Assembly: GCA_017470145.1 (NCBI GenBank)
Contig: JAFUFB010000023.1
Span: 1-47,381 of the forward strand
Origin: Clostridia bacterium
GTDB taxonomy: Bacteria > Bacillota > Clostridia > Christensenellales > Aristaeellaceae
Reading direction: 5' to 3'
Length of the DNA stretch: 47,381 nt
In this document: piece by piece, positions 1 through 47,381 of the stretch
Layout of the letters: the number at the start of each line of letters is the position of its first letter
Numbering within the stretch: the first letter of the stretch is position 1
Notes under the pieces: generated by a model
Seen by the model: only the letters and a program-made list of their open reading frames with translations
Told to the model about the DNA's origin: nothing
Databases searched by the model: none
Translations under genes and position numbers: made by a program

Positions 1-1
1 C

Positions 2-181
2 ACGGACGTGACCGGCAACATCAAGCTGCCGGAGGGCGTGGAAATGGTGATGCCCGGCGATAACATCGACATGGAAATCACCCTGATCACCCCCATCGCC
101 ATGGAGCAGGGACTGCGCTTCGCTATCCGCGAAGGCGGCCGTACCGTGGGCTCTGGCGTTGTGGCCAAGGTCATTGAATAA
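2..181 (+). CDS. tuf: Elongation factor Tu, C-terminal fragment (5' end outside window)
   Basis: The first 59 codons read through to TAA and match the C-terminal beta-barrel domain of EF-Tu, including [20 protein letters not shown] and the closing [19 protein letters not shown]-Tu carries aminoacyl-tRNA to the ribosomal A site as a GTP complex. Only domain III is present because the gene starts before the window. A strong intrinsic terminator follows, as expected at the end of a str-type operon (rpsL-rpsG-fusA-tuf), although the upstream genes are not visible. The identification is secure. Confidence 0.97.
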
Positions 182-195
182 TTAGGTTTTCTCCC

Positions 196-227
196 GGAAC
201 GCTCCCCGCAGCGGGAGCGTTCCTTTT
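196..227 (+). terminator. Intrinsic terminator after tuf
   Basis: An 11-bp perfect stem (196-206 pairing with 213-223) closes a six-base loop and is followed by TTTT. It lies 15 bases after the tuf stop codon. Confidence 0.93.
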
Positions 228-268
228 ATGGTGTTTTCGCGGTTTTCCCGCGAGGAGGGTTTTCCATT

Positions 269-508
269 ATGTTTACATATCAGACGCATGGCACCTGCTC
301 CACGGCCATGGACCTGGAGATTCAGGACGGCATCATCACCTACTGCAAGATCCATCGTGGCTGCCGGGGAAACACCCAGGGTCTGGCCCGGATGGTGATC
401 GGGCAGAACGCGGAAGAGGTGGCGAAGCGGTTGGAGGGCATCCCCTGCAAGGGCGACACCTCCTGCCCGGATCAGCTGGCCAAAGCCATCCGCGCCTATC
501 ATGAATGA
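269..508 (+). CDS. TSCPD domain protein (TIGR03905 type)
   Basis: This is a 79-residue protein containing the literal TSCPD motif near its C-terminus (KGDTSCPDQLAKAI) and four Cys residues (CSTAM, YCKIHRGCRG, IPCKGDTSC). Small stand-alone TSCPD proteins of this length are common in Clostridia and their function is unknown. The TSCPD domain is also found at the end of some class II ribonucleotide reductases, where a metal-binding role has been suggested. An AGGAGGG ribosome binding site lies 10 bases before the ATG. A small GC hairpin (238-252, CGCGG/CCGCG) abuts that site and might modulate initiation. No partner gene is evident. Confidence 0.85.
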   Translation: MFTYQTHGTCSTAMDLEIQDGIITYCKIHRGCRGNTQGLARMVIGQNAEEVAKRLEGIPCKGDTSCPDQLAKAIRAYHE

Positions 509-523
509 AAAAGTGAAGTAATT

Positions 524-668
524 TGCGAAGGGATGTTTCACTCAGGGGCCCTTGGAAGACGTCGGCACTTAGCGGGTGGCAAGGGCTTGCCCGAAGTCAA
601 CCGCTTTGTGCCGCTACGTCTGGAACGGAGGCGCGAGCCGTGCCCCGGAGGGGAACTCCCGCGCGCAT
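524..668. repeat. Intergenic repeat, copy 1 (inverted relative to 17621-17763)
   Basis: About 145 bases, from TGCGAAGGGATGTTTCACTC to the end GCGCGCAT, match the reverse complement of 17621-17763 with only scattered differences and small indels. The copy fills the gap between the TSCPD gene and the DEAD-box helicase. It can be read in frame with the helicase, which produces a false 5' extension of that gene. It has no coding sense of its own. It looks like a short non-autonomous repeat family. Confidence 0.85.
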
Positions 669-698
669 ACCACGAAGCACGATAGAGAGGTTATCCAT

Positions 699-1874
699 TT
701 GACAGAACAGATTCCGACAAGCTTTGAGGAGATGGACCTGAGCCGGGAGATTTTGCAGGCGGTGGAGGCCATGGGCTTTCAGACCCCTTCCACCGTGCAG
801 GCCCGGACCATTCCCCTGATGATGGAGGGCGTGGATATCAACGCCATCGCCCCCACGGGCACGGGGAAAACCTGCGCCTTCGGTATCCCCATGCTGGAAT
901 ATGTCCAGCTGAAGGACAGCCGGGTGCAGGAGATCGTGCTGGCCCCCACCCGGGAGCTGGCGCTGCAGATCGGCGAGGAGCTGACCCAGCTGGCGAAGTT
1001 TATCAAAGGGGTGCGTATCGCTGTGCTTTACGGCGGACAGAGCATCTCCAAGCAGATCAGCCTGCTGAAGCGGAAGCCCCAGATCGTCATCGCCACCCCC
1101 GGGCGCCTGCTGGACCACATGCAGCGGAGAAACATCTCTCTGGACGCGGTGCACACCATGGTGCTGGACGAGGCGGATGAAATGCTGAACATGGGCTTCG
1201 TCAAGGATGTGACGAAGATCATCGAGGCCACGCCGGTGGATCGGCAGCTGGTGCTCTTCTCCGCCACCACCAATCAGGAGGTGCTGACCATCGCCTGGAA
1301 ATATCAGCACGATCCGGTGGAGGTAACGGTGGAGGCCACCAAGGAGGATCGGCCCCAGATTACGCAGTACGTCATCTCTGTGGAGCAGAACGAGAAGATT
1401 GAACGCCTGATGTATCTGCTGGACGCGGATGTGTATGGCCGGGTGATGATCTTTTGCAACACGAAATTCATGACCGATAAGCTGACCAGCCGGCTGAATA
1501 AAGAGGGCTACGACGCCCAGTGCCTGCATGGGGATATCCCCCAGGCGAAGCGGAATGTGGTCATGAACGACTTCAAGCGGGGCAAGTTCCCCATCCTGGT
1601 TTCTACGGACGTGGCGGCCCGGGGCATCGATGTGGACGATGTGGAGGCGGTCATCAATTTTGACCTGCCCAACGAGAATGAGTATTATCTTCATCGCATC
1701 GGCCGCACGGGCCGGGCCCATAAGCACGGCGTCAGCTTCTCCCTGGTGACCTTTAAGGAGAGCGTCCGGATGGATGAGATTCTGAAATACATGCTGACCC
1801 AGCCCACGCCTTTGCATTTTGAGGATGATATTCTGAAGGATGAGGAAGGAAAGCCCTTCTTCGCCAATATATAA
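699..1874 (+). CDS. DEAD-box ATP-dependent RNA helicase
   Basis: The helicase motifs appear in order: Q-motif region (SFEEMDLSREIL), motif I APTGTGKT, Ia PTRELALQ, GG/TPGRLLDH, II DEADEML, III SAT, and in the second RecA domain VSTDVAARGIDV and HRIGRTGR. At 391 residues it is a minimal two-domain core with no RNA-binding C-terminal extension, so it is shorter than CshA or DeaD. Such enzymes remodel RNA in ribosome assembly and mRNA decay. I chose the TTG at 699 because AGAGAGG lies eight bases upstream and the protein then begins TEQIPTSFEEM. The open frame back to 576 runs through an intergenic repeat and is unlikely to be translated. Terminator hairpins follow. Confidence 0.93.
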   Translation: MTEQIPTSFEEMDLSREILQAVEAMGFQTPSTVQARTIPLMMEGVDINAIAPTGTGKTCAFGIPMLEYVQLKDSRVQEIVLAPTRELALQIGEELTQLAKFIKGVRIAVLYGGQSISKQISLLKRKPQIVIATPGRLLDHMQRRNISLDAVHTMVLDEADEMLNMGFVKDVTKIIEATPVDRQLVLFSATTNQEVLTIAWKYQHDPVEVTVEATKEDRPQITQYVISVEQNEKIERLMYLLDADVYGRVMIFCNTKFMTDKLTSRLNKEGYDAQCLHGDIPQAKRNVVMNDFKRGKFPILVSTDVAARGIDVDDVEAVINFDLPNENEYYLHRIGRTGRAHKHGVSFSLVTFKESVRMDEILKYMLTQPTPLHFEDDILKDEEGKPFFANI

Positions 1875-1907
1875 AAAACTCGCCCCGTTGAAGATGAAAA
1901 GACATTT

Positions 1908-1959
1908 CCCCGCCGAAGGCGGGGAAATAAATAAAGCAGTCCCCCGCCGAAGGCGGGGG
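1908..1959. repeat. Two tandem GC-rich hairpins with GAA loops
   Basis: Two nearly identical perfect hairpins lie between the convergent genes: CCCCGCC-GAA-GGCGGGG at 1908-1924 and CCCCCGCC-GAA-GGCGGGGG at 1941-1959, each followed by an A-rich stretch. The phrase TAAAAAACTCGCCCC also occurs twice (about 1872 and 1961), which suggests local duplication of a terminator unit. Confidence 0.75.
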
Positions 1960-1961
1960 AT

Positions 1962-1995
1962 AAAAAACTCGCCCCCCTCGGGGCGAGCCTTTTTT
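1962..1995. terminator. Bidirectional intrinsic terminator between convergent genes
   Basis: An 8-bp stem (1968-1975 with 1980-1987, CTCGCCCC/GGGGCGAG) is flanked by A6 on the left and T6 on the right. It can therefore stop both the helicase transcript (+) and the zinc-ribbon transcript (-), whose stop codon is at 1999-2001. Confidence 0.88.
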
Positions 1996-1998
1996 CAA

Positions 1999-2283
1999 TT
2001 AGATTCCGCGGCGGGCAGCAAAGCATTCGCTGCAGTAGACGGGACGATCTTCCTTCGGCTCGAAGGGAACCTGCGTGGGCTTGCCACACTCGGCACAGAT
2101 CGCGTCATACATCACGCGGTTAGCGCCGGCAGCAGGGCGATTCGCCTTGCGGGCCTGACGGCAGGCCTTGCAGCGGGTGGGCTCGTTCTGAAAGCCCTTT
2201 TCGGCGTAGAATTCCTGTTCGCCAGCGGTGAACACGAATTCCTGGCCACAGTCTTTGCATACCAGCGTTTTGTCTTCGTACAT
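1999..2283 (-). CDS. Small zinc-ribbon (CxxC-x17-CxxC-type) protein
   Basis: This 94-residue protein carries four CxxC pairs: VCKDCGQ, RCKACRQ, ICAECGK and YCSECFA. It opens with the MYEDKTLVCKDCGQEF signature of a small Firmicutes zinc-ribbon family of unknown function. Two Zn-binding ribbons can be inferred, the first containing FVFTAGEQEFYAEKGF. The basic stretch between them (RQARKANRP) would suit nucleic acid or ribosome binding, but no function is established. Its ATG follows a GGGGGTT ribosome binding site. It is expressed behind a leader of about 240 nt with strong secondary structure (listed separately) and ends at a shared convergent terminator. Confidence 0.85.
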   Translation of the reverse strand: MYEDKTLVCKDCGQEFVFTAGEQEFYAEKGFQNEPTRCKACRQARKANRPAAGANRVMYDAICAECGKPTQVPFEPKEDRPVYCSECFAARRGI

Positions 2284-2525
2284 GGTTAGGTAACCCCCAA
2301 AATAAATGATAGGTGAACCTTCGGCTGACCTGGTCTTTGCCCCCACACACGCCATCTGGAAGGTTGCTCCGCGCCGTCGCGCCCTCACGCACTTCTCTCG
2401 GGCTTGCACCCGGATGGACTTACATCTAGACCGCACCATGCTCCCCGCCACTTGGGGCGGATTACGTGGACCGCTTCGCCTGCGACTGGCATCGGCTTGC
2501 AACCACAGACCCGAAGATTACGACC
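2284..2525 (-). ncRNA. Candidate structured RNA leader upstream of the zinc-ribbon gene
   Basis: The stretch between a clear promoter and the gene start has no ORF but is highly structured on the minus strand. It has a perfect CCGCC/GGCGG hairpin (2445-2460) and a CGGG/CCCG hairpin (2399-2412). A 7-bp long-range stem pairs 2359-2365 with 2316-2322. A terminal hairpin at 2311-2331 (AGGT..AGCC-GAA-GGTT..ACCT, one mismatch) is followed by a U-rich run. The long-range stem and the terminal hairpin share bases and exclude each other. Size and architecture resemble large Clostridia leader RNAs such as the raiA-motif class, but I cannot confirm membership by eye. It may be a stand-alone ncRNA, a cis-regulator, or both. 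Confidence 0.6.
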
Positions 2526-2531
2526 GATCCC

Positions 2532-2560
2532 ATTATATCCCCGCAAAATCGAAAACGCAA
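2532..2560 (-). promoter_or_regulatory. Sigma-A promoter for the structured leader
   Basis: On the minus strand TTGCGT (2555-2560) and a perfect TATAAT (2532-2537) are separated by 17 bases. Transcription would start near 2525, giving a leader of about 240 nt before the zinc-ribbon start codon. Confidence 0.75.
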
Positions 2561-2649
2561 GTTATTTTTGCACGTATTTCAGGAAAACAACGAAAAAACC
2601 ATAGATTTTTCACATTTTGACAGGTTAAAAAGTATCTTCGTCGTATGTG

Positions 2650-2795
2650 TGTGGGAGTTCCACTCCGGGGCACGCTCTTGTCTCCGCAACCGCTGTGGTC
2701 GAGACTCCCCGCTAGAGAGCTCGCTTCCTATCGGTTGACTTCACCTCTGGTGAAATTTCCGCCACTGGCGGTCGTCAGTGGTTCGCCCGTTCCGG
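2650..2795. repeat. Hairpin-rich intergenic repeat, distant third copy
   Basis: The first 35 or so bases (GTGGGAGTTCCACTCCGGGG onward) resemble the start of the 17621 repeat. The remainder differs and holds stacked small hairpins: TTCACC-TCT-GGTGAA, CCGCC-ACT-GGCGG, and an overlapping CCACTG/CAGTGG pairing. It lies just downstream of araD on that gene's strand, so it may double as a 3' end or termination region. The adjacent 2561-2649 holds nothing I recognise. Confidence 0.5.
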
Positions 2796-2801
2796 ATGTG
2801 C

Positions 2802-3506
2802 TTATTTCTTTTGCCCATAATAGGCGTTGGGGCCGTGCTTGCGCATGAAATGCTTTTCCTTCACATGGTCCGGCAGGCTTTCCCGGGTCTGCTGGGCGGG
2901 GAGGGCTTCCGTGTGCCAGGCCATCATGGCCACCTCCTCCAGCACCACGGCGTTATGTACTGCGTCCAGCGCGTCCTTTCCCCAGGCGAAGGCGCCGTGA
3001 TGGCGGGCCAGGGCGCAGGGCACATGGAGTGGATTTAAGCCATTTTCTTCAAAATGGGCGGCGATGACCTTCCCCGTCTCCAATTCATAGGCCCGGGCAA
3101 CCTCTTCCGGCGTCAGATCTCGACAGCAGGGCACGGGGCCATAGATGTAGTCCGCGTGAGTGGTGCCGTAGGCGGGAATATCCCGGCCGGCCTGGGCCCA
3201 GATGGTGGCCCAGCGGGAATGAGTATGCACTACGCCCCCGATGCCGGGGAAGCGGCGATAGAGCTCCGCGTGGGTAGGGGTGTCCGTGGAGGGATTCAGA
3301 TCCCCTTCCACCTTGTTGCCCTCCAGGTCCATGACCACCATGTCGCTGGGCTGCAGATCCTCATAGGGCACGCCGCTGGGCTTGATGACAAAGAGACCCT
3401 TTTCCCGATCCACGCCGGAGACATTGCCCCAGGTAAAGGTGATCAAATGGTAGGCGGGAAGAAGCATATTGGCTTCATATACCTTTTGTTTCAGTTCTTC
3501 CAACAT
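2802..3506 (-). CDS. araD: L-ribulose-5-phosphate 4-epimerase
   Basis: This 234-residue class II aldolase-fold enzyme interconverts L-ribulose 5-phosphate and D-xylulose 5-phosphate using a divalent metal. The family's substrate and metal residues fall where they do in E. coli AraD: GNVSG (27-31), KPSG (42-45), Asp75, His94 and His96 in VVHTHS, and a third His in [11 protein letters not shown] chose the start with AGGAGG nine bases upstream; an in-frame extension to 3587 has no better site. No araA, araB or arabinose transporter is adjacent, so it is an orphan here. A close relative acting on L-fuculose phosphate is less likely given the AraD-like DADYIYGP-type region ([13 protein letters not shown]). 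Confidence 0.93.
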
Positions 3507-3643
3507 GAACGCGATCCTCCTGATTTTCTCGCCATCTCTCCGCTGCAAACCTGAGGGGCGGAACATCTGGCGTTTTTTGGAAATCATTTCCTATTCAGCC
3601 TACCATATTTTGTGGGGGAGCGCAAGAAAAACATGCTAAATTC

Positions 3644-3672
3644 TTGACGGAAGGCAGGGATGCGTGTAAAAT
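3644..3672 (+). promoter_or_regulatory. Sigma-A promoter for the HerA-like ATPase gene
   Basis: TTGACG (3644-3649), a 17-base spacer and TAAAAT (3667-3672) lie 45 bases before the chosen start codon. Confidence 0.75.
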
Positions 3673-3717
3673 GGAAGGCAAAGAAAACAAACGTTCGGAT
3701 TGATCGGGGGGAGCGCC

Positions 3718-5883
3718 ATGCTGCAGGAAGGGAAAATCTGGATCGGCACAGGGGTGAACGGGCCCGTTTTTCTGCTGCCCGCCATGGCCAATCGGCATGG
3801 GCTCATCGCCGGCGCGACGGGGACGGGGAAAACCGTCTCCCTGAAGGTGCTGGCCGAGGGCTTTTCCGAAATGGGGGTTCCCGTTTTTTTAAGCGACATC
3901 AAGAGCGATCTTTCCGGCATGGTGAAGCCCGGCGCTCGTTCCTCGGCCATCGATAAGCGGCTGGCCGGCTGCGGGGTGGATCCGGACAGCTTCGACTACC
4001 ACGCCTTTCCCAGCGAGTTCTGGGATGTATATGGGAAGAATGGGAAGCCCATTCAGGCCACGGTGCAGGGCATGGGGCCCCAGCTGTTGGGGCGGATGTT
4101 AGGGGTGAATGAGACGCAGACCGGCGTGCTTAACATCCTTTTCCGCTATTGCGCCCAATACGAATACCCGCTGCTGACCTTGGCGGATTTGAAAAATCAA
4201 TTGATTCGTATGGGGGAGAACACGCAGTTCTTCACCCTGAATTATGGTAATGTTTCCGTCGCCTCCATCGGCGCCATCCAGCGGGCGGTGGCCCTGCTGG
4301 AGGATGAGGGCGGAGCGGCCTTCTTTGGCGAGAAGGAGTTCGACGTTCGGGAATGGCTCAAACGGGATGAAAACGATCGCGGATGCATCAACATCCTCTC
4401 CGCGGACGAGCTGTTCGCCCATCCCCTGATGTATTCCACCTTCCTGCTTTGGATGCTAACCCGGCTATATGACGCCCTGCCGGAGCGGGGGGATATGGAT
4501 CAGCCGGTGGCCGTCTTCTTCTTTGACGAGGCGCATTTGCTGTTCGACGATTGCTCCAAGGTGCTGATGGACAAGATCGAACAGGTGGTTCGGCTGATCC
4601 GTTCCAAGGGCGTAGGGGTTTATTTCATCACCCAGAGCCCGGCGGATATCCCCATGTCCATTCTGGGGCAATTAGGCAACCGTGTGCAGCACGCCCTGCG
4701 GGCCTATACGCCCCTGGATCAGAAGGCGGTGAAGGTGGCGGCCCAAACCTTCCGTACCAATCCGGATTTTAATACCGAGGAAGCCATCACGAATTTGAAA
4801 ACCGGCGAAGCCCTGATCTCCTGCCTGGACGCGGACGGCGCTCCCGGCATTGTGCAGCGGGCCACGGTGCTGCCCCCCCAGAGCCAGTTGGGCGCCCTCA
4901 GCGAGGAGGAGCGGGCCCGGGCGGCCCAGGGGCTCCCTTTGACAGAGGAAGCGGCGGCGGAGCCTGAGCTTCCCTTGGAGGCGCCGGAAGGCCATGGCGT
5001 AGCTGCCGCCCTGGATGAGGCTTTCGAAGGCATTCTGGGCCAGCCTGTGCCCAAGCCCTACGAGCCTGTACCTACGTTGGATTTTCCGAAGCCGGACTTT
5101 GCGGCTCCGGATTTCGCGCAAGCGATCCCTTCCATGGAGTTTCCCGTTTCCCCCTCGACCCCTGAACCGGTGCAGGAGAACACCGGAGAAGAAAAGATGA
5201 GCCAGACATTCAAAGTTTACGATCCTACCACCGGCCAATATGTGGAGCAGGAAAAGCCTGAAATGACGCCGGTGGCCGCCCCCGTAGCTGCGCAGCCCGA
5301 TGCCCCCGCGGTGCCCACGATTCAGGTGGTTCCGGAGACCCCGGTTGCTCCTGCGGCTCCGGTGGCCCCGGTCCAGCCTGCTACCCCCGTGCTGCAGCAG
5401 ATGCCCGTCATGGTGCTGGATCAGGCTAGCGGCCAATATGTTCAGCAGATGATGTGGATGCAGCAGGATCCCGCCACTGGGAATTGGATCCCGCTGCCCC
5501 AGATGCAGCCCGTGGCTCAGACGGCCGCTCCGGTAGCCCCCGCGGCCCCCGTGGATCCCATCGCCCTGGCGGAGCAGCAGAAAGCTCAGGCCGCCGCCCA
5601 GAAAGAGGCGGAGAAGGCTGCCCTCCTGGCCCAGAAGGAGGCCGAGAAGGCGGAGAAGGAAGCGGCCAAGCTGGCCAAGGAGCAGGAAGCCGCAGAGCGC
5701 CGCGCCCGGAATGACGCCCTGCGGGAGGAGGCGGCGGAGCGCGCCCGGAAGAACGATTCCGTGGCGGGCCGGATTAAGAACACCGCCATCCAGACGGCCA
5801 CCCGGCAGGTGACCTCTTCCCTGACCAAGGGGTTGACCAACGCCATTTCCGACCTGTTTGGCGCCAACGGAAAGAAAAAGTAA
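3718..5883 (+). CDS. HerA/DUF853-type ATPase with coiled-coil tail
   Basis: The N-terminal 400 or so residues match the HerA-like helicase C-terminal (DUF853, YjgR-type) family. Walker A is GATGTGKT (32-39). A SDIKSDLSGM stretch follows, then Walker B FFFDEAHLLF near 270 and a sensor-like ITQSPADIP. The family consists of hexameric P-loop ATPases of unknown exact role. From about 440 onward the protein is unusual: a Pro/Ala-rich linker with GQYVEQ/GQYVQQ repeats, then a long Ala/Glu/Lys coiled coil (about 620-690) rich in KEAEKA units. The start has GGGGGAG upstream and its own promoter. It is monocistronic, with mscL 130 bases downstream. DNA translocation is inferred from the family. Confidence 0.88.
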   Translation: MLQEGKIWIGTGVNGPVFLLPAMANRHGLIAGATGTGKTVSLKVLAEGFSEMGVPVFLSDIKSDLSGMVKPGARSSAIDKRLAGCGVDPDSFDYHAFPSEFWDVYGKNGKPIQATVQGMGPQLLGRMLGVNETQTGVLNILFRYCAQYEYPLLTLADLKNQLIRMGENTQFFTLNYGNVSVASIGAIQRAVALLEDEGGAAFFGEKEFDVREWLKRDENDRGCINILSADELFAHPLMYSTFLLWMLTRLYDALPERGDMDQPVAVFFFDEAHLLFDDCSKVLMDKIEQVVRLIRSKGVGVYFITQSPADIPMSILGQLGNRVQHALRAYTPLDQKAVKVAAQTFRTNPDFNTEEAITNLKTGEALISCLDADGAPGIVQRATVLPPQSQLGALSEEERARAAQGLPLTEEAAAEPELPLEAPEGHGVAAALDEAFEGILGQPVPKPYEPVPTLDFPKPDFAAPDFAQAIPSMEFPVSPSTPEPVQENTGEEKMSQTFKVYDPTTGQYVEQEKPEMTPVAAPVAAQPDAPAVPTIQVVPETPVAPAAPVAPVQPATPVLQQMPVMVLDQASGQYVQQMMWMQQDPATGNWIPLPQMQPVAQTAAPVAPAAPVDPIALAEQQKAQAAAQKEAEKAALLAQKEAEKAEKEAAKLAKEQEAAERRARNDALREEAAERARKNDSVAGRIKNTAIQTATRQVTSSLTKGLTNAISDLFGANGKKK

Positions 5884-6012
5884 TCGGGCCTGACGGAGGG
5901 AGCGTATCCCTTCGAACAATGAGATATCTTGGGCTTCTCATCCCGGAAGGGATTTGAGCGAATAAAAAATCATTCCAAAATGGAAACCGATAAAAAAGGG
6001 AGGATTGTTTTC

Positions 6013-6414
6013 ATGAGCAAGTTTCTGAAGGAGTTTAAGGATTTCGCCCTGCGGGGCAATGTTGTGGATATGGCCGTTGGCGTGGTCATCGGCGCGGCCT
6101 TCGGTAAGGTCGTCACCTCTGTGGTGGATATCTTCATCAACCCCATCGTGGAGCGGATCACCGCGGCCGCGGCCCTGGAGGGGAACACCCCTGGCGTCGC
6201 CGGCGCTCTGATTACCTTCCTGGGCGTTTTGATTGAGTTCATCCTGACGGCGCTGGTGCTGTTCCTGATCATCAAGGCCATGAACAAGGCCAAGGATCTG
6301 ACCAAGAAGCCGGAGAAGCCCGCCGCGCCGACCACCAAGAAGTGCCCCTATTGCCTGAGCGAAATCGATATCAAGGCCACTCGCTGCCCCCATTGCACCA
6401 GCGAGATCAAGTAA
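6013..6414 (+). CDS. mscL: Large-conductance mechanosensitive channel with zinc-ribbon tail
   Basis: This 133-residue protein begins MSKFLKEFKDFALRGNVVDM, the conserved N-terminal helix and start of TM1 of MscL. GVVIGAAFGKVV follows as the pore-lining helix, then a TM2 rich in Leu/Ile/Val (about 68-92). The channel opens under membrane tension to release solutes in osmotic downshock. After the normal C-terminal helix it adds a Pro/Ala linker and a small zinc ribbon, CPYC...CPHC, in the last 25 residues. The ATG at 6013 follows AAAGGGAGG. A clear terminator follows, so it is transcribed alone or with the upstream ATPase gene. Confidence 0.95.
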   Translation: MSKFLKEFKDFALRGNVVDMAVGVVIGAAFGKVVTSVVDIFINPIVERITAAAALEGNTPGVAGALITFLGVLIEFILTALVLFLIIKAMNKAKDLTKKPEKPAAPTTKKCPYCLSEIDIKATRCPHCTSEIK

Positions 6415-6437
6415 TCTGGAGCGTTTCTGCACAAAAG

Positions 6438-6460
6438 CCCGCCGATTCCGGCGGGTTTTT
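6438..6460 (+). terminator. Intrinsic terminator after mscL
   Basis: A CCCGCCG/CGGCGGG stem (6438-6444 with 6449-6455), four-base loop, then T5. Confidence 0.93.
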
Positions 6461-6516
6461 CATATGGAGTGGCAGGAATGGGTTCCGTGGATCCGGAAAA
6501 GAATGAAAATCATGGC

Positions 6517-6545
6517 TTGACATATATATTTTGTTGCTTTACACT
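6517..6545 (+). promoter_or_regulatory. Promoter for the MATE transporter
   Basis: A perfect TTGACA (6517-6522), 17-base spacer and TACACT (6540-6545) lie about 65 bases before the start codon. Confidence 0.6.
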
Positions 6546-6610
6546 TCGATCCTATGGGCAAAAGCGATTTGGCCCATGGAAAATCGAGAATTACAGGAGA
6601 ATGGAAGAAG

Positions 6611-8014
6611 ATGACGAGGAGAGATACCGATCGGTCCGCCATGCTGGGGACCATGCAGATGAGCAAGCTGGTGCCGAAGGTCAGCGTGCCGATTATGATC
6701 TCCATGCTGGTGCAGGCCTGCTACAACGTGGTGGACAGCGTGTTTGTGTCCCAGTTCGACCCCAACGGGCTGACAGCGGTGTCCCTGGCCTATCCCTTCC
6801 AGATGCTGATGCTATCCCTGGCTGCGGGCATGGGAACCGGTATCAACAGCCTGATCAGCCGCCGACTGGGGGAGAAGAAGCCGGAGGAGGCCCGGCGGGT
6901 TTCCTGGAATGGGCTGCTGATCGAGGTTTGCGGCAGCCTGCTGTTCATCCTGATTGGCCTCCTGCTGACGGGGACGCTGATGCGGCTGGTGGTTTCCGAG
7001 AACCTGAACAACGCGGAGCTGATTTTCAACATGGGGAAGGATTACCTCTCCATCGTTACCATCTGGAGCCTGGGCATGTTCCTGACGATCTATTTTGAGC
7101 GCTTGTTGCAGGCCACGGGGAATACCGTCCATTCCATGATCACCCAGCTGGTGGGCGCCATTACCAATATCGTGCTGGACCCCATTATGATCTTCGGCCT
7201 GCTGGGCTGCCCCCAGATGGGCGTGGCGGGCGCGGCGGTGGCTACGGTGATCGGCCAATGGCTGAGCGCGATCACCGGTTTCGTGCTGAACCAGTGGAAA
7301 AACACGGAGCTGCGGCTGAGCTGGAAGGATTTCCAGATCGTAGGCCGGGACCTGCAGGGTATCGTGGCGGTAGGATTCCCTTCCTCCGTTATGCAGGCTA
7401 TTGGCTCGGTGATGAACCTGGGGATGAACGCGATTCTGTCCGGATTCGCGGAGAGCAACGCGGCACTGAACGTGCTGTCTGTGTACTTCAAGCTGCAGAG
7501 CTTTATCTTCATGCCGGTGTTCGGCCTGAGCACGGGCATCATCGCCATCGTGGCTTACAATTATGGTGCGCGGATCAAGCAGCGGGTGTATGAGTGCATC
7601 AAGGTGGCGCTGATCTGGGCCATTACGATCATGGCCATCGGCACGATGATCTTCCTGGCCTTCCCGCAGCAACTGATGTCCATCTTCGAGTCCGACGTGG
7701 ACCTGGCACTGACGGCCCAGATGACGCAGATCGGCGTGGTGGCCATGCGGATCATCTGCACCAACTTTATCCTCGCTGCCATCGGCATCATCCTCTCCAC
7801 CGTGTTCCAGGCGGTGGGGAAGGGCTTCTACAGCATGATGATGAGCATTAGCCGGCAACTGTTGGTCTTGTTGCCGGTAGCCTGGCTGATCGCGAAGCTG
7901 ACGGGAAACGTGTATGCCGTATGGTGGTGCTTCCCCATCGCGGAGGCAGCCTCCCTGGTCATGTGCCTGCTGCTGTACCGCAAATGCGACCGGGAAATGA
8001 TTTCGAAGCTGTAA
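6611..8014 (+). CDS. MATE family efflux transporter
   Basis: This protein of about 467 residues has 12 hydrophobic segments arranged as two MatE repeats. The first repeat carries KVSVPIMISMLVQACYNVVD and FVSQFDPNGLTAVSLAYPFQ; the second carries MPVFGLSTGIIAIVAYNYGA. It also has TGNTVHSMITQLVGAITNIV, typical of the DinF/NorM-like clostridial group. These transporters export cationic drugs or metabolites using Na+ or H+ gradients; the substrate here is unknown. I chose ATG 6611 over the in-frame ATG at 6554 because AGGAGA lies in range and the upstream residues are not family-like. A new promoter starts only 12 bases after its stop. Confidence 0.93.
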   Translation: MTRRDTDRSAMLGTMQMSKLVPKVSVPIMISMLVQACYNVVDSVFVSQFDPNGLTAVSLAYPFQMLMLSLAAGMGTGINSLISRRLGEKKPEEARRVSWNGLLIEVCGSLLFILIGLLLTGTLMRLVVSENLNNAELIFNMGKDYLSIVTIWSLGMFLTIYFERLLQATGNTVHSMITQLVGAITNIVLDPIMIFGLLGCPQMGVAGAAVATVIGQWLSAITGFVLNQWKNTELRLSWKDFQIVGRDLQGIVAVGFPSSVMQAIGSVMNLGMNAILSGFAESNAALNVLSVYFKLQSFIFMPVFGLSTGIIAIVAYNYGARIKQRVYECIKVALIWAITIMAIGTMIFLAFPQQLMSIFESDVDLALTAQMTQIGVVAMRIICTNFILAAIGIILSTVFQAVGKGFYSMMMSISRQLLVLLPVAWLIAKLTGNVYAVWWCFPIAEAASLVMCLLLYRKCDREMISKL

Positions 8015-8026
8015 AAACTGCGCGCA

Positions 8027-8055
8027 TTGACAGGAGCCTCCCCGCATGATATGAT
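8027..8055 (+). promoter_or_regulatory. Strong sigma-A promoter for the ECF S-component leader
   Basis: A perfect TTGACA (8027-8032), exact 17-base spacer and TATGAT (8050-8055). Transcription would start near 8062, leaving a leader of about 225 nt before the gene at 8287. Confidence 0.88.
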
Positions 8056-8061
8056 GCCCCC

Positions 8062-8191
8062 TGTCAGCACAAGCGGACTCCGGGTTTGCCCAAGCAAATC
8101 GCCATTCAAAGAAGTAGGTTTTCAGAATGAAATTCGGTATCCCCAAGGTGCCGCAGGCCGTCTGAAGATGGCTTCTGGTGCCTTTTCTTTT
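8062..8191 (+). promoter_or_regulatory. Transcription-attenuation leader (unassigned riboswitch-like element)
   Basis: A long terminator-like hairpin lies inside the leader: 8147-8162 pairs with 8167-8182 over 16 positions with one mismatch and several G-T pairs. It has a TGAA loop and is followed directly by TTTTCTTTT (8183-8191). The 85 nt ahead of it contain small competing hairpins (TTTGC-CCAA-GCAAA, GGG-TTTG-CCC). This is the layout of a riboswitch or other attenuator controlling the transporter. I see no T-box GGTGGNACCGCG signature and no match to the TPP, cobalamin, THF or preQ1 consensus sequences that I know. Bases 8192-8286 hold only the ribosome binding site and short ORFs. Confidence 0.65.
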
Positions 8192-8286
8192 GGCAAATAT
8201 CATCAAAAAAACAGGGGAAAATTCCAGAATGAAAATGTGGAGGATACTATGGACCACATCCAACGGATTGTAGGAAAGGAGCAGGG

Positions 8287-8850
8287 ATGAGCACGAACAA
8301 AAATGAACGGAAAATGACCTCCCTGCAGGTGCGGAAGCTGACCTACGCGGCCCTGTTTTTAGCCATTGCGCTGGTGCTGCCCTTCATCACGGGGCAGATT
8401 CCGGAGATCGGTTCCGCCCTGTGCCCCATGCATATTCCGGCCCTGCTGTGCGGGTTTATGTGCGGATGGCCCTGGGGGCTGGCGGTGGGCTTTATCGCGC
8501 CGCTGCTGAGGTCCGTGCTCTTCGGCATGCCGGCCATGTTCCCTGGGGCGGTTTCCATGGCCTTTGAGCTGGCGGTGTATGGCGCCATGGCGGGGTGGCT
8601 GCGGCAGGTGCTGCCAAAGACCAAGGGCGCTACCTACGCGGCGCTGCTGATTGCCATGGTGGCGGGGCGAATCGTCTGGGGAACGGTGCGGCTGATCCTG
8701 GCCGGGCTGACGGGCAGCAGCTTTACCTGGACCCTGTTCCTGGCGGGAGCAGTGACCAACGCCATCCCCGGCATCATCCTGCAGCTGGTGATGATTCCCA
8801 TCCTGGTCATCGCTATGGAGCGGGCGGGGCTTTCCCTGAACAAAGCATAA
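8287..8850 (+). CDS. ECF transporter S component, substrate unknown
   Basis: This 187-residue integral membrane protein has about five or six hydrophobic helices. It has the S-component features of energy-coupling factor vitamin importers: an N-terminal RKLTYAALFLAIALVLPF helix with small residues, then CPMHIPALLCGFMCGWPWGL and LLRSVLFGMPAMFP. S components bind the vitamin or precursor and dock on a shared EcfA-A'-T module, which is not encoded in this window. The motif set belongs to a common clostridial subfamily whose ligand I cannot assign. AAGGAG precedes the ATG. The attenuated leader suggests control by the imported ligand or a related metabolite. Confidence 0.85.
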   Translation: MSTNKNERKMTSLQVRKLTYAALFLAIALVLPFITGQIPEIGSALCPMHIPALLCGFMCGWPWGLAVGFIAPLLRSVLFGMPAMFPGAVSMAFELAVYGAMAGWLRQVLPKTKGATYAALLIAMVAGRIVWGTVRLILAGLTGSSFTWTLFLAGAVTNAIPGIILQLVMIPILVIAMERAGLSLNKA

Positions 8851-8917
8851 TCCGGCGGGAGCGGAGGACGGTCTCCCGGAAAATCAAAACGATGATGATA
8901 GAAAGGAGCTGCGGCAG

Positions 8918-10102
8918 ATGCAGTATCGAAAGGATCGAGAAGGGCAGGAGCTTTCCCTGCTGGGCTTTGGATGCATGCGGTTTACCCGGAAGGGGAGCGG
9001 CATCGATCTGGAGAAAGCGGAAAAGGAAATCATGGAAGCCTTCCACCAGGGCGTCAACTACTACGACACTGCGTATATCTATCCGGACAGCGAAGCCACC
9101 CTGGGGGAGATCCTGGAGCGGAACGGCATCCGATCCCAGGTGCTCATCGCCACCAAGCTGCCCCAGTACCTGATTGGCAACAGAGCTGCCATTGATAAAT
9201 ATTTCCAGGAGGAGCTGACCCGCCTGCGGACGGATTATGTGGATGTCTATCTGATGCACCACCTGACCGACGTGGCCATGTGGGAGAAGCTGAAGAAGAT
9301 CGGCATTCTGGACTGGATTGCGGAGAAAAAGGCTTCCGGGGCCATTCGGAGAATCGGCTTCTCCTTCCATGGAGATTCGGACCATTTTCTCCGAATTCTG
9401 GAGGATTACGATTGGGATATTTGCCAGATTCAATATAACTATCTGGATGAGGTTTCCCAGGCGGGAAGGATCGGCCTGCAGGCGGCGGCCGCCCGGGGGA
9501 TTCCGGTGGTCATCATGGAACCCCTCCGGGGCGGAAAGCTGGTCAACATGCTGCCGGCGGAAGCGGAACGGATCATGCGGGACAGCGGACGGAACTGGTC
9601 CCCGGCGGAATGGGCGTTCCGCTGGCTGTATCATCAGCCGGAGGTGTCGGTGGTGCTGTCCGGCATGAATTCCCTTGAGATGGTGCGGGAAAACTGCCGG
9701 GTGGCGGAGGAGACCCTGCCGGGCAGCCTGGAGGAAAAAGACCTGCAGGTGATTGACCAGGTCACAAAGGCGATTCGCGCTTCCGAAAAGGTGGGATGTA
9801 CCGGATGCAGATATTGCATGCCCTGCCCGAAGGGGGTGGATATTCCCGGCATCTTCCGCTGCTATAACACCATGTACATCGAGTCCAAGTTCAACGGCCG
9901 GAAGGAGTTTATCCAGACCGTGGGCCTGACCCGGGAGCCCTCCTTTGCCAGCCAGTGCATTGGATGCGGAAAATGCGAGAAGCATTGCCCCCAGTCGATC
10001 CCCATTCGGGAGAAGCTGAAGGAAGCGGATCAGGCCCTGCGGCCCGTGCCCTATCGGGCGGCCATTTCCGTCCTCCGAAAGGTGATGCTGCGGAGAACCT
10101 GA
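8918..10102 (+). CDS. Aldo/keto reductase with C-terminal 2[4Fe-4S] ferredoxin domain
   Basis: Residues 1-285 form an AKR TIM barrel: GFGCMR near the start, NYYDTAYIYPDSE with the catalytic Asp/Tyr pair, then ATKLP and MHHL. The C-terminal part has two ferredoxin clusters, CTGCRYCMPCPKGV (about 290) and CIGCGKCEKHCPQSIPI (about 350). This fused architecture is frequent in anaerobes and is annotated as ferredoxin-dependent oxidoreductase; its substrate is unknown. It follows the ECF S component by 67 bases with no terminator between, so the two are probably cotranscribed and may share a metabolite. GAAAGGAGC lies before the ATG. Confidence 0.92.
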   Translation: MQYRKDREGQELSLLGFGCMRFTRKGSGIDLEKAEKEIMEAFHQGVNYYDTAYIYPDSEATLGEILERNGIRSQVLIATKLPQYLIGNRAAIDKYFQEELTRLRTDYVDVYLMHHLTDVAMWEKLKKIGILDWIAEKKASGAIRRIGFSFHGDSDHFLRILEDYDWDICQIQYNYLDEVSQAGRIGLQAAAARGIPVVIMEPLRGGKLVNMLPAEAERIMRDSGRNWSPAEWAFRWLYHQPEVSVVLSGMNSLEMVRENCRVAEETLPGSLEEKDLQVIDQVTKAIRASEKVGCTGCRYCMPCPKGVDIPGIFRCYNTMYIESKFNGRKEFIQTVGLTREPSFASQCIGCGKCEKHCPQSIPIREKLKEADQALRPVPYRAAISVLRKVMLRRT

Positions 10103-10136
10103 CCTGGATCAAGAAGGTATTTGCTTTGTATTTTCC

Positions 10137-10166
10137 TTGACGGAACTGGGGTTCATACGGTAAGAT
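10137..10166 (+). promoter_or_regulatory. Promoter for the dapA-dapB-ddh operon
   Basis: TTGACG (10137-10142), an 18-base spacer and TAAGAT (10161-10166), 34 bases before the chosen dapA start. Confidence 0.65.
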
Positions 10167-10199
10167 GCGGGGGAATTTTCCCAAGGGGGTGTGTTCGGC

Positions 10200-11081
10200 A
10201 TGAAGGAATGCCTTTTCCGCGGGGTGGGGACCGCCCTGATTACGCCGTTTACAGAAGGTGGCATAGATGAAGCAGCCTTTGCCCGGTTGATTGAATTCCA
10301 AATCGAAAATGGGGTGGACGCCCTCATCGTTGCCGGAACCACAGGGGAGGGTTCCGTGCTGACGGAGGCGGAGTATGAAAGCCTGATTGCCTTCTCCCTT
10401 CGCCAGGTGGCGGGCCGCGTGCCGGTCATCGCGGGCAGCGGTGCCAACGACACCCGAAAGGCCATCGACCGAACGAAGCTGGCATGCGATCTGGGGGCGG
10501 ATGGCGTGCTGTTGGTGACCCCTTACTATAATAAAACCACCCAGCGGGGCCTGATGGCGCATTTCGAGGCCATTGCCGACGCCAGCAACCGGCCCTGCAT
10601 CCTATACAACGTGCCCGGGCGGACGGGGCTGAATATGCTGCCGGAGACGGTGGCCCAGCTGGCGGAACATCCCCGCGTTGCGGCGATCAAAGAGGCCAGC
10701 GGGAATATCAGCCAGGTGGCGCGGATTCGGCAGCTTTGCGGCGAAAAGATCGCGGTCTATTCCGGCTGCGATGATCAGACGGTGCCGGTGCTGAGCCTGG
10801 GGGGCATGGGCGTCATTTCCGTGGCCAGCAACGTGGTTCCCCGGGAAATGAGCGAGCTCTGCCGGGCATGGTTCCGGGGGGAGACCGCCCTGGCCGCGGC
10901 GGAGCAGCTGCGGCTGCTGGAGCTGATGAACCTGCTGATGGTGGAAACCAATCCCATCCCCGCCAAGGCGGCCTGCGCTGCTTTAGGCTTCGGGGAAAAC
11001 CGGCTGCGGCTGCCTCTGGTGCCCATGGAAAAGCAAAATGAGGAAAAGCTGCTGCGGGCGCTGAAGGAGGTGCAGGAGTGA
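10200..11081 (+). CDS. dapA: 4-hydroxy-tetrahydrodipicolinate synthase
   Basis: This 293-residue enzyme, the family's usual size, condenses pyruvate with aspartate semialdehyde in diaminopimelate/lysine synthesis. The motifs are clear: GTALITPF, GTTGEGSVLTEAEY, GSGANDTRKAID, the catalytic Tyr in LYNVPGRTG, and the Schiff-base Lys in AAIKEASGNIS. I start at ATG 10200, ten bases after AAGGGGG; the in-frame GTG at 10191 is too close to that site. It is the first gene of a dapA-dapB-ddh operon and its stop overlaps the dapB start (TGATG). Confidence 0.96.
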   Translation: MKECLFRGVGTALITPFTEGGIDEAAFARLIEFQIENGVDALIVAGTTGEGSVLTEAEYESLIAFSLRQVAGRVPVIAGSGANDTRKAIDRTKLACDLGADGVLLVTPYYNKTTQRGLMAHFEAIADASNRPCILYNVPGRTGLNMLPETVAQLAEHPRVAAIKEASGNISQVARIRQLCGEKIAVYSGCDDQTVPVLSLGGMGVISVASNVVPREMSELCRAWFRGETALAAAEQLRLLELMNLLMVETNPIPAKAACAALGFGENRLRLPLVPMEKQNEEKLLRALKEVQE

Positions 11082-11821
11082 TGAAAATTCTCCTGGTAGG
11101 ATACGATGGCCACATGGGCCGGGAGGTGCGGGCCTCCGCGGAGCGGATGGCCGGCGTGGAGATTGTTCAGGGAGTGGATCCCCTGATCCCCGAAGACCGG
11201 GAGGACTGCGTGCGGCGCTTTGAAAGCTGCACCCGGGAGGCGGAAGCGATCATCGATTTCAGCCACCACAGCCTGACAAAGGAGCTGCTGGCCTTCGCGG
11301 TGGAGCGGCGCCTGCCACTGGTGCTGGCCACCACAGGACAGACGGAGGAGGAAAGGGTGGCGATTCTGGATGCCGCGAAGGAGATTCCCCTCTTCCTGGC
11401 GGCCAACTACAGCCTGGGTATCGCGGTGCTGCAGGATCTGGTGAAAAAGGCCCTGGCGCTGTTTCCGGACGCGGAGGTGGAAATCGTGGAAAAACACCAC
11501 GACCGCAAGCTGGACGCCCCCAGCGGCACGGCCCTGAGCCTCTTCCAGGCGGTGAAGGAGGTACGGCCCGAAAGCAGGGCGGTGACCGGGCGCAGCGGCC
11601 AGGGAAAGCGGCAGAAGGAGGACGTGGGCATCCATGCCATCCGCATGGGGAACATCGTCGGCATGCACGAGGTGATGATCGGCACTCAGAACGAGACCTT
11701 GACCCTGACCCATGAGGCCGCCAGCCGGGGCGTTTTCGCGGATGGCAGCCTGAAGGCGGCGCTGTTCCTGGCTGGGAAGGCGCCGGGGCTGTACGATATG
11801 AAGGATCTGCTAAGCGAATAA
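11081..11821 (+). CDS. dapB: 4-hydroxy-tetrahydrodipicolinate reductase
   Basis: This 246-residue NAD(P)H-dependent enzyme follows DapA in the pathway. It opens with a nucleotide-binding GYDGHMG turn and has ANYSLGIAVL. The active-site segment EKHHDRKLDAPSGTAL carries the conserved His pair and Lys, and GMHEVMIGTQNETL lies in the C-terminal domain. The ATG shares one base with the dapA stop; GAAGGAGG lies ten bases upstream. The GTG three bases earlier is a possible alternative start. Overlap with dapA implies translational coupling. Confidence 0.96.
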   Translation: MKILLVGYDGHMGREVRASAERMAGVEIVQGVDPLIPEDREDCVRRFESCTREAEAIIDFSHHSLTKELLAFAVERRLPLVLATTGQTEEERVAILDAAKEIPLFLAANYSLGIAVLQDLVKKALALFPDAEVEIVEKHHDRKLDAPSGTALSLFQAVKEVRPESRAVTGRSGQGKRQKEDVGIHAIRMGNIVGMHEVMIGTQNETLTLTHEAASRGVFADGSLKAALFLAGKAPGLYDMKDLLSE

Positions 11822-11844
11822 AGGATAAAGGAGCGAAAGGCAAG

Positions 11845-12816
11845 ATGAGAATTGGCATTTATGGCTATGGCAACCTGGGCAAGGGCGTGGAGAAGGGCAT
11901 TGCCCTGAACCCGGATCTGGAGCTGGTGGGCGTGTTCACCCGACGGGATCCTGCCAGCGTGAAAACTGTTACCGGCGCGCCAGTGTATTCAGTGGACCAG
12001 GTGGCGGATTTTGAAAACCAGATCGACGTGATGATTCTTTGCGGCGGCAGCGCTACGGATCTGCCGGAAATGACGCCCAGCCTGGCCCGGCTTTTCAACG
12101 TAGTAGATTCCTTCGACACCCATGCCCGGATTCCGGAGCATTTCGCCAATGTGGACAAGGCCGCCTTCCAGACGGGGCATACCGCCCTGATCAGCGGCGG
12201 CTGGGATCCCGGCCTGTTCTCTTTGGCCCGGCTGTATATGAACGCCGTGCTGCCGGAGGGGAGGGATTACACCTTCTGGGGCCGGGGGGTCAGCCAGGGT
12301 CATAGCGACGCCATTCGCCGCATCCCTGGGGTTAAGGACGCCCGGCAGTACACCGTGCCTGTGGCGGAGGCGGTGGCCCAGGTTCGCGCCGGAAAGCAGC
12401 CGGAGCTGACCACCCGGGAGAAGCATCTGCGGGAGTGCTACGTGGTGGCGGAGGAAGGGGCGGATTTGGCCCTGATCGAGAAGACCATCAAGGAGATGCC
12501 CAACTATTTCGCGGACTATGATACCACCGTTACCTTCGTTACCCAGGAGGAGCTGACGAGGGATCACGGCGCCTTGCCCCACGGAGGCGAGGTCATCCGC
12601 AGCGGCAAGACCAGCGCGGAAAACAGCCATGTGCTCTCCTTCTCCCTGAAGCTGGATTCCAATCCGGAATTTACAGGCTCCGTTCTGCTGGCCTGCGCCC
12701 GGGCGGTGGCGAAAATGCATGGCCGGGAGATCTTTGGATGCCATACCATGTTCGATGTGGCGCCGGCGGATCTGAGCCCGCTGTCTCCCGAGGAGCTGCG
12801 GAAAAAGCTGCTGTAA
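11845..12816 (+). CDS. ddh: meso-Diaminopimelate D-dehydrogenase
   Basis: This 323-residue protein has an N-terminal Rossmann fold (IGIYGYGNLGKGVEKGI). Family segments include DSFDTHARIPEHF, ISGGWDPGLFSL and the substrate-binding FWGRGVSQGHSDAIRRIPGV. Ddh converts tetrahydrodipicolinate directly to meso-DAP with NADPH and ammonia, bypassing the succinylase, acetylase and aminotransferase branches. Its position after dapA-dapB makes a complete short route from aspartate semialdehyde to the peptidoglycan cross-linking residue. A terminator follows. Confidence 0.96.
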   Translation: MRIGIYGYGNLGKGVEKGIALNPDLELVGVFTRRDPASVKTVTGAPVYSVDQVADFENQIDVMILCGGSATDLPEMTPSLARLFNVVDSFDTHARIPEHFANVDKAAFQTGHTALISGGWDPGLFSLARLYMNAVLPEGRDYTFWGRGVSQGHSDAIRRIPGVKDARQYTVPVAEAVAQVRAGKQPELTTREKHLRECYVVAEEGADLALIEKTIKEMPNYFADYDTTVTFVTQEELTRDHGALPHGGEVIRSGKTSAENSHVLSFSLKLDSNPEFTGSVLLACARAVAKMHGREIFGCHTMFDVAPADLSPLSPEELRKKLL

Positions 12817-12828
12817 TCAATTGCCGAA

Positions 12829-12856
12829 AGAGGACGGAGGAATCCGCCCTCTTTTT
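12829..12856 (+). terminator. Intrinsic terminator of the dapA-dapB-ddh operon
   Basis: A 10-bp stem with one mismatch (12829-12838 with 12843-12852, AGAGGACGGA/TCCGCCCTCT), GGAA loop, then T4. Confidence 0.85.
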
Positions 12857-12971
12857 GCATCGAAATCAGCGCGAAAAATCGGATTTTCCTTTGTGAATCA
12901 AAGGTGCAGTCAGCCTGCTGTTTACGCAAAATGGTCCAAGCACCCTTTCGACAGAAAGCCGCGAAAGTGGG

Positions 12972-13000
12972 TTGTCAAGACGGGAGAAAATGGGTATAAT
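12972..13000 (+). promoter_or_regulatory. Sigma-A promoter for frr
   Basis: TTGTCA (12972-12977), a 17-base spacer and a perfect TATAAT (12995-13000), with the frr start 50 bases on. Confidence 0.85.
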
Positions 13001-13050
13001 AGGGGCAGTTGATTTCAGATGAAATTGAACTGAGAAGGAGGCGGAACAAT

Positions 13051-13608
13051 ATGACAGACGCGGTATTGAATACAGCAAAAGAAAAAATGGGCAAGACCTG
13101 CGCGGTGTACGAGCGGGATATGCAGAGCGTGCGCGCTGGCCGGGCGAATCCCCAGGTGCTGGACCGGATCATGGTGGATTACTATGGGACGCCCACGCCC
13201 CTGAACCAGGTGGGCAACATCTCCGTGCCCGAGGCGCGGATGCTGATCATCGCTCCCTGGGAGCCCAAGATGATCACGCCCATTGAAAAGGCCATCCAGA
13301 CCAGCGATCTGGGCCTGAATCCCTCCAACGATGGCAAGGTGATTCGCCTGATCTTCCCCGAGCTGAACGAGGAGCGTCGGAAGGATTTGACCAAGCAGGC
13401 CAGCAAGGCGGCGGAGGAGGCCAAGGTGGCTGTCCGCGCCATCCGGCGGGACGCCATGGAGCAGATCAAGAAGCTGAAGAAGAACAGCGAGATCACGGAA
13501 GATGATCAGCACAAGGCGGAGGACGATCTGCAGAAGATTACCGACAAGGCGATTAAGGACGTAGACGTGATCTATGCCGCCAAGGAAAAGGAGATCATGG
13601 AGGTGTAA
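13051..13608 (+). CDS. frr: Ribosome recycling factor
   Basis: This 185-residue protein has exactly the standard RRF length. RRF splits post-termination ribosomes with EF-G. Signature segments are RAGRANPQVLDRIMVDYYGTPTPLNQV, written here as the RAGRANP and YYGTPTPLNQ blocks, then PEARMLIIAPWEP, GLNPSNDGKVIRL and PELNEERRKDL. I start at ATG 13051 behind AGAAGGAGG rather than the in-frame codon at 13009. In many Firmicutes frr is preceded by pyrH, which is absent here; the gene has its own promoter and is followed by uppS as usual. Confidence 0.97.
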   Translation: MTDAVLNTAKEKMGKTCAVYERDMQSVRAGRANPQVLDRIMVDYYGTPTPLNQVGNISVPEARMLIIAPWEPKMITPIEKAIQTSDLGLNPSNDGKVIRLIFPELNEERRKDLTKQASKAAEEAKVAVRAIRRDAMEQIKKLKKNSEITEDDQHKAEDDLQKITDKAIKDVDVIYAAKEKEIMEV

Positions 13609-13635
13609 TTCCTTCCATCCATAGGGAGTATCATG

Positions 13636-13671
13636 CGCGCGGCCTTTTTGTCCGAAAGTCCGCGCGTTTTT
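13636..13671 (+). terminator. Possible intrinsic terminator between frr and uppS
   Basis: CGCGCGG (13636-13642) pairs with CCGCGCG (13660-13666) across a 17-base loop, followed by T5. The loop is long, so some readthrough into uppS is plausible. Confidence 0.6.
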
Positions 13672-13705
13672 CTTCAATTGGGCGTGACGCCGCAAAGGAG
13701 ACAGG

Positions 13706-14476
13706 ATGAACGCGAAACAGGTAAAGGACCTTTGGAAGCTGCGGAATGCGGAGAAGCTGGGAGATCCGACCCGGATGCCCCGGCATGTGGCCATCATCAT
13801 GGATGGCAATGGCCGATGGGCCAAGCAACATAAGCTCTCCGTCTCCCGGGGGCATCGGCAGGGGACGGAAACCCTGCGGGAGATCATTCGCCATACGGAT
13901 GATTTAGGCATCGAGGCCCTGAGTCTCTATGCTTTTTCCACGGAGAACTGGAGCCGCCCGGCGGAGGAGGTTTCCGCCCTGATGCAGTTGATTCTGGATT
14001 TCTTCGTCTCTGAGATTGAGGAGCTGGACCAGAAGAATGTTCGCATCCTGATTCTGGGGGACAAAAGTGCCCTGCCGGAAAAGCAACGGGAGACCCTGCT
14101 GGAGGCGGAGCGCCGGACCGGGGGGAACACGGGGCTGCATCTCAACATCGCCATCAATTATGGCAGTCGGGCGGAGATCGTAAAGGCCGCCCGGGAAATC
14201 GCAGTCCAGGTTCAGTCCGGAGAGCTCTCCCTGGATGCGATCGGGGAGGAGACGATTTCGGACCATCTGTACACCGCCGGCCAGCCGGAGGTGGATCTGC
14301 TGATCCGGACCAGCGGGGAAATGCGGCTCAGCAATTTCCTGCTGTATCAAAACGCCTATGCGGAATTTATTTTCCCGGAGGTACTCTGGCCGGATTTCAC
14401 GGTGGAGGAATATGATCGCTGCCTGAAGGAATTCGAAAGCCGGAATCGCCGCTTCGGCGCCCGGGTGGAGGAATAA
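13706..14476 (+). CDS. uppS: Isoprenyl transferase (undecaprenyl diphosphate synthase)
   Basis: This 256-residue cis-prenyltransferase makes the C55 lipid carrier for peptidoglycan from farnesyl diphosphate and isopentenyl diphosphate. The motifs are HVAIIMDGNGRWAK with the catalytic Asp, RGHRQGTETL, LYAFSTENWSRP, the INYGSRAEI block, LLIRTSGEMRLSNFLLYQ, and the C-terminal FPEVLWPDF. RTSGEMRLSNF is the canonical isoprenyl-binding stretch. AAGGAGACAGG precedes the ATG. It heads the cluster uppS-cdsA-dxr-rseP-ispG, which combines isoprenoid and phospholipid precursor functions. Confidence 0.97.
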   Translation: MNAKQVKDLWKLRNAEKLGDPTRMPRHVAIIMDGNGRWAKQHKLSVSRGHRQGTETLREIIRHTDDLGIEALSLYAFSTENWSRPAEEVSALMQLILDFFVSEIEELDQKNVRILILGDKSALPEKQRETLLEAERRTGGNTGLHLNIAINYGSRAEIVKAAREIAVQVQSGELSLDAIGEETISDHLYTAGQPEVDLLIRTSGEMRLSNFLLYQNAYAEFIFPEVLWPDFTVEEYDRCLKEFESRNRRFGARVEE

Positions 14477-14579
14477 AAGGGCTGGGAAGGGCGAAGGAAC
14501 GGGAAAAGCATTTTCCTGGAGGCTGCGTCCGGATGGAACAGAAGGCTGACCCGAGACAAAGCGGGGGAGGAAGAACGGA

Positions 14580-15398
14580 ATGAAGCAGAGAGTGATCACT
14601 GGCGCGCTGCTGATTGTGCTGCTGGTGGTATTGCTGTGGCTGCCAGGATGGTGCATGTCCCTGGCGGCGCTGATCGCCATCGGCTTTGCCACCTGGGAGG
14701 AATATCACGCCCTGACCCTGGCGGGCCATCGGGTGGTCAGCTGGCCAGCCTGGGTAGTGCTGGTGGGTTCTGTACCCTTGGCCCTGACCCTGGGAAACGC
14801 GACGCTGGTGCCCCTCATGGGAGCCGCCCTGCTGCTGATGTCCGTGCAGGTGCTGTTTCGGCGGGAGCCGGAGCTGACGGATCTGGCCATGTCTGCCCTG
14901 CCCATCCTGACGGTGGTACTGCCGGGGCTCAGCATGGTCCTCCTCAGCCTGGCGGATCAAAAGGCGGTGGAAGTGGTGCTGATGGCCCTGGTGTTCACCG
15001 TGCCCCTGCTGGGGGATACCTTCGCCCTGTTTATCGGCAGCGCCATTGGGGGTAAAAAGCTCTGCCCCGCCGTTAGCCCCCACAAGACCGTGGCAGGCGC
15101 CCTGGGGGGCCTGCTGGGCAGCGTTGTCGGGGCCATGGCCGTCTGCGGCATTGCGGCGTTGGTGTGCAACGAGCCCACCCTGGCCAAGCTGCCCCCCTGG
15201 CCCTCCTATCTGATGCTGGGCATCCTGGGGGGCATGGTGGGCCAGATCGGGGATCTGTTTGCCTCCCTGGTGAAGCGCCACAGCGGCATCAAGGATTTTT
15301 CCAACCTTTTCCCCGGCCACGGCGGCATGCTGGACCGGCTGGACAGTGTGCTGTTCATGGCGGTGCTGGTGTACTGCTATCGACTGTTTATGGTGTGA
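14580..15398 (+). CDS. cdsA: Phosphatidate cytidylyltransferase (CDP-diglyceride synthase)
   Basis: This 272-residue polytopic membrane enzyme makes CDP-diacylglycerol from phosphatidate and CTP. The C-terminal CDS signature is intact: SLVKRHSGIKDFSNLFPGHG followed by GMLDRLDS. About seven or eight hydrophobic helices precede it. GGAGGAAG lies before the ATG. The 103 bases after uppS contain no gene. Three bases separate its stop from dxr, so the two are cotranscribed. Confidence 0.96.
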   Translation: MKQRVITGALLIVLLVVLLWLPGWCMSLAALIAIGFATWEEYHALTLAGHRVVSWPAWVVLVGSVPLALTLGNATLVPLMGAALLLMSVQVLFRREPELTDLAMSALPILTVVLPGLSMVLLSLADQKAVEVVLMALVFTVPLLGDTFALFIGSAIGGKKLCPAVSPHKTVAGALGGLLGSVVGAMAVCGIAALVCNEPTLAKLPPWPSYLMLGILGGMVGQIGDLFASLVKRHSGIKDFSNLFPGHGGMLDRLDSVLFMAVLVYCYRLFMV

Positions 15399-15401
15399 GC
15401 G

Positions 15402-16538
15402 ATGAAAAGAATTTCCATTTTAGGTTCCACCGGGTCCATCGGGACCCAGGCGCTGGATATCTGCGCCCGGCACCCGGAGGAGTATCAGGTGGTGGCCCTG
15501 ACGGCCAAGGCCAGCAAGGAAAAGCTGTTTGAACAGGTGCGGGCCTTCCGGCCGGAAATGGCGGGCTTGCTGGACGGGATCGAACCCGACGAGATCCCGG
15601 AGGATCTGCGCTTCTGCCGCTGGATGAGCGGGAAGGAAGCGCTGCGGGCCGCGGCGGCGGAGGTGGCGGCGGACCAGGTGCTGGTCAGCATTGTGGGCAT
15701 CGCCGGGCTGCAAAGCGTGCTGGACGCCCTGGAGGCTGGCCGGCAGGTGTTGCTGGCCAACAAGGAAGCCCTGGTCACCGGAGGCCATTTGGTTATGGAC
15801 CTGGCGGCCCGAATGGGCAGGCCCATCCTGCCGGTGGACAGCGAACACAGCGCCATCTTCCAGTGCCTGCAGGGGGCAGGGCCCAATCGGCCCACCCGCA
15901 TCCTGCTGACGGCTTCCGGCGGCCCCTTCCGAACCTGGAAAAAGGAGGAGATTCACCGGGCCACCCGGGAGCAGGCCCTGAACCATCCCAATTGGGCCAT
16001 GGGGGCGAAGATCACGGTGGACTCCGCCAGCATGTTCAACAAGGGGCTGGAGATCATGGAGGCCCGGTGGCTGTTCGACATGCCGGCGGAGCAAATTCAA
16101 GTCGTGGTGCACCCGGAGAGCATCGTCCATTCCGCCATCGAGTTCGAGGATGGAGCGGTACTGGCCCAGCTGGGGGTGCCGGACATGCGGGTTCCCATCG
16201 GGTATGCCATGGCCTATCCTCGGCGGGAAACCACGGGGGTCAAGGGGCCGGATCTGTTCCAATTGGGCAAGCTGACCTTTGAGCAGCCGGACGAGGAGAA
16301 ATTTCCCTCCCTGCGCCTGGCCAAGGAAGCCCTGGCGGCGGGGGGCGCGGCCTGCACCGTACTGAACGGGGCCAATGAGGAGGCAGTGGCGGCCTTCCTG
16401 CGGGGAGAGATCGCCTTCGGAGAGATTTACACCCGGGTAGAGACCGCGCTGGAGCAGCTTTCAGGCTTGCCCGCGGGGAACTTTGAGGAGATTTTTGAGG
16501 CGGACCGGCGGGCCCGGGAAGTTGGAAAGAGGAAATGA
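15402..16538 (+). CDS. dxr: 1-Deoxy-D-xylulose-5-phosphate reductoisomerase
   Basis: This 378-residue NADPH- and metal-dependent enzyme makes MEP, the committed step of non-mevalonate isoprenoid synthesis and the fosmidomycin target. It has GSTGSIGTQALDI at the N-terminus, LLANKEALVTGG, the metal-binding VDSEHSAIFQ, TASGGPFR, HPNWAMGAKITVDSASM, NKGLE and HPESIVHSAIEF, all conserved. Its ATG lies four bases after the cdsA stop and its end overlaps rseP by four bases (ATGA). Confidence 0.97.
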   Translation: MKRISILGSTGSIGTQALDICARHPEEYQVVALTAKASKEKLFEQVRAFRPEMAGLLDGIEPDEIPEDLRFCRWMSGKEALRAAAAEVAADQVLVSIVGIAGLQSVLDALEAGRQVLLANKEALVTGGHLVMDLAARMGRPILPVDSEHSAIFQCLQGAGPNRPTRILLTASGGPFRTWKKEEIHRATREQALNHPNWAMGAKITVDSASMFNKGLEIMEARWLFDMPAEQIQVVVHPESIVHSAIEFEDGAVLAQLGVPDMRVPIGYAMAYPRRETTGVKGPDLFQLGKLTFEQPDEEKFPSLRLAKEALAAGGAACTVLNGANEEAVAAFLRGEIAFGEIYTRVETALEQLSGLPAGNFEEIFEADRRAREVGKRK

Positions 16539-17617
16539 GCATCGTTTATATTTTGTTGGCTATTCTGTTGCTGGCCATCCTGATCGTCGTGCATGAGCTG
16601 GGTCATTTCTGGGCGGCCCGGCTGATGAAAATCGAGGTCAGCGAATTCGGCGTGGGCTTCGGGCCGAAGCTTTTTGGATGGAAAAGCCGGAAGCATGATA
16701 CGAATTTTGTCATCCGGGCCATTCCCCTGGGGGGCTATAATGCCTTCTATGGGGAAAACGAGGAGGGGGCGCCCTCCGACCCGAAGGATCCGAAGCGGTT
16801 TGAAAACCAGAACATCTGGAAGCGGATGTTTGTAGTGATTATGGGCCCCATGATGAACTTCCTGCTGGCCTTTGTGCTGGCCACTGGATTCTATTGGGTC
16901 AATGGCATCAGCACCGCCACGGGGATCGATCCCTACATCTCCGGCGTCAACGGGGCTGGCCCGGCCTATGAGGCGGGGCTGCAGGCGGGGGACGTGATTT
17001 CGGAAATCGACGGGAGGAACATGCTGGACGGCACGACGGAGACCCTGCTTTCCACCATTGGCGGCTTCCAGCAGGGGCAGGCTCCCTTGCAGGTGACGGT
17101 GCAGCGGGGGGAAGAGACGCTGCAGTTGCAGCTGGAGCCCCAGTGGAACGAAGAGGAAGAGCGGATGATGGTGGGGGTCATGATCGGCGGCAGGTATCGC
17201 CTGGAGACGGAGAAAACCACCCTCTGGGGCGCGGCGAAGGCCAGCGCCCAGATGTGCTGGCGGGCCGGCGGACTGATTCTGAACGCCCTGAAGAACCTGG
17301 TTACCACGGGCGAGGGCCTGGAGGACACTTCCGGGCCGGTGGGGATCATTTCCATCGTATCCAATGAGGTGCGAATTGGCGGATTCCAGGCCTTCCTGGA
17401 GCTGCTGATTTCCATCTCCATCAATTTGGGGCTTATGAACCTGATGCCCATCCCGGGGCTGGACGGCAGCAAGCTGATCTTTGGCGTCATTGAGGCGGTG
17501 CGGGGAAAGCCCATCGCCCCGGAGAAGGAGGCCATTGTGAACACCATTGGCATGGTGATTTTGCTGGGACTCATGGCCGCCCTGACCCTGAAGGATGTAT
17601 GGACGCTGATAAGGTAG
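16535..17617 (+). CDS. rseP: RIP metalloprotease RseP (site-2 protease family)
   Basis: This 360-residue intramembrane zinc protease has HELGH in the first helix (about 20-24). A PDZ domain (about 125-200, with GPAYEAGLQAGDVISEIDG) comes next, then the third zinc-ligand motif NLMPIPGLDGSKL in a later helix. Such proteases cut anti-sigma factors or clear signal-peptide remnants in the membrane. The LDG motif here has Ser where many family members have Gly (LDGG). Overlap with dxr implies coupling. It is followed by an intergenic repeat rather than a terminator. Confidence 0.95.
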   Translation: MSIVYILLAILLLAILIVVHELGHFWAARLMKIEVSEFGVGFGPKLFGWKSRKHDTNFVIRAIPLGGYNAFYGENEEGAPSDPKDPKRFENQNIWKRMFVVIMGPMMNFLLAFVLATGFYWVNGISTATGIDPYISGVNGAGPAYEAGLQAGDVISEIDGRNMLDGTTETLLSTIGGFQQGQAPLQVTVQRGEETLQLQLEPQWNEEEERMMVGVMIGGRYRLETEKTTLWGAAKASAQMCWRAGGLILNALKNLVTTGEGLEDTSGPVGIISIVSNEVRIGGFQAFLELLISISINLGLMNLMPIPGLDGSKLIFGVIEAVRGKPIAPEKEAIVNTIGMVILLGLMAALTLKDVWTLIR

Positions 17618-17620
17618 TAG

Positions 17621-17763
17621 ATGCGCGCGGGAGTTCCCCTCCGGGACACGCTCTCGCTCCGTTCCAGACGTAGCGGCACAAAGCGGCTGCCTTCGGGTAA
17701 ACCCTCGCCACCCGCTAAGTGCCGACGTCTTCCAAGGGTCCCGGAGTGAAACATCCCTTCGCA
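17621..17763. repeat. Intergenic repeat, copy 2 (inverted relative to 524-668)
   Basis: It runs from ATGCGCGCGGGAGTTCCCCT to ACATCCCTTCGCA and matches the reverse complement of 524-668 nearly base for base. It fills the 173-base gap between rseP and ispG. No ORF of its own is credible. The first 35 bases also resemble 2650-2685. Confidence 0.85.
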
Positions 17764-17790
17764 TGATGGAAATTAATCGAGGAATACCAA

Positions 17791-18834
17791 ATGACCAAAA
17801 CAGTAAAAGTAGGCAAGCTGCTGCTGGGCGGGGGAAACCCGATCCTGGTGCAGAGCATGACCAATACGGACACCCGGGACGTGGAAGCCACCCTGGCCCA
17901 GATTCGGGCCCTGGCGGCGGCAGGATGCGATATCGTCCGGGTCAGCGTCTATGACGAGGAATGCGCCCGGGCGGTGCGGGCCCTGGTGGATGGCAGCCCG
18001 GTACCCCTGGTGGCGGATATTCATTTCGATTACAAGCTGGCCATCGCTGCTATGGAAAACGGCATCGCCAAGATGCGGATCAACCCGGGCAACATCGGCG
18101 GGGCGGAGAAGGTGCGCATGGTGGCGGATTGCGCGAAAAAGCACCATGTGCCCATCCGCATCGGCGTCAACAGCGGCTCCGCGGAGAAGGAGCTGCTGGC
18201 CAAGTATGGCGGGCCCACGGCGGAATGCCTGGTGGAAAGCGCTCTGAACCATGCCCGGCTGCTGGAGGACGTAGGCTTTCAGGAGATCGTGCTGAGTATG
18301 AAATCCAGCGACGTGCGCCTGACGGTGGCGGCCTATCGCCTGGCCCATGAAAAATGCGATTATCCCCTGCATGTGGGGGTGACGGAGGCGGGGCTCCCGG
18401 GCCAGGGCACGGTGAAGAGCGCCATCGGCATCGGCAGCCTGCTGCTGGACGGCATCGGGGATACCATTCGGGTCAGCCTCAGCGGGGATCCGGTGCCTGA
18501 GGCCAAGGCGGGATGGGATATCCTGCGGGCCCTGGATCTGCGGACCCGGGGGGTGCAGCTCATCGCCTGCCCTACCTGCGGGCGGACGGGGATCCCCGTG
18601 GCGGAAATCGCCAGCCGGGTGGAGAAGGAGCTGGGAGACATTACCGTGCCCCTGAAGGTAGCCGTCATGGGCTGCGTGGTCAACGGCATCGGCGAAGGCA
18701 AGGAAGCGGACGTGGGTATCGCCGGGGGCGGAAACGGCGCGGGGGTCCTCTTCGCCAAAGGAGAGGAATCCCGGAAGGTCCAGGGGGATCTGGCGGAGAT
18801 CCTGATTAACAAAGTAAAGGAAATGGTCCAGTGA
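17791..18834 (+). CDS. ispG: 4-Hydroxy-3-methylbut-2-enyl-diphosphate synthase (GcpE)
   Basis: This 347-residue [4Fe-4S] enzyme converts MEcPP to HMBPP in the non-mevalonate pathway. Family blocks seen are VQSMTNTDTRDVEATLAQI, ADIHFDYKLAI, RINPGNIGG, GVNSGSAEKELL and SMKSSDVRLTV. The three cluster Cys lie in CPTCGRTG (about 260 and 263) and VMGCVVNGIGEGKEADVG (about 295). It acts after Dxr, which lies two genes upstream. The ribosome binding site is modest (CGAGGAA). Its TGA overlaps the polC GTG start by four bases. Confidence 0.96.
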   Translation: MTKTVKVGKLLLGGGNPILVQSMTNTDTRDVEATLAQIRALAAAGCDIVRVSVYDEECARAVRALVDGSPVPLVADIHFDYKLAIAAMENGIAKMRINPGNIGGAEKVRMVADCAKKHHVPIRIGVNSGSAEKELLAKYGGPTAECLVESALNHARLLEDVGFQEIVLSMKSSDVRLTVAAYRLAHEKCDYPLHVGVTEAGLPGQGTVKSAIGIGSLLLDGIGDTIRVSLSGDPVPEAKAGWDILRALDLRTRGVQLIACPTCGRTGIPVAEIASRVEKELGDITVPLKVAVMGCVVNGIGEGKEADVGIAGGGNGAGVLFAKGEESRKVQGDLAEILINKVKEMVQ

Positions 18835-21800
18835 GTTACGAGGATTTGATGGGGCGCATCGCCCGGGAAATACCGGAGCTGGCGGGGAAACTGTCAGCCC
18901 CACGGGTGACCTATGTCAAATCGCTGAAAAAGACCTATATTTCCTTTGAAAGCGCCTCCCTGGTAGGGGAAAAGCAGTTCCTGCGGCTGGAGAGCATCCT
19001 GCGGGAAACCTTCCCGGGGCGGCCCTTGGCGGTGCGGGTGGTGAGCCCCCTGCTGCGGGACAGCTTCCTGAAAGATATCGGGGCTTACCGATCCGTGCTG
19101 ACGGACTTTCTGCGGCGGAATTATCCGGGGATTGTGGCCTGGCTGCCCAATATCGACTGGAGCTGCCAAGGGGATCGGGTGACCCTGACCTTCCCGGACG
19201 AGTTCTCCCTGGACTATATTGGCAAGCACAATATCACCAACCGATTGGCCACCGCTATTCGGGAGATTTTTGACGCCCAGGTGATCGTGGAAACCACGGT
19301 GGCCGGGGACCGGGAAGCCCGCCTGGCCCAGATGCGCCGGGAGCGGCAGGAATCCCTGCGGTCCATCACCCGGGCGGAGATGGCGGAGCGCTACGGCACG
19401 GTATACGATCCCCAGAAGCCCGCGGAGGAGAAGCCCAAGCGGAAGCCGCAAGAGCGGAAGGAAAGTCCCGCTCCGGCGGCCGCGGCGGCTCAGGTAGAGA
19501 AGAAGGCGGAAAGCGCCCTGGAGACAGGGATTCCCATTCCGGAGATGTCCAACCATGCCATCAATAAGCCCATCCTGGGCCGGGCCATTGCGGATCGGCC
19601 GGTGGAGATTCGGGAGCTGACGGCGGAGAGCGGCCTGGTGGTGATCCAGGGGGATGTGTTCCTGCTGGAAACCCGGGAGCTGAAGGGTGGGGAGACTTTG
19701 CTGGTGACCTTCGCCATCACAGACTATACCTCTTCCATCCTGTGCAAAACCTTCCTGCGGTATCGGGCCCGTCGGGGCCGGAAGGGGGAGGAGGAGTCCC
19801 TGCCCCCCATCACGGAGGAGGAGCGCAAGACCGTGATGGACAAGGTGGAGCGCATCCGGGAGGGCATGAACGTCAAGATTCGCGGGGAATGCCAATACGA
19901 CAATTATTCCCGGGAGCTGGCGGTCATGATCCGGGACATGGTGGAGATGGAGAAGGAGGAGCGGCAGGACACCGCGGAGGAGAAGCGGGTGGAGCTGCAT
20001 CTGCACACCAACATGTCCACCATGGACGCCCTGACTCCGGTGGGGGATTTGATCAACCGGGCAGCGAAATGGGGCCATCCGGCCATTGCCGTGACGGACC
20101 ATGGGGTGCTGCAAAGCTTCCCCGCCGCCTTCCGGGCCGCCAAGGGGAAGATCAAGCTGATTCCCGGCTGCGAGGGATACCTGATCGACGAAAGGGACAT
20201 CACCGAGCGGCCCACCGCCCAGCCCTATGACGGGCCCATCGTGGTGCTGGACTTCGAAAGCACGGGACTGAACACCTCCACCGCCCGGATTATCGAGATC
20301 GGCGCGGTGAAGCTGGACAAGGGCACCATCGTGGATCAATTTCAGGAGCTGGTGGACCCCGGAGAGCCCCTGAAGCCGAAGATCACGGAAGTGACCAACA
20401 TTACCGATACCATGCTCAGCGGCAAGCCCAAGGCGGCAGAGATGCTGCCGAAGCTGATGGACTTCATCGGGGATTTGCCCATCGCCGCCCACAACAGCGC
20501 CTTCGACGCGGCGCTGCTGCGGACGGAGCTGAAGCGGCTGGGGATGACCTACGAGAACCCGGTAATGGACACCCTGACCTATGCCCGGAAGCTGTATCCG
20601 GAGCTGAAGTCCTTCAAGCTGAAATCCCTGTGCAAGCATCTGGGGGTCAGCCTGAAAAACGCCCACCGGGCGGTGCACGACGCCACGGCCACGGCCCACT
20701 GCCTAGCCCGGATGTTCGAGCACACGGGGGAAAGATATCCGGACATCCATACCTACGAGGATCTGAACCGGCAGCTGCGGGGCGGGGCCATCGGCTCCAG
20801 CTGGCATATCATCCTGTTGGCGAAAAATCGGCAGGGGCTGGTGAACCTGAACAAGCTGGTTTCCATCTCCCATTTGGAATACTTCCGGCGGCAGCCCCAT
20901 ATGCCCCGGGAGGTGATCAAGCAATACCGGGAAGGGCTGATTCTGGGCAGCGCCTGCGAGGCGGGAGAGCTATTCCGGGCCGTGCTGGCGGGGGAGAGCA
21001 TGGAAAAGCTGAAGGAGATCGCCTCCTTCTATGATTATCTGGAGATTCAGCCCATTGGGAACAACGCCTTCCTGCTGCGGGAGGATTATGTCAAGAGCGA
21101 GGAAGAGCTGCGGAACCTGAACCGGGTCATCGTGAAGCTGGGGGAGGAGCTGGGGAAGCCCGTGGTGGCCACGGGGGACGTCCATTTCCTGGACCCCAAG
21201 GATGCGGTGGGCCGGGCCATTATCCAGGCGGGCTTGGACTATTCCGACGCGGACCAGCAGCCGCCCCTGTATTTCAAAACCACGGACGAGATGCTGGAGG
21301 AGTTTGCCTATCTGGGTCCGGAGAAGGCCCGGGAGGTGGTGATCACCAATCCCCGCATGATCGCGGACCAGGTGGAACAGATCAGCCTTTTCCCGAAGCA
21401 CCCCAAGGGGGAGGATACCTTCCAGCCCTTCTGGGACGACGCGGAGGACAATATTCAGCAGATGAGCTGGGACACGGCGGAGGAGCTGTACGGCTCCCCC
21501 CTGCCGGAGATCGTGGAAGCCCGGCTGAAGAAGGAACTGAAGTCCATCGTGGGCTATGGCTACTGCACCCTGTACAACATCGCGGAGAAGCTGGTTTCCC
21601 GATCCCTGGAGGATGGGTACCTGGTGGGCTCCCGGGGTTCCGTGGGCTCCAGCCTGGTAGCCCGGATGTGCGGCATCACCGAGGTGAACGCCCTGCCGCC
21701 CCATTATCGCTGCACCCATTGCCACAAGGGCTTCTTCGACGTGGACAAGAGCAAATATCACGTGGGGGTGGACCTGCCGGACCGGGATTGCCCCCAGTGC

Positions 21801-23291
21801 GGCAAGCCCCTGACCAAGGATGGCTTTGATATTCCCTTCGAGGTGTTCCTGGGCTTCGAGGGGGACAAGGTGCCGGATATTGACCTGAACTTCTCCGGAG
21901 AATATCAGAACAAGGCCCACCACTATGTGGAGGAGCTTTTCGGCCATGACCATGTTTTTCGGGCGGGAACCATCTCCGGCCTGGCGGATAAGACGGCCTA
22001 CGGTTATGCCATGCATTATCTGGAGGATCGGGGCATCCAGGCGGGCAACGCAGAAAAGATGCGCCTGGCCCAGGAGTGCACTGGGGTGAAACGGACCACG
22101 GGCCAGCACCCCGGCGGCATGGTGGTGGTGCCCCAGGAATACGACATCTGTGAGTTCACCGCGGTGCAGCACCCGGCGGACGACCTGGAGAGCGATTTTA
22201 CCACCACCCATTTCGACTTTAACTCCATGCACGATATCCTGGTAAAGCTGGACTGCCTGGGCCATGATGATCCTACCATGATGCACGAGCTGGAGATGCT
22301 GACGGGGGTCAATTTTCAGGAGGTGCCCCTGGACGATCCCGGGGTTCGCAGCCTCTTTACCTCCCCCGCGGCCCTGGGGGTGACCACCAGCGAGATCCTC
22401 TGCAACACGGGCACCTATGGCGTGCCGGAGTTCGGCACGGAGTTCGTCCGGGGCATGCTGCAGGACACCCAGCCCTGCACCATGGAGGAGCTGCTGCGGA
22501 TTTCAGGCCTTAGCCATGGCACGGACGTATGGCTGGGGAATGCCAAGGACATCATCAACGCGGGCATCGCCACCCTGAGCGAATGCGTCTGTTGCCGGGA
22601 TGATATCATGAATTACCTGATGGACCAGGGGGTGAAGCCCAAGCTGGCATTCACCACCATGGAAAGTGTCCGCAAGGGCAAGGGCTTAAAGCCGGAGATG
22701 GAGCAGGCCATGAATGAGGTGGGGGTGCCGGAATGGTTCATGGACAGCTGCCGGAAGATCAAATACATGTTCCCCAAGGGGCACGCCGTGGCCTATGTAA
22801 CCATGAGCCTGCGGGTGGCCTGGTTCAAGTTGCATGAACCCCTGGCCTATTACTGTGCGTACTTCACCGTCCGGGGGGACGGCTTCGATGCAGGCACCAT
22901 GATCCTGTCCCCGGACACCTGCCGGGAGCGGATTCGGGAGATTCGGAACCTGGAAAAGGCTTCCGCCAAGGATAAGGAAATCGCCACCTGCCTGGAGCTG
23001 GTGCTGGAGATGAACATGCGAGGCATCCGCTTCCTGCCGGTGGACCTGTATCGCAGCGAGGTGAACCGCTTCCTGATCGAAGATGGCAACATCCGCTGCC
23101 CCTTTACCAGCCTCAGCGGCCTGGGGGAGAACGCGGCCATCCCCATCGTGGAGGCTCGGAAGCAGGGAGAGTTCCTTTCCATCGAGGATTTGCGACAGCG
23201 GGGGAAGGTGGGCTCCGGCACCATTGAGCTGCTGCGGGCCCACGGGGCCCTGGAGGGCATGAGCGAAACCAGCCAGCTGAGCATGTTTTAA
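18831..23291 (+). CDS. polC: DNA polymerase III subunit alpha, Gram-positive PolC type
   Basis: This 1486-residue replicative polymerase has its proofreading exonuclease built in. In order it has an N-terminal domain, an OB fold (about 240-350), the first half of the PHP domain (VELHLHTNMSTMDALTP, about 388), and the inserted DEDD 3'-5' exonuclease. Exo I is VVLDFESTGL near 471, with HNSAFDAALL and HRAVHDATATA later. The rest of PHP follows, then a four-Cys zinc finger (CTHCHKG...CPQCGKP). The catalytic PDIDLNFSG comes near 1015, and TGQHPGGMVVVP and FPKGHAVAYV lie further on. The GTG start overlaps the ispG stop. PolC supports a Firmicutes host. Confidence 0.98.
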   Translation: MSYEDLMGRIAREIPELAGKLSAPRVTYVKSLKKTYISFESASLVGEKQFLRLESILRETFPGRPLAVRVVSPLLRDSFLKDIGAYRSVLTDFLRRNYPGIVAWLPNIDWSCQGDRVTLTFPDEFSLDYIGKHNITNRLATAIREIFDAQVIVETTVAGDREARLAQMRRERQESLRSITRAEMAERYGTVYDPQKPAEEKPKRKPQERKESPAPAAAAAQVEKKAESALETGIPIPEMSNHAINKPILGRAIADRPVEIRELTAESGLVVIQGDVFLLETRELKGGETLLVTFAITDYTSSILCKTFLRYRARRGRKGEEESLPPITEEERKTVMDKVERIREGMNVKIRGECQYDNYSRELAVMIRDMVEMEKEERQDTAEEKRVELHLHTNMSTMDALTPVGDLINRAAKWGHPAIAVTDHGVLQSFPAAFRAAKGKIKLIPGCEGYLIDERDITERPTAQPYDGPIVVLDFESTGLNTSTARIIEIGAVKLDKGTIVDQFQELVDPGEPLKPKITEVTNITDTMLSGKPKAAEMLPKLMDFIGDLPIAAHNSAFDAALLRTELKRLGMTYENPVMDTLTYARKLYPELKSFKLKSLCKHLGVSLKNAHRAVHDATATAHCLARMFEHTGERYPDIHTYEDLNRQLRGGAIGSSWHIILLAKNRQGLVNLNKLVSISHLEYFRRQPHMPREVIKQYREGLILGSACEAGELFRAVLAGESMEKLKEIASFYDYLEIQPIGNNAFLLREDYVKSEEELRNLNRVIVKLGEELGKPVVATGDVHFLDPKDAVGRAIIQAGLDYSDADQQPPLYFKTTDEMLEEFAYLGPEKAREVVITNPRMIADQVEQISLFPKHPKGEDTFQPFWDDAEDNIQQMSWDTAEELYGSPLPEIVEARLKKELKSIVGYGYCTLYNIAEKLVSRSLEDGYLVGSRGSVGSSLVARMCGITEVNALPPHYRCTHCHKGFFDVDKSKYHVGVDLPDRDCPQCGKPLTKDGFDIPFEVFLGFEGDKVPDIDLNFSGEYQNKAHHYVEELFGHDHVFRAGTISGLADKTAYGYAMHYLEDRGIQAGNAEKMRLAQECTGVKRTTGQHPGGMVVVPQEYDICEFTAVQHPADDLESDFTTTHFDFNSMHDILVKLDCLGHDDPTMMHELEMLTGVNFQEVPLDDPGVRSLFTSPAALGVTTSEILCNTGTYGVPEFGTEFVRGMLQDTQPCTMEELLRISGLSHGTDVWLGNAKDIINAGIATLSECVCCRDDIMNYLMDQGVKPKLAFTTMESVRKGKGLKPEMEQAMNEVGVPEWFMDSCRKIKYMFPKGHAVAYVTMSLRVAWFKLHEPLAYYCAYFTVRGDGFDAGTMILSPDTCRERIREIRNLEKASAKDKEIATCLELVLEMNMRGIRFLPVDLYRSEVNRFLIEDGNIRCPFTSLSGLGENAAIPIVEARKQGEFLSIEDLRQRGKVGSGTIELLRAHGALEGMSETSQLSMF

Positions 23292-23299
23292 GGGAAGCG

Positions 23300-23318
23300 C
23301 CCTGCGCTGGCAGGGATT
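23300..23318 (+). terminator. Weak hairpin after polC
   Basis: CCCTGC-GCTG-GCAGGG (23300-23315) is followed only by ATTT, so termination would be partial at best. Confidence 0.35.
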
Positions 23319-23363
23319 TGACAGACGGTGTAGAAAGATTTATAGGAGAAGGAGGGAAGCGCT

Positions 23364-23702
23364 ATGCAGAAGACCATGGACTGGCGCCGGTTTGCCTGGC
23401 GCATGGGGATCTTGGCTGTGCTGTTCCTGATTCTTTATCTGGTTTTCTCCAGCCGATTGGGGGAGCGGCAGCAGCAGGAGAATGCCCTGCGGCTGTCCCT
23501 GACCCGGCTGGAGGAGGAAAACAAGGCCATGGACGCGGAGCTGAAGCTGGTGGATACGGAGGATTATATCGTCACCAGCGCCATGACCAATTATGCCTTT
23601 ATGAACAAGAACGATCTTCGGTTTCAGTTCACGAATCCGGACGCGCTGTATGCCTATACGGAGAGCGAGCTGAAAATCCTGATGGATGAGATGGCGGATT
23701 GA
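23364..23702 (+). CDS. Septum formation initiator family protein (DivIC/FtsB-like)
   Basis: This 112-residue bitopic protein has a short basic N-terminus and one membrane helix (about 13-30, MGILAVLFLILYLVF). A coiled coil follows (about 33-65, heptad Leu/Glu rich). Its tail contains DTEDYIVTSAMTNYAFMNKNDLRF, resembling the conserved YIE..AR..y.yv..gE segment of DivIC/FtsB. These proteins join FtsL and FtsQ/DivIB at the septum. Sequence similarity is loose, so assignment rests on architecture. GAAGGAGGG lies before the ATG. Confidence 0.75.
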   Translation: MQKTMDWRRFAWRMGILAVLFLILYLVFSSRLGERQQQENALRLSLTRLEEENKAMDAELKLVDTEDYIVTSAMTNYAFMNKNDLRFQFTNPDALYAYTESELKILMDEMAD

Positions 23703-23771
23703 GGAAGAACGGCCTTTCCCGCCAGGGAGAGGATTTGACCCCAGAGGACGCAAAGGGCAAGGGAGGCGCTC

Positions 23772-24689
23772 ATGCAAAAGGTTGCGGTGATTGGAATCGG
23801 CTCTAACTCGGTGCGAATGCTGGTTGCGGAGGTGGAGGAGGACGGCTTCACCCGCCTGACGCGAGATCGGGAGGGGACCCGGCTGTTCGCCGGCCTGGAT
23901 GAGAGGGGCAATCTGAGCCCGGAGAGCATGGAGAAAACCGCCGCGGCGGTGGAGCGAATGGCCGTTTCCGCGGGGAAAATCGGCTGCGACAAATTACATA
24001 TCTTTGCCACCAGCGCCTCCCGGGACGCCCGGAATGGGCAGGTGTTTTTATCGCTGCTGCAGGAAAAGACCGGCGTGGAGCCGGAGATCATTACCGGGGA
24101 AGAGGAAGCTGTGCTCAGTTTCCTGGGGGCCACGGATGTGGCAGCCCGAGGGGAGCGGTGCGGCGTCATCGATATCGGCGGTGGCAGCACGGAACTGGTC
24201 ATCGGCCAGGGGGCCAGGATCGATCTGGCCATCTCCTGCCAGATGGGGGCCGTGCGGCTGTATCGGCTGCTGGCCATCAATAACAAAGAGGATATGCCGG
24301 CGGTGGAATACGCGGCCGGGGAGATTTTGCGGGAAAAATGGAATACGATTCAGGCGCCGTCTGTGCCGGGCAAGTGGATTGGCACGGGCGGCACTTTTAC
24401 TGCCCTGGCGGCCCTGAGCAAGGGGGTGCACTGGACCGATCGAACCTATATGCATGGCTATTGCCTGAAGAAGGAAAAGATCCGCCAGATTGGGGAAACA
24501 CTGGCGGGCATGACGCCGGAGCAGCGGCTACAGCTGGAGGGGCTTCAGCCCAGCCGGGCGGACATCGTGGTCCACGGTATCTGCATCCTCCTGGCGGTCA
24601 TGAGCCATCTGGGGGCGGAGAAGATCCTGGTCAGCGAATATGGCAATCTGGATGGCTATCTCCGGAAGCATTATTTTGAAAGCATTTGA
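23772..24689 (+). CDS. Ppx/GppA phosphatase family protein
   Basis: This 305-residue ASKHA-fold protein has the two phosphate-binding loops of the family, GIGSNSVRMLV near the start and VIDIGGGSTELV near 136. It also has ATSASRDARN, the EEEA block and GTGGTFTALAAL. Family members hydrolyse polyphosphate or pppGpp. The length fits the short form lacking the C-terminal HD domain, so exopolyphosphatase activity is likely but unproven. In Clostridia this gene is often near ppk, which is not seen here. GGGAGGCGCTC precedes the ATG. Confidence 0.9.
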   Translation: MQKVAVIGIGSNSVRMLVAEVEEDGFTRLTRDREGTRLFAGLDERGNLSPESMEKTAAAVERMAVSAGKIGCDKLHIFATSASRDARNGQVFLSLLQEKTGVEPEIITGEEEAVLSFLGATDVAARGERCGVIDIGGGSTELVIGQGARIDLAISCQMGAVRLYRLLAINNKEDMPAVEYAAGEILREKWNTIQAPSVPGKWIGTGGTFTALAALSKGVHWTDRTYMHGYCLKKEKIRQIGETLAGMTPEQRLQLEGLQPSRADIVVHGICILLAVMSHLGAEKILVSEYGNLDGYLRKHYFESI

Positions 24690-24715
24690 TGGGGTTCTTT
24701 GCTTTGTGGTATAAT
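24686..24715 (+). promoter_or_regulatory. Promoter for the secreted-protein pair at 24770
   Basis: TTGATG (24686-24691) overlaps the preceding stop codon; an 18-base spacer leads to a perfect TATAAT (24710-24715). A CCTGGC/GCCAGG hairpin (24735-24750) then sits just ahead of the ribosome binding site. Confidence 0.75.
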
Positions 24716-24769
24716 CCCCGACGAATGTAATTTACCTGGCTTGGGCCAGGGAAAGGAGATCCTTCGAGC

Positions 24770-25582
24770 GTGAAAAAACGAGCGCTGGCGCTGCTTTTGT
24801 GCCTGGCGATGCTGCTGCCCCTCCTGGCCTGGGGCGAAGAGGAGGAAGAAGACCTCCTGGTGGAAGAAATTGTTGAAAATGTACTCCTGGATGATGATGA
24901 CGTGGAAATTCCGGAACAAATCGAACCGGAAATTGAGGTGAAAGTGGTAAATGATGCCCGGGAGGACTTCATCGACCGCATTGTCGCCCTGGGGAAAAAG
25001 CTCTATGACGACGCGGATGGCAAACGGAAGCGGGCCCATTACGCCTCGGATATCTACGTCTGCAAGAATTTTACGGTCTATCTGTTCCGCCAGAATCGGG
25101 ATGATTTCCGCATGGCGGAATTTCCGGATATCCCGCTGGTGATTCCCAATAACCTGCCTGCCAAGCAATGCAAGCCCTATGCTTATGGCTTCCTGTGGGA
25201 GGAGGTGGCTCCGGAGAAGGGAAACCCCTTCCAGGTGGCAGCCCAGTTCATCTACGACGCGGACCAGAGCAAGGAGGAAAACCTGGCCCGGGCTATGGAC
25301 TTCATGCGCCAGGCCCAGCGGGGGGATTATTTCCAGATGTCCGCGGATTATGAATATGGCGTGGGAGCCCATAGCGCCATCATGCTGTCCTATGACCCGG
25401 AGACGGACGAGATCCACTGGATGGACAGCAACATGCGGGGCGGCAAGATCGACGGCATTCGATACGGTCTGGTGCAGTATGAGGCCGTCAAGAGCGTGGA
25501 ATGGTGGGCCAGCGCCTTCTGCCACAAGAAGCGGGGCGCCACCCTGTACCGCTTGCGGGAGGATATTATCTACGCGGAATGA
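24770..25582 (+). CDS. Secreted protein, probable papain-fold (amidase-like) cysteine hydrolase
   Basis: This 270-residue protein starts at GTG behind AAAGGAG. A signal peptide (MKKRALALLLCLAMLLPLLA) is followed by a very acidic stretch (about 22-60). The C-terminal half shows a possible catalytic triad: Cys in AKQCKPYAYGF, His in VGAHSAIMLSY and Asn/Asp in WMDSNMRGG. This resembles NlpC/P60- or CHAP-like amidases, whose Cys-His-Asn order it follows. The call is from pattern only. It shares a promoter with the CapA-like gene 52 bases downstream, so the pair probably works at the cell surface. Confidence 0.55.
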   Translation: MKKRALALLLCLAMLLPLLAWGEEEEEDLLVEEIVENVLLDDDDVEIPEQIEPEIEVKVVNDAREDFIDRIVALGKKLYDDADGKRKRAHYASDIYVCKNFTVYLFRQNRDDFRMAEFPDIPLVIPNNLPAKQCKPYAYGFLWEEVAPEKGNPFQVAAQFIYDADQSKEENLARAMDFMRQAQRGDYFQMSADYEYGVGAHSAIMLSYDPETDEIHWMDSNMRGGKIDGIRYGLVQYEAVKSVEWWASAFCHKKRGATLYRLREDIIYAE

Positions 25583-25634
25583 CCCCTGGATAAAGGGGCG
25601 CGTTTTTCAAAGAAAAGAAGGAGTAATCTCAGCC

Positions 25635-26783
25635 ATGAAAAAATGGGTAAGCCTGGCCCTGTGTGCCTTGATGCTGTTTTCCCTGATTGCTGCCGCGCCG
25701 GCGGAATCCTCGCAGGAGGCGGCCCCTTCCGCCGGGGAGATTCAGCCCGTCTCCAGCCAATTGGAGAGTGGGCCGGATATCTTTACCTTCTCCCTGATCG
25801 GGGATTGCACCATTGGCGACCAGGTGCAGAATCTGGGGTACCGCAGCGGCTATGTCTATAAAATAGGGGAGGCGGGCTTTGATTACCCCTTCAGCCTGGT
25901 GGCGGATATGTTCGCCCAGGACGATCTGACCGTGGCCAATTGCGAAGGCACCTTCTCCGATCGCCGGAAAACCACCAAGGCTCTCATGGCCATGATCGCC
26001 CCGCCGGAGTATGCCCAGGTGTTGAAGCTGGGGAATGTGGACGTTTGCAACCTGGCGAATAACCATTGTGGCGTGGATTTCGGCAAGCAGGGCCAGGTGG
26101 ACACGGCGGAGAACCTGCGGGCCCTGGGTATCGGTGCCTTCTATGATGATATTACCTATTCCGTCACCGTGAAGGGGGTCAAGGTGGGCTTTGTGGGATA
26201 TACCTATCCCATGAATGCTCAGAAGCTGAAAAAATACGTGGCGGCCATGGAGAGCCTGCGGGCGGAGGGCTGCACCTTCGTCATTGCTTCCGCCCATTGG
26301 GGCACGGAACCCAACCGGGGGAAATCCAATTATAAGGAATACTCCCTGGACGGGAATCAGAAGTATGGCTATCAGCTGATCGATGCCGGGTTCGATATGG
26401 TCTTTGGCCATGGCAGCCATACCTGCCAGATGATTCGGTGGTATAAGGGCAAGGTCATCTTCTATGGCCTCAGCAACTTTACCTTCGGCGCCAACGCTGC
26501 TCCCCGGGATGACGACACCGTCGTGGCCCAGATCTCCTTCGACATTCATGAGGATGGCACCCTGACCCCTCGGGAGCTGTATGCCATGCCCTTTAAGATG
26601 CATAAGGATTCTGATTTCCGCCCCTATCCCATTCAGGATCAGGCGGGGAAGGAACAGGTGTGGGAAAAGATGTATTATAACGGCTATCCCAAGCATAAGG
26701 CCTCTCCCGCCCCCTCCCTGCCGGAGAGCTTCCTGACGACAGGATATGTGGACTTCCGGACCTGGCCCGTGGTGGAGGAATAA
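25635..26783 (+). CDS. Secreted CapA-family (PGA_cap) metallophosphatase-like protein
   Basis: This 382-residue protein has a signal peptide (MKKWVSLALCALMLFSLIAA) and the CapA/PgsA fold. The motif SLIGDCTIGDQ contains the metal Asp; CEGTFSD, NLANNHCGVDFG, ASAHWGTEPN and FGHGSHTCQ follow, the last four carrying conserved metal ligands. Family members include the poly-gamma-glutamate capsule protein CapA, but many clostridial copies have no capsule operon, and capB/capC are absent here. The chosen ATG gives a clean signal peptide; an in-frame extension to 25179 overlaps the previous gene and is rejected. The next gene begins four bases after its stop. Confidence 0.87.
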   Translation: MKKWVSLALCALMLFSLIAAAPAESSQEAAPSAGEIQPVSSQLESGPDIFTFSLIGDCTIGDQVQNLGYRSGYVYKIGEAGFDYPFSLVADMFAQDDLTVANCEGTFSDRRKTTKALMAMIAPPEYAQVLKLGNVDVCNLANNHCGVDFGKQGQVDTAENLRALGIGAFYDDITYSVTVKGVKVGFVGYTYPMNAQKLKKYVAAMESLRAEGCTFVIASAHWGTEPNRGKSNYKEYSLDGNQKYGYQLIDAGFDMVFGHGSHTCQMIRWYKGKVIFYGLSNFTFGANAAPRDDDTVVAQISFDIHEDGTLTPRELYAMPFKMHKDSDFRPYPIQDQAGKEQVWEKMYYNGYPKHKASPAPSLPESFLTTGYVDFRTWPVVEE

Positions 26784-26787
26784 TTCC

Positions 26788-28074
26788 GTGGAAAACGCGC
26801 AGCCTCTCAAAAAGATTAAATATAAGCAGCGCCCTGGCTTTGAGACCAAGCCCATGAGATGGGTTTATCGGATTCTATACCCTTATTTTCATTGCAAGGT
26901 AAATCTGCCGGAGGAGCTGCAGAACAGCCAGGAGCCGGTGGTGTTCGTCGCCAATCATTATAATGTCTTCGGCCCCGTCAGCTTCGTGCTGTCCATGCCC
27001 GTGGTGTCCAATATCTGGATGAATGAGGATATCGTTCAGACGGAAACCTCCGCCAAGGCTTTCCTGCCCGGCATCAAGCGCCTGCTGCCCTTCCTGGGGG
27101 AGAAGCAGGCGGAGTGGATCTGTGGGAAGCTGGCGGCCCTGGCGGTGCGGGTGCTGAATCGCTTCGGCATGATTCCCGTCAATCGGCATCAGCCGTCGAA
27201 GCTGATTTCCACCATGCGCCAGAGCATCGCCGCCCTGGAGCAGGGGCATAATCTGCTGATCTTTCCGGAAACCGGCGAGCCGGAGTATTCCCTGACCTCC
27301 GTCACCCCCTTCTTTTCCGGCTTCGCCATGCTGGGCCGGCTGTATCACCGGAAGACGGGGAAGCTGTTGCGCTTTTGCCCCTGCTATATTGATGAGCAGC
27401 ATCATCAGATTCGCCTGGGGGAGATGGTGACCTATGATCCGGAAGCGGACTCCCATCAGGAGACGGAGCGAGTTTCAGACGAGCTGAATCTGCGCATCCG
27501 CCAGATGGCGGCTGAAACCCGGGGCGTGCAGAAGGAGAAAACCTCTCCCGGCCGGCAAACCGTTCTCTTTTTCTGCAACCTGGTTCGCCTGCTGCTGTTG
27601 ATTCCCTTGATCACTATGCTGGGGCTGGATAATCCGCGCATGATCCTGCTGTTTTATGGCCTCAGCGAGGGGATTCGAATTCTGTTCAACGCCGTTTGCA
27701 GTACATATAATTCCTCCAATCGTCTGTCCTTCCTTCTGTCTCATGGCCTGGGCCTGCTGACGGATGGAGCTATGATGATCTATCTGGCTGCCCGGCTGCC
27801 CCGGCTTCGATGGGTGTTGTACGCGCTGATCATGAATGGCCTGGTGATCCTATTCAGCAATATCCATGCCTTCTGGCGGCAGCATCGCTGCGCCGGGGTG
27901 AATTATTTCGATACCCTTTCCGCCAATCTCCTCTTCGTCATCTGCCTGCAGCAGCTGCTGAACATCCGTCTCAGCAGATGGGTGCTGGGGGCCATCAATC
28001 TGGCCGCCATCATTTTCCTGGCCTGCTCCGCCGGCTTTGCCGTGGCCTTTAACTCTCGGCTGGGGGAAGAGTGA
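26788..28074 (+). CDS. PlsC-like acyltransferase with C-terminal membrane domain
   Basis: This 428-residue protein has an N-terminal lysophospholipid-acyltransferase-like domain: NHYNVFGPVSF (about 58), GMIPVNR, and FPETGEPE replacing the usual FPEG. Four or five hydrophobic helices (about 265-425) follow. The usual HX4D motif reads HYNVFG, so the Asp is missing. It may be an altered or inactive acyltransferase, or act on an unusual substrate. Start GTG 26788 follows GGTGGAGG. It ends the run that begins at the 24686 promoter, and a repeat palindrome lies just after the stop. Confidence 0.72.
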   Translation: MENAQPLKKIKYKQRPGFETKPMRWVYRILYPYFHCKVNLPEELQNSQEPVVFVANHYNVFGPVSFVLSMPVVSNIWMNEDIVQTETSAKAFLPGIKRLLPFLGEKQAEWICGKLAALAVRVLNRFGMIPVNRHQPSKLISTMRQSIAALEQGHNLLIFPETGEPEYSLTSVTPFFSGFAMLGRLYHRKTGKLLRFCPCYIDEQHHQIRLGEMVTYDPEADSHQETERVSDELNLRIRQMAAETRGVQKEKTSPGRQTVLFFCNLVRLLLLIPLITMLGLDNPRMILLFYGLSEGIRILFNAVCSTYNSSNRLSFLLSHGLGLLTDGAMMIYLAARLPRLRWVLYALIMNGLVILFSNIHAFWRQHRCAGVNYFDTLSANLLFVICLQQLLNIRLSRWVLGAINLAAIIFLACSAGFAVAFNSRLGEE

Positions 28075-28144
28075 AACGGAGGGGCAGCCTTTTTGAAACG
28101 GAGGGACGGTCTTTTTCGTTTCATGAAACGAAAAAGACCGTCCC
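28072..28144. repeat. REP-like element: two 22-bp direct repeats and a 42-bp perfect palindrome
   Basis: TGAAACGGAGGG units start at 28072 and 28094, each ending in T-runs. The second flows into a perfect palindrome (28103-28144) with arms GGGACGGTCTTTTTCGTTTC and its complement. This GGGACGG-T-run-GTTTCA pattern resembles widespread REP/RAYT-type intergenic palindromes. It lies between convergent genes (acyltransferase + and XRE -), where it could also serve as a bidirectional terminator. Confidence 0.75.
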
Positions 28145-28150
28145 CGTGTT

Positions 28151-28423
28151 TCATAGCTCCTCGTCTTTCATGATATCGTACATGGAATCGCGGATGAGCT
28201 GGTCGACGGAGACCCCAAGGATATCCGCCATTTTCATCAATTCGTAATCAGTGATTACGCGATCACCGCTTTCGATACGACTGATCGCTTTTTGATCTAT
28301 CTGAATCCCGGCAACCTGCATTTGGGCTACCACCTGCTCCTGGGTGAGCCCTTTTTCTTTACGCCGGCGTTTAATCTGCTCGCCAGTAATGTTATGAGAC
28401 TCATTGAAGCGTAGTATTTTCAT
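28151..28423 (-). CDS. XRE-family helix-turn-helix regulator
   Basis: This 90-residue repressor-like protein has an HTH_3 domain (about 14-72): ITGEQIKRRRKEKGLTQEQV, then IDQKAISRIESGDRVITDYE and LGVSVDQLI. It is divergently transcribed from the sigma factor gene that heads the exporter cluster, with 188 bases between start codons. AGGAGGGG precedes the ATG. The shared region has overlapping inverted repeats within and just after the sigma promoter, so autoregulation and control of the cluster are likely (inference). Confidence 0.88.
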   Translation of the reverse strand: MKILRFNESHNITGEQIKRRRKEKGLTQEQVVAQMQVAGIQIDQKAISRIESGDRVITDYELMKMADILGVSVDQLIRDSMYDIMKDEEL

Positions 28424-28454
28424 TGTATCCCCTCCTGAAAAATAGATATTTCGC

Positions 28455-28483
28455 TTGACTGTATCATTTGATAAACGTATAAT
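28455..28483 (+). promoter_or_regulatory. Sigma-A promoter driving the sigma factor/NHLP cluster
   Basis: TTGACT (28455-28460), a 17-base spacer and a perfect TATAAT (28478-28483). Transcription would start near 28490. Confidence 0.8.
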
Positions 28484-28512
28484 TATCCCAATCGTGGATA
28501 TCAATTTATCCA
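28462..28512. promoter_or_regulatory. Candidate operators in the XRE/sigma intergenic region
   Basis: TATCA-TT-TGATA (28462-28473) lies in the promoter spacer. TGGATA-N6-TATCCA (28495-28512) spans the start of the transcript. An additional TATCC at 28484-28488 pairs with the same GGATA, giving a chain of alternating half-sites. Such placement fits repression by the divergent XRE protein. Confidence 0.55.
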
Positions 28513-28611
28513 GGTGGGACGAAATGTGTGGATAGATGGATGCCGCAGAGATGGGAATACATGGATCGAAATCAGACGCCTGTCCAGGTGTGCTCGCAAG
28601 GGAGAAGGACG

Positions 28612-29139
28612 ATGGTGGATCGCGAACGCAACCCGATGGATTATGAGGAGTTCTATTCGGCGAACTACATAAAGGTGGTTCGCTATCTAGGGCGAAAGTG
28701 CGCTAATTTTCACGATGCGGAGGATTTGGCGCACGAGTGTTTTCTATACTGCTATAAACATTGGAATGAATATAACCCCGCTAAGGCTTCTGTCACAACC
28801 TGGCTGTTTCTCGTCGTCCGAAGCCGATGGAAGAATTATCTCCGGGATCATAAGGAATTTTCTACCCTGGAAGGCCTGGAGGAGGTCATCCCTGGGGAAG
28901 GGGATATGGATCGAGCCGTATGGTTACAATCTCTGCGGAATGAATTAGCATCTTTGCTCAAGAATTTGCCGGAGAAGCAGCGGGAAGCCATTGTCCTTCG
29001 CTATTTTGAACAATGGGAGGACGCGGACATCGCCAATCGGCTCAATACCAGCCAGGTCAATGTTCGGGTGCTGATCTATCGAGGGTTGCAGAAGATGAAT
29101 AGAGAGTTTTCTGAATATTTAAGGAAGGTGGCTTTGTAA
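28612..29139 (+). CDS. ECF-type RNA polymerase sigma factor
   Basis: This 175-residue sigma-70 family protein has region 2 (FYSANYIKVVRYLGRKCANFHDAEDLAHECFL, a variant of the DAEDLvQevFl helix) and region 4. Region 4 includes LPEKQREAIVLRYFEQWEDADIANRLNTSQVNVRVLIYRGLQKM, read here as the LPEKQREAIVLRYFE and NVRVLIYRGLQK blocks. I start at ATG 28612 behind GGGAGAAGG; longer in-frame starts to 28528 lack a good site. Its stop shares a base with the next start (TAATG). No anti-sigma factor is obvious, but a STAS protein sits four genes downstream. It probably directs expression of the cluster or of distant peptide genes (inference). Confidence 0.88.
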   Translation: MVDRERNPMDYEEFYSANYIKVVRYLGRKCANFHDAEDLAHECFLYCYKHWNEYNPAKASVTTWLFLVVRSRWKNYLRDHKEFSTLEGLEEVIPGEGDMDRAVWLQSLRNELASLLKNLPEKQREAIVLRYFEQWEDADIANRLNTSQVNVRVLIYRGLQKMNREFSEYLRKVAL

Positions 29140-29984
29140 TGAAAAACGTATTCCGTAAGAGCGCGCTGGATAAGATCTCCTCGCCGGACCAATTGGATAA
29201 GGTGCTGAAAGTAACCTCTCCCATGTCCTGGCTGGCCTTGCTGGGGGTGACGCTGATCATCGCCCTGGTGGTTGCCTGGTCCTTTGTAGGCTCCCTCCCC
29301 AGCACAATTACCGCCTCCGGGGTCATTGTCAGCGCGAATACGTCTACCAATACCATTCTGTCCACCCAGCGGGGAACGGTGCAGCGCGTGGGCTCCAGCG
29401 GCGCGCGAGTTTATGACGGAACGGCGGTGCTGGAGCTGGCCACCAGCAGCGGTACGGAGCTGGTGAATTCCAACCTTTTGGGCACGGTGTCAGAAGTGCT
29501 GGTAAAGCCTGGCGACACGGTGGAAAACGGTACAGAGATCCTGCGGGTGATCCCGTCCATGACGGAAAATCAGAAGGAGATCGTCGTTTGTTTCGTCCCC
29601 ATCTCCGACGCGGATAAAATTAAACGGGAAATGACGGCGAATGTCTCCCTCACCTCTGCGGACAGCAATTCCTATGGCCATATGACAGCCCGTGTCATCA
29701 ATGTGGACGCCTGGGCCACCTCTCAGAAAGCCATCTCCGCCATCGTGGGCAGCGATAACAGCATGGTGAGCGTCCTCAACGGGGAAGGCAAAGGCGTTTG
29801 CGCGGTGGCCTGCGAGCTGAAGACGGATCCTTCCACCGCCAGCGGCTATGCCTGGTCCAATGAGAAGGGGAAAAAGGCAACCTTGGCCGCTCCGCAAATG
29901 TGCTCTGTTCGCATCGTGACAGGCAACGATAGGCCGATCTCTAAGCTGTTCGCGAAGCTGAAGGACATCTGGGAGGGGAAATAA
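29139..29984 (+). CDS. NHLP/NHLM bacteriocin export membrane-fusion protein (HlyD-like)
   Basis: This 281-residue protein has a cytoplasmic N-terminus, one membrane helix (about 32-52, WLALLGVTLIIALVVAWSF) and an extracytoplasmic biotinyl/lipoyl-like barrel with GTVQRVG, NLLGTVSEVLVKPGDTV and NGTEILRV. Size and order match the HlyD-like subunit that accompanies NHLM-type ABC exporters (TIGR03794 type). It lacks the long coiled coil of Gram-negative HlyD. It overlaps its neighbours by one base on both sides, so it is part of one operon with the sigma gene and the two ABC genes. Confidence 0.9.
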   Translation: MKNVFRKSALDKISSPDQLDKVLKVTSPMSWLALLGVTLIIALVVAWSFVGSLPSTITASGVIVSANTSTNTILSTQRGTVQRVGSSGARVYDGTAVLELATSSGTELVNSNLLGTVSEVLVKPGDTVENGTEILRVIPSMTENQKEIVVCFVPISDADKIKREMTANVSLTSADSNSYGHMTARVINVDAWATSQKAISAIVGSDNSMVSVLNGEGKGVCAVACELKTDPSTASGYAWSNEKGKKATLAAPQMCSVRIVTGNDRPISKLFAKLKDIWEGK

Positions 29985-32128
29985 TGGGCAAGAGAAGAAA
30001 AGTGCCGACCATCCTGCAGATGGAGGCCACGGAGTGTGGCGCGGCTTCCCTATCGATGATCTTTGCCTATTTTGGGAAATATCTGCCCCTGGAGCAGATG
30101 CGTATCGAAACCGGCGTTTCCCGAGACGGATGTAACGCGGCGAACATCATGCGGGCCGGCAAGAAATATGGTCTGGAGGTTCATGGATACCGTCGGGAAC
30201 CGGAAGACTTGAAAAAGCTGCCCATGCCCTGCATCATTCACTGGAATTTCAACCACTTTGTGGTGCTGGAGGGCATCTCCGGCAAGCATGCCTATCTGAA
30301 CGATCCCGCCGTGGGCCGCCGGAAGCTGACCATGCAGGAGCTGGACGATGGCTTCACGGGGATCGTGCTGACCTTCGCCAAGACGGATCAATTCGTCAAG
30401 GAAAAGAAAAAGAAGCGCACAGGAGCCTTTATCCGCTCCCGAATTAAGGATCAGGTGCCTGTGCTGTTGAAGCTGATCTATATCGGCCTTTTGCTGGTGG
30501 TGCCGGGCTTGATTCTGCCGGTGCTGAGCCAGGTGTTTATCGACGACATCTTAGGCCGGGGATATCAGGATTGGTTGGTCCGGCTGCTGGTTTTCATGGG
30601 CGGGGCTTTGATCCTAAAAGAAGGGCTGACCTATTATCGCTCCCTGATCCTGACCAAGCTGAAGAGCAAAATGTCCTTGGTCAGCGGCTATCGCTTCCTG
30701 TCCCACATGTTCAGCCTGCCCATGACCTTCTTTGATCAGCGGTATACCGGCGATCTGTCGAACCGGATCAATAATAACGAAAGCATCAATGATTTCATGG
30801 CGGGCGATCTGGCGGAAACGGTGCTGAATCTGATCACTGCCCTCTTCTATCTGGCCCTGCTGATCTTCTATAGCCCTGTGCTGACGGCTATTGGGCTCAT
30901 CAGCGTGGTGGCCAGCGTAGGCGCGGCCATCGTGGCCAATAAGATCATCGCCAATGCCACCATGAAACTGCAGATGAGCGGTGGCAAGCTCTATGGCGCA
31001 GTGTGCGCCGGGCTCAGCATTACCGACACCATCAAGGCCTCCGGCGTGGAAACCCAGTATAGCCACCGCTTGTTGGGCCATCAAGCACTGAACGCCACTC
31101 AGGTGCAGGAATTGAAGAAAACCCAGCAGATCATTGGTGCCATTCCTTCCACCTTTGGCAAGCTGACGGATGTGCTGATTCTGCTGGTGGGTGCCATGAT
31201 GGCTATCCGGGGGGATTTCACCGCGGGTATGCTCATCGCCTTTAATAGCCTGTTCGATTCCTTTACGGATCCGGTGAACAAGTTGGTCAATTTCTTTGAG
31301 AAAATCCAGACCCTGAAGGCCAATATCAACCGCGTGGATGACATCGAGAAATACCCCGCCGAAGAGAAGGTGGGCGCGGCGGCGGATCAGAAGCTGGCCG
31401 CCAAGCTGTCCGGCAATATCGAGCTGCGGGATGTGGCCTTTGGATATAACAAACTGAATCCCCCGGTGGTCTCCGGCTTCTCCTTCTCCCTCCACAGCGG
31501 GGAAACCATCGCCTTCGTTGGCGCTTCCGGATGCGGGAAATCCACGATCTCGAAGGTCATCAGCGGTTTGTATCACCCCTGGGAAGGAGAGGTGGTCATG
31601 GATGGCATGAATATCAATGCTATTCCGGAAAACGTGCTTCATGCCAGCGTCTCCACTGTGAGCCAGAGCATCATGCTCTTCTCCGGCAGCATCCGGGATA
31701 ACCTGACCATGTGGAATAATGTCATTCTGGAGGAGGATATGATCCAGGCGGCCAAGGATGCCTGCATTCACGATTTCATTATGCAGCAGCCCGGGGGCTA
31801 CAATTATCGCCTGGAGGAAAACGGTGCCAACCTTTCCGGAGGTCAAAGACAGCGCCTGGAAATTGCCCGGGCCCTGGCGACAAAGCCCTCCATCCTGATT
31901 ATGGACGAAGCCACCAGCGCGCTGGATCCCCTGGTGGAAAAGCAGATCATGGATAATATCCGCAGAAGAGGCTGCACCTGTGTCATCGTGGCCCATCGCC
32001 TGAGCACCATTCGGGATTGCACGCAGATCGTCGTCATGAAGAAGGGAAAAATCATCCAGCGTGGTACCCATGAAAGCATGATGCAGGAGCCGGACAGCTA
32101 TTATCGCAGCTTTGTTCAGAATGGGTAA
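29984..32128 (+). CDS. NHLP export ABC transporter with C39 peptidase domain
   Basis: This 714-residue fusion contains three parts. The C39 peptidase (1-140) has oxyanion Gln12, catalytic Cys18 in TECGAASLSM, His91 in WNFNHFVVL and Asp107 in LNDPA. A six-helix permease spans about 160-450. The ATPase has Walker A GASGCGKST near 513, signature LSGGQRQRLEIARA near 617 and Walker B LIMDEATSALD. The C39 domain cuts leaders after double Gly while the ABC part exports the core (TIGR03796 type). All catalytic residues are intact. The five GG-leader peptides 11-14 kb downstream are its obvious candidate substrates (inference). Confidence 0.95.
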   Translation: MGKRRKVPTILQMEATECGAASLSMIFAYFGKYLPLEQMRIETGVSRDGCNAANIMRAGKKYGLEVHGYRREPEDLKKLPMPCIIHWNFNHFVVLEGISGKHAYLNDPAVGRRKLTMQELDDGFTGIVLTFAKTDQFVKEKKKKRTGAFIRSRIKDQVPVLLKLIYIGLLLVVPGLILPVLSQVFIDDILGRGYQDWLVRLLVFMGGALILKEGLTYYRSLILTKLKSKMSLVSGYRFLSHMFSLPMTFFDQRYTGDLSNRINNNESINDFMAGDLAETVLNLITALFYLALLIFYSPVLTAIGLISVVASVGAAIVANKIIANATMKLQMSGGKLYGAVCAGLSITDTIKASGVETQYSHRLLGHQALNATQVQELKKTQQIIGAIPSTFGKLTDVLILLVGAMMAIRGDFTAGMLIAFNSLFDSFTDPVNKLVNFFEKIQTLKANINRVDDIEKYPAEEKVGAAADQKLAAKLSGNIELRDVAFGYNKLNPPVVSGFSFSLHSGETIAFVGASGCGKSTISKVISGLYHPWEGEVVMDGMNINAIPENVLHASVSTVSQSIMLFSGSIRDNLTMWNNVILEEDMIQAAKDACIHDFIMQQPGGYNYRLEENGANLSGGQRQRLEIARALATKPSILIMDEATSALDPLVEKQIMDNIRRRGCTCVIVAHRLSTIRDCTQIVVMKKGKIIQRGTHESMMQEPDSYYRSFVQNG

Positions 32129-32178
32129 GAAAACGGTCATCCGAATGAAGCGGAACACAGGGGGAGGAAACAAGCTCC

Positions 32179-34731
32179 ATGAATGAGCGATTTGAATTAA
32201 AGAAGACCGAGCAGTATTACACCCATTCGCCGGAGGATGCGATCCGTGTGCTGGAAGGGAGCGTCTATCTCTATATCGTTCCCTGGTCGGAGGAGACCGG
32301 CAAGGCGGGAAAGCGGGTCGCTTTTTGCGAAGTGGAAGCGGAGCATAGTATTCCTTCCTTCGCCTGGAAGGATGGCAGCTATCGCCAGTGGCGCTTTCTC
32401 ATTATCGCGAAGACGGATCATGTTCAACTGGAGATCATCCCCCGCGGCGCGACCCTGATTTTGAAAAAGCGTTTCCTGGCCGGGGCAAACATCCAAACCT
32501 TCGATGTCGAAGGCTATGAAGGCAGCCTGGTTGAATATTATATCAACAACGAGCTGAAGGACGATATCTTCCTCCAGCGGGCGGAAAGAAACGCGCCGGA
32601 GGATCGACAAAAGACCTTTACCGCCATCGGTCAAGCTGTGGGTGGAGATCAAAATGGCGCCTTCGGCCTGGGAGACCAGGCGGATCTGATGTATGCCACT
32701 CTGGCCTTCGCCTGCAAGAAGGCCAAAATTGATCTGCTCAGCAAGGATAAATTGGAGACCATCTGTTCCGAAATGACCTTCCCGGAGATGGCGCAGGCCT
32801 CCCAATTGATCTGCCGGGAAGTAGTGCTGGATGTCAATTGGCAGAAATTCGATTGCGGCGTGCTTATCGTTTCCGTGGAGGAGCATCCCATGGTTTGCTA
32901 TCCCCGGGGTGGGAAGTACAGAGTTTTTGATCAGGCCACTGGCAAGGATGTGCCCTTGACGAAGAAGCTGCTGGGCCAAATCAATCCCAAAGCCTGGTCC
33001 ATCCGGCGCACGCTGCCCCGGCAGTCGTTGAAGCGGAAGGATATCATTGGCTTTGTCAAAAAGAGCTTCTATCGCCGGGATGTCATCAGCCTGATTGTGC
33101 TGGGACTCATTACGACGCTGATCGGCGTTCTGCAGCCAAAGTTGAATCAGCTGATCTATGATGATTATATCCCCATGGGGGATACCAACGTGCTGATCCA
33201 GGTTTGTGCGGTCATCGCTACCTGTATGATTGGCAATGTGTTCATCTCTATCGTCAAACAGCTGCAGGAATACCGCCTGCCCAGCCGAGTGGAATATGAG
33301 CTGCAGGACGCGGTTTATTGGCGGCTGTTCCAGCTGCCGGAGAGCTTCTTCCGGAAATATGACAGCGCGGATTTGGCTCAGCGGGCCATGGATGTGGGCC
33401 AGCAGGCCAATAAAATTGCCACCCTGCTCGTGTCCAACGCCCTGACGCTGGCGCTGAGCCTCATCTATTTCATCCAGATGTTCAAGTATTCCTGGAAGCT
33501 GGCGCTGGTGGGGCTGTTGATGATCGCTGTGCTGAGCCTCATCGTCTTCCTGATGACGAAGCGCACCATGAAGTATGAAACGGTGATCCGGGAGGAAAAT
33601 GGCGAAGCCACCGGCAAGCTGTATCAGTATCTGGAGGGCGTGGATAAGATTCGCATGGCCGGCGCGGAAGAAAAAGCCATTCTGGAATATACGCTGCCGG
33701 TGGCTCGGGCAAAACGGGTCATGGTGCAGGAAAACCATATTTCCAGCTTCACTTCGATTCTCATCGACGCCGGGCCGACGATCTTTTCCATGGTGCTGTA
33801 TTTCATGATGATCAAGAGCAAGATCGACTTGTCCGTCGGTTCCTTCATGGCGTTCAATACGGCTTTCAGCTCCTTCAACGCCGCCGCTTTGGGTTTTGTT
33901 GGTGCGGCCATTTCCTATCTGCAGTTGAAGCCCGGGCTGAAGCGCTCCGCCCCGATTCTGGAAACCGCGGTGGAGGACGAAGGGGAGAAGGATGTCATCG
34001 AGACATTGGATGGGGATATCCTGGTGGATCATGTCACCTTTGGCTATTCCGAGGATCGGCTGGTGCTGAAGGATATGAGCCTGCATATTCACAAAGGAGA
34101 ATATGTGGCGCTGGTGGGTGCTTCCGGCTGCGGCAAGTCCACGCTGCTAAAGCTGCTGCTGGGCTTCGAAAAGCCCCGCTCAGGGCGCATCCTGTATAGC
34201 GGCAAGGATATGAGCAGCATCGATAAGCATTCTCTCCGGAAGAATATCGGCGTGGTTCTGCAAAATGGCAAGCTGATCTCCGGTAGCATCTATGACAATA
34301 TTACCATCACGGCGAATAAGCCTACTATGCAAACCGTGCAATCCGTCATTGAGGACGTGGGCCTGAAAGAGGATATTGCCGCCATGCCCATGGGATTGCA
34401 TACGGTGGTTAATGAATCCGGCGGCACCATCTCCGGCGGACAGCAGCAGCGGATTCTGATCGCCCGGGCCATCATGAGCAACCCGGCGGTGCTGTATTTT
34501 GACGAGGCCACCAGCGCCCTGGATAACCTGACCCAGGCGAAGGTCTGTGAAAGCCTGGAAAAACGGAATATGACCCGGCTGGTGATTGCCCACCGCCTTT
34601 CCACCGTGGAGAAGTGCGATCGGATTATTGTGCTGGATCAGGGCCGCGTGGTGGAAGAAGGAAATTATGAGCAACTGATGGCACAGCATGGGCTGTTCTA
34701 TCAAATGGCCATTCGACAGATTGCGGAATAA
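32179..34731 (+). CDS. NHLP export ABC transporter, second permease/ATPase
   Basis: This 850-residue partner matches the TIGR03797-type subunit. It has a 290-residue N-terminal region without peptidase residues, which starts NERFELKKTEQYYTHSPEDA and contains a beta-rich cupin- or CNMP-like stretch. A six-helix permease follows (about 300-560), then an ATPase with Walker A GASGCGKST near 648, signature ISGGQQQRILIARAIM and Walker B LYFDEATSALD. It would form a heterodimer or act in tandem with the C39 transporter. GGGGGAGG lies 11 bases before the ATG; 50 bases separate it from the previous gene. Confidence 0.93.
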   Translation: MNERFELKKTEQYYTHSPEDAIRVLEGSVYLYIVPWSEETGKAGKRVAFCEVEAEHSIPSFAWKDGSYRQWRFLIIAKTDHVQLEIIPRGATLILKKRFLAGANIQTFDVEGYEGSLVEYYINNELKDDIFLQRAERNAPEDRQKTFTAIGQAVGGDQNGAFGLGDQADLMYATLAFACKKAKIDLLSKDKLETICSEMTFPEMAQASQLICREVVLDVNWQKFDCGVLIVSVEEHPMVCYPRGGKYRVFDQATGKDVPLTKKLLGQINPKAWSIRRTLPRQSLKRKDIIGFVKKSFYRRDVISLIVLGLITTLIGVLQPKLNQLIYDDYIPMGDTNVLIQVCAVIATCMIGNVFISIVKQLQEYRLPSRVEYELQDAVYWRLFQLPESFFRKYDSADLAQRAMDVGQQANKIATLLVSNALTLALSLIYFIQMFKYSWKLALVGLLMIAVLSLIVFLMTKRTMKYETVIREENGEATGKLYQYLEGVDKIRMAGAEEKAILEYTLPVARAKRVMVQENHISSFTSILIDAGPTIFSMVLYFMMIKSKIDLSVGSFMAFNTAFSSFNAAALGFVGAAISYLQLKPGLKRSAPILETAVEDEGEKDVIETLDGDILVDHVTFGYSEDRLVLKDMSLHIHKGEYVALVGASGCGKSTLLKLLLGFEKPRSGRILYSGKDMSSIDKHSLRKNIGVVLQNGKLISGSIYDNITITANKPTMQTVQSVIEDVGLKEDIAAMPMGLHTVVNESGGTISGGQQQRILIARAIMSNPAVLYFDEATSALDNLTQAKVCESLEKRNMTRLVIAHRLSTVEKCDRIIVLDQGRVVEEGNYEQLMAQHGLFYQMAIRQIAE

Positions 34732-34737
34732 GGATGG

Positions 34738-35115
34738 ATGGGAACGATGGAAAGAGTTTATACGGAAGATTCGATCCGCTTCATGGATCAGGGGAGGGAA
34801 AAAGCAGCCTTCCAGGAAAAGGTGGAGAATGGGGTGGTCCTCTTCGCCCTGTCCGGGGCCATCTCTGGCGAGATTACGAACACCTTGATGGATGAGATGA
34901 CGGCGCTGATCGTTGCCGGCCAGGGCCTTGTTGTGGATTTGGATCGGGCCACCTATTTATCCGCCTCGGCCATGGAGGTTTTCCTCCGGGTGGAAAAACG
35001 GCTGGAGGATCAGGGAAAGTATCTCCGAATTGTCCAGATGCCCCAGGAAATCTATGACACCTTCAAGAGTCGGGGTATGCATGAATTATTGGAAATCGAG
35101 GTGAAAAAGGCATGA
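34738..35115 (+). CDS. STAS domain protein (anti-sigma factor antagonist-like)
   Basis: This protein of about 125 residues has a STAS core (about 32-122): VVLFALSGAISGEIT, LIVAGQGLVVDLDRATYLSASAMEVFL and LRIVQMPQEIYDTFKSRG. The segment DLDRATYLSASAMEVF aligns with the SpoIIAA loop that holds a phosphorylatable Ser (normally DLS.v.fiDSSGl), and Ser residues are present. STAS proteins bind anti-sigma kinases in partner-switching; no SpoIIAB-like kinase is seen here, so the partner may be the Ser/Thr kinase nearby (inference). ATG 34747 is an alternative start. It overlaps the TIR-FHA gene by four bases. Confidence 0.82.
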   Translation: MGTMERVYTEDSIRFMDQGREKAAFQEKVENGVVLFALSGAISGEITNTLMDEMTALIVAGQGLVVDLDRATYLSASAMEVFLRVEKRLEDQGKYLRIVQMPQEIYDTFKSRGMHELLEIEVKKA

Positions 35116-36764
35116 TCTGCAACGCGAAGCCCTATGAAGGGAAGGATGCTTATCTTTTCGTCAGTTATGCCCGCAAGGATGCCGGCATTGTTTATCCCTT
35201 GCTGGAGCGGCTGGCCAGCGAAGGCGTTCGCCTGTGGTATGATGCGGGCATTCATAGCGGGGAAAACTGGCCAGAGGTGATCGCGGAGCATCTCGATCGC
35301 AGCGCAGCCTGCCTGGTGTTTATGACGGTCAACGCCGCCAGCTCCCATAACTGCTATAGCGAGCTGATTTTTGCTGTTGAATCCAAGAAGCCCTTGATTC
35401 CGATTCGATACAACGACGCGCCTCTTTCCTTAGGCATGCGGATGATGATCGGCGCGGTGCAGTGGCAGGAGATCCGGGGGATCCCCACGGACGGGGATGT
35501 ATCCAAAATCCTATCCCTGGATCTGGTTCGCCCGACCCATGGTATTGCGGATCGGTCCATCGTGACCCAAAGCTATGTGACCGATGAGCAGGAATCTGCG
35601 CCGAAAGTAACCTGGAAGCCGGAACCAATCATGTCCCATCCGGAGCAGGAGGAACCTGCGCCTGTCGTTCCGCAGTCGCAGCCGGTTCCTGAAACGCCGG
35701 AACCAGCCATTCCGCAGTTCCAGCCGGAGCCGAAGGATCAACCTGTGGTACCGCCGGAACCGGAAGCACCCAAAGCAGAACCCCTAACAGAACCCCAAAA
35801 ACCTGCGCAGGAGCCGGTAATACCGGCGCAGGAAGTTCCCGCCGCATCGGAGCTAGTCCCCCATGAAAAGACCCATAAGGACGAGCCAAAGCCTATTGCT
35901 CCGAAGCCGGCCCCTGCGGAGCCGGCAAGCACCTCCCGCCACAGGAGATCGGGGAACCGGGAAATAGAGATTAACAAAACGCAGGCGACCCAGCAGGATT
36001 GGGAAGAAGCCCCCGGAGAGAAAACCGTGGCGGAGCCGGCAGGAGAGGATCCCTTTGAAAAGACCGTCGCGGAAAACGCGGAGGATATCTTCGATCAAAC
36101 CATCCGTGCCGCGAAGGATATCCTGCCCACCATTGTGGCTCTGATGGGCGATGGCTTCCGTTCTCGGGGAAAGATGGGCGTCACCGTGATCGGCCGTTCC
36201 AAAGCGAAAGCGGATGTGGTTGTGCCGGATCCAGATCGCAAGGTGAGCGGAGCCCATTGTAAAATTGTCAGCCTGGATGGCATCCACTCCGTGGAAGATA
36301 TGGAGTCCACCAATGGCACCTGGATGGATGGCGAGGAATTGCCCGCGGGAGAACGCCGGCCGGTGGATCGCATCTGTGAACTGCTGCTGCATCGAGTTCG
36401 GGTTTTGGTGGCCTTTGACGCAGATGCGAACGCGCTCTGGAACACGGAAACCCTGCTGTCCCTGCAGTGCGAGGAAACGGGAGAGATTCAGTATCTGTGG
36501 AAGGACCAGTTGAAGCTGGGTCGCAGCGCCCCCTGGCGGGAGAATGTGCTTTCGGATCATCATGTCAGCTTTGTGCATGCCAGCCTTCGGATCATAGGGA
36601 AGAATTGCCTGCTGGTGGATGAACATTCCACCAATGGAACCTTTATCAATGGCGAGAAACTGGACGCCGGGGCGGAACGCAATCTGGAAACCGGGGATGT
36701 GATCCGTATCGGCGGCAATCACTTTATTGTAACGTTGTACCATTTTGAAGGAGGAGAGGCTTGA
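35112..36764 (+). CDS. TIR domain plus two FHA domains, Pro-rich linker
   Basis: This 550-residue cytoplasmic protein has a TIR domain at 12-150: DAYLFVSYARKD, VRLWYDAGIHSGENW and HNCYSELIFAVE. Glu84 sits at the usual NADase catalytic position. A long Pro/Glu/Gln linker (about 175-330) follows, then two FHA domains (about 340-420 and 455-545). Their cores are GRSKAKAD..VSGAHCKI..STNGTWMDGEEL and LGRSAPW..VSFVHASL..STNGTFINGEKL. FHA domains bind phosphothreonine, which fits the Ser/Thr kinase two genes downstream. TIR domains cleave NAD+ or assemble signalling scaffolds. Thr-rich KTV repeats before FHA1 (EKTVAEPA, EKTVAENA) resemble phospho-acceptor sites. It overlaps both neighbours, so it is translationally coupled. 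Confidence 0.88.
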   Translation: MICNAKPYEGKDAYLFVSYARKDAGIVYPLLERLASEGVRLWYDAGIHSGENWPEVIAEHLDRSAACLVFMTVNAASSHNCYSELIFAVESKKPLIPIRYNDAPLSLGMRMMIGAVQWQEIRGIPTDGDVSKILSLDLVRPTHGIADRSIVTQSYVTDEQESAPKVTWKPEPIMSHPEQEEPAPVVPQSQPVPETPEPAIPQFQPEPKDQPVVPPEPEAPKAEPLTEPQKPAQEPVIPAQEVPAASELVPHEKTHKDEPKPIAPKPAPAEPASTSRHRRSGNREIEINKTQATQQDWEEAPGEKTVAEPAGEDPFEKTVAENAEDIFDQTIRAAKDILPTIVALMGDGFRSRGKMGVTVIGRSKAKADVVVPDPDRKVSGAHCKIVSLDGIHSVEDMESTNGTWMDGEELPAGERRPVDRICELLLHRVRVLVAFDADANALWNTETLLSLQCEETGEIQYLWKDQLKLGRSAPWRENVLSDHHVSFVHASLRIIGKNCLLVDEHSTNGTFINGEKLDAGAERNLETGDVIRIGGNHFIVTLYHFEGGEA

Positions 36765-38686
36765 TGAATAGGACTGGATGTATCTGTGCGTCGTTGCTGT
36801 TGACTCTCCTGCTTTCCGCCAGCGCTGCTGCGGATGGATGGGCGCCCCTTGACGCCTATGGACCGTCAAACGCCTTCGGAGATAGCACGCTGCAGGAAAC
36901 CACAACGGAGGAATCCACACCGGAAACTGCGGTTTTGGGGAATCAGAATCAGATCCTCGCCCAGGGCCAGCTGTCGAATAATGCTACCAGGTATGTGCTG
37001 TATAGCGATGGCCAATTGGAACTGGCCGGCGGCGACCTGATGATCCGCCTGGCGGATGAAAACATTCTGGCTTCCAATCTGTCGAAGATCACCTCCATCG
37101 TCATTCGAGAGGGCATTACCCAGATCGGCAGCCGAAGCTGCGAAAACCTGACAGCCCTGACCAGCATTACCTTTGGGCCGGACACCAAGACCATCGGGAA
37201 TTATGCCGTGTCCAACTGTACGGCCCTGAGCATCGTGAAATGGGGTGGCGTCACACAGATTGGTGAATATGCCTTTACAGGGTGTTCCGCCCTGCAAAGC
37301 GTGAACCTGCCGGAAGGGGTGCTGACCATCGGCGCCCATGCCTTCGACAGCTGCTCGGCGCTGAAGAGTGCCAGCATTCCCGCGTCCATTCAGCGGATGG
37401 GAACTGGTATTTTCAACAACTGCTCTTCCTTTTCCACGGCTATGGTCCAGGGTGACGTGCCCGAAGCTGCATTCAGTGGGTGTACATCGCTGAACGAAAT
37501 CATCTGCTCCGATCAAACCCTGGTTGTGGGGGAGAGAGCATTCTTCGGCTGCTCCCGTCTGAGCGTGGTTTCGTTGGGATATGGGCTGCAGCGGATCGAT
37601 CGGAACGCCTTTGCCAATTGCGTAGAATTGAGTGACATTGCCTTGCCCAATTCCCTCCGAGCGATCGATGAGTATGCCTTCTCAGGATGCAGCAAGCTGC
37701 AGATGATCTCGATTCCGGAAAACGTGGGTGTCATTGGCGATTATGCCTTCCAGAATTGTACCAGCCTGAATCGGCTGGCAATCATGAACAATGGAACTCC
37801 CTTGGAGCTGGGGGAATATGCTTTCTATGGTTGCGCAGCCATGCCGAGGCTGGACCTTTCCGCTCGGGTGACCGCGATCAAGGGCCACTGCTTCCAAGGC
37901 TGTACGCAGTTGGAATCTGCCGTCTTGGGATCTCAGGTTCAGGAGATGGGTCGGGATGTCTTTAATGGCTGCTCTGCGCTGTATCAGATTGAGCTGGATG
38001 TGGAACGCATCCCTGATAACGCCTTCAAGGGCTTGACCAATTTGGAGACGGTTACCTTGGGATCCAATGTGAAGGAAATTGGGGATTATGCTTTCTCCGG
38101 ATGTACCTCCCTGCGAAACTTTGGGATGACTGCGAAAGTAGGAAAAATCGGGAATGGCGCCTTCCAGAGTTGTTCCGCCTTGACGAGCATGGACTTGAGC
38201 CGGAGCGATCTGATCATCGGCGAAAGGATCTTCCGCGATTGCTCCGCCCTGGATACCTTAACCGTCGGGATGAAGGACGTTCCCCCGAATGCATTTTCAG
38301 AATTGGCAGGATTGAGAAACCTGACAGTTTTAACTTCCGTCAAGGTGCTGGGCGAAAGCGCCTTCGAGGGCTGCGCTAAGATCACGGAGGTATTTCTTCC
38401 CCAGGATGGCATAGAGGAGATTCATGATCGGGCCTTCGCGAGATGCTCGGCCTTAACACGGATCTATATCCCCAAGACGCTCCGAAAGATTGGACGATTC
38501 ATTTTTGATGAGTGCAACAGAATAGACATGGTCGCCTTTGAAATGTCTCTGGAGAACTATGACGATAGTAAGAAAGTGGATCGAGGAGTTAGAAAAGGTG
38601 ACTGGCAGGCCGGTGCGCAGTTAAGTGGTAAATTAAAATTCAGCTATAAGAAAGAAACCTGGGATAACGAGAAGGAGAAGAAATAA
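36764..38686 (+). CDS. Secreted BspA-type leucine-rich repeat protein
   Basis: This 640-residue protein has a signal peptide (about 1-24, CICASLLLTLLLSASAAA) and a Thr/Glu-rich spacer. Some 18 LRR_5 repeats of about 23 residues follow (about 95-600), with the pattern IGxyAFxgCssLxxvxlPxxvxx. It lacks an LPXTG or other obvious anchor, and the tail is short and charged. BspA-type repeats mediate binding to surfaces or proteins in gut bacteria. It starts at ATG 36764 in a TGATG overlap with the TIR-FHA gene, behind GAAGGAGG, so it is made with the signalling proteins. A role as receptor or docking partner for exported peptides is speculation. Confidence 0.88.
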   Translation: MNRTGCICASLLLTLLLSASAAADGWAPLDAYGPSNAFGDSTLQETTTEESTPETAVLGNQNQILAQGQLSNNATRYVLYSDGQLELAGGDLMIRLADENILASNLSKITSIVIREGITQIGSRSCENLTALTSITFGPDTKTIGNYAVSNCTALSIVKWGGVTQIGEYAFTGCSALQSVNLPEGVLTIGAHAFDSCSALKSASIPASIQRMGTGIFNNCSSFSTAMVQGDVPEAAFSGCTSLNEIICSDQTLVVGERAFFGCSRLSVVSLGYGLQRIDRNAFANCVELSDIALPNSLRAIDEYAFSGCSKLQMISIPENVGVIGDYAFQNCTSLNRLAIMNNGTPLELGEYAFYGCAAMPRLDLSARVTAIKGHCFQGCTQLESAVLGSQVQEMGRDVFNGCSALYQIELDVERIPDNAFKGLTNLETVTLGSNVKEIGDYAFSGCTSLRNFGMTAKVGKIGNGAFQSCSALTSMDLSRSDLIIGERIFRDCSALDTLTVGMKDVPPNAFSELAGLRNLTVLTSVKVLGESAFEGCAKITEVFLPQDGIEEIHDRAFARCSALTRIYIPKTLRKIGRFIFDECNRIDMVAFEMSLENYDDSKKVDRGVRKGDWQAGAQLSGKLKFSYKKETWDNEKEKK

Positions 38687-38734
38687 GAACGATTTTATCG
38701 ATTGGAAATAGACTGATCGCAAGGGGGTGAGCAA

Positions 38735-41700
38735 GTGGGAGATATTGCACAGTTCTGTCCGCTGTGGGGTGAATGGGAAGTAGACAGCAAACTGGGCACA
38801 GGTTCCTACGGAACAGTTTGGAAAATGCGTAGGCGGCTGTTCAACGGAAAAGAATACTTCGCGGCCGTGAAGCATATCTCCATCCCCTACGACGAGAGTG
38901 AAGTAAGGCATTTACTGGAAGAAAATGTCTTTGCGGATGATGAATCGGCGGTCAATTATTTTCAACAAGTATTACAATCCTTGGTGATTGAGATTGATGC
39001 AATGCATCAACTTCGAGGATATACGAATATTGTATCCTATGAAGACCATAAGATCATTCAAAAGGATTCCGGCATCGGATATGATATTTTTCTGCGCATG
39101 GAGTTGCTGACTCCTCTGACAGAGAAACTGCGGGCCGGGATGAGCCTGGAAGATATCGTCAAGTTAGGAATAGATATATCGACTGCGATTGAAATATTAA
39201 ATAAGCATGGCCTCATCCATCGAGATATAAAGCCGCAGAACATCTTTATCAACGATACAGGTGATTACAAGCTGGGGGATTACGGAACCGCGAGAGCCCT
39301 ACAATCGGAAGCAACAGCAATGTCCCGTAAAGGAACATATAACTATATGGCCCCTGAAGTGTACAAGAGCAAACAGGCGGATAGCAGAGTTGATATATAT
39401 TCCCTAGGAATTGTGTTGTATCGCCTGTTGAATAGGAATCGGCATCCCTTTTTACCGCAAGATAAAGAAATCACCAACGAATTGAATGATCGGGCACTTC
39501 AGCGGAGAATACAGGGAGAATCATTGCCACAGCCCATAGATGCAGACCCTGAACTAGCTCGCATCGTGTTAAAAGCTTGCGCATTCCAGCCTGAGGATAG
39601 GTATGCCAACGCTTCCGAATTGAAGCAAGATCTGTTGCGATACAAAGAGAATAGACTTGACATTGAGCAATCTGAGCAGGAAGAATTGGATAAAACAATT
39701 TCGGAAGCTCAGCTGCTATCGCGCAGAAAGAACAGAAGAGACAGCGCATTAGAGAAACCTCAGCCAAAGGAAACAAAACTAAAAGAAACCGATTTATTGG
39801 AGGCTGAGGCTACAGTCGAGTTGGGTAATGTTGATAATGAGCTAGATGAGAATCTGTTGATCGACATAGAAATTGATTCCCAACCAAATGATGTTTTACA
39901 AAGTCTGGAGGAAGCAGAGGGAGAATTAGAGGGAGAACCAGAGCAAGAATCGGTTGATGATGAGATCAAATTTGATTCCCCTCAAACAGATGACGAGATT
40001 GCTCAAGAGGAATATGAAGAGGAAAACCAATCAGCTGCATTCGAAAGTATGGCTGAGGTTCGGGTTAACTGCTGCGATGAAAATGGTAAACTTTTAAGAT
40101 ATCGTATTTTCAAAATTCCATATGGAACAGCAAGCGCTATCGAAGCTGAAGATGTTGATGGGTATTTTCTCATAAGCGCAAAAACCAAGGAAGTGAAGGT
40201 TGATACAGAAGGAAAGGTTGATTCGCCGGTAAAATTCACGTACAGGAAAAAAGAGAATGGTGATAGGGAAGAAGTAATTTCTCCTGTAAGTTCTACAGAT
40301 GAAAAAGATGATTCTAGTGAAAACAGAAATCCGCAGAAGATCATGAAGCTTCTTCTGATCCTTGTAGCGCATTTTGTGTTGTATTGGATTATAATGTGTC
40401 TTCTTAGCATGAGTGCGCTTGGTAATTTTGAATATGAAAAAGCGAAGAAATATATGGATTTAACGCCGCTGTTTTCTACTGTTTTCAAGTCAACCTATGA
40501 TAAAAATGAGCTGATGAGAACTCAGAGAGAAAGAAGGAACGAAACGAACACATCGACAACGGATACAACGGCTGGGGATACGTCGATCACAGAAACACCG
40601 ACAACGGATGTAGCGACAAATGAAAAAGACGAAACAATCTTAACCGTGAGTACGGGGGTCAATAACATCTATATCGGTGCTGGAGAAATAACGCATGTGA
40701 AATTTATAGCACCTTCTGCGGGCACATATGCATTTACGTCTCTGGGGAATGCAGGCGTATACGCGTATTTGTATGATTCATCAACAGCAACCACAGAAAT
40801 AGCACACGATGATGCAGGCGGAAGTGATCATGATTTCAATCTTGAGTACACTTTACAAGCGAACCAGACAATCTATTTAAGTGTAAAGTACTTTAATTTC
40901 GCAAAGAGTGGACGATTCCAATTGAGCATAACAAAGAAAACAGAACCAGCTGCGACTACTACTCCGGTGATCGATTCAGTAACGATGGGAACCAACAATA
41001 TTTCAATCATGGTGGGAGAAACAAAACGAGTTAAGTTTGTTGCGCCTTCGGCTGGAAGCTATGTTTTCACATCTGTTGGAACGGACGATACCTATGTATA
41101 TTTATATAGATCAGCCAAATCTTCTGATTATTTCAGAAGTGACGATAACAGTGGAACGGATCAGAATTTTGAAATTGTATATACCATGAGCGAAAAACAG
41201 GCAATTTATCTTGATGTGAAGTTTACTAACGCGGAGAAGAGTGGCACGATTGTTTTGGCTATATCCCCCAAAGTAAACCGCACCTTTGAACTGAATTCGA
41301 CAGTTAGCTCTGAAAAGGGATGCGTTACAGTTAGTTGGACGGATTCTGAAAATAAATCACCATACACGGTCCTATATCAGTATGTAGGGAACAGTGATGT
41401 GGTTCAACCCAATTATTGGGCAAGTGGCCAGGAAGAAGGATCAAAAACAAATTCAAAGTCTTATACTATTGGCAGTTTAATCCCAGGGAAAACTTATAGA
41501 ATTGAAGTACGAGATCGCGATGGAACTTCCATAAATCGCACCTATGAACTGCCTGCTCCGGCTACTTTTGTCGATGGGAAACTAAAAGCCTCTTCGATCA
41601 ACACTACGATTAATCCAAGACAGAAGGATTATGGCGCCGCTGATATATCCTCATCGAGCATAAGTGCGCTGCGGGCTTCAAATATTGTGTCCAATAGAGG

Positions 41701-41989
41701 AGCAATAGAATACGGGTTCCGTTATTCCGTAAGCTATCCTCAACTGGCATATGATCGTCAATTCTTTACTCAAATTGCGATTACTGCACCAAACGGTTAT
41801 GTTGAGTGCGAAGTGTATTGGAACAATGAATTTGAAGCAAAATACAGTGGATATCATTGGTATATGCTTGGTGATTGGACCTTTTCACAACTGTATGAAT
41901 TGAATGCTACGATCCCCAAAGGAACGTGGAAGGTTGATCTGTATTGGGATGGAATGCACGTGAATCAGAATACTTTCGAGGTGCAATAG
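38735..41989 (+). CDS. Membrane Ser/Thr protein kinase with extracellular PPC and FN3-like domains
   Basis: This 1084-residue protein starts at GTG behind AAGGGGGTGA. The kinase domain (14-310) is complete: GTGSYGTVW loop, Lys46 in FAAVKH, His162-Arg-Asp164 in HRDIKPQN, DYG at 182 in place of DFG, and GTYNYMAPEVY. An acidic juxtamembrane stretch (about 315-530) follows, with one helix at about 537-557. Outside the cell come a Thr-rich linker, two similar PPC-type beta domains (about 635-735 and 748-850; each with a KF(I/V)APSAG(T/S)Y core), an FN3-like domain (about 855-945) and a C-terminal beta domain. No PASTA repeats occur, unlike PrkC. Base composition is much more A/T-rich than upstream genes. 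Confidence 0.9.
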   Translation: MGDIAQFCPLWGEWEVDSKLGTGSYGTVWKMRRRLFNGKEYFAAVKHISIPYDESEVRHLLEENVFADDESAVNYFQQVLQSLVIEIDAMHQLRGYTNIVSYEDHKIIQKDSGIGYDIFLRMELLTPLTEKLRAGMSLEDIVKLGIDISTAIEILNKHGLIHRDIKPQNIFINDTGDYKLGDYGTARALQSEATAMSRKGTYNYMAPEVYKSKQADSRVDIYSLGIVLYRLLNRNRHPFLPQDKEITNELNDRALQRRIQGESLPQPIDADPELARIVLKACAFQPEDRYANASELKQDLLRYKENRLDIEQSEQEELDKTISEAQLLSRRKNRRDSALEKPQPKETKLKETDLLEAEATVELGNVDNELDENLLIDIEIDSQPNDVLQSLEEAEGELEGEPEQESVDDEIKFDSPQTDDEIAQEEYEEENQSAAFESMAEVRVNCCDENGKLLRYRIFKIPYGTASAIEAEDVDGYFLISAKTKEVKVDTEGKVDSPVKFTYRKKENGDREEVISPVSSTDEKDDSSENRNPQKIMKLLLILVAHFVLYWIIMCLLSMSALGNFEYEKAKKYMDLTPLFSTVFKSTYDKNELMRTQRERRNETNTSTTDTTAGDTSITETPTTDVATNEKDETILTVSTGVNNIYIGAGEITHVKFIAPSAGTYAFTSLGNAGVYAYLYDSSTATTEIAHDDAGGSDHDFNLEYTLQANQTIYLSVKYFNFAKSGRFQLSITKKTEPAATTTPVIDSVTMGTNNISIMVGETKRVKFVAPSAGSYVFTSVGTDDTYVYLYRSAKSSDYFRSDDNSGTDQNFEIVYTMSEKQAIYLDVKFTNAEKSGTIVLAISPKVNRTFELNSTVSSEKGCVTVSWTDSENKSPYTVLYQYVGNSDVVQPNYWASGQEEGSKTNSKSYTIGSLIPGKTYRIEVRDRDGTSINRTYELPAPATFVDGKLKASSINTTINPRQKDYGAADISSSSISALRASNIVSNRGAIEYGFRYSVSYPQLAYDRQFFTQIAITAPNGYVECEVYWNNEFEAKYSGYHWYMLGDWTFSQLYELNATIPKGTWKVDLYWDGMHVNQNTFEVQ

Positions 41990-42005
41990 CCCATGTGAGT
42001 CTGTA

Positions 42006-42122
42006 ATGCCGATAGAGTTGTGCATTGGAATTTTAGGAAACGAAGCGGAAGAGTGGACGATTGGAAAAGGGGATGGATACGCTCGTGCTTATTATACGGA
42101 AGAAACAGATAGAGAGGAATGA
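42006..42122 (+). CDS. Possible 38-codon ORF coupled to the next gene
   Basis: A short frame, MPIELCIGILGNEAEEWTIG continuing to DREE, fills most of the gap after the kinase and ends in a four-base ATGA overlap with the next start. No good ribosome binding site precedes it and I recognise no family. It may be a real small protein, a gene remnant or chance. Confidence 0.25.
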   Translation: MPIELCIGILGNEAEEWTIGKGDGYARAYYTEETDREE

Positions 42123-43003
42123 TGAATATGCATGTTTTGGAAATACTTTCAGATAGATATCCACAATTGCGGCTTCCGGTCAGGACGGGGATGCATGATA
42201 CGGAGTTGTATAAGAATGTGGTCTTGCGGGGCGAGAAGATATCCGATCATGAAAATGCTTTCAGCATGGATCCGAGAGATCAATTATATACATGTAATAC
42301 ACCCGTAGGAGCAATTGATGCGCTGCAGTTGCATCGGAGAGAAGATTTTGAACACGCATACCAGGCATTGGCCTATCGGTGCGAACCAGTTGAAATTCTT
42401 CCCTCTGTGGGGGCGGGGATCATTCGTGGGCTGATTAACTGGCAGAAGATACGGAGTCACAAAGCAGCCTATTTGGCGGCTGGCCATTTGGACTGGTCGG
42501 CGGAATTTAAGCGGTTTACTGCAGATAAAAGCAATTACCTGGATGCATTGATCTTGTTGAGCAGCGGACCATACAGCGACATTCCCGCGGAACGGTTACA
42601 TCTGTCGGAAAATGAATGGCGAAGTAAATCAGTTCAGATCAGAATGTATCATGAATTGACGCATTTCATTTGCTTGAAGATAGCCCCGGAGAAGAAGGAT
42701 GCTTTGCGGGATGAAATATATGCAGATTGCATAGGTCTCATCGCGGCCTTTGGAAAATACGATACATACTGGGCCAAGCTTTTCTTGGGAATCGAAGGTG
42801 ATGAGTTTCGTGAAGGCGGTCGGCTGGAACATTATGCTGATGGGAATGTGACTGATCATATTCCTCGTGCACATTCTCTGATCCATGAAGCGGCAGAGGG
42901 TGTGGCGCAGAATTGGAGAAAAGTATCTATCGAGGAATGGGAACGACTGGACAAACAAACGAAAGAAGAATGGATATTTTCATTATTGACGAAGATATAC
43001 TGA
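42119..43003 (+). CDS. Predicted HELTH-motif zinc metallopeptidase-like protein
   Basis: I do not recognise the family of this 294-residue protein. It has no signal peptide or membrane helix. A zincin signature is visible: YHELTHFICLKI (His178, Glu179, His182), then DEIYADCIGLIAAFG, whose Glu199 could be the third ligand. That spacing is shorter than thermolysin but fits some glu-zincins. The N-terminal half is unassigned. Start choice is uncertain: ATG codons at 42119, 42122 and 42128 follow AGAGAGG, the latter two with better spacing. It lies between the kinase and the peptide precursor genes, so it could process peptides or their leaders, or respond to kinase output (inference). Confidence 0.55.
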   Translation: MMNMHVLEILSDRYPQLRLPVRTGMHDTELYKNVVLRGEKISDHENAFSMDPRDQLYTCNTPVGAIDALQLHRREDFEHAYQALAYRCEPVEILPSVGAGIIRGLINWQKIRSHKAAYLAAGHLDWSAEFKRFTADKSNYLDALILLSSGPYSDIPAERLHLSENEWRSKSVQIRMYHELTHFICLKIAPEKKDALRDEIYADCIGLIAAFGKYDTYWAKLFLGIEGDEFREGGRLEHYADGNVTDHIPRAHSLIHEAAEGVAQNWRKVSIEEWERLDKQTKEEWIFSLLTKIY

Positions 43004-43040
43004 TTCTTATTGAGCTATTTATTACCTTGTGACTCAGTGA

Positions 43041-43167
43041 ACATTTGCAAACTGTAAGGAATGTATCCGCCATCGAGCAATGGCCTATGGTTTAGTTCAG
43101 CAATGGTATGCTAAGCGTGATAAATGGGAAGATTTTCAGCAAACTTGTCATCCTCAGTAATGAGGAT
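43041..43167 (+). pseudogene. Possible gene fragment with a hairpin end
   Basis: The 296-base gap 43004-43299 holds no full gene. One frame (43041-43160) reads TFANCKECIRHRAMAYGLVQ and on to QQTCHPQ-stop, with a CxxC and protein-like composition but no start codon or ribosome binding site at its beginning. It looks like the tail of a decayed gene. A perfect ATCCTCA-GTAA-TGAGGAT hairpin (43150-43167) overlaps its stop. No family identified. Confidence 0.3.
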
Positions 43168-43299
43168 CAACTACTGACAGGGATAGTTTACTCAATTTAC
43201 TCGTGTTCGTCAACATAGACACTGGTGTAACACTTAGATCAAATGGTGTGTATAGATGGACGTAAACACTCCAAAGAGAACACTATGGAGGACTGAAAC

Positions 43300-43611
43300 A
43301 TGGATTTGCCGGAGCTTGTGTTGGATGATGAGTCTGTAGAGGCCATTGAAAGGGCGAAAAGTGTTGATGAAATCAGGAAGATTCTTCATGCAAGGGGAAT
43401 AGAAGCCAACATGGAGGATATCCAGGGTATCTTCAACCCCGCGCCTCATGAAATGGCTGAGAAAGAGCTTGAAAACGTGACTGGAGGAGGTGTGGTATCG
43501 TCAATCTGGAATTATATCAATGCTCTGCGTTACAAAGCAGGAGGTGGAGGCTTCTCTAACGGAGGCGGAGGTAATGGGGGATTTGGAGGTGGTGTGAGCG
43601 GGTCGAGATAA
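43300..43611 (+). CDS. GG-leader peptide precursor with Gly-rich core
   Basis: This 103-residue peptide has GGAGG before its ATG. The acidic helical leader (about 1-64) contains SVEAIERAKSVDEIRKILHA and ends KELENVTGG, matching the Nif11-like (N11P) style of leader with a double-Gly cleavage site. The predicted core has a short VSSIWNYINALRYKAG segment. Runs of Gly with Ser, Asn and Phe then lead to the end VSGSR. It is likely a C39/NHLP exporter substrate. The Gly-rich tail recalls microcin B17- or glycine-rich RiPP cores, but no azole synthetase is visible in the window. Function inferred. Confidence 0.75.
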   Translation: MDLPELVLDDESVEAIERAKSVDEIRKILHARGIEANMEDIQGIFNPAPHEMAEKELENVTGGGVVSSIWNYINALRYKAGGGGFSNGGGGNGGFGGGVSGSR

Positions 43612-43741
43612 TAATGAAATGACTCAACTGGATAGAAAGTGGAGTGGTTGTAAAGCTGCTAACCTTAAGATTTAGGGATAATATATTGGTCAGGTTTGGA
43701 TTTGGAGAAATAAAGGACGATATGGAAAGGGATGGAGTACT

Positions 43742-44056
43742 ATGAATGAACAAATGCTACAAAAACTAGAGGAACTTGTAAAGAATGAGGCTTTCGCGGA
43801 TTCGTGGTCAGCTGCTAATTCAAAAGAAGAACGTATGAAGCTTCTTTCAGTAAATGGAATTGAGATTAGTGATGAGGAATATGAAGATTTGATGAACTCT
43901 GCGGCGCCGGAGGAAATACCTGAGGAGGAACTATCTAACGTTGCTGGAGGCATTATTTATAGTATACCCAAATTAACTCCTTTCGGTTATGTTTGTCCAA
44001 GGTGTAAAAAACGTGTTTCTTTCTGGGGATTCCATCTCTGCCTGAATCGATGGTAA
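43742..44056 (+). CDS. GG-leader peptide precursor with Cys/His core
   Basis: This 104-residue peptide has GGGATGGAG before its ATG. The leader (about 1-69) is acidic and helical and ends EEELSNVAGG. The core of 35 residues is distinctive: IIYSIPKLTPFGYVCPRCKK, then RVSFWGFHLCLNRW. It holds CPRC and HLC, a C-X2-C-X9-H-X-C arrangement able to bind Zn or form thioether or disulfide links. It is a candidate exporter substrate. The core is unlike the three WKW peptides, so it may have a different modification or role. Confidence 0.72.
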   Translation: MNEQMLQKLEELVKNEAFADSWSAANSKEERMKLLSVNGIEISDEEYEDLMNSAAPEEIPEEELSNVAGGIIYSIPKLTPFGYVCPRCKKRVSFWGFHLCLNRW

Positions 44057-44169
44057 GGATCAAAACAAGAGCCAATGCTTGAAAAGAATGGTTAATGTTT
44101 GCAAGAGTAGATAATACATTTGGGCACTGGTCACATTAGAGGTAGCATCTAGACAAAGGAGTGGAGCTT

Positions 44170-44799
44170 GTGGAGAAAGATCAAAATGCTCGACTTGAAA
44201 AGCGCAAGAATGCAGTACAAGCGATTAGTGATAAGATGATTCAGGATGGATATCAACGTCACGATTTATCGCTTGACCTACGGACAGCAAACACACATTC
44301 GATAGTATCAGTTTTGCCGTTCTGTGTATTATTTGTATGCTTATTTGGATTCATAGCCGGGTGGAACAGATTTGCTGAAATCAATGTTCCGATCTTGTTA
44401 GTGGCATTTATTATTTCACTATTCATCCACGAGGGAATTCACGGCCTTTTTTACGGAATCTTTGCTAAAAATCATTTTCGAGCAATTGAGTTTGGAGTAA
44501 TATGGAAGAGCTTAAACCCATATTGTTATTGCAAAGATCCGTTAAGCAAAAGTCGGTATTTAATAGCTGTGTTAATGCCTGGAGCGATTCTTGGAGGAAT
44601 TATAGGGATAATAGGGGTCTCTATTGCATCAGCAAATTTGGTTTTATTTAGTGTTATCTCTTTCATAGGGGCAAGCGGGGACTTCTATGTTGCGTGGAAG
44701 TTAATTAATTATCCTTCAAACGGAAAATGTATGCTGGTTCTTGATCATCCAGAATTGCCAGGTTGTATTTTGTTTACAGGGGAACCTGCTATAACTTAA
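44170..44799 (+). CDS. DUF3267 family membrane metalloprotease-like protein
   Basis: This protein of about 209 residues has four hydrophobic segments (about 45-65, 72-92, 133-155 and 158-178). It carries the zinc motif FIHEGIHGLFYG in the second (His87, Glu88, His91) and a conserved Asp in GASGDFYVAWKL as third ligand. This is the DUF3267 zincin family, predicted intramembrane-type proteases of unknown substrate. I start at GTG 44170 with AAAGGAG eight bases upstream; the GTG at 44161 overlaps that site. It sits between peptide precursor genes, which suggests leader degradation, peptide maturation or producer immunity (inference). Confidence 0.82.
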   Translation: MEKDQNARLEKRKNAVQAISDKMIQDGYQRHDLSLDLRTANTHSIVSVLPFCVLFVCLFGFIAGWNRFAEINVPILLVAFIISLFIHEGIHGLFYGIFAKNHFRAIEFGVIWKSLNPYCYCKDPLSKSRYLIAVLMPGAILGGIIGIIGVSIASANLVLFSVISFIGASGDFYVAWKLINYPSNGKCMLVLDHPELPGCILFTGEPAIT

Positions 44800-44849
44800 G
44801 AATGCACGCGATTAGTTCGCTTGCAAATATAAAAAAAGAGGTGTGCAAA

Positions 44850-45167
44850 ATGTTGGAACAAAGCAGAGCGGAAGTTATTGGAAAGTTCTTAACAGACGAT
44901 CCAGAACGGGCAAATGAGATTTTATCTCTGACACCGGAAGAAGCAACGGAGAAAATTAATTCCTTTGGATTTGATTTTACCGTAGCTGAATTGGAAGAAT
45001 TTGGAAAGAATTTGAAAGCAGCAGCTCAGAACGGAGGCGAAATTGGAGAAGAGGAACTCGAAAATGTCGCTGGTGGAATCGCGGTAGCAGCGGCAACATT
45101 CTACTTTACAGTATTTGCTGGATGTGCTGTCCTTGGTGGGCATGCAGCGAATAATTGGAAGTGGTAA
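44850..45167 (+). CDS. Nif11-like leader peptide precursor, WKW tail (1)
   Basis: This 105-residue peptide has a leader (about 1-75) starting MLEQSRAEVIGKFLTDDPER and ending EEELENVAGG. The core of about 30 residues is hydrophobic (AVAAATFYFTVFAGCAVLGG) and ends ANNWKW. ATG 44850 follows AGAGGTG; the longer frame from 44763 overlaps the previous gene. Leader layout (LTPEEATEKINSFGFDFTVAE) is the same as in the next two genes. It is probably cut and exported by the C39 NHLP transporter and may be modified by the nearby radical SAM enzyme (inference). Confidence 0.82.
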   Translation: MLEQSRAEVIGKFLTDDPERANEILSLTPEEATEKINSFGFDFTVAELEEFGKNLKAAAQNGGEIGEEELENVAGGIAVAAATFYFTVFAGCAVLGGHAANNWKW

Positions 45168-45188
45168 TAAGAAAGGATGGTAATGATT

Positions 45189-45488
45189 ATGTTAACGCAG
45201 GAAAAAGCGGATATCATTACTAAATATCTTGGTGACAATGAGGATATTAGGAATAAGCTTTTTGATCTAGAACCTCTTGAAGCGACCAAGGAGCTTAATG
45301 CGGCAGGCATCGATTGTACTGTACAAGAATTGGTAGAGTATGGAAAAGCACTGGAAATGGCGTTGGCGCAAGACGAATTGTCTCCTGAACAACTGGAAAG
45401 TGTAGCAGGAGGCACGGCTGGGGCAACAGTTATCATTGCAGGTGTAACTATTGCTTGGCTAGTAGCGAAGATGAAATGGAAATGGTAA
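45189..45488 (+). CDS. Nif11-like leader peptide precursor, WKW tail (2)
   Basis: This 99-residue peptide has a leader that starts MLTQEKADIITKYL and ends DELSPEQLESVAGG. It is nearly identical to the leader of the next gene, showing recent duplication. The core (about 24 residues, TAGATVIIAGVTIAWLVAK) differs, yet also ends MKWKW. I start at ATG 45189, equivalent to the next gene's start; codons further upstream lie in the ribosome binding region (AAAGGATGG). Same inferred fate as its neighbours. Confidence 0.84.
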   Translation: MLTQEKADIITKYLGDNEDIRNKLFDLEPLEATKELNAAGIDCTVQELVEYGKALEMALAQDELSPEQLESVAGGTAGATVIIAGVTIAWLVAKMKWKW

Positions 45489-45510
45489 GATGAAAGGATG
45501 GTAGGAAGAA

Positions 45511-45825
45511 ATGTTAACACAGGAAAAAGCGGACATCATCACTAAGTACCTAGATGAAAATGAGGACAAAAGGAAAGAACTTTTTGAACTTGAACCTGCT
45601 GAAGCAGCTAAGGAACTTAATAAAGTAGGAATTGATTGTACTGCACAAGAGTTGGAAGAGTACGGGAAAGCTCTACAGATCTCTTTGGCAAAAGACGAGT
45701 TGTCTCCTGAACAGTTGGAGAGTGTAGCAGGCGGTGTAGTCACTGTGAGCATTGGTGTAGCTGTTGCTTGGGGTATAGCTGGTGCTGTTGTAGGTTATGC
45801 AGTCAACAGCAAGTGGAAGTGGTAA
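45511..45825 (+). CDS. Nif11-like leader peptide precursor, WKW tail (3)
   Basis: This 104-residue peptide has the leader MLTQEKADIITKYLDENEDK and onward, ending DELSPEQLESVAGG. The core of 29 residues (VTVSIGVAVAWGIAGAVVGY) contains small-residue GxxxG-like spacing and ends NSKWKW. Leader residues are about 80% the same as in the preceding gene while cores diverged, the classic pattern of RiPP diversification. AAAGGATGGTAGGAAG lies upstream. It is the closest precursor to the radical SAM gene, separated by a stem-loop. Confidence 0.85.
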   Translation: MLTQEKADIITKYLDENEDKRKELFELEPAEAAKELNKVGIDCTAQELEEYGKALQISLAKDELSPEQLESVAGGVVTVSIGVAVAWGIAGAVVGYAVNSKWKW

Positions 45826-45841
45826 TTAGCACCACAATTTT

Positions 45842-45871
45842 AGTGGGCGCTCTATTAATAGAGCGCTCACT
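45842..45871 (+). terminator. Palindromic stem-loop between precursors and radical SAM gene
   Basis: A 15-bp inverted repeat with one G-T pair centred on TTAA (AGTGGGCGCTCTATT and its complement), followed by ATATTTCTG rather than a pure T-run. It could be a partial terminator or an mRNA stabiliser that keeps peptide transcripts more abundant than enzyme transcripts. Confidence 0.6.
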
Positions 45872-45901
45872 ATATTTCTGTGCAGAAGGAGATTTTGTAA
45901 C

Positions 45902-46888
45902 ATGAGTGTTTGCTATCCTACAGTGATGAACATAGAGCTTACAACCAATTGTCCGTTGCATTGCCCACAGTGCTATTGTACGCTAACTGGTGGAAATAAT
46001 ATTGAACGTGAGAAAGCGATATATTGGATAAGAGAGGGATCAAAACTCGGAGTAAAGGATGTAATGCTCAGCGGAGGAGAAACACTTTGTTATCCGTATT
46101 TATACGAGATTATCGAAGCTGCAAATTTGTATTGTGGACATTCGAATGTTTCATTATCAGGGGCTTATTTCACTCAACAAGTGTTTGATAAACTCCAACA
46201 GGTAAAGGTTAGTAGAATTTTTATCTCTTTAAATGGCTCCAATGAAGAAGTTAATAGTTTATCCAGAGATGGCTTTGCATTATCGCTCAATGCTTTGGAG
46301 CTGTTGAAGAAAAACAAATATAGAAATACTATCATCAATTGGGTTATGCACCGAAACAATGCAGACGATTTTCCTAATATGGTAAAAATAGCTGAAAAAT
46401 ATGATGTATCTACAATCGTGATACTTGGATTAAAACCAGATTCAAACCATTCCTTAGGCTCGATTCCGACAAAAGAACAGATGAAAAATGTCAGGGATAT
46501 AATTAGATCGTATAAAGGTAAGGTAAGAATAATGGTCGAAAACTGTTTTTCTCCCATGCTTGCTTTGCTTGGAGAAACACTTTTATTCGGTAATTTAAAT
46601 GTTGGGAGAAATAACGGATGTGGAGCGGGGTATGATACTTTTAGTGTAAACGTAGATGGCTTATTATCACCATGTAGACATCTAAACATATATGAACAAT
46701 TTGAAAATGGGAATGAGTATTGGAATTCTTCACCAATTCTTCAGGAATTGAGGAAGCTTCGTGAAGGCGAGGCCGAGGAACCTTGTAATAAGTGTTCATA
46801 TACAGATTATTGTAAACCGTGTTTTGCAATCACGAAAGAAGTCGAGAAAAGACTGTACAAAGGGAATCCATTTTGTCCCCTGCAATAG
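45902..46888 (+). CDS. Radical SAM/SPASM peptide-modifying enzyme
   Basis: This 328-residue enzyme has the SAM-cluster motif C17-X3-C21-X2-C24 (NCPLHCPQC) and the GGE-type motif MLSGGETL. A C-terminal SPASM region follows: CGAGYDTFSVNVDGLLSPC, then CNKCSYTDYCKPC and a last Cys in PFCPLQ, enough for two auxiliary [4Fe-4S] clusters. SPASM maturases such as AlbA, PqqE, StrB and DarE install thioether or C-C/C-O cross-links in ribosomal peptides. There is no clear RiPP recognition element at the N-terminus. GAAGGAG precedes the ATG. Adjacency to three precursors ending WKW makes them the natural substrates (inference). Confidence 0.88.
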   Translation: MSVCYPTVMNIELTTNCPLHCPQCYCTLTGGNNIEREKAIYWIREGSKLGVKDVMLSGGETLCYPYLYEIIEAANLYCGHSNVSLSGAYFTQQVFDKLQQVKVSRIFISLNGSNEEVNSLSRDGFALSLNALELLKKNKYRNTIINWVMHRNNADDFPNMVKIAEKYDVSTIVILGLKPDSNHSLGSIPTKEQMKNVRDIIRSYKGKVRIMVENCFSPMLALLGETLLFGNLNVGRNNGCGAGYDTFSVNVDGLLSPCRHLNIYEQFENGNEYWNSSPILQELRKLREGEAEEPCNKCSYTDYCKPCFAITKEVEKRLYKGNPFCPLQ

Positions 46889-47304
46889 TTTTGCGGAGGT
46901 GTAAGTGCCGATGGTCAATTGCAAAAGTAACTTCCAGTTTGCATGAGTAACTTCTAACATGGTTCTCACGGAAGAGATATTGAAGGAATTAAGGTATGCT
47001 AATGTTTTGCGGCTTGTTGTCACCGGTAACGGATAGCGCCACAGTGGACATCCACCATGGGCTTGGGCTCAAAGAAAGGTACTGCAAATAGGCGGATGAA
47101 TCCTAATTTTGTCTTTTGCAAAAGTAAGTTATACCGCCCGTAAACGACCAATACCGTACCTTTCAGGTACAGCATCGAAACGGATCGTATTATACCATAG
47201 GAACAGCCTTAGCGTCTATGGTCTATGGGTTGAGCGTATTCCTGTCTTTTTAAGATGAGTTAAGTCACGGTTTAATTTGAAACCCGGGAGCTATTGAGAA
47301 ATAT
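46889..47304. other. Gene-free stretch with repeated GCAAAAGTAACTT-like motifs
   Basis: The 493 bases after the radical SAM gene hold no credible CDS. Three similar 13-mers occur: TTGCAAAAGTAACTT (about 46919), TTGCATGAGTAACTT (about 46939) and TTGCAAAAGTAAGTT (about 47116). Multiple short terminal repeats of this style occur at the ends of IS21-like elements, but I see no transposase. A GTACCT-TTC-AGGTAC hairpin lies at 47156-47170. It may be remnants of a mobile element. Confidence 0.35.
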
Positions 47305-47331
47305 GGACTTGAAAAAAGTCCATTTTCTTTT
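47305..47331 (+). terminator. Intrinsic terminator near window end
   Basis: GGACTT (47305-47310) pairs with AAGTCC (47316-47321), followed by ATTTTCTTTTT. Confidence 0.7.
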
Positions 47332-47341
47332 TGAATTTCTA

Positions 47342-47370
47342 TTGACTGTAGGGGTAAGTAATGGTACAAT
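47342..47370 (+). promoter_or_regulatory. Sigma-A promoter for a gene beyond the window
   Basis: TTGACT (47342-47347), a 17-base spacer and TACAAT (47365-47370). Confidence 0.75.
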
Positions 47371-47381
47371 ATATTGTGTGG

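Follow-up and report, generated by a model that had tools for sequence, protein, structure and literature searches.

What does a radical SAM/SPASM enzyme recognize in three neighbouring precursor peptides whose cores have little in common beyond their last three residues? The question is raised by the window (the whole stretch of DNA analysed here, 47,381 nucleotides from a Clostridia bacterium), in which the P0001-P0003 precursor genes lie upstream of the gene for the enzyme, P0004. The first-pass annotation had proposed the shared Trp-Lys-Trp (WKW) end as the enzyme's target and as a potential site of cross-linking. In the comparison of tails presented below the finding is broader than WKW: the motif appears to be the C-terminal Trp, and a bridge within WKW is not needed to account for it. 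We consider it probable that the locus represents a RiPP family exported by an NHLM system, with the C-terminal Trp as the target of the radical SAM enzyme.

The precursor genes and the export cassette

The precursors and the enzyme are encoded as follows.

43300..43611, + strand: companion precursor P0007, with a Gly-rich core and without a Trp end
43742..44056, + strand: fourth Trp-ending precursor, P0006, core ...CPRCKKRVSFWGFHLCLNRW (TIGR03798 28.6 bits, below cut-off)
44850..45167 (coding to 45164), + strand: precursor 1, P0001, 105 aa, Nif11-like leader to VAGG, core IAVAAATFYFTVFAGCAVLGGHAANNWKW
45156..45164, + strand: WKW codons of P0001
45189..45488 (coding to 45485), + strand: precursor 2, P0002, 99 aa, core TAGATVIIAGVTIAWLVAKMKWKW
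45477..45485, + strand: WKW codons of P0002
45511..45825 (coding to 45822), + strand: precursor 3, P0003, 104 aa, core VVTVSIGVAVAWGIAGAVVGYAVNSKWKW
45814..45822, + strand: WKW codons of P0003
45841..45872, + strand: 14-bp hairpin between the precursors and the enzyme gene (MFE of the enclosing 65 bases -28.5 kcal/mol)
45902..46888, + strand: radical SAM/SPASM enzyme P0004, 328 aa, with the C-terminal Trp as its proposed target (PF04055, Fe-S cysteines, tree)

The three precursors at 44850, 45189 and 45511 are placed as previously annotated, with leaders ending in VAGG and tails before the stop of NWKW (P0001), KWKW (P0002) and KWKW (P0003). As the Lys codons of WKW differ (AAG in P0001, AAA in P0002, AAG in P0003), the tail is more than a fresh copy alone. 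The leaders close with [EQ]LE[NS]VAGG, the double-Gly cleavage motif being present in all three, and are identical at 36/74 positions between P0001 and P0002, at 31/75 between P0001 and P0003, and at 59/75 between P0002 and P0003. The cores had been described as unrelated, and with the last three residues removed cores 1 and 2 and cores 1 and 3 indeed align no better than shuffled sequences (500 shuffles; fraction at least as good 0.21 and 0.26), while cores 2 and 3 align marginally better (500 shuffles; fraction 0.07). The Nif11 label is maintained in a weaker form: TIGR03798 scores of 22.8-23.9 for P0001-P0003 (E 4e-5 for P0001) are under the curated cut-off of 32.3, and PF07862 gives 18.6 for P0001 (cut-off 23.8) and no match for P0002 and P0003, and thus we name these leaders Nif11-like only. 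An RBS-like AGAGGTG precedes P0001, and the hairpin downstream of P0003 may possibly act as an attenuator or a processing site. The P0006 core terminates in LNRW and hence carries a C-terminal Trp as well, the residue before Trp in the four Trp-ending precursors of the window being Lys in three cases and Arg in one. The genome of the window also encodes three Nif11 genes adjoining another, radical SAM-like gene, none of them Trp-ending; this locus (L010) was removed ahead of counting.

Upstream of the three precursors originally annotated are the Nif11-like precursors at 43742 and 43300 and an NHLM cassette.

28528..29139, + strand: the cassette's ECF-type sigma factor
29139..29984, + strand: NHLM-type HlyD secretion protein (TIGR03794 139.7 bits, below cut-off 156.2)
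29984..32128, + strand: C39 peptidase/ABC exporter of NHLM type, predicted to cleave behind the double Gly (TIGR03796 963.7 bits, over the cut-off of 853.3)
32179..34731, + strand: second NHLM ABC exporter (TIGR03797 711.8 bits, above cut-off 709.4)
34738..41989, + strand: STAS, TIR/FHA, BspA-type LRR and Ser/Thr kinase genes, in the interval from exporter to precursors
42119..43003, + strand: DUF7005 protein with invariant HExxH-like residues (PF22541 210 bits)
44161..44799, + strand: DUF3267 membrane zincin-like protein (PF11667 80.3 bits; HEGIH read in the sequence)

The export cassette spans 29139-34731, with both ABC proteins above curated cut-offs and the HlyD protein below. The invariant residues of the DUF7005 protein are H178, E179, and H182, and a relative of it is fused to ABBA and radical SAM domains in locus L012; its predicted structure, a confident one, has no PDB match under E 0.001, an absence that does not in itself show a new fold. 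Phage or plasmid carriage was considered and set aside, with no match at E<=1e-30.

Precursor tails with and without the enzyme

The enzyme is rare near the lineage of the window, homologues being present in 1 of 45 genomes of the genus (E<=1e-30), 2 of 308 genomes of the family (E<=1e-40) and 1 of 396 genomes sampled from the order (E<=1e-60). Besides Bacillota, the clade is represented, judging from record titles, in Spirochaetota, Synergistota, and other phyla. The hosts are anaerobes, and record titles place many of them in the gut or the rumen. When genome contigs were scanned with two queries, the window enzyme and its relative within the family, 58 loci were obtained, and the 59 loci studied are these plus the window and L009, minus L016, a duplicate located on the same contig as L009. 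Loci were picked by enzyme homology and not by their precursors, the window being the exception. PF07862 misses the window's own precursors and was rejected as a probe, and a leader alignment (model A2) was used instead, for which 35 leaders were chosen from 67, all of Trp-ending precursors. An earlier HMM, likewise seeded with Trp-ending precursors, gave 103 Trp ends in 136, a more biased count because of this seeding. As many loci are short metagenome contigs, an absent neighbour gene carries little meaning.

With the A2 model, precursors were recognized in 41 of the 59 enzyme loci, 129 in all; 100 of them are Trp-ending, every one of the 41 loci has at least one such precursor, and 18 of the 59 gave no leader match. 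Among leaders matching at E<=1e-20 in the same set, 72 of 74 precursors end in Trp. Genome G303 possesses Trp-ending precursors on further contigs too (L117, L118), and with these two included, 102 of 131 unique precursors are Trp-ending, at least one in each of the 43 precursor-bearing loci. The other 29 include some with strong leader scores (L024, L037). The cores in enzyme loci vary from HSVNIDINW and VPPDIAYYPW to hydrophobic stretches of more than 40 residues. Small Trp-ending peptides of another type are found near the enzyme in L046, L052, and L061, which have no leader match, and these stay outside the counts.

The situation is different where the enzyme is not encoded. The A2 model matched 38 of the 308 family genomes, 36 of the 38 without the enzyme, and in these enzyme-less genomes one of 69 precursors is Trp-ending (same model, same thresholds; the 69 originate from the best-match loci of 28 of the 36 genomes and from 18 further regions thereof, control loci L088 and L098 having yielded no precursor). 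Fisher's test for 102/131 versus 1/69 gives 8e-29, a P value that ignores relatedness, in a comparison in which the controls are all from the family of the window and most enzyme loci are from elsewhere. For leaders at E<=1e-10 the numbers are 96/107 with the enzyme versus 1/9 without (p 1e-6, relatedness again ignored), and within the family itself they are 9/11 (4/5 in the window, 5/6 in G303) versus the same 1/69. The lone enzyme-less exception is G068 (L100). G531, an enzyme-less genome from the order sample, matched the leader model at E<=1e-10; five precursors were read there, and all end in residues other than Trp. Controls L100, L104, L105, L107, L108, L111, L114, and L115 have as neighbours ABC genes that resemble the NHLM exporter of the window, and, with several controls thus placed beside such genes, export does not explain the Trp.

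The last residue is also the sole fixed position in the 102 Trp-ending tails. Positions -1 to -11 are diverse (Arg in 51 and Lys in 13 at -1), and the tails that related enzymes meet include AIPW, DINW, and YYPW. A Trp at -2 is present in 6 of the 102, from three loci (three in the window, two in L023, one in L015), W-R-W being seen in L023 and L015. WKW as a conserved unit was therefore rejected from the tails read, and it is not supported as the motif of the clade or as its cross-linked unit. The more general idea of the first-pass annotation, that a C-terminal motif kept amid changing cores marks an enzyme target, is supported: what tracks the enzyme clade is the Trp end, not WKW. One testable residue is thereby supplied for a radical SAM clade that has no name.

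The radical SAM enzyme and its partners in relatives

P0004 scores 67.0 bits with PF04055 (cut-off 29.5) and 20.9 with the SPASM model PF13186, just below the cut-off of 21.5. CxxxCxxC and seven SPASM-type cysteines are conserved in 48-50 of 50 homologues: C17, C21, C24, C240, C258, C295, C298, C304, and C307 in 50/50 and C325 in 48/50, with the distant L061 and L067 left out of this count and kept in the others. P0004 thus has a complete set of Fe-S ligands. The PqqE, AhbD, and MftC models match all 29 clade members tested, below cut-offs where cut-offs are given, the scores of P0004 being 83.5 for PqqE (cut-off 381.35) and 69.9 for MftC (cut-off 265), which places it in neither equivalog. 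By sequence profile its nearest solved relative is PqqE (6c8v, E 2e-27), followed by SuiB (5v1q). TIGR04103, the Nif11-class radical SAM maturase 3 (cut-off 725), is absent from the 17 families matching P0004 at E<=1e-10 and gives 39.0 for L026 and 49.6 for L040, which are thereby not members either. A leader-binding domain (RRE) was not recognized in two N-terminal extensions tested; for the L040 and L043 enzymes, an N-terminal RRE/PqqD domain was rejected, Pfam giving no support. In a tree of 51 enzymes, from which short and over-long ones were excluded, the window enzyme falls inside a supported clade of seven without an ABBA domain.

Elsewhere among the 59 loci the enzyme is often accompanied by a predicted ABBA (indole) prenyltransferase-fold domain, fused to it in 19 loci and encoded as a separate companion in 9. 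The fused domain is assigned by structure prediction, as an alpha-beta-beta-alpha barrel; by sequence, this N-terminal domain has no Pfam or NCBIfam match and weak chance PDB matches only. Fusions include ABBA-rSAM, ABBA-rSAM-IDI, and DUF7005-ABBA-rSAM, isomerase partners being present as well. PF12640-type proteins (peptide arginase) recur in the relatives' loci and were not found in the window; in the 17 loci with a peptide arginase, Lys is never found at -1. The counts for ABBA, IDI, arginase, and DUF7005 were made with HMMs from their own clusters, with Pfam/NCBIfam checks on single members. A nitrile-hydratase-like tail on some ABBA proteins was dropped, being a weak match only.

The relatives without the ABBA domain are informative with respect to the Trp. 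ABBA was not found in any of the 18 genomes with an ABBA-less enzyme, of which some may be incomplete (two positive controls matched), nor in the assembly of the window, G000, which is 84% complete. Of these 18, 15 have recognized precursors, with at least one Trp-ending in each. In L017 and L018 a short extension remains, which matches ABBA weakly, at 35-37 bits. On the tree of 51 enzymes the ABBA-less label changes 8 times, 4 of these changes being forced by well-supported branches. As Trp ends persist without ABBA over several such changes, it is the radical SAM enzyme to which the Trp belongs, and prenylation seems to be an addition in relatives.

Candidate reactions at the terminal tryptophan

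In the mechanism that we prefer, a single radical SAM/SPASM enzyme would receive several hydrophobic cores by way of their Nif11-like leaders; its target, the C-terminal Trp, would be fixed, with the remaining core free to vary. The modified peptide would then be cleaved at the double Gly and exported by the NHLM C39 exporter. Judging by the tails, the terminal Trp is the likely site of modification. A Lys (or Arg or ornithine) preceding it would be a source of positive charge, and in the ABBA-bearing relatives the same indole would be prenylated in addition. The preferred reaction at this Trp would be an oxidative decarboxylation or some other Cbeta-radical chemistry, comparable to that of MftC on a terminal Tyr; a reaction within the residue is preferred because the free terminal carboxylate and the aromatic residue are constant and no partner is fixed. 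Oxidative decarboxylation as such, suggested by analogy, is a tentative assignment.

Among the best-matching families, AhbD catalyses an oxidative decarboxylation. PqqE, the best-scoring family and the nearest solved structure by sequence, makes a C-C Glu-Tyr cross-link within PqqA, a chemistry unlike the one proposed, and SuiB makes the Lys-Trp cross-link of streptide; that both are cross-linking enzymes counts against decarboxylation. The mycofactocin precursor ends in Val-Tyr, and a dedicated chaperone is involved. MftC resembles P0004 in being a radical SAM/SPASM enzyme of similar family scores directed at a C-terminal aromatic residue, and differs in its Val-Tyr end, versus the Trp end of the window precursors. 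According to a review, MftC decarboxylates the tyrosine oxidatively before joining it to the adjacent valine (PMC8326336), and thus decarboxylation plus a local bridge at Trp would also be possible.

A cyclophane, a Lys-Trp or a Trp-Trp bridge made by the enzyme inside WKW would agree with the presence of WKW, with differing Lys codons, in all three neighbouring precursors, with the recurrence of W-R-W in two other loci, and with SuiB being among the solved relatives, and yet it is improbable, given the scarcity of Trp at -2, the lack of a fixed partner from -1 to -11, and tails such as AIPW that related enzymes meet. SuiB, DarE of darobactin, and the triceptide cyclases resemble the proposed enzyme in being SPASM enzymes with aromatic precursor residues as substrates, but they have defined partner residues, while in the clade of the window the terminal Trp is the sole constant. 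In the streptide type, Lys stands at a fixed spacing ahead of Trp, and no residue between -1 and -11 is fixed in the 102 tails. In triceptides, an aromatic residue is followed by two residues, the second of which is bridged; since the conserved Trp, which ends all 102 tails (the set being so defined), has none after it and Trp at -2 is confined to the 6 tails, this reading is disfavoured. The darobactin type combines a W-x-W core with a DarE-type enzyme, and WKW itself is present in the window precursors; among the families listed for P0004, in lists limited by length or E-value, there is no DarE model. With Trp at -2 rare and no other position fixed, the reaction common to the clade cannot be a Trp-Lys or Trp-Trp bridge; such a bridge is possible in the window locus itself.

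In other systems a terminal Trp is the site of prenylation or halogenation, and thus the Trp could serve an enzyme that is missing here. If the Trp were kept for indole prenylation, the radical SAM enzyme would act elsewhere in the core and the prenyltransferase of the window would be lost or lie outside the assembled contigs, which we regard as unlikely: ABBA was not found in the genomes of the ABBA-less relatives (some possibly incomplete) or in G000, the Trp ends are retained over several apparent losses of the domain, and no other core position is conserved on which the radical SAM enzyme could act. Still less credible is a role of the Trp in export or in a mature membrane-active peptide, with no enzyme target. 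The hydrophobic cores and the cationic aromatic end would fit it, as would the match of P0003 to TIGR03949, the lactobin/cerein class IIb bacteriocin model (23.5, above the cut-off of 21.5; P0001 and P0002 are below, at 14.4 and 14.9), and for single peptides the unmodified membrane-active helix of the first-pass annotation is conceivable. It does not explain why the Trp depends on the enzyme, being all but missing from enzyme-less precursors, several of them beside NHLM-like ABC genes, and in enzyme loci the Trp is retained by cores as short as HSVNIDINW.

Parts of the preferred scheme, with the terminal Trp as the enzyme's target, have parallels in the literature. One example is PalQ of Paenibacillus alvei, which prenylates the conserved C-terminal Trp of PalX, an NHLP precursor (PMC10853753), and whose activity is abolished by residues appended after the Trp (PMC13290415). 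The conserved leader, the conserved C-terminal Trp, and an enzyme selective for it are shared features, whereas the leader is NHLP, the enzyme is isoprenoid-synthase-like, and the three-gene cluster is without a radical SAM enzyme (PMC10853753). Another example is MppC of Moorena, which geranylates a Trp of a Nif11-led lanthipeptide in a leader-requiring reaction; MppC/MppE have in common with our loci the Nif11-like leader, the Trp indole as acceptor, and the ABBA fold (as in the relatives of the window enzyme), and they differ in that the pathway is that of a cyanobacterial lanthipeptide with a stand-alone ABBA enzyme, none having been found in the assembly of the window (PMC12715784). SrpI-type brominase and BhaC1 are reported to act on a C-terminal Trp too, as flavin enzymes with other chemistry. 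The peptide arginases OspR/FlmR, akin to the PF12640-type proteins of the relatives and with none found in the window, count N11P (Nif11) precursors among their substrates (PMC12703449, PMC10028609). The spliceotide enzyme PlpX likewise belongs to the radical SAM enzymes and has precursors of the NHLP/Nif11 kind (PMC11002830), and in a survey of thioamide clusters Nif11 and indole prenyltransferase both appear as entries of one figure legend (PMC8120280).

Among titles and abstract starts of open-licence PMC papers we found no ABBA-radical SAM fusion and no account of the window enzyme clade, a clade that is tied to prenyltransferase/radical SAM/isopentenyl-diphosphate isomerase fusions of which none was found described. 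It is conceivable, if somewhat doubtful, that a new RiPP class is represented, in which a radical SAM/SPASM enzyme, largely blind to the rest of the core, subjects a free C-terminal Trp to new chemistry, with the fusions of relatives also prenylating that residue and the arginases converting Arg next to it into ornithine; the product might be, for example, an indolyl enamide formed by oxidative decarboxylation (-46.005 Da). An enzyme needing little beyond a leader and a terminal Trp would, if this is true, be a tool for modification of peptide C-termini. In appearance, the products are membrane-active peptides that anaerobes export.

Further precursors and the intergenic hairpin

The window and its relatives encode further precursor types, and the enzyme gene is preceded by a hairpin:

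Window 43300-43611; locus L009, 11040-11636; locus L015, 1813-2109: Gly-rich-ended companion precursor, without terminal Trp
Window 43742-44056; L015, 1329-1784: precursors whose cores contain a CPRC...C element
Window 45841-45872: strong hairpin in the gap that separates precursor and enzyme genes

The Gly-rich companion type of the window is found again in two relatives of the window clade (L009 and L015), and a family-model search revealed a weak likeness of the window member to GrrA-type cyclophane precursors (E 0.01). The tails of the CPRC...C precursors differ, being LNRW in the window versus RRWR in L015, where Trp is not the final residue. The hairpin, at which a clear T-run was not seen, may set the precursor-to-enzyme ratio.

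DUF7005 and ABBA-type proteins

Window 42119-43003: DUF7005 protein
Locus L012, 6167-9073: fused counterpart
L063, 6825-8084; L064, 6680-8047; L040, 7666-8031: ABBA-type proteins containing or adjoining a stretch weakly resembling the nitrile hydratase alpha chain

Comparison of DUF7005 homologues showed H178, E179, and H182 to be invariant and D198, E199, and D203 to be near-invariant. Its structure is predicted confidently (pLDDT 90), and comparison of the model with the PDB returned no match under E 0.001. In L012, DUF7005, the ABBA domain (a predicted prenyltransferase fold), and radical SAM are joined in one fusion. The weak nitrile hydratase likeness is supported in L064 and L040, and its basis in L063 is alignment only.

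Other putative modification genes and further Trp ends

L010, 5406-8216 (contig C27, the window's own genome): second Nif11 cluster
L009, 7591-9381: YcaO protein, adjoining the radical SAM gene and Trp-ending precursors
L052, 9298-9640; L046, 9503-9664; L061, 12591-12731: small Trp-ending peptides with other leaders, near the enzyme
L100, 9071-9418 (genome G068): Trp-ending Nif11-like precursor

The L010 cores are long and Cys-containing, none ending in Trp, and the cluster adjoins a 488-aa gene, different from the window enzyme, that is called radical SAM-like from its CxxxCxxC motif. The nearest type for the YcaO protein is the ribosomal S12 methylthiotransferase accessory protein, with a score of 225, below the cut-off of 700. 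The L052 peptide occurs in two copies of identical protein sequence. The L100 precursor is the sole Trp-ending Nif11-like one among the control genomes; an enzyme homologue was not found in genome G068, and the L100 region also possesses NHLM-like ABC genes and kinase-like genes.
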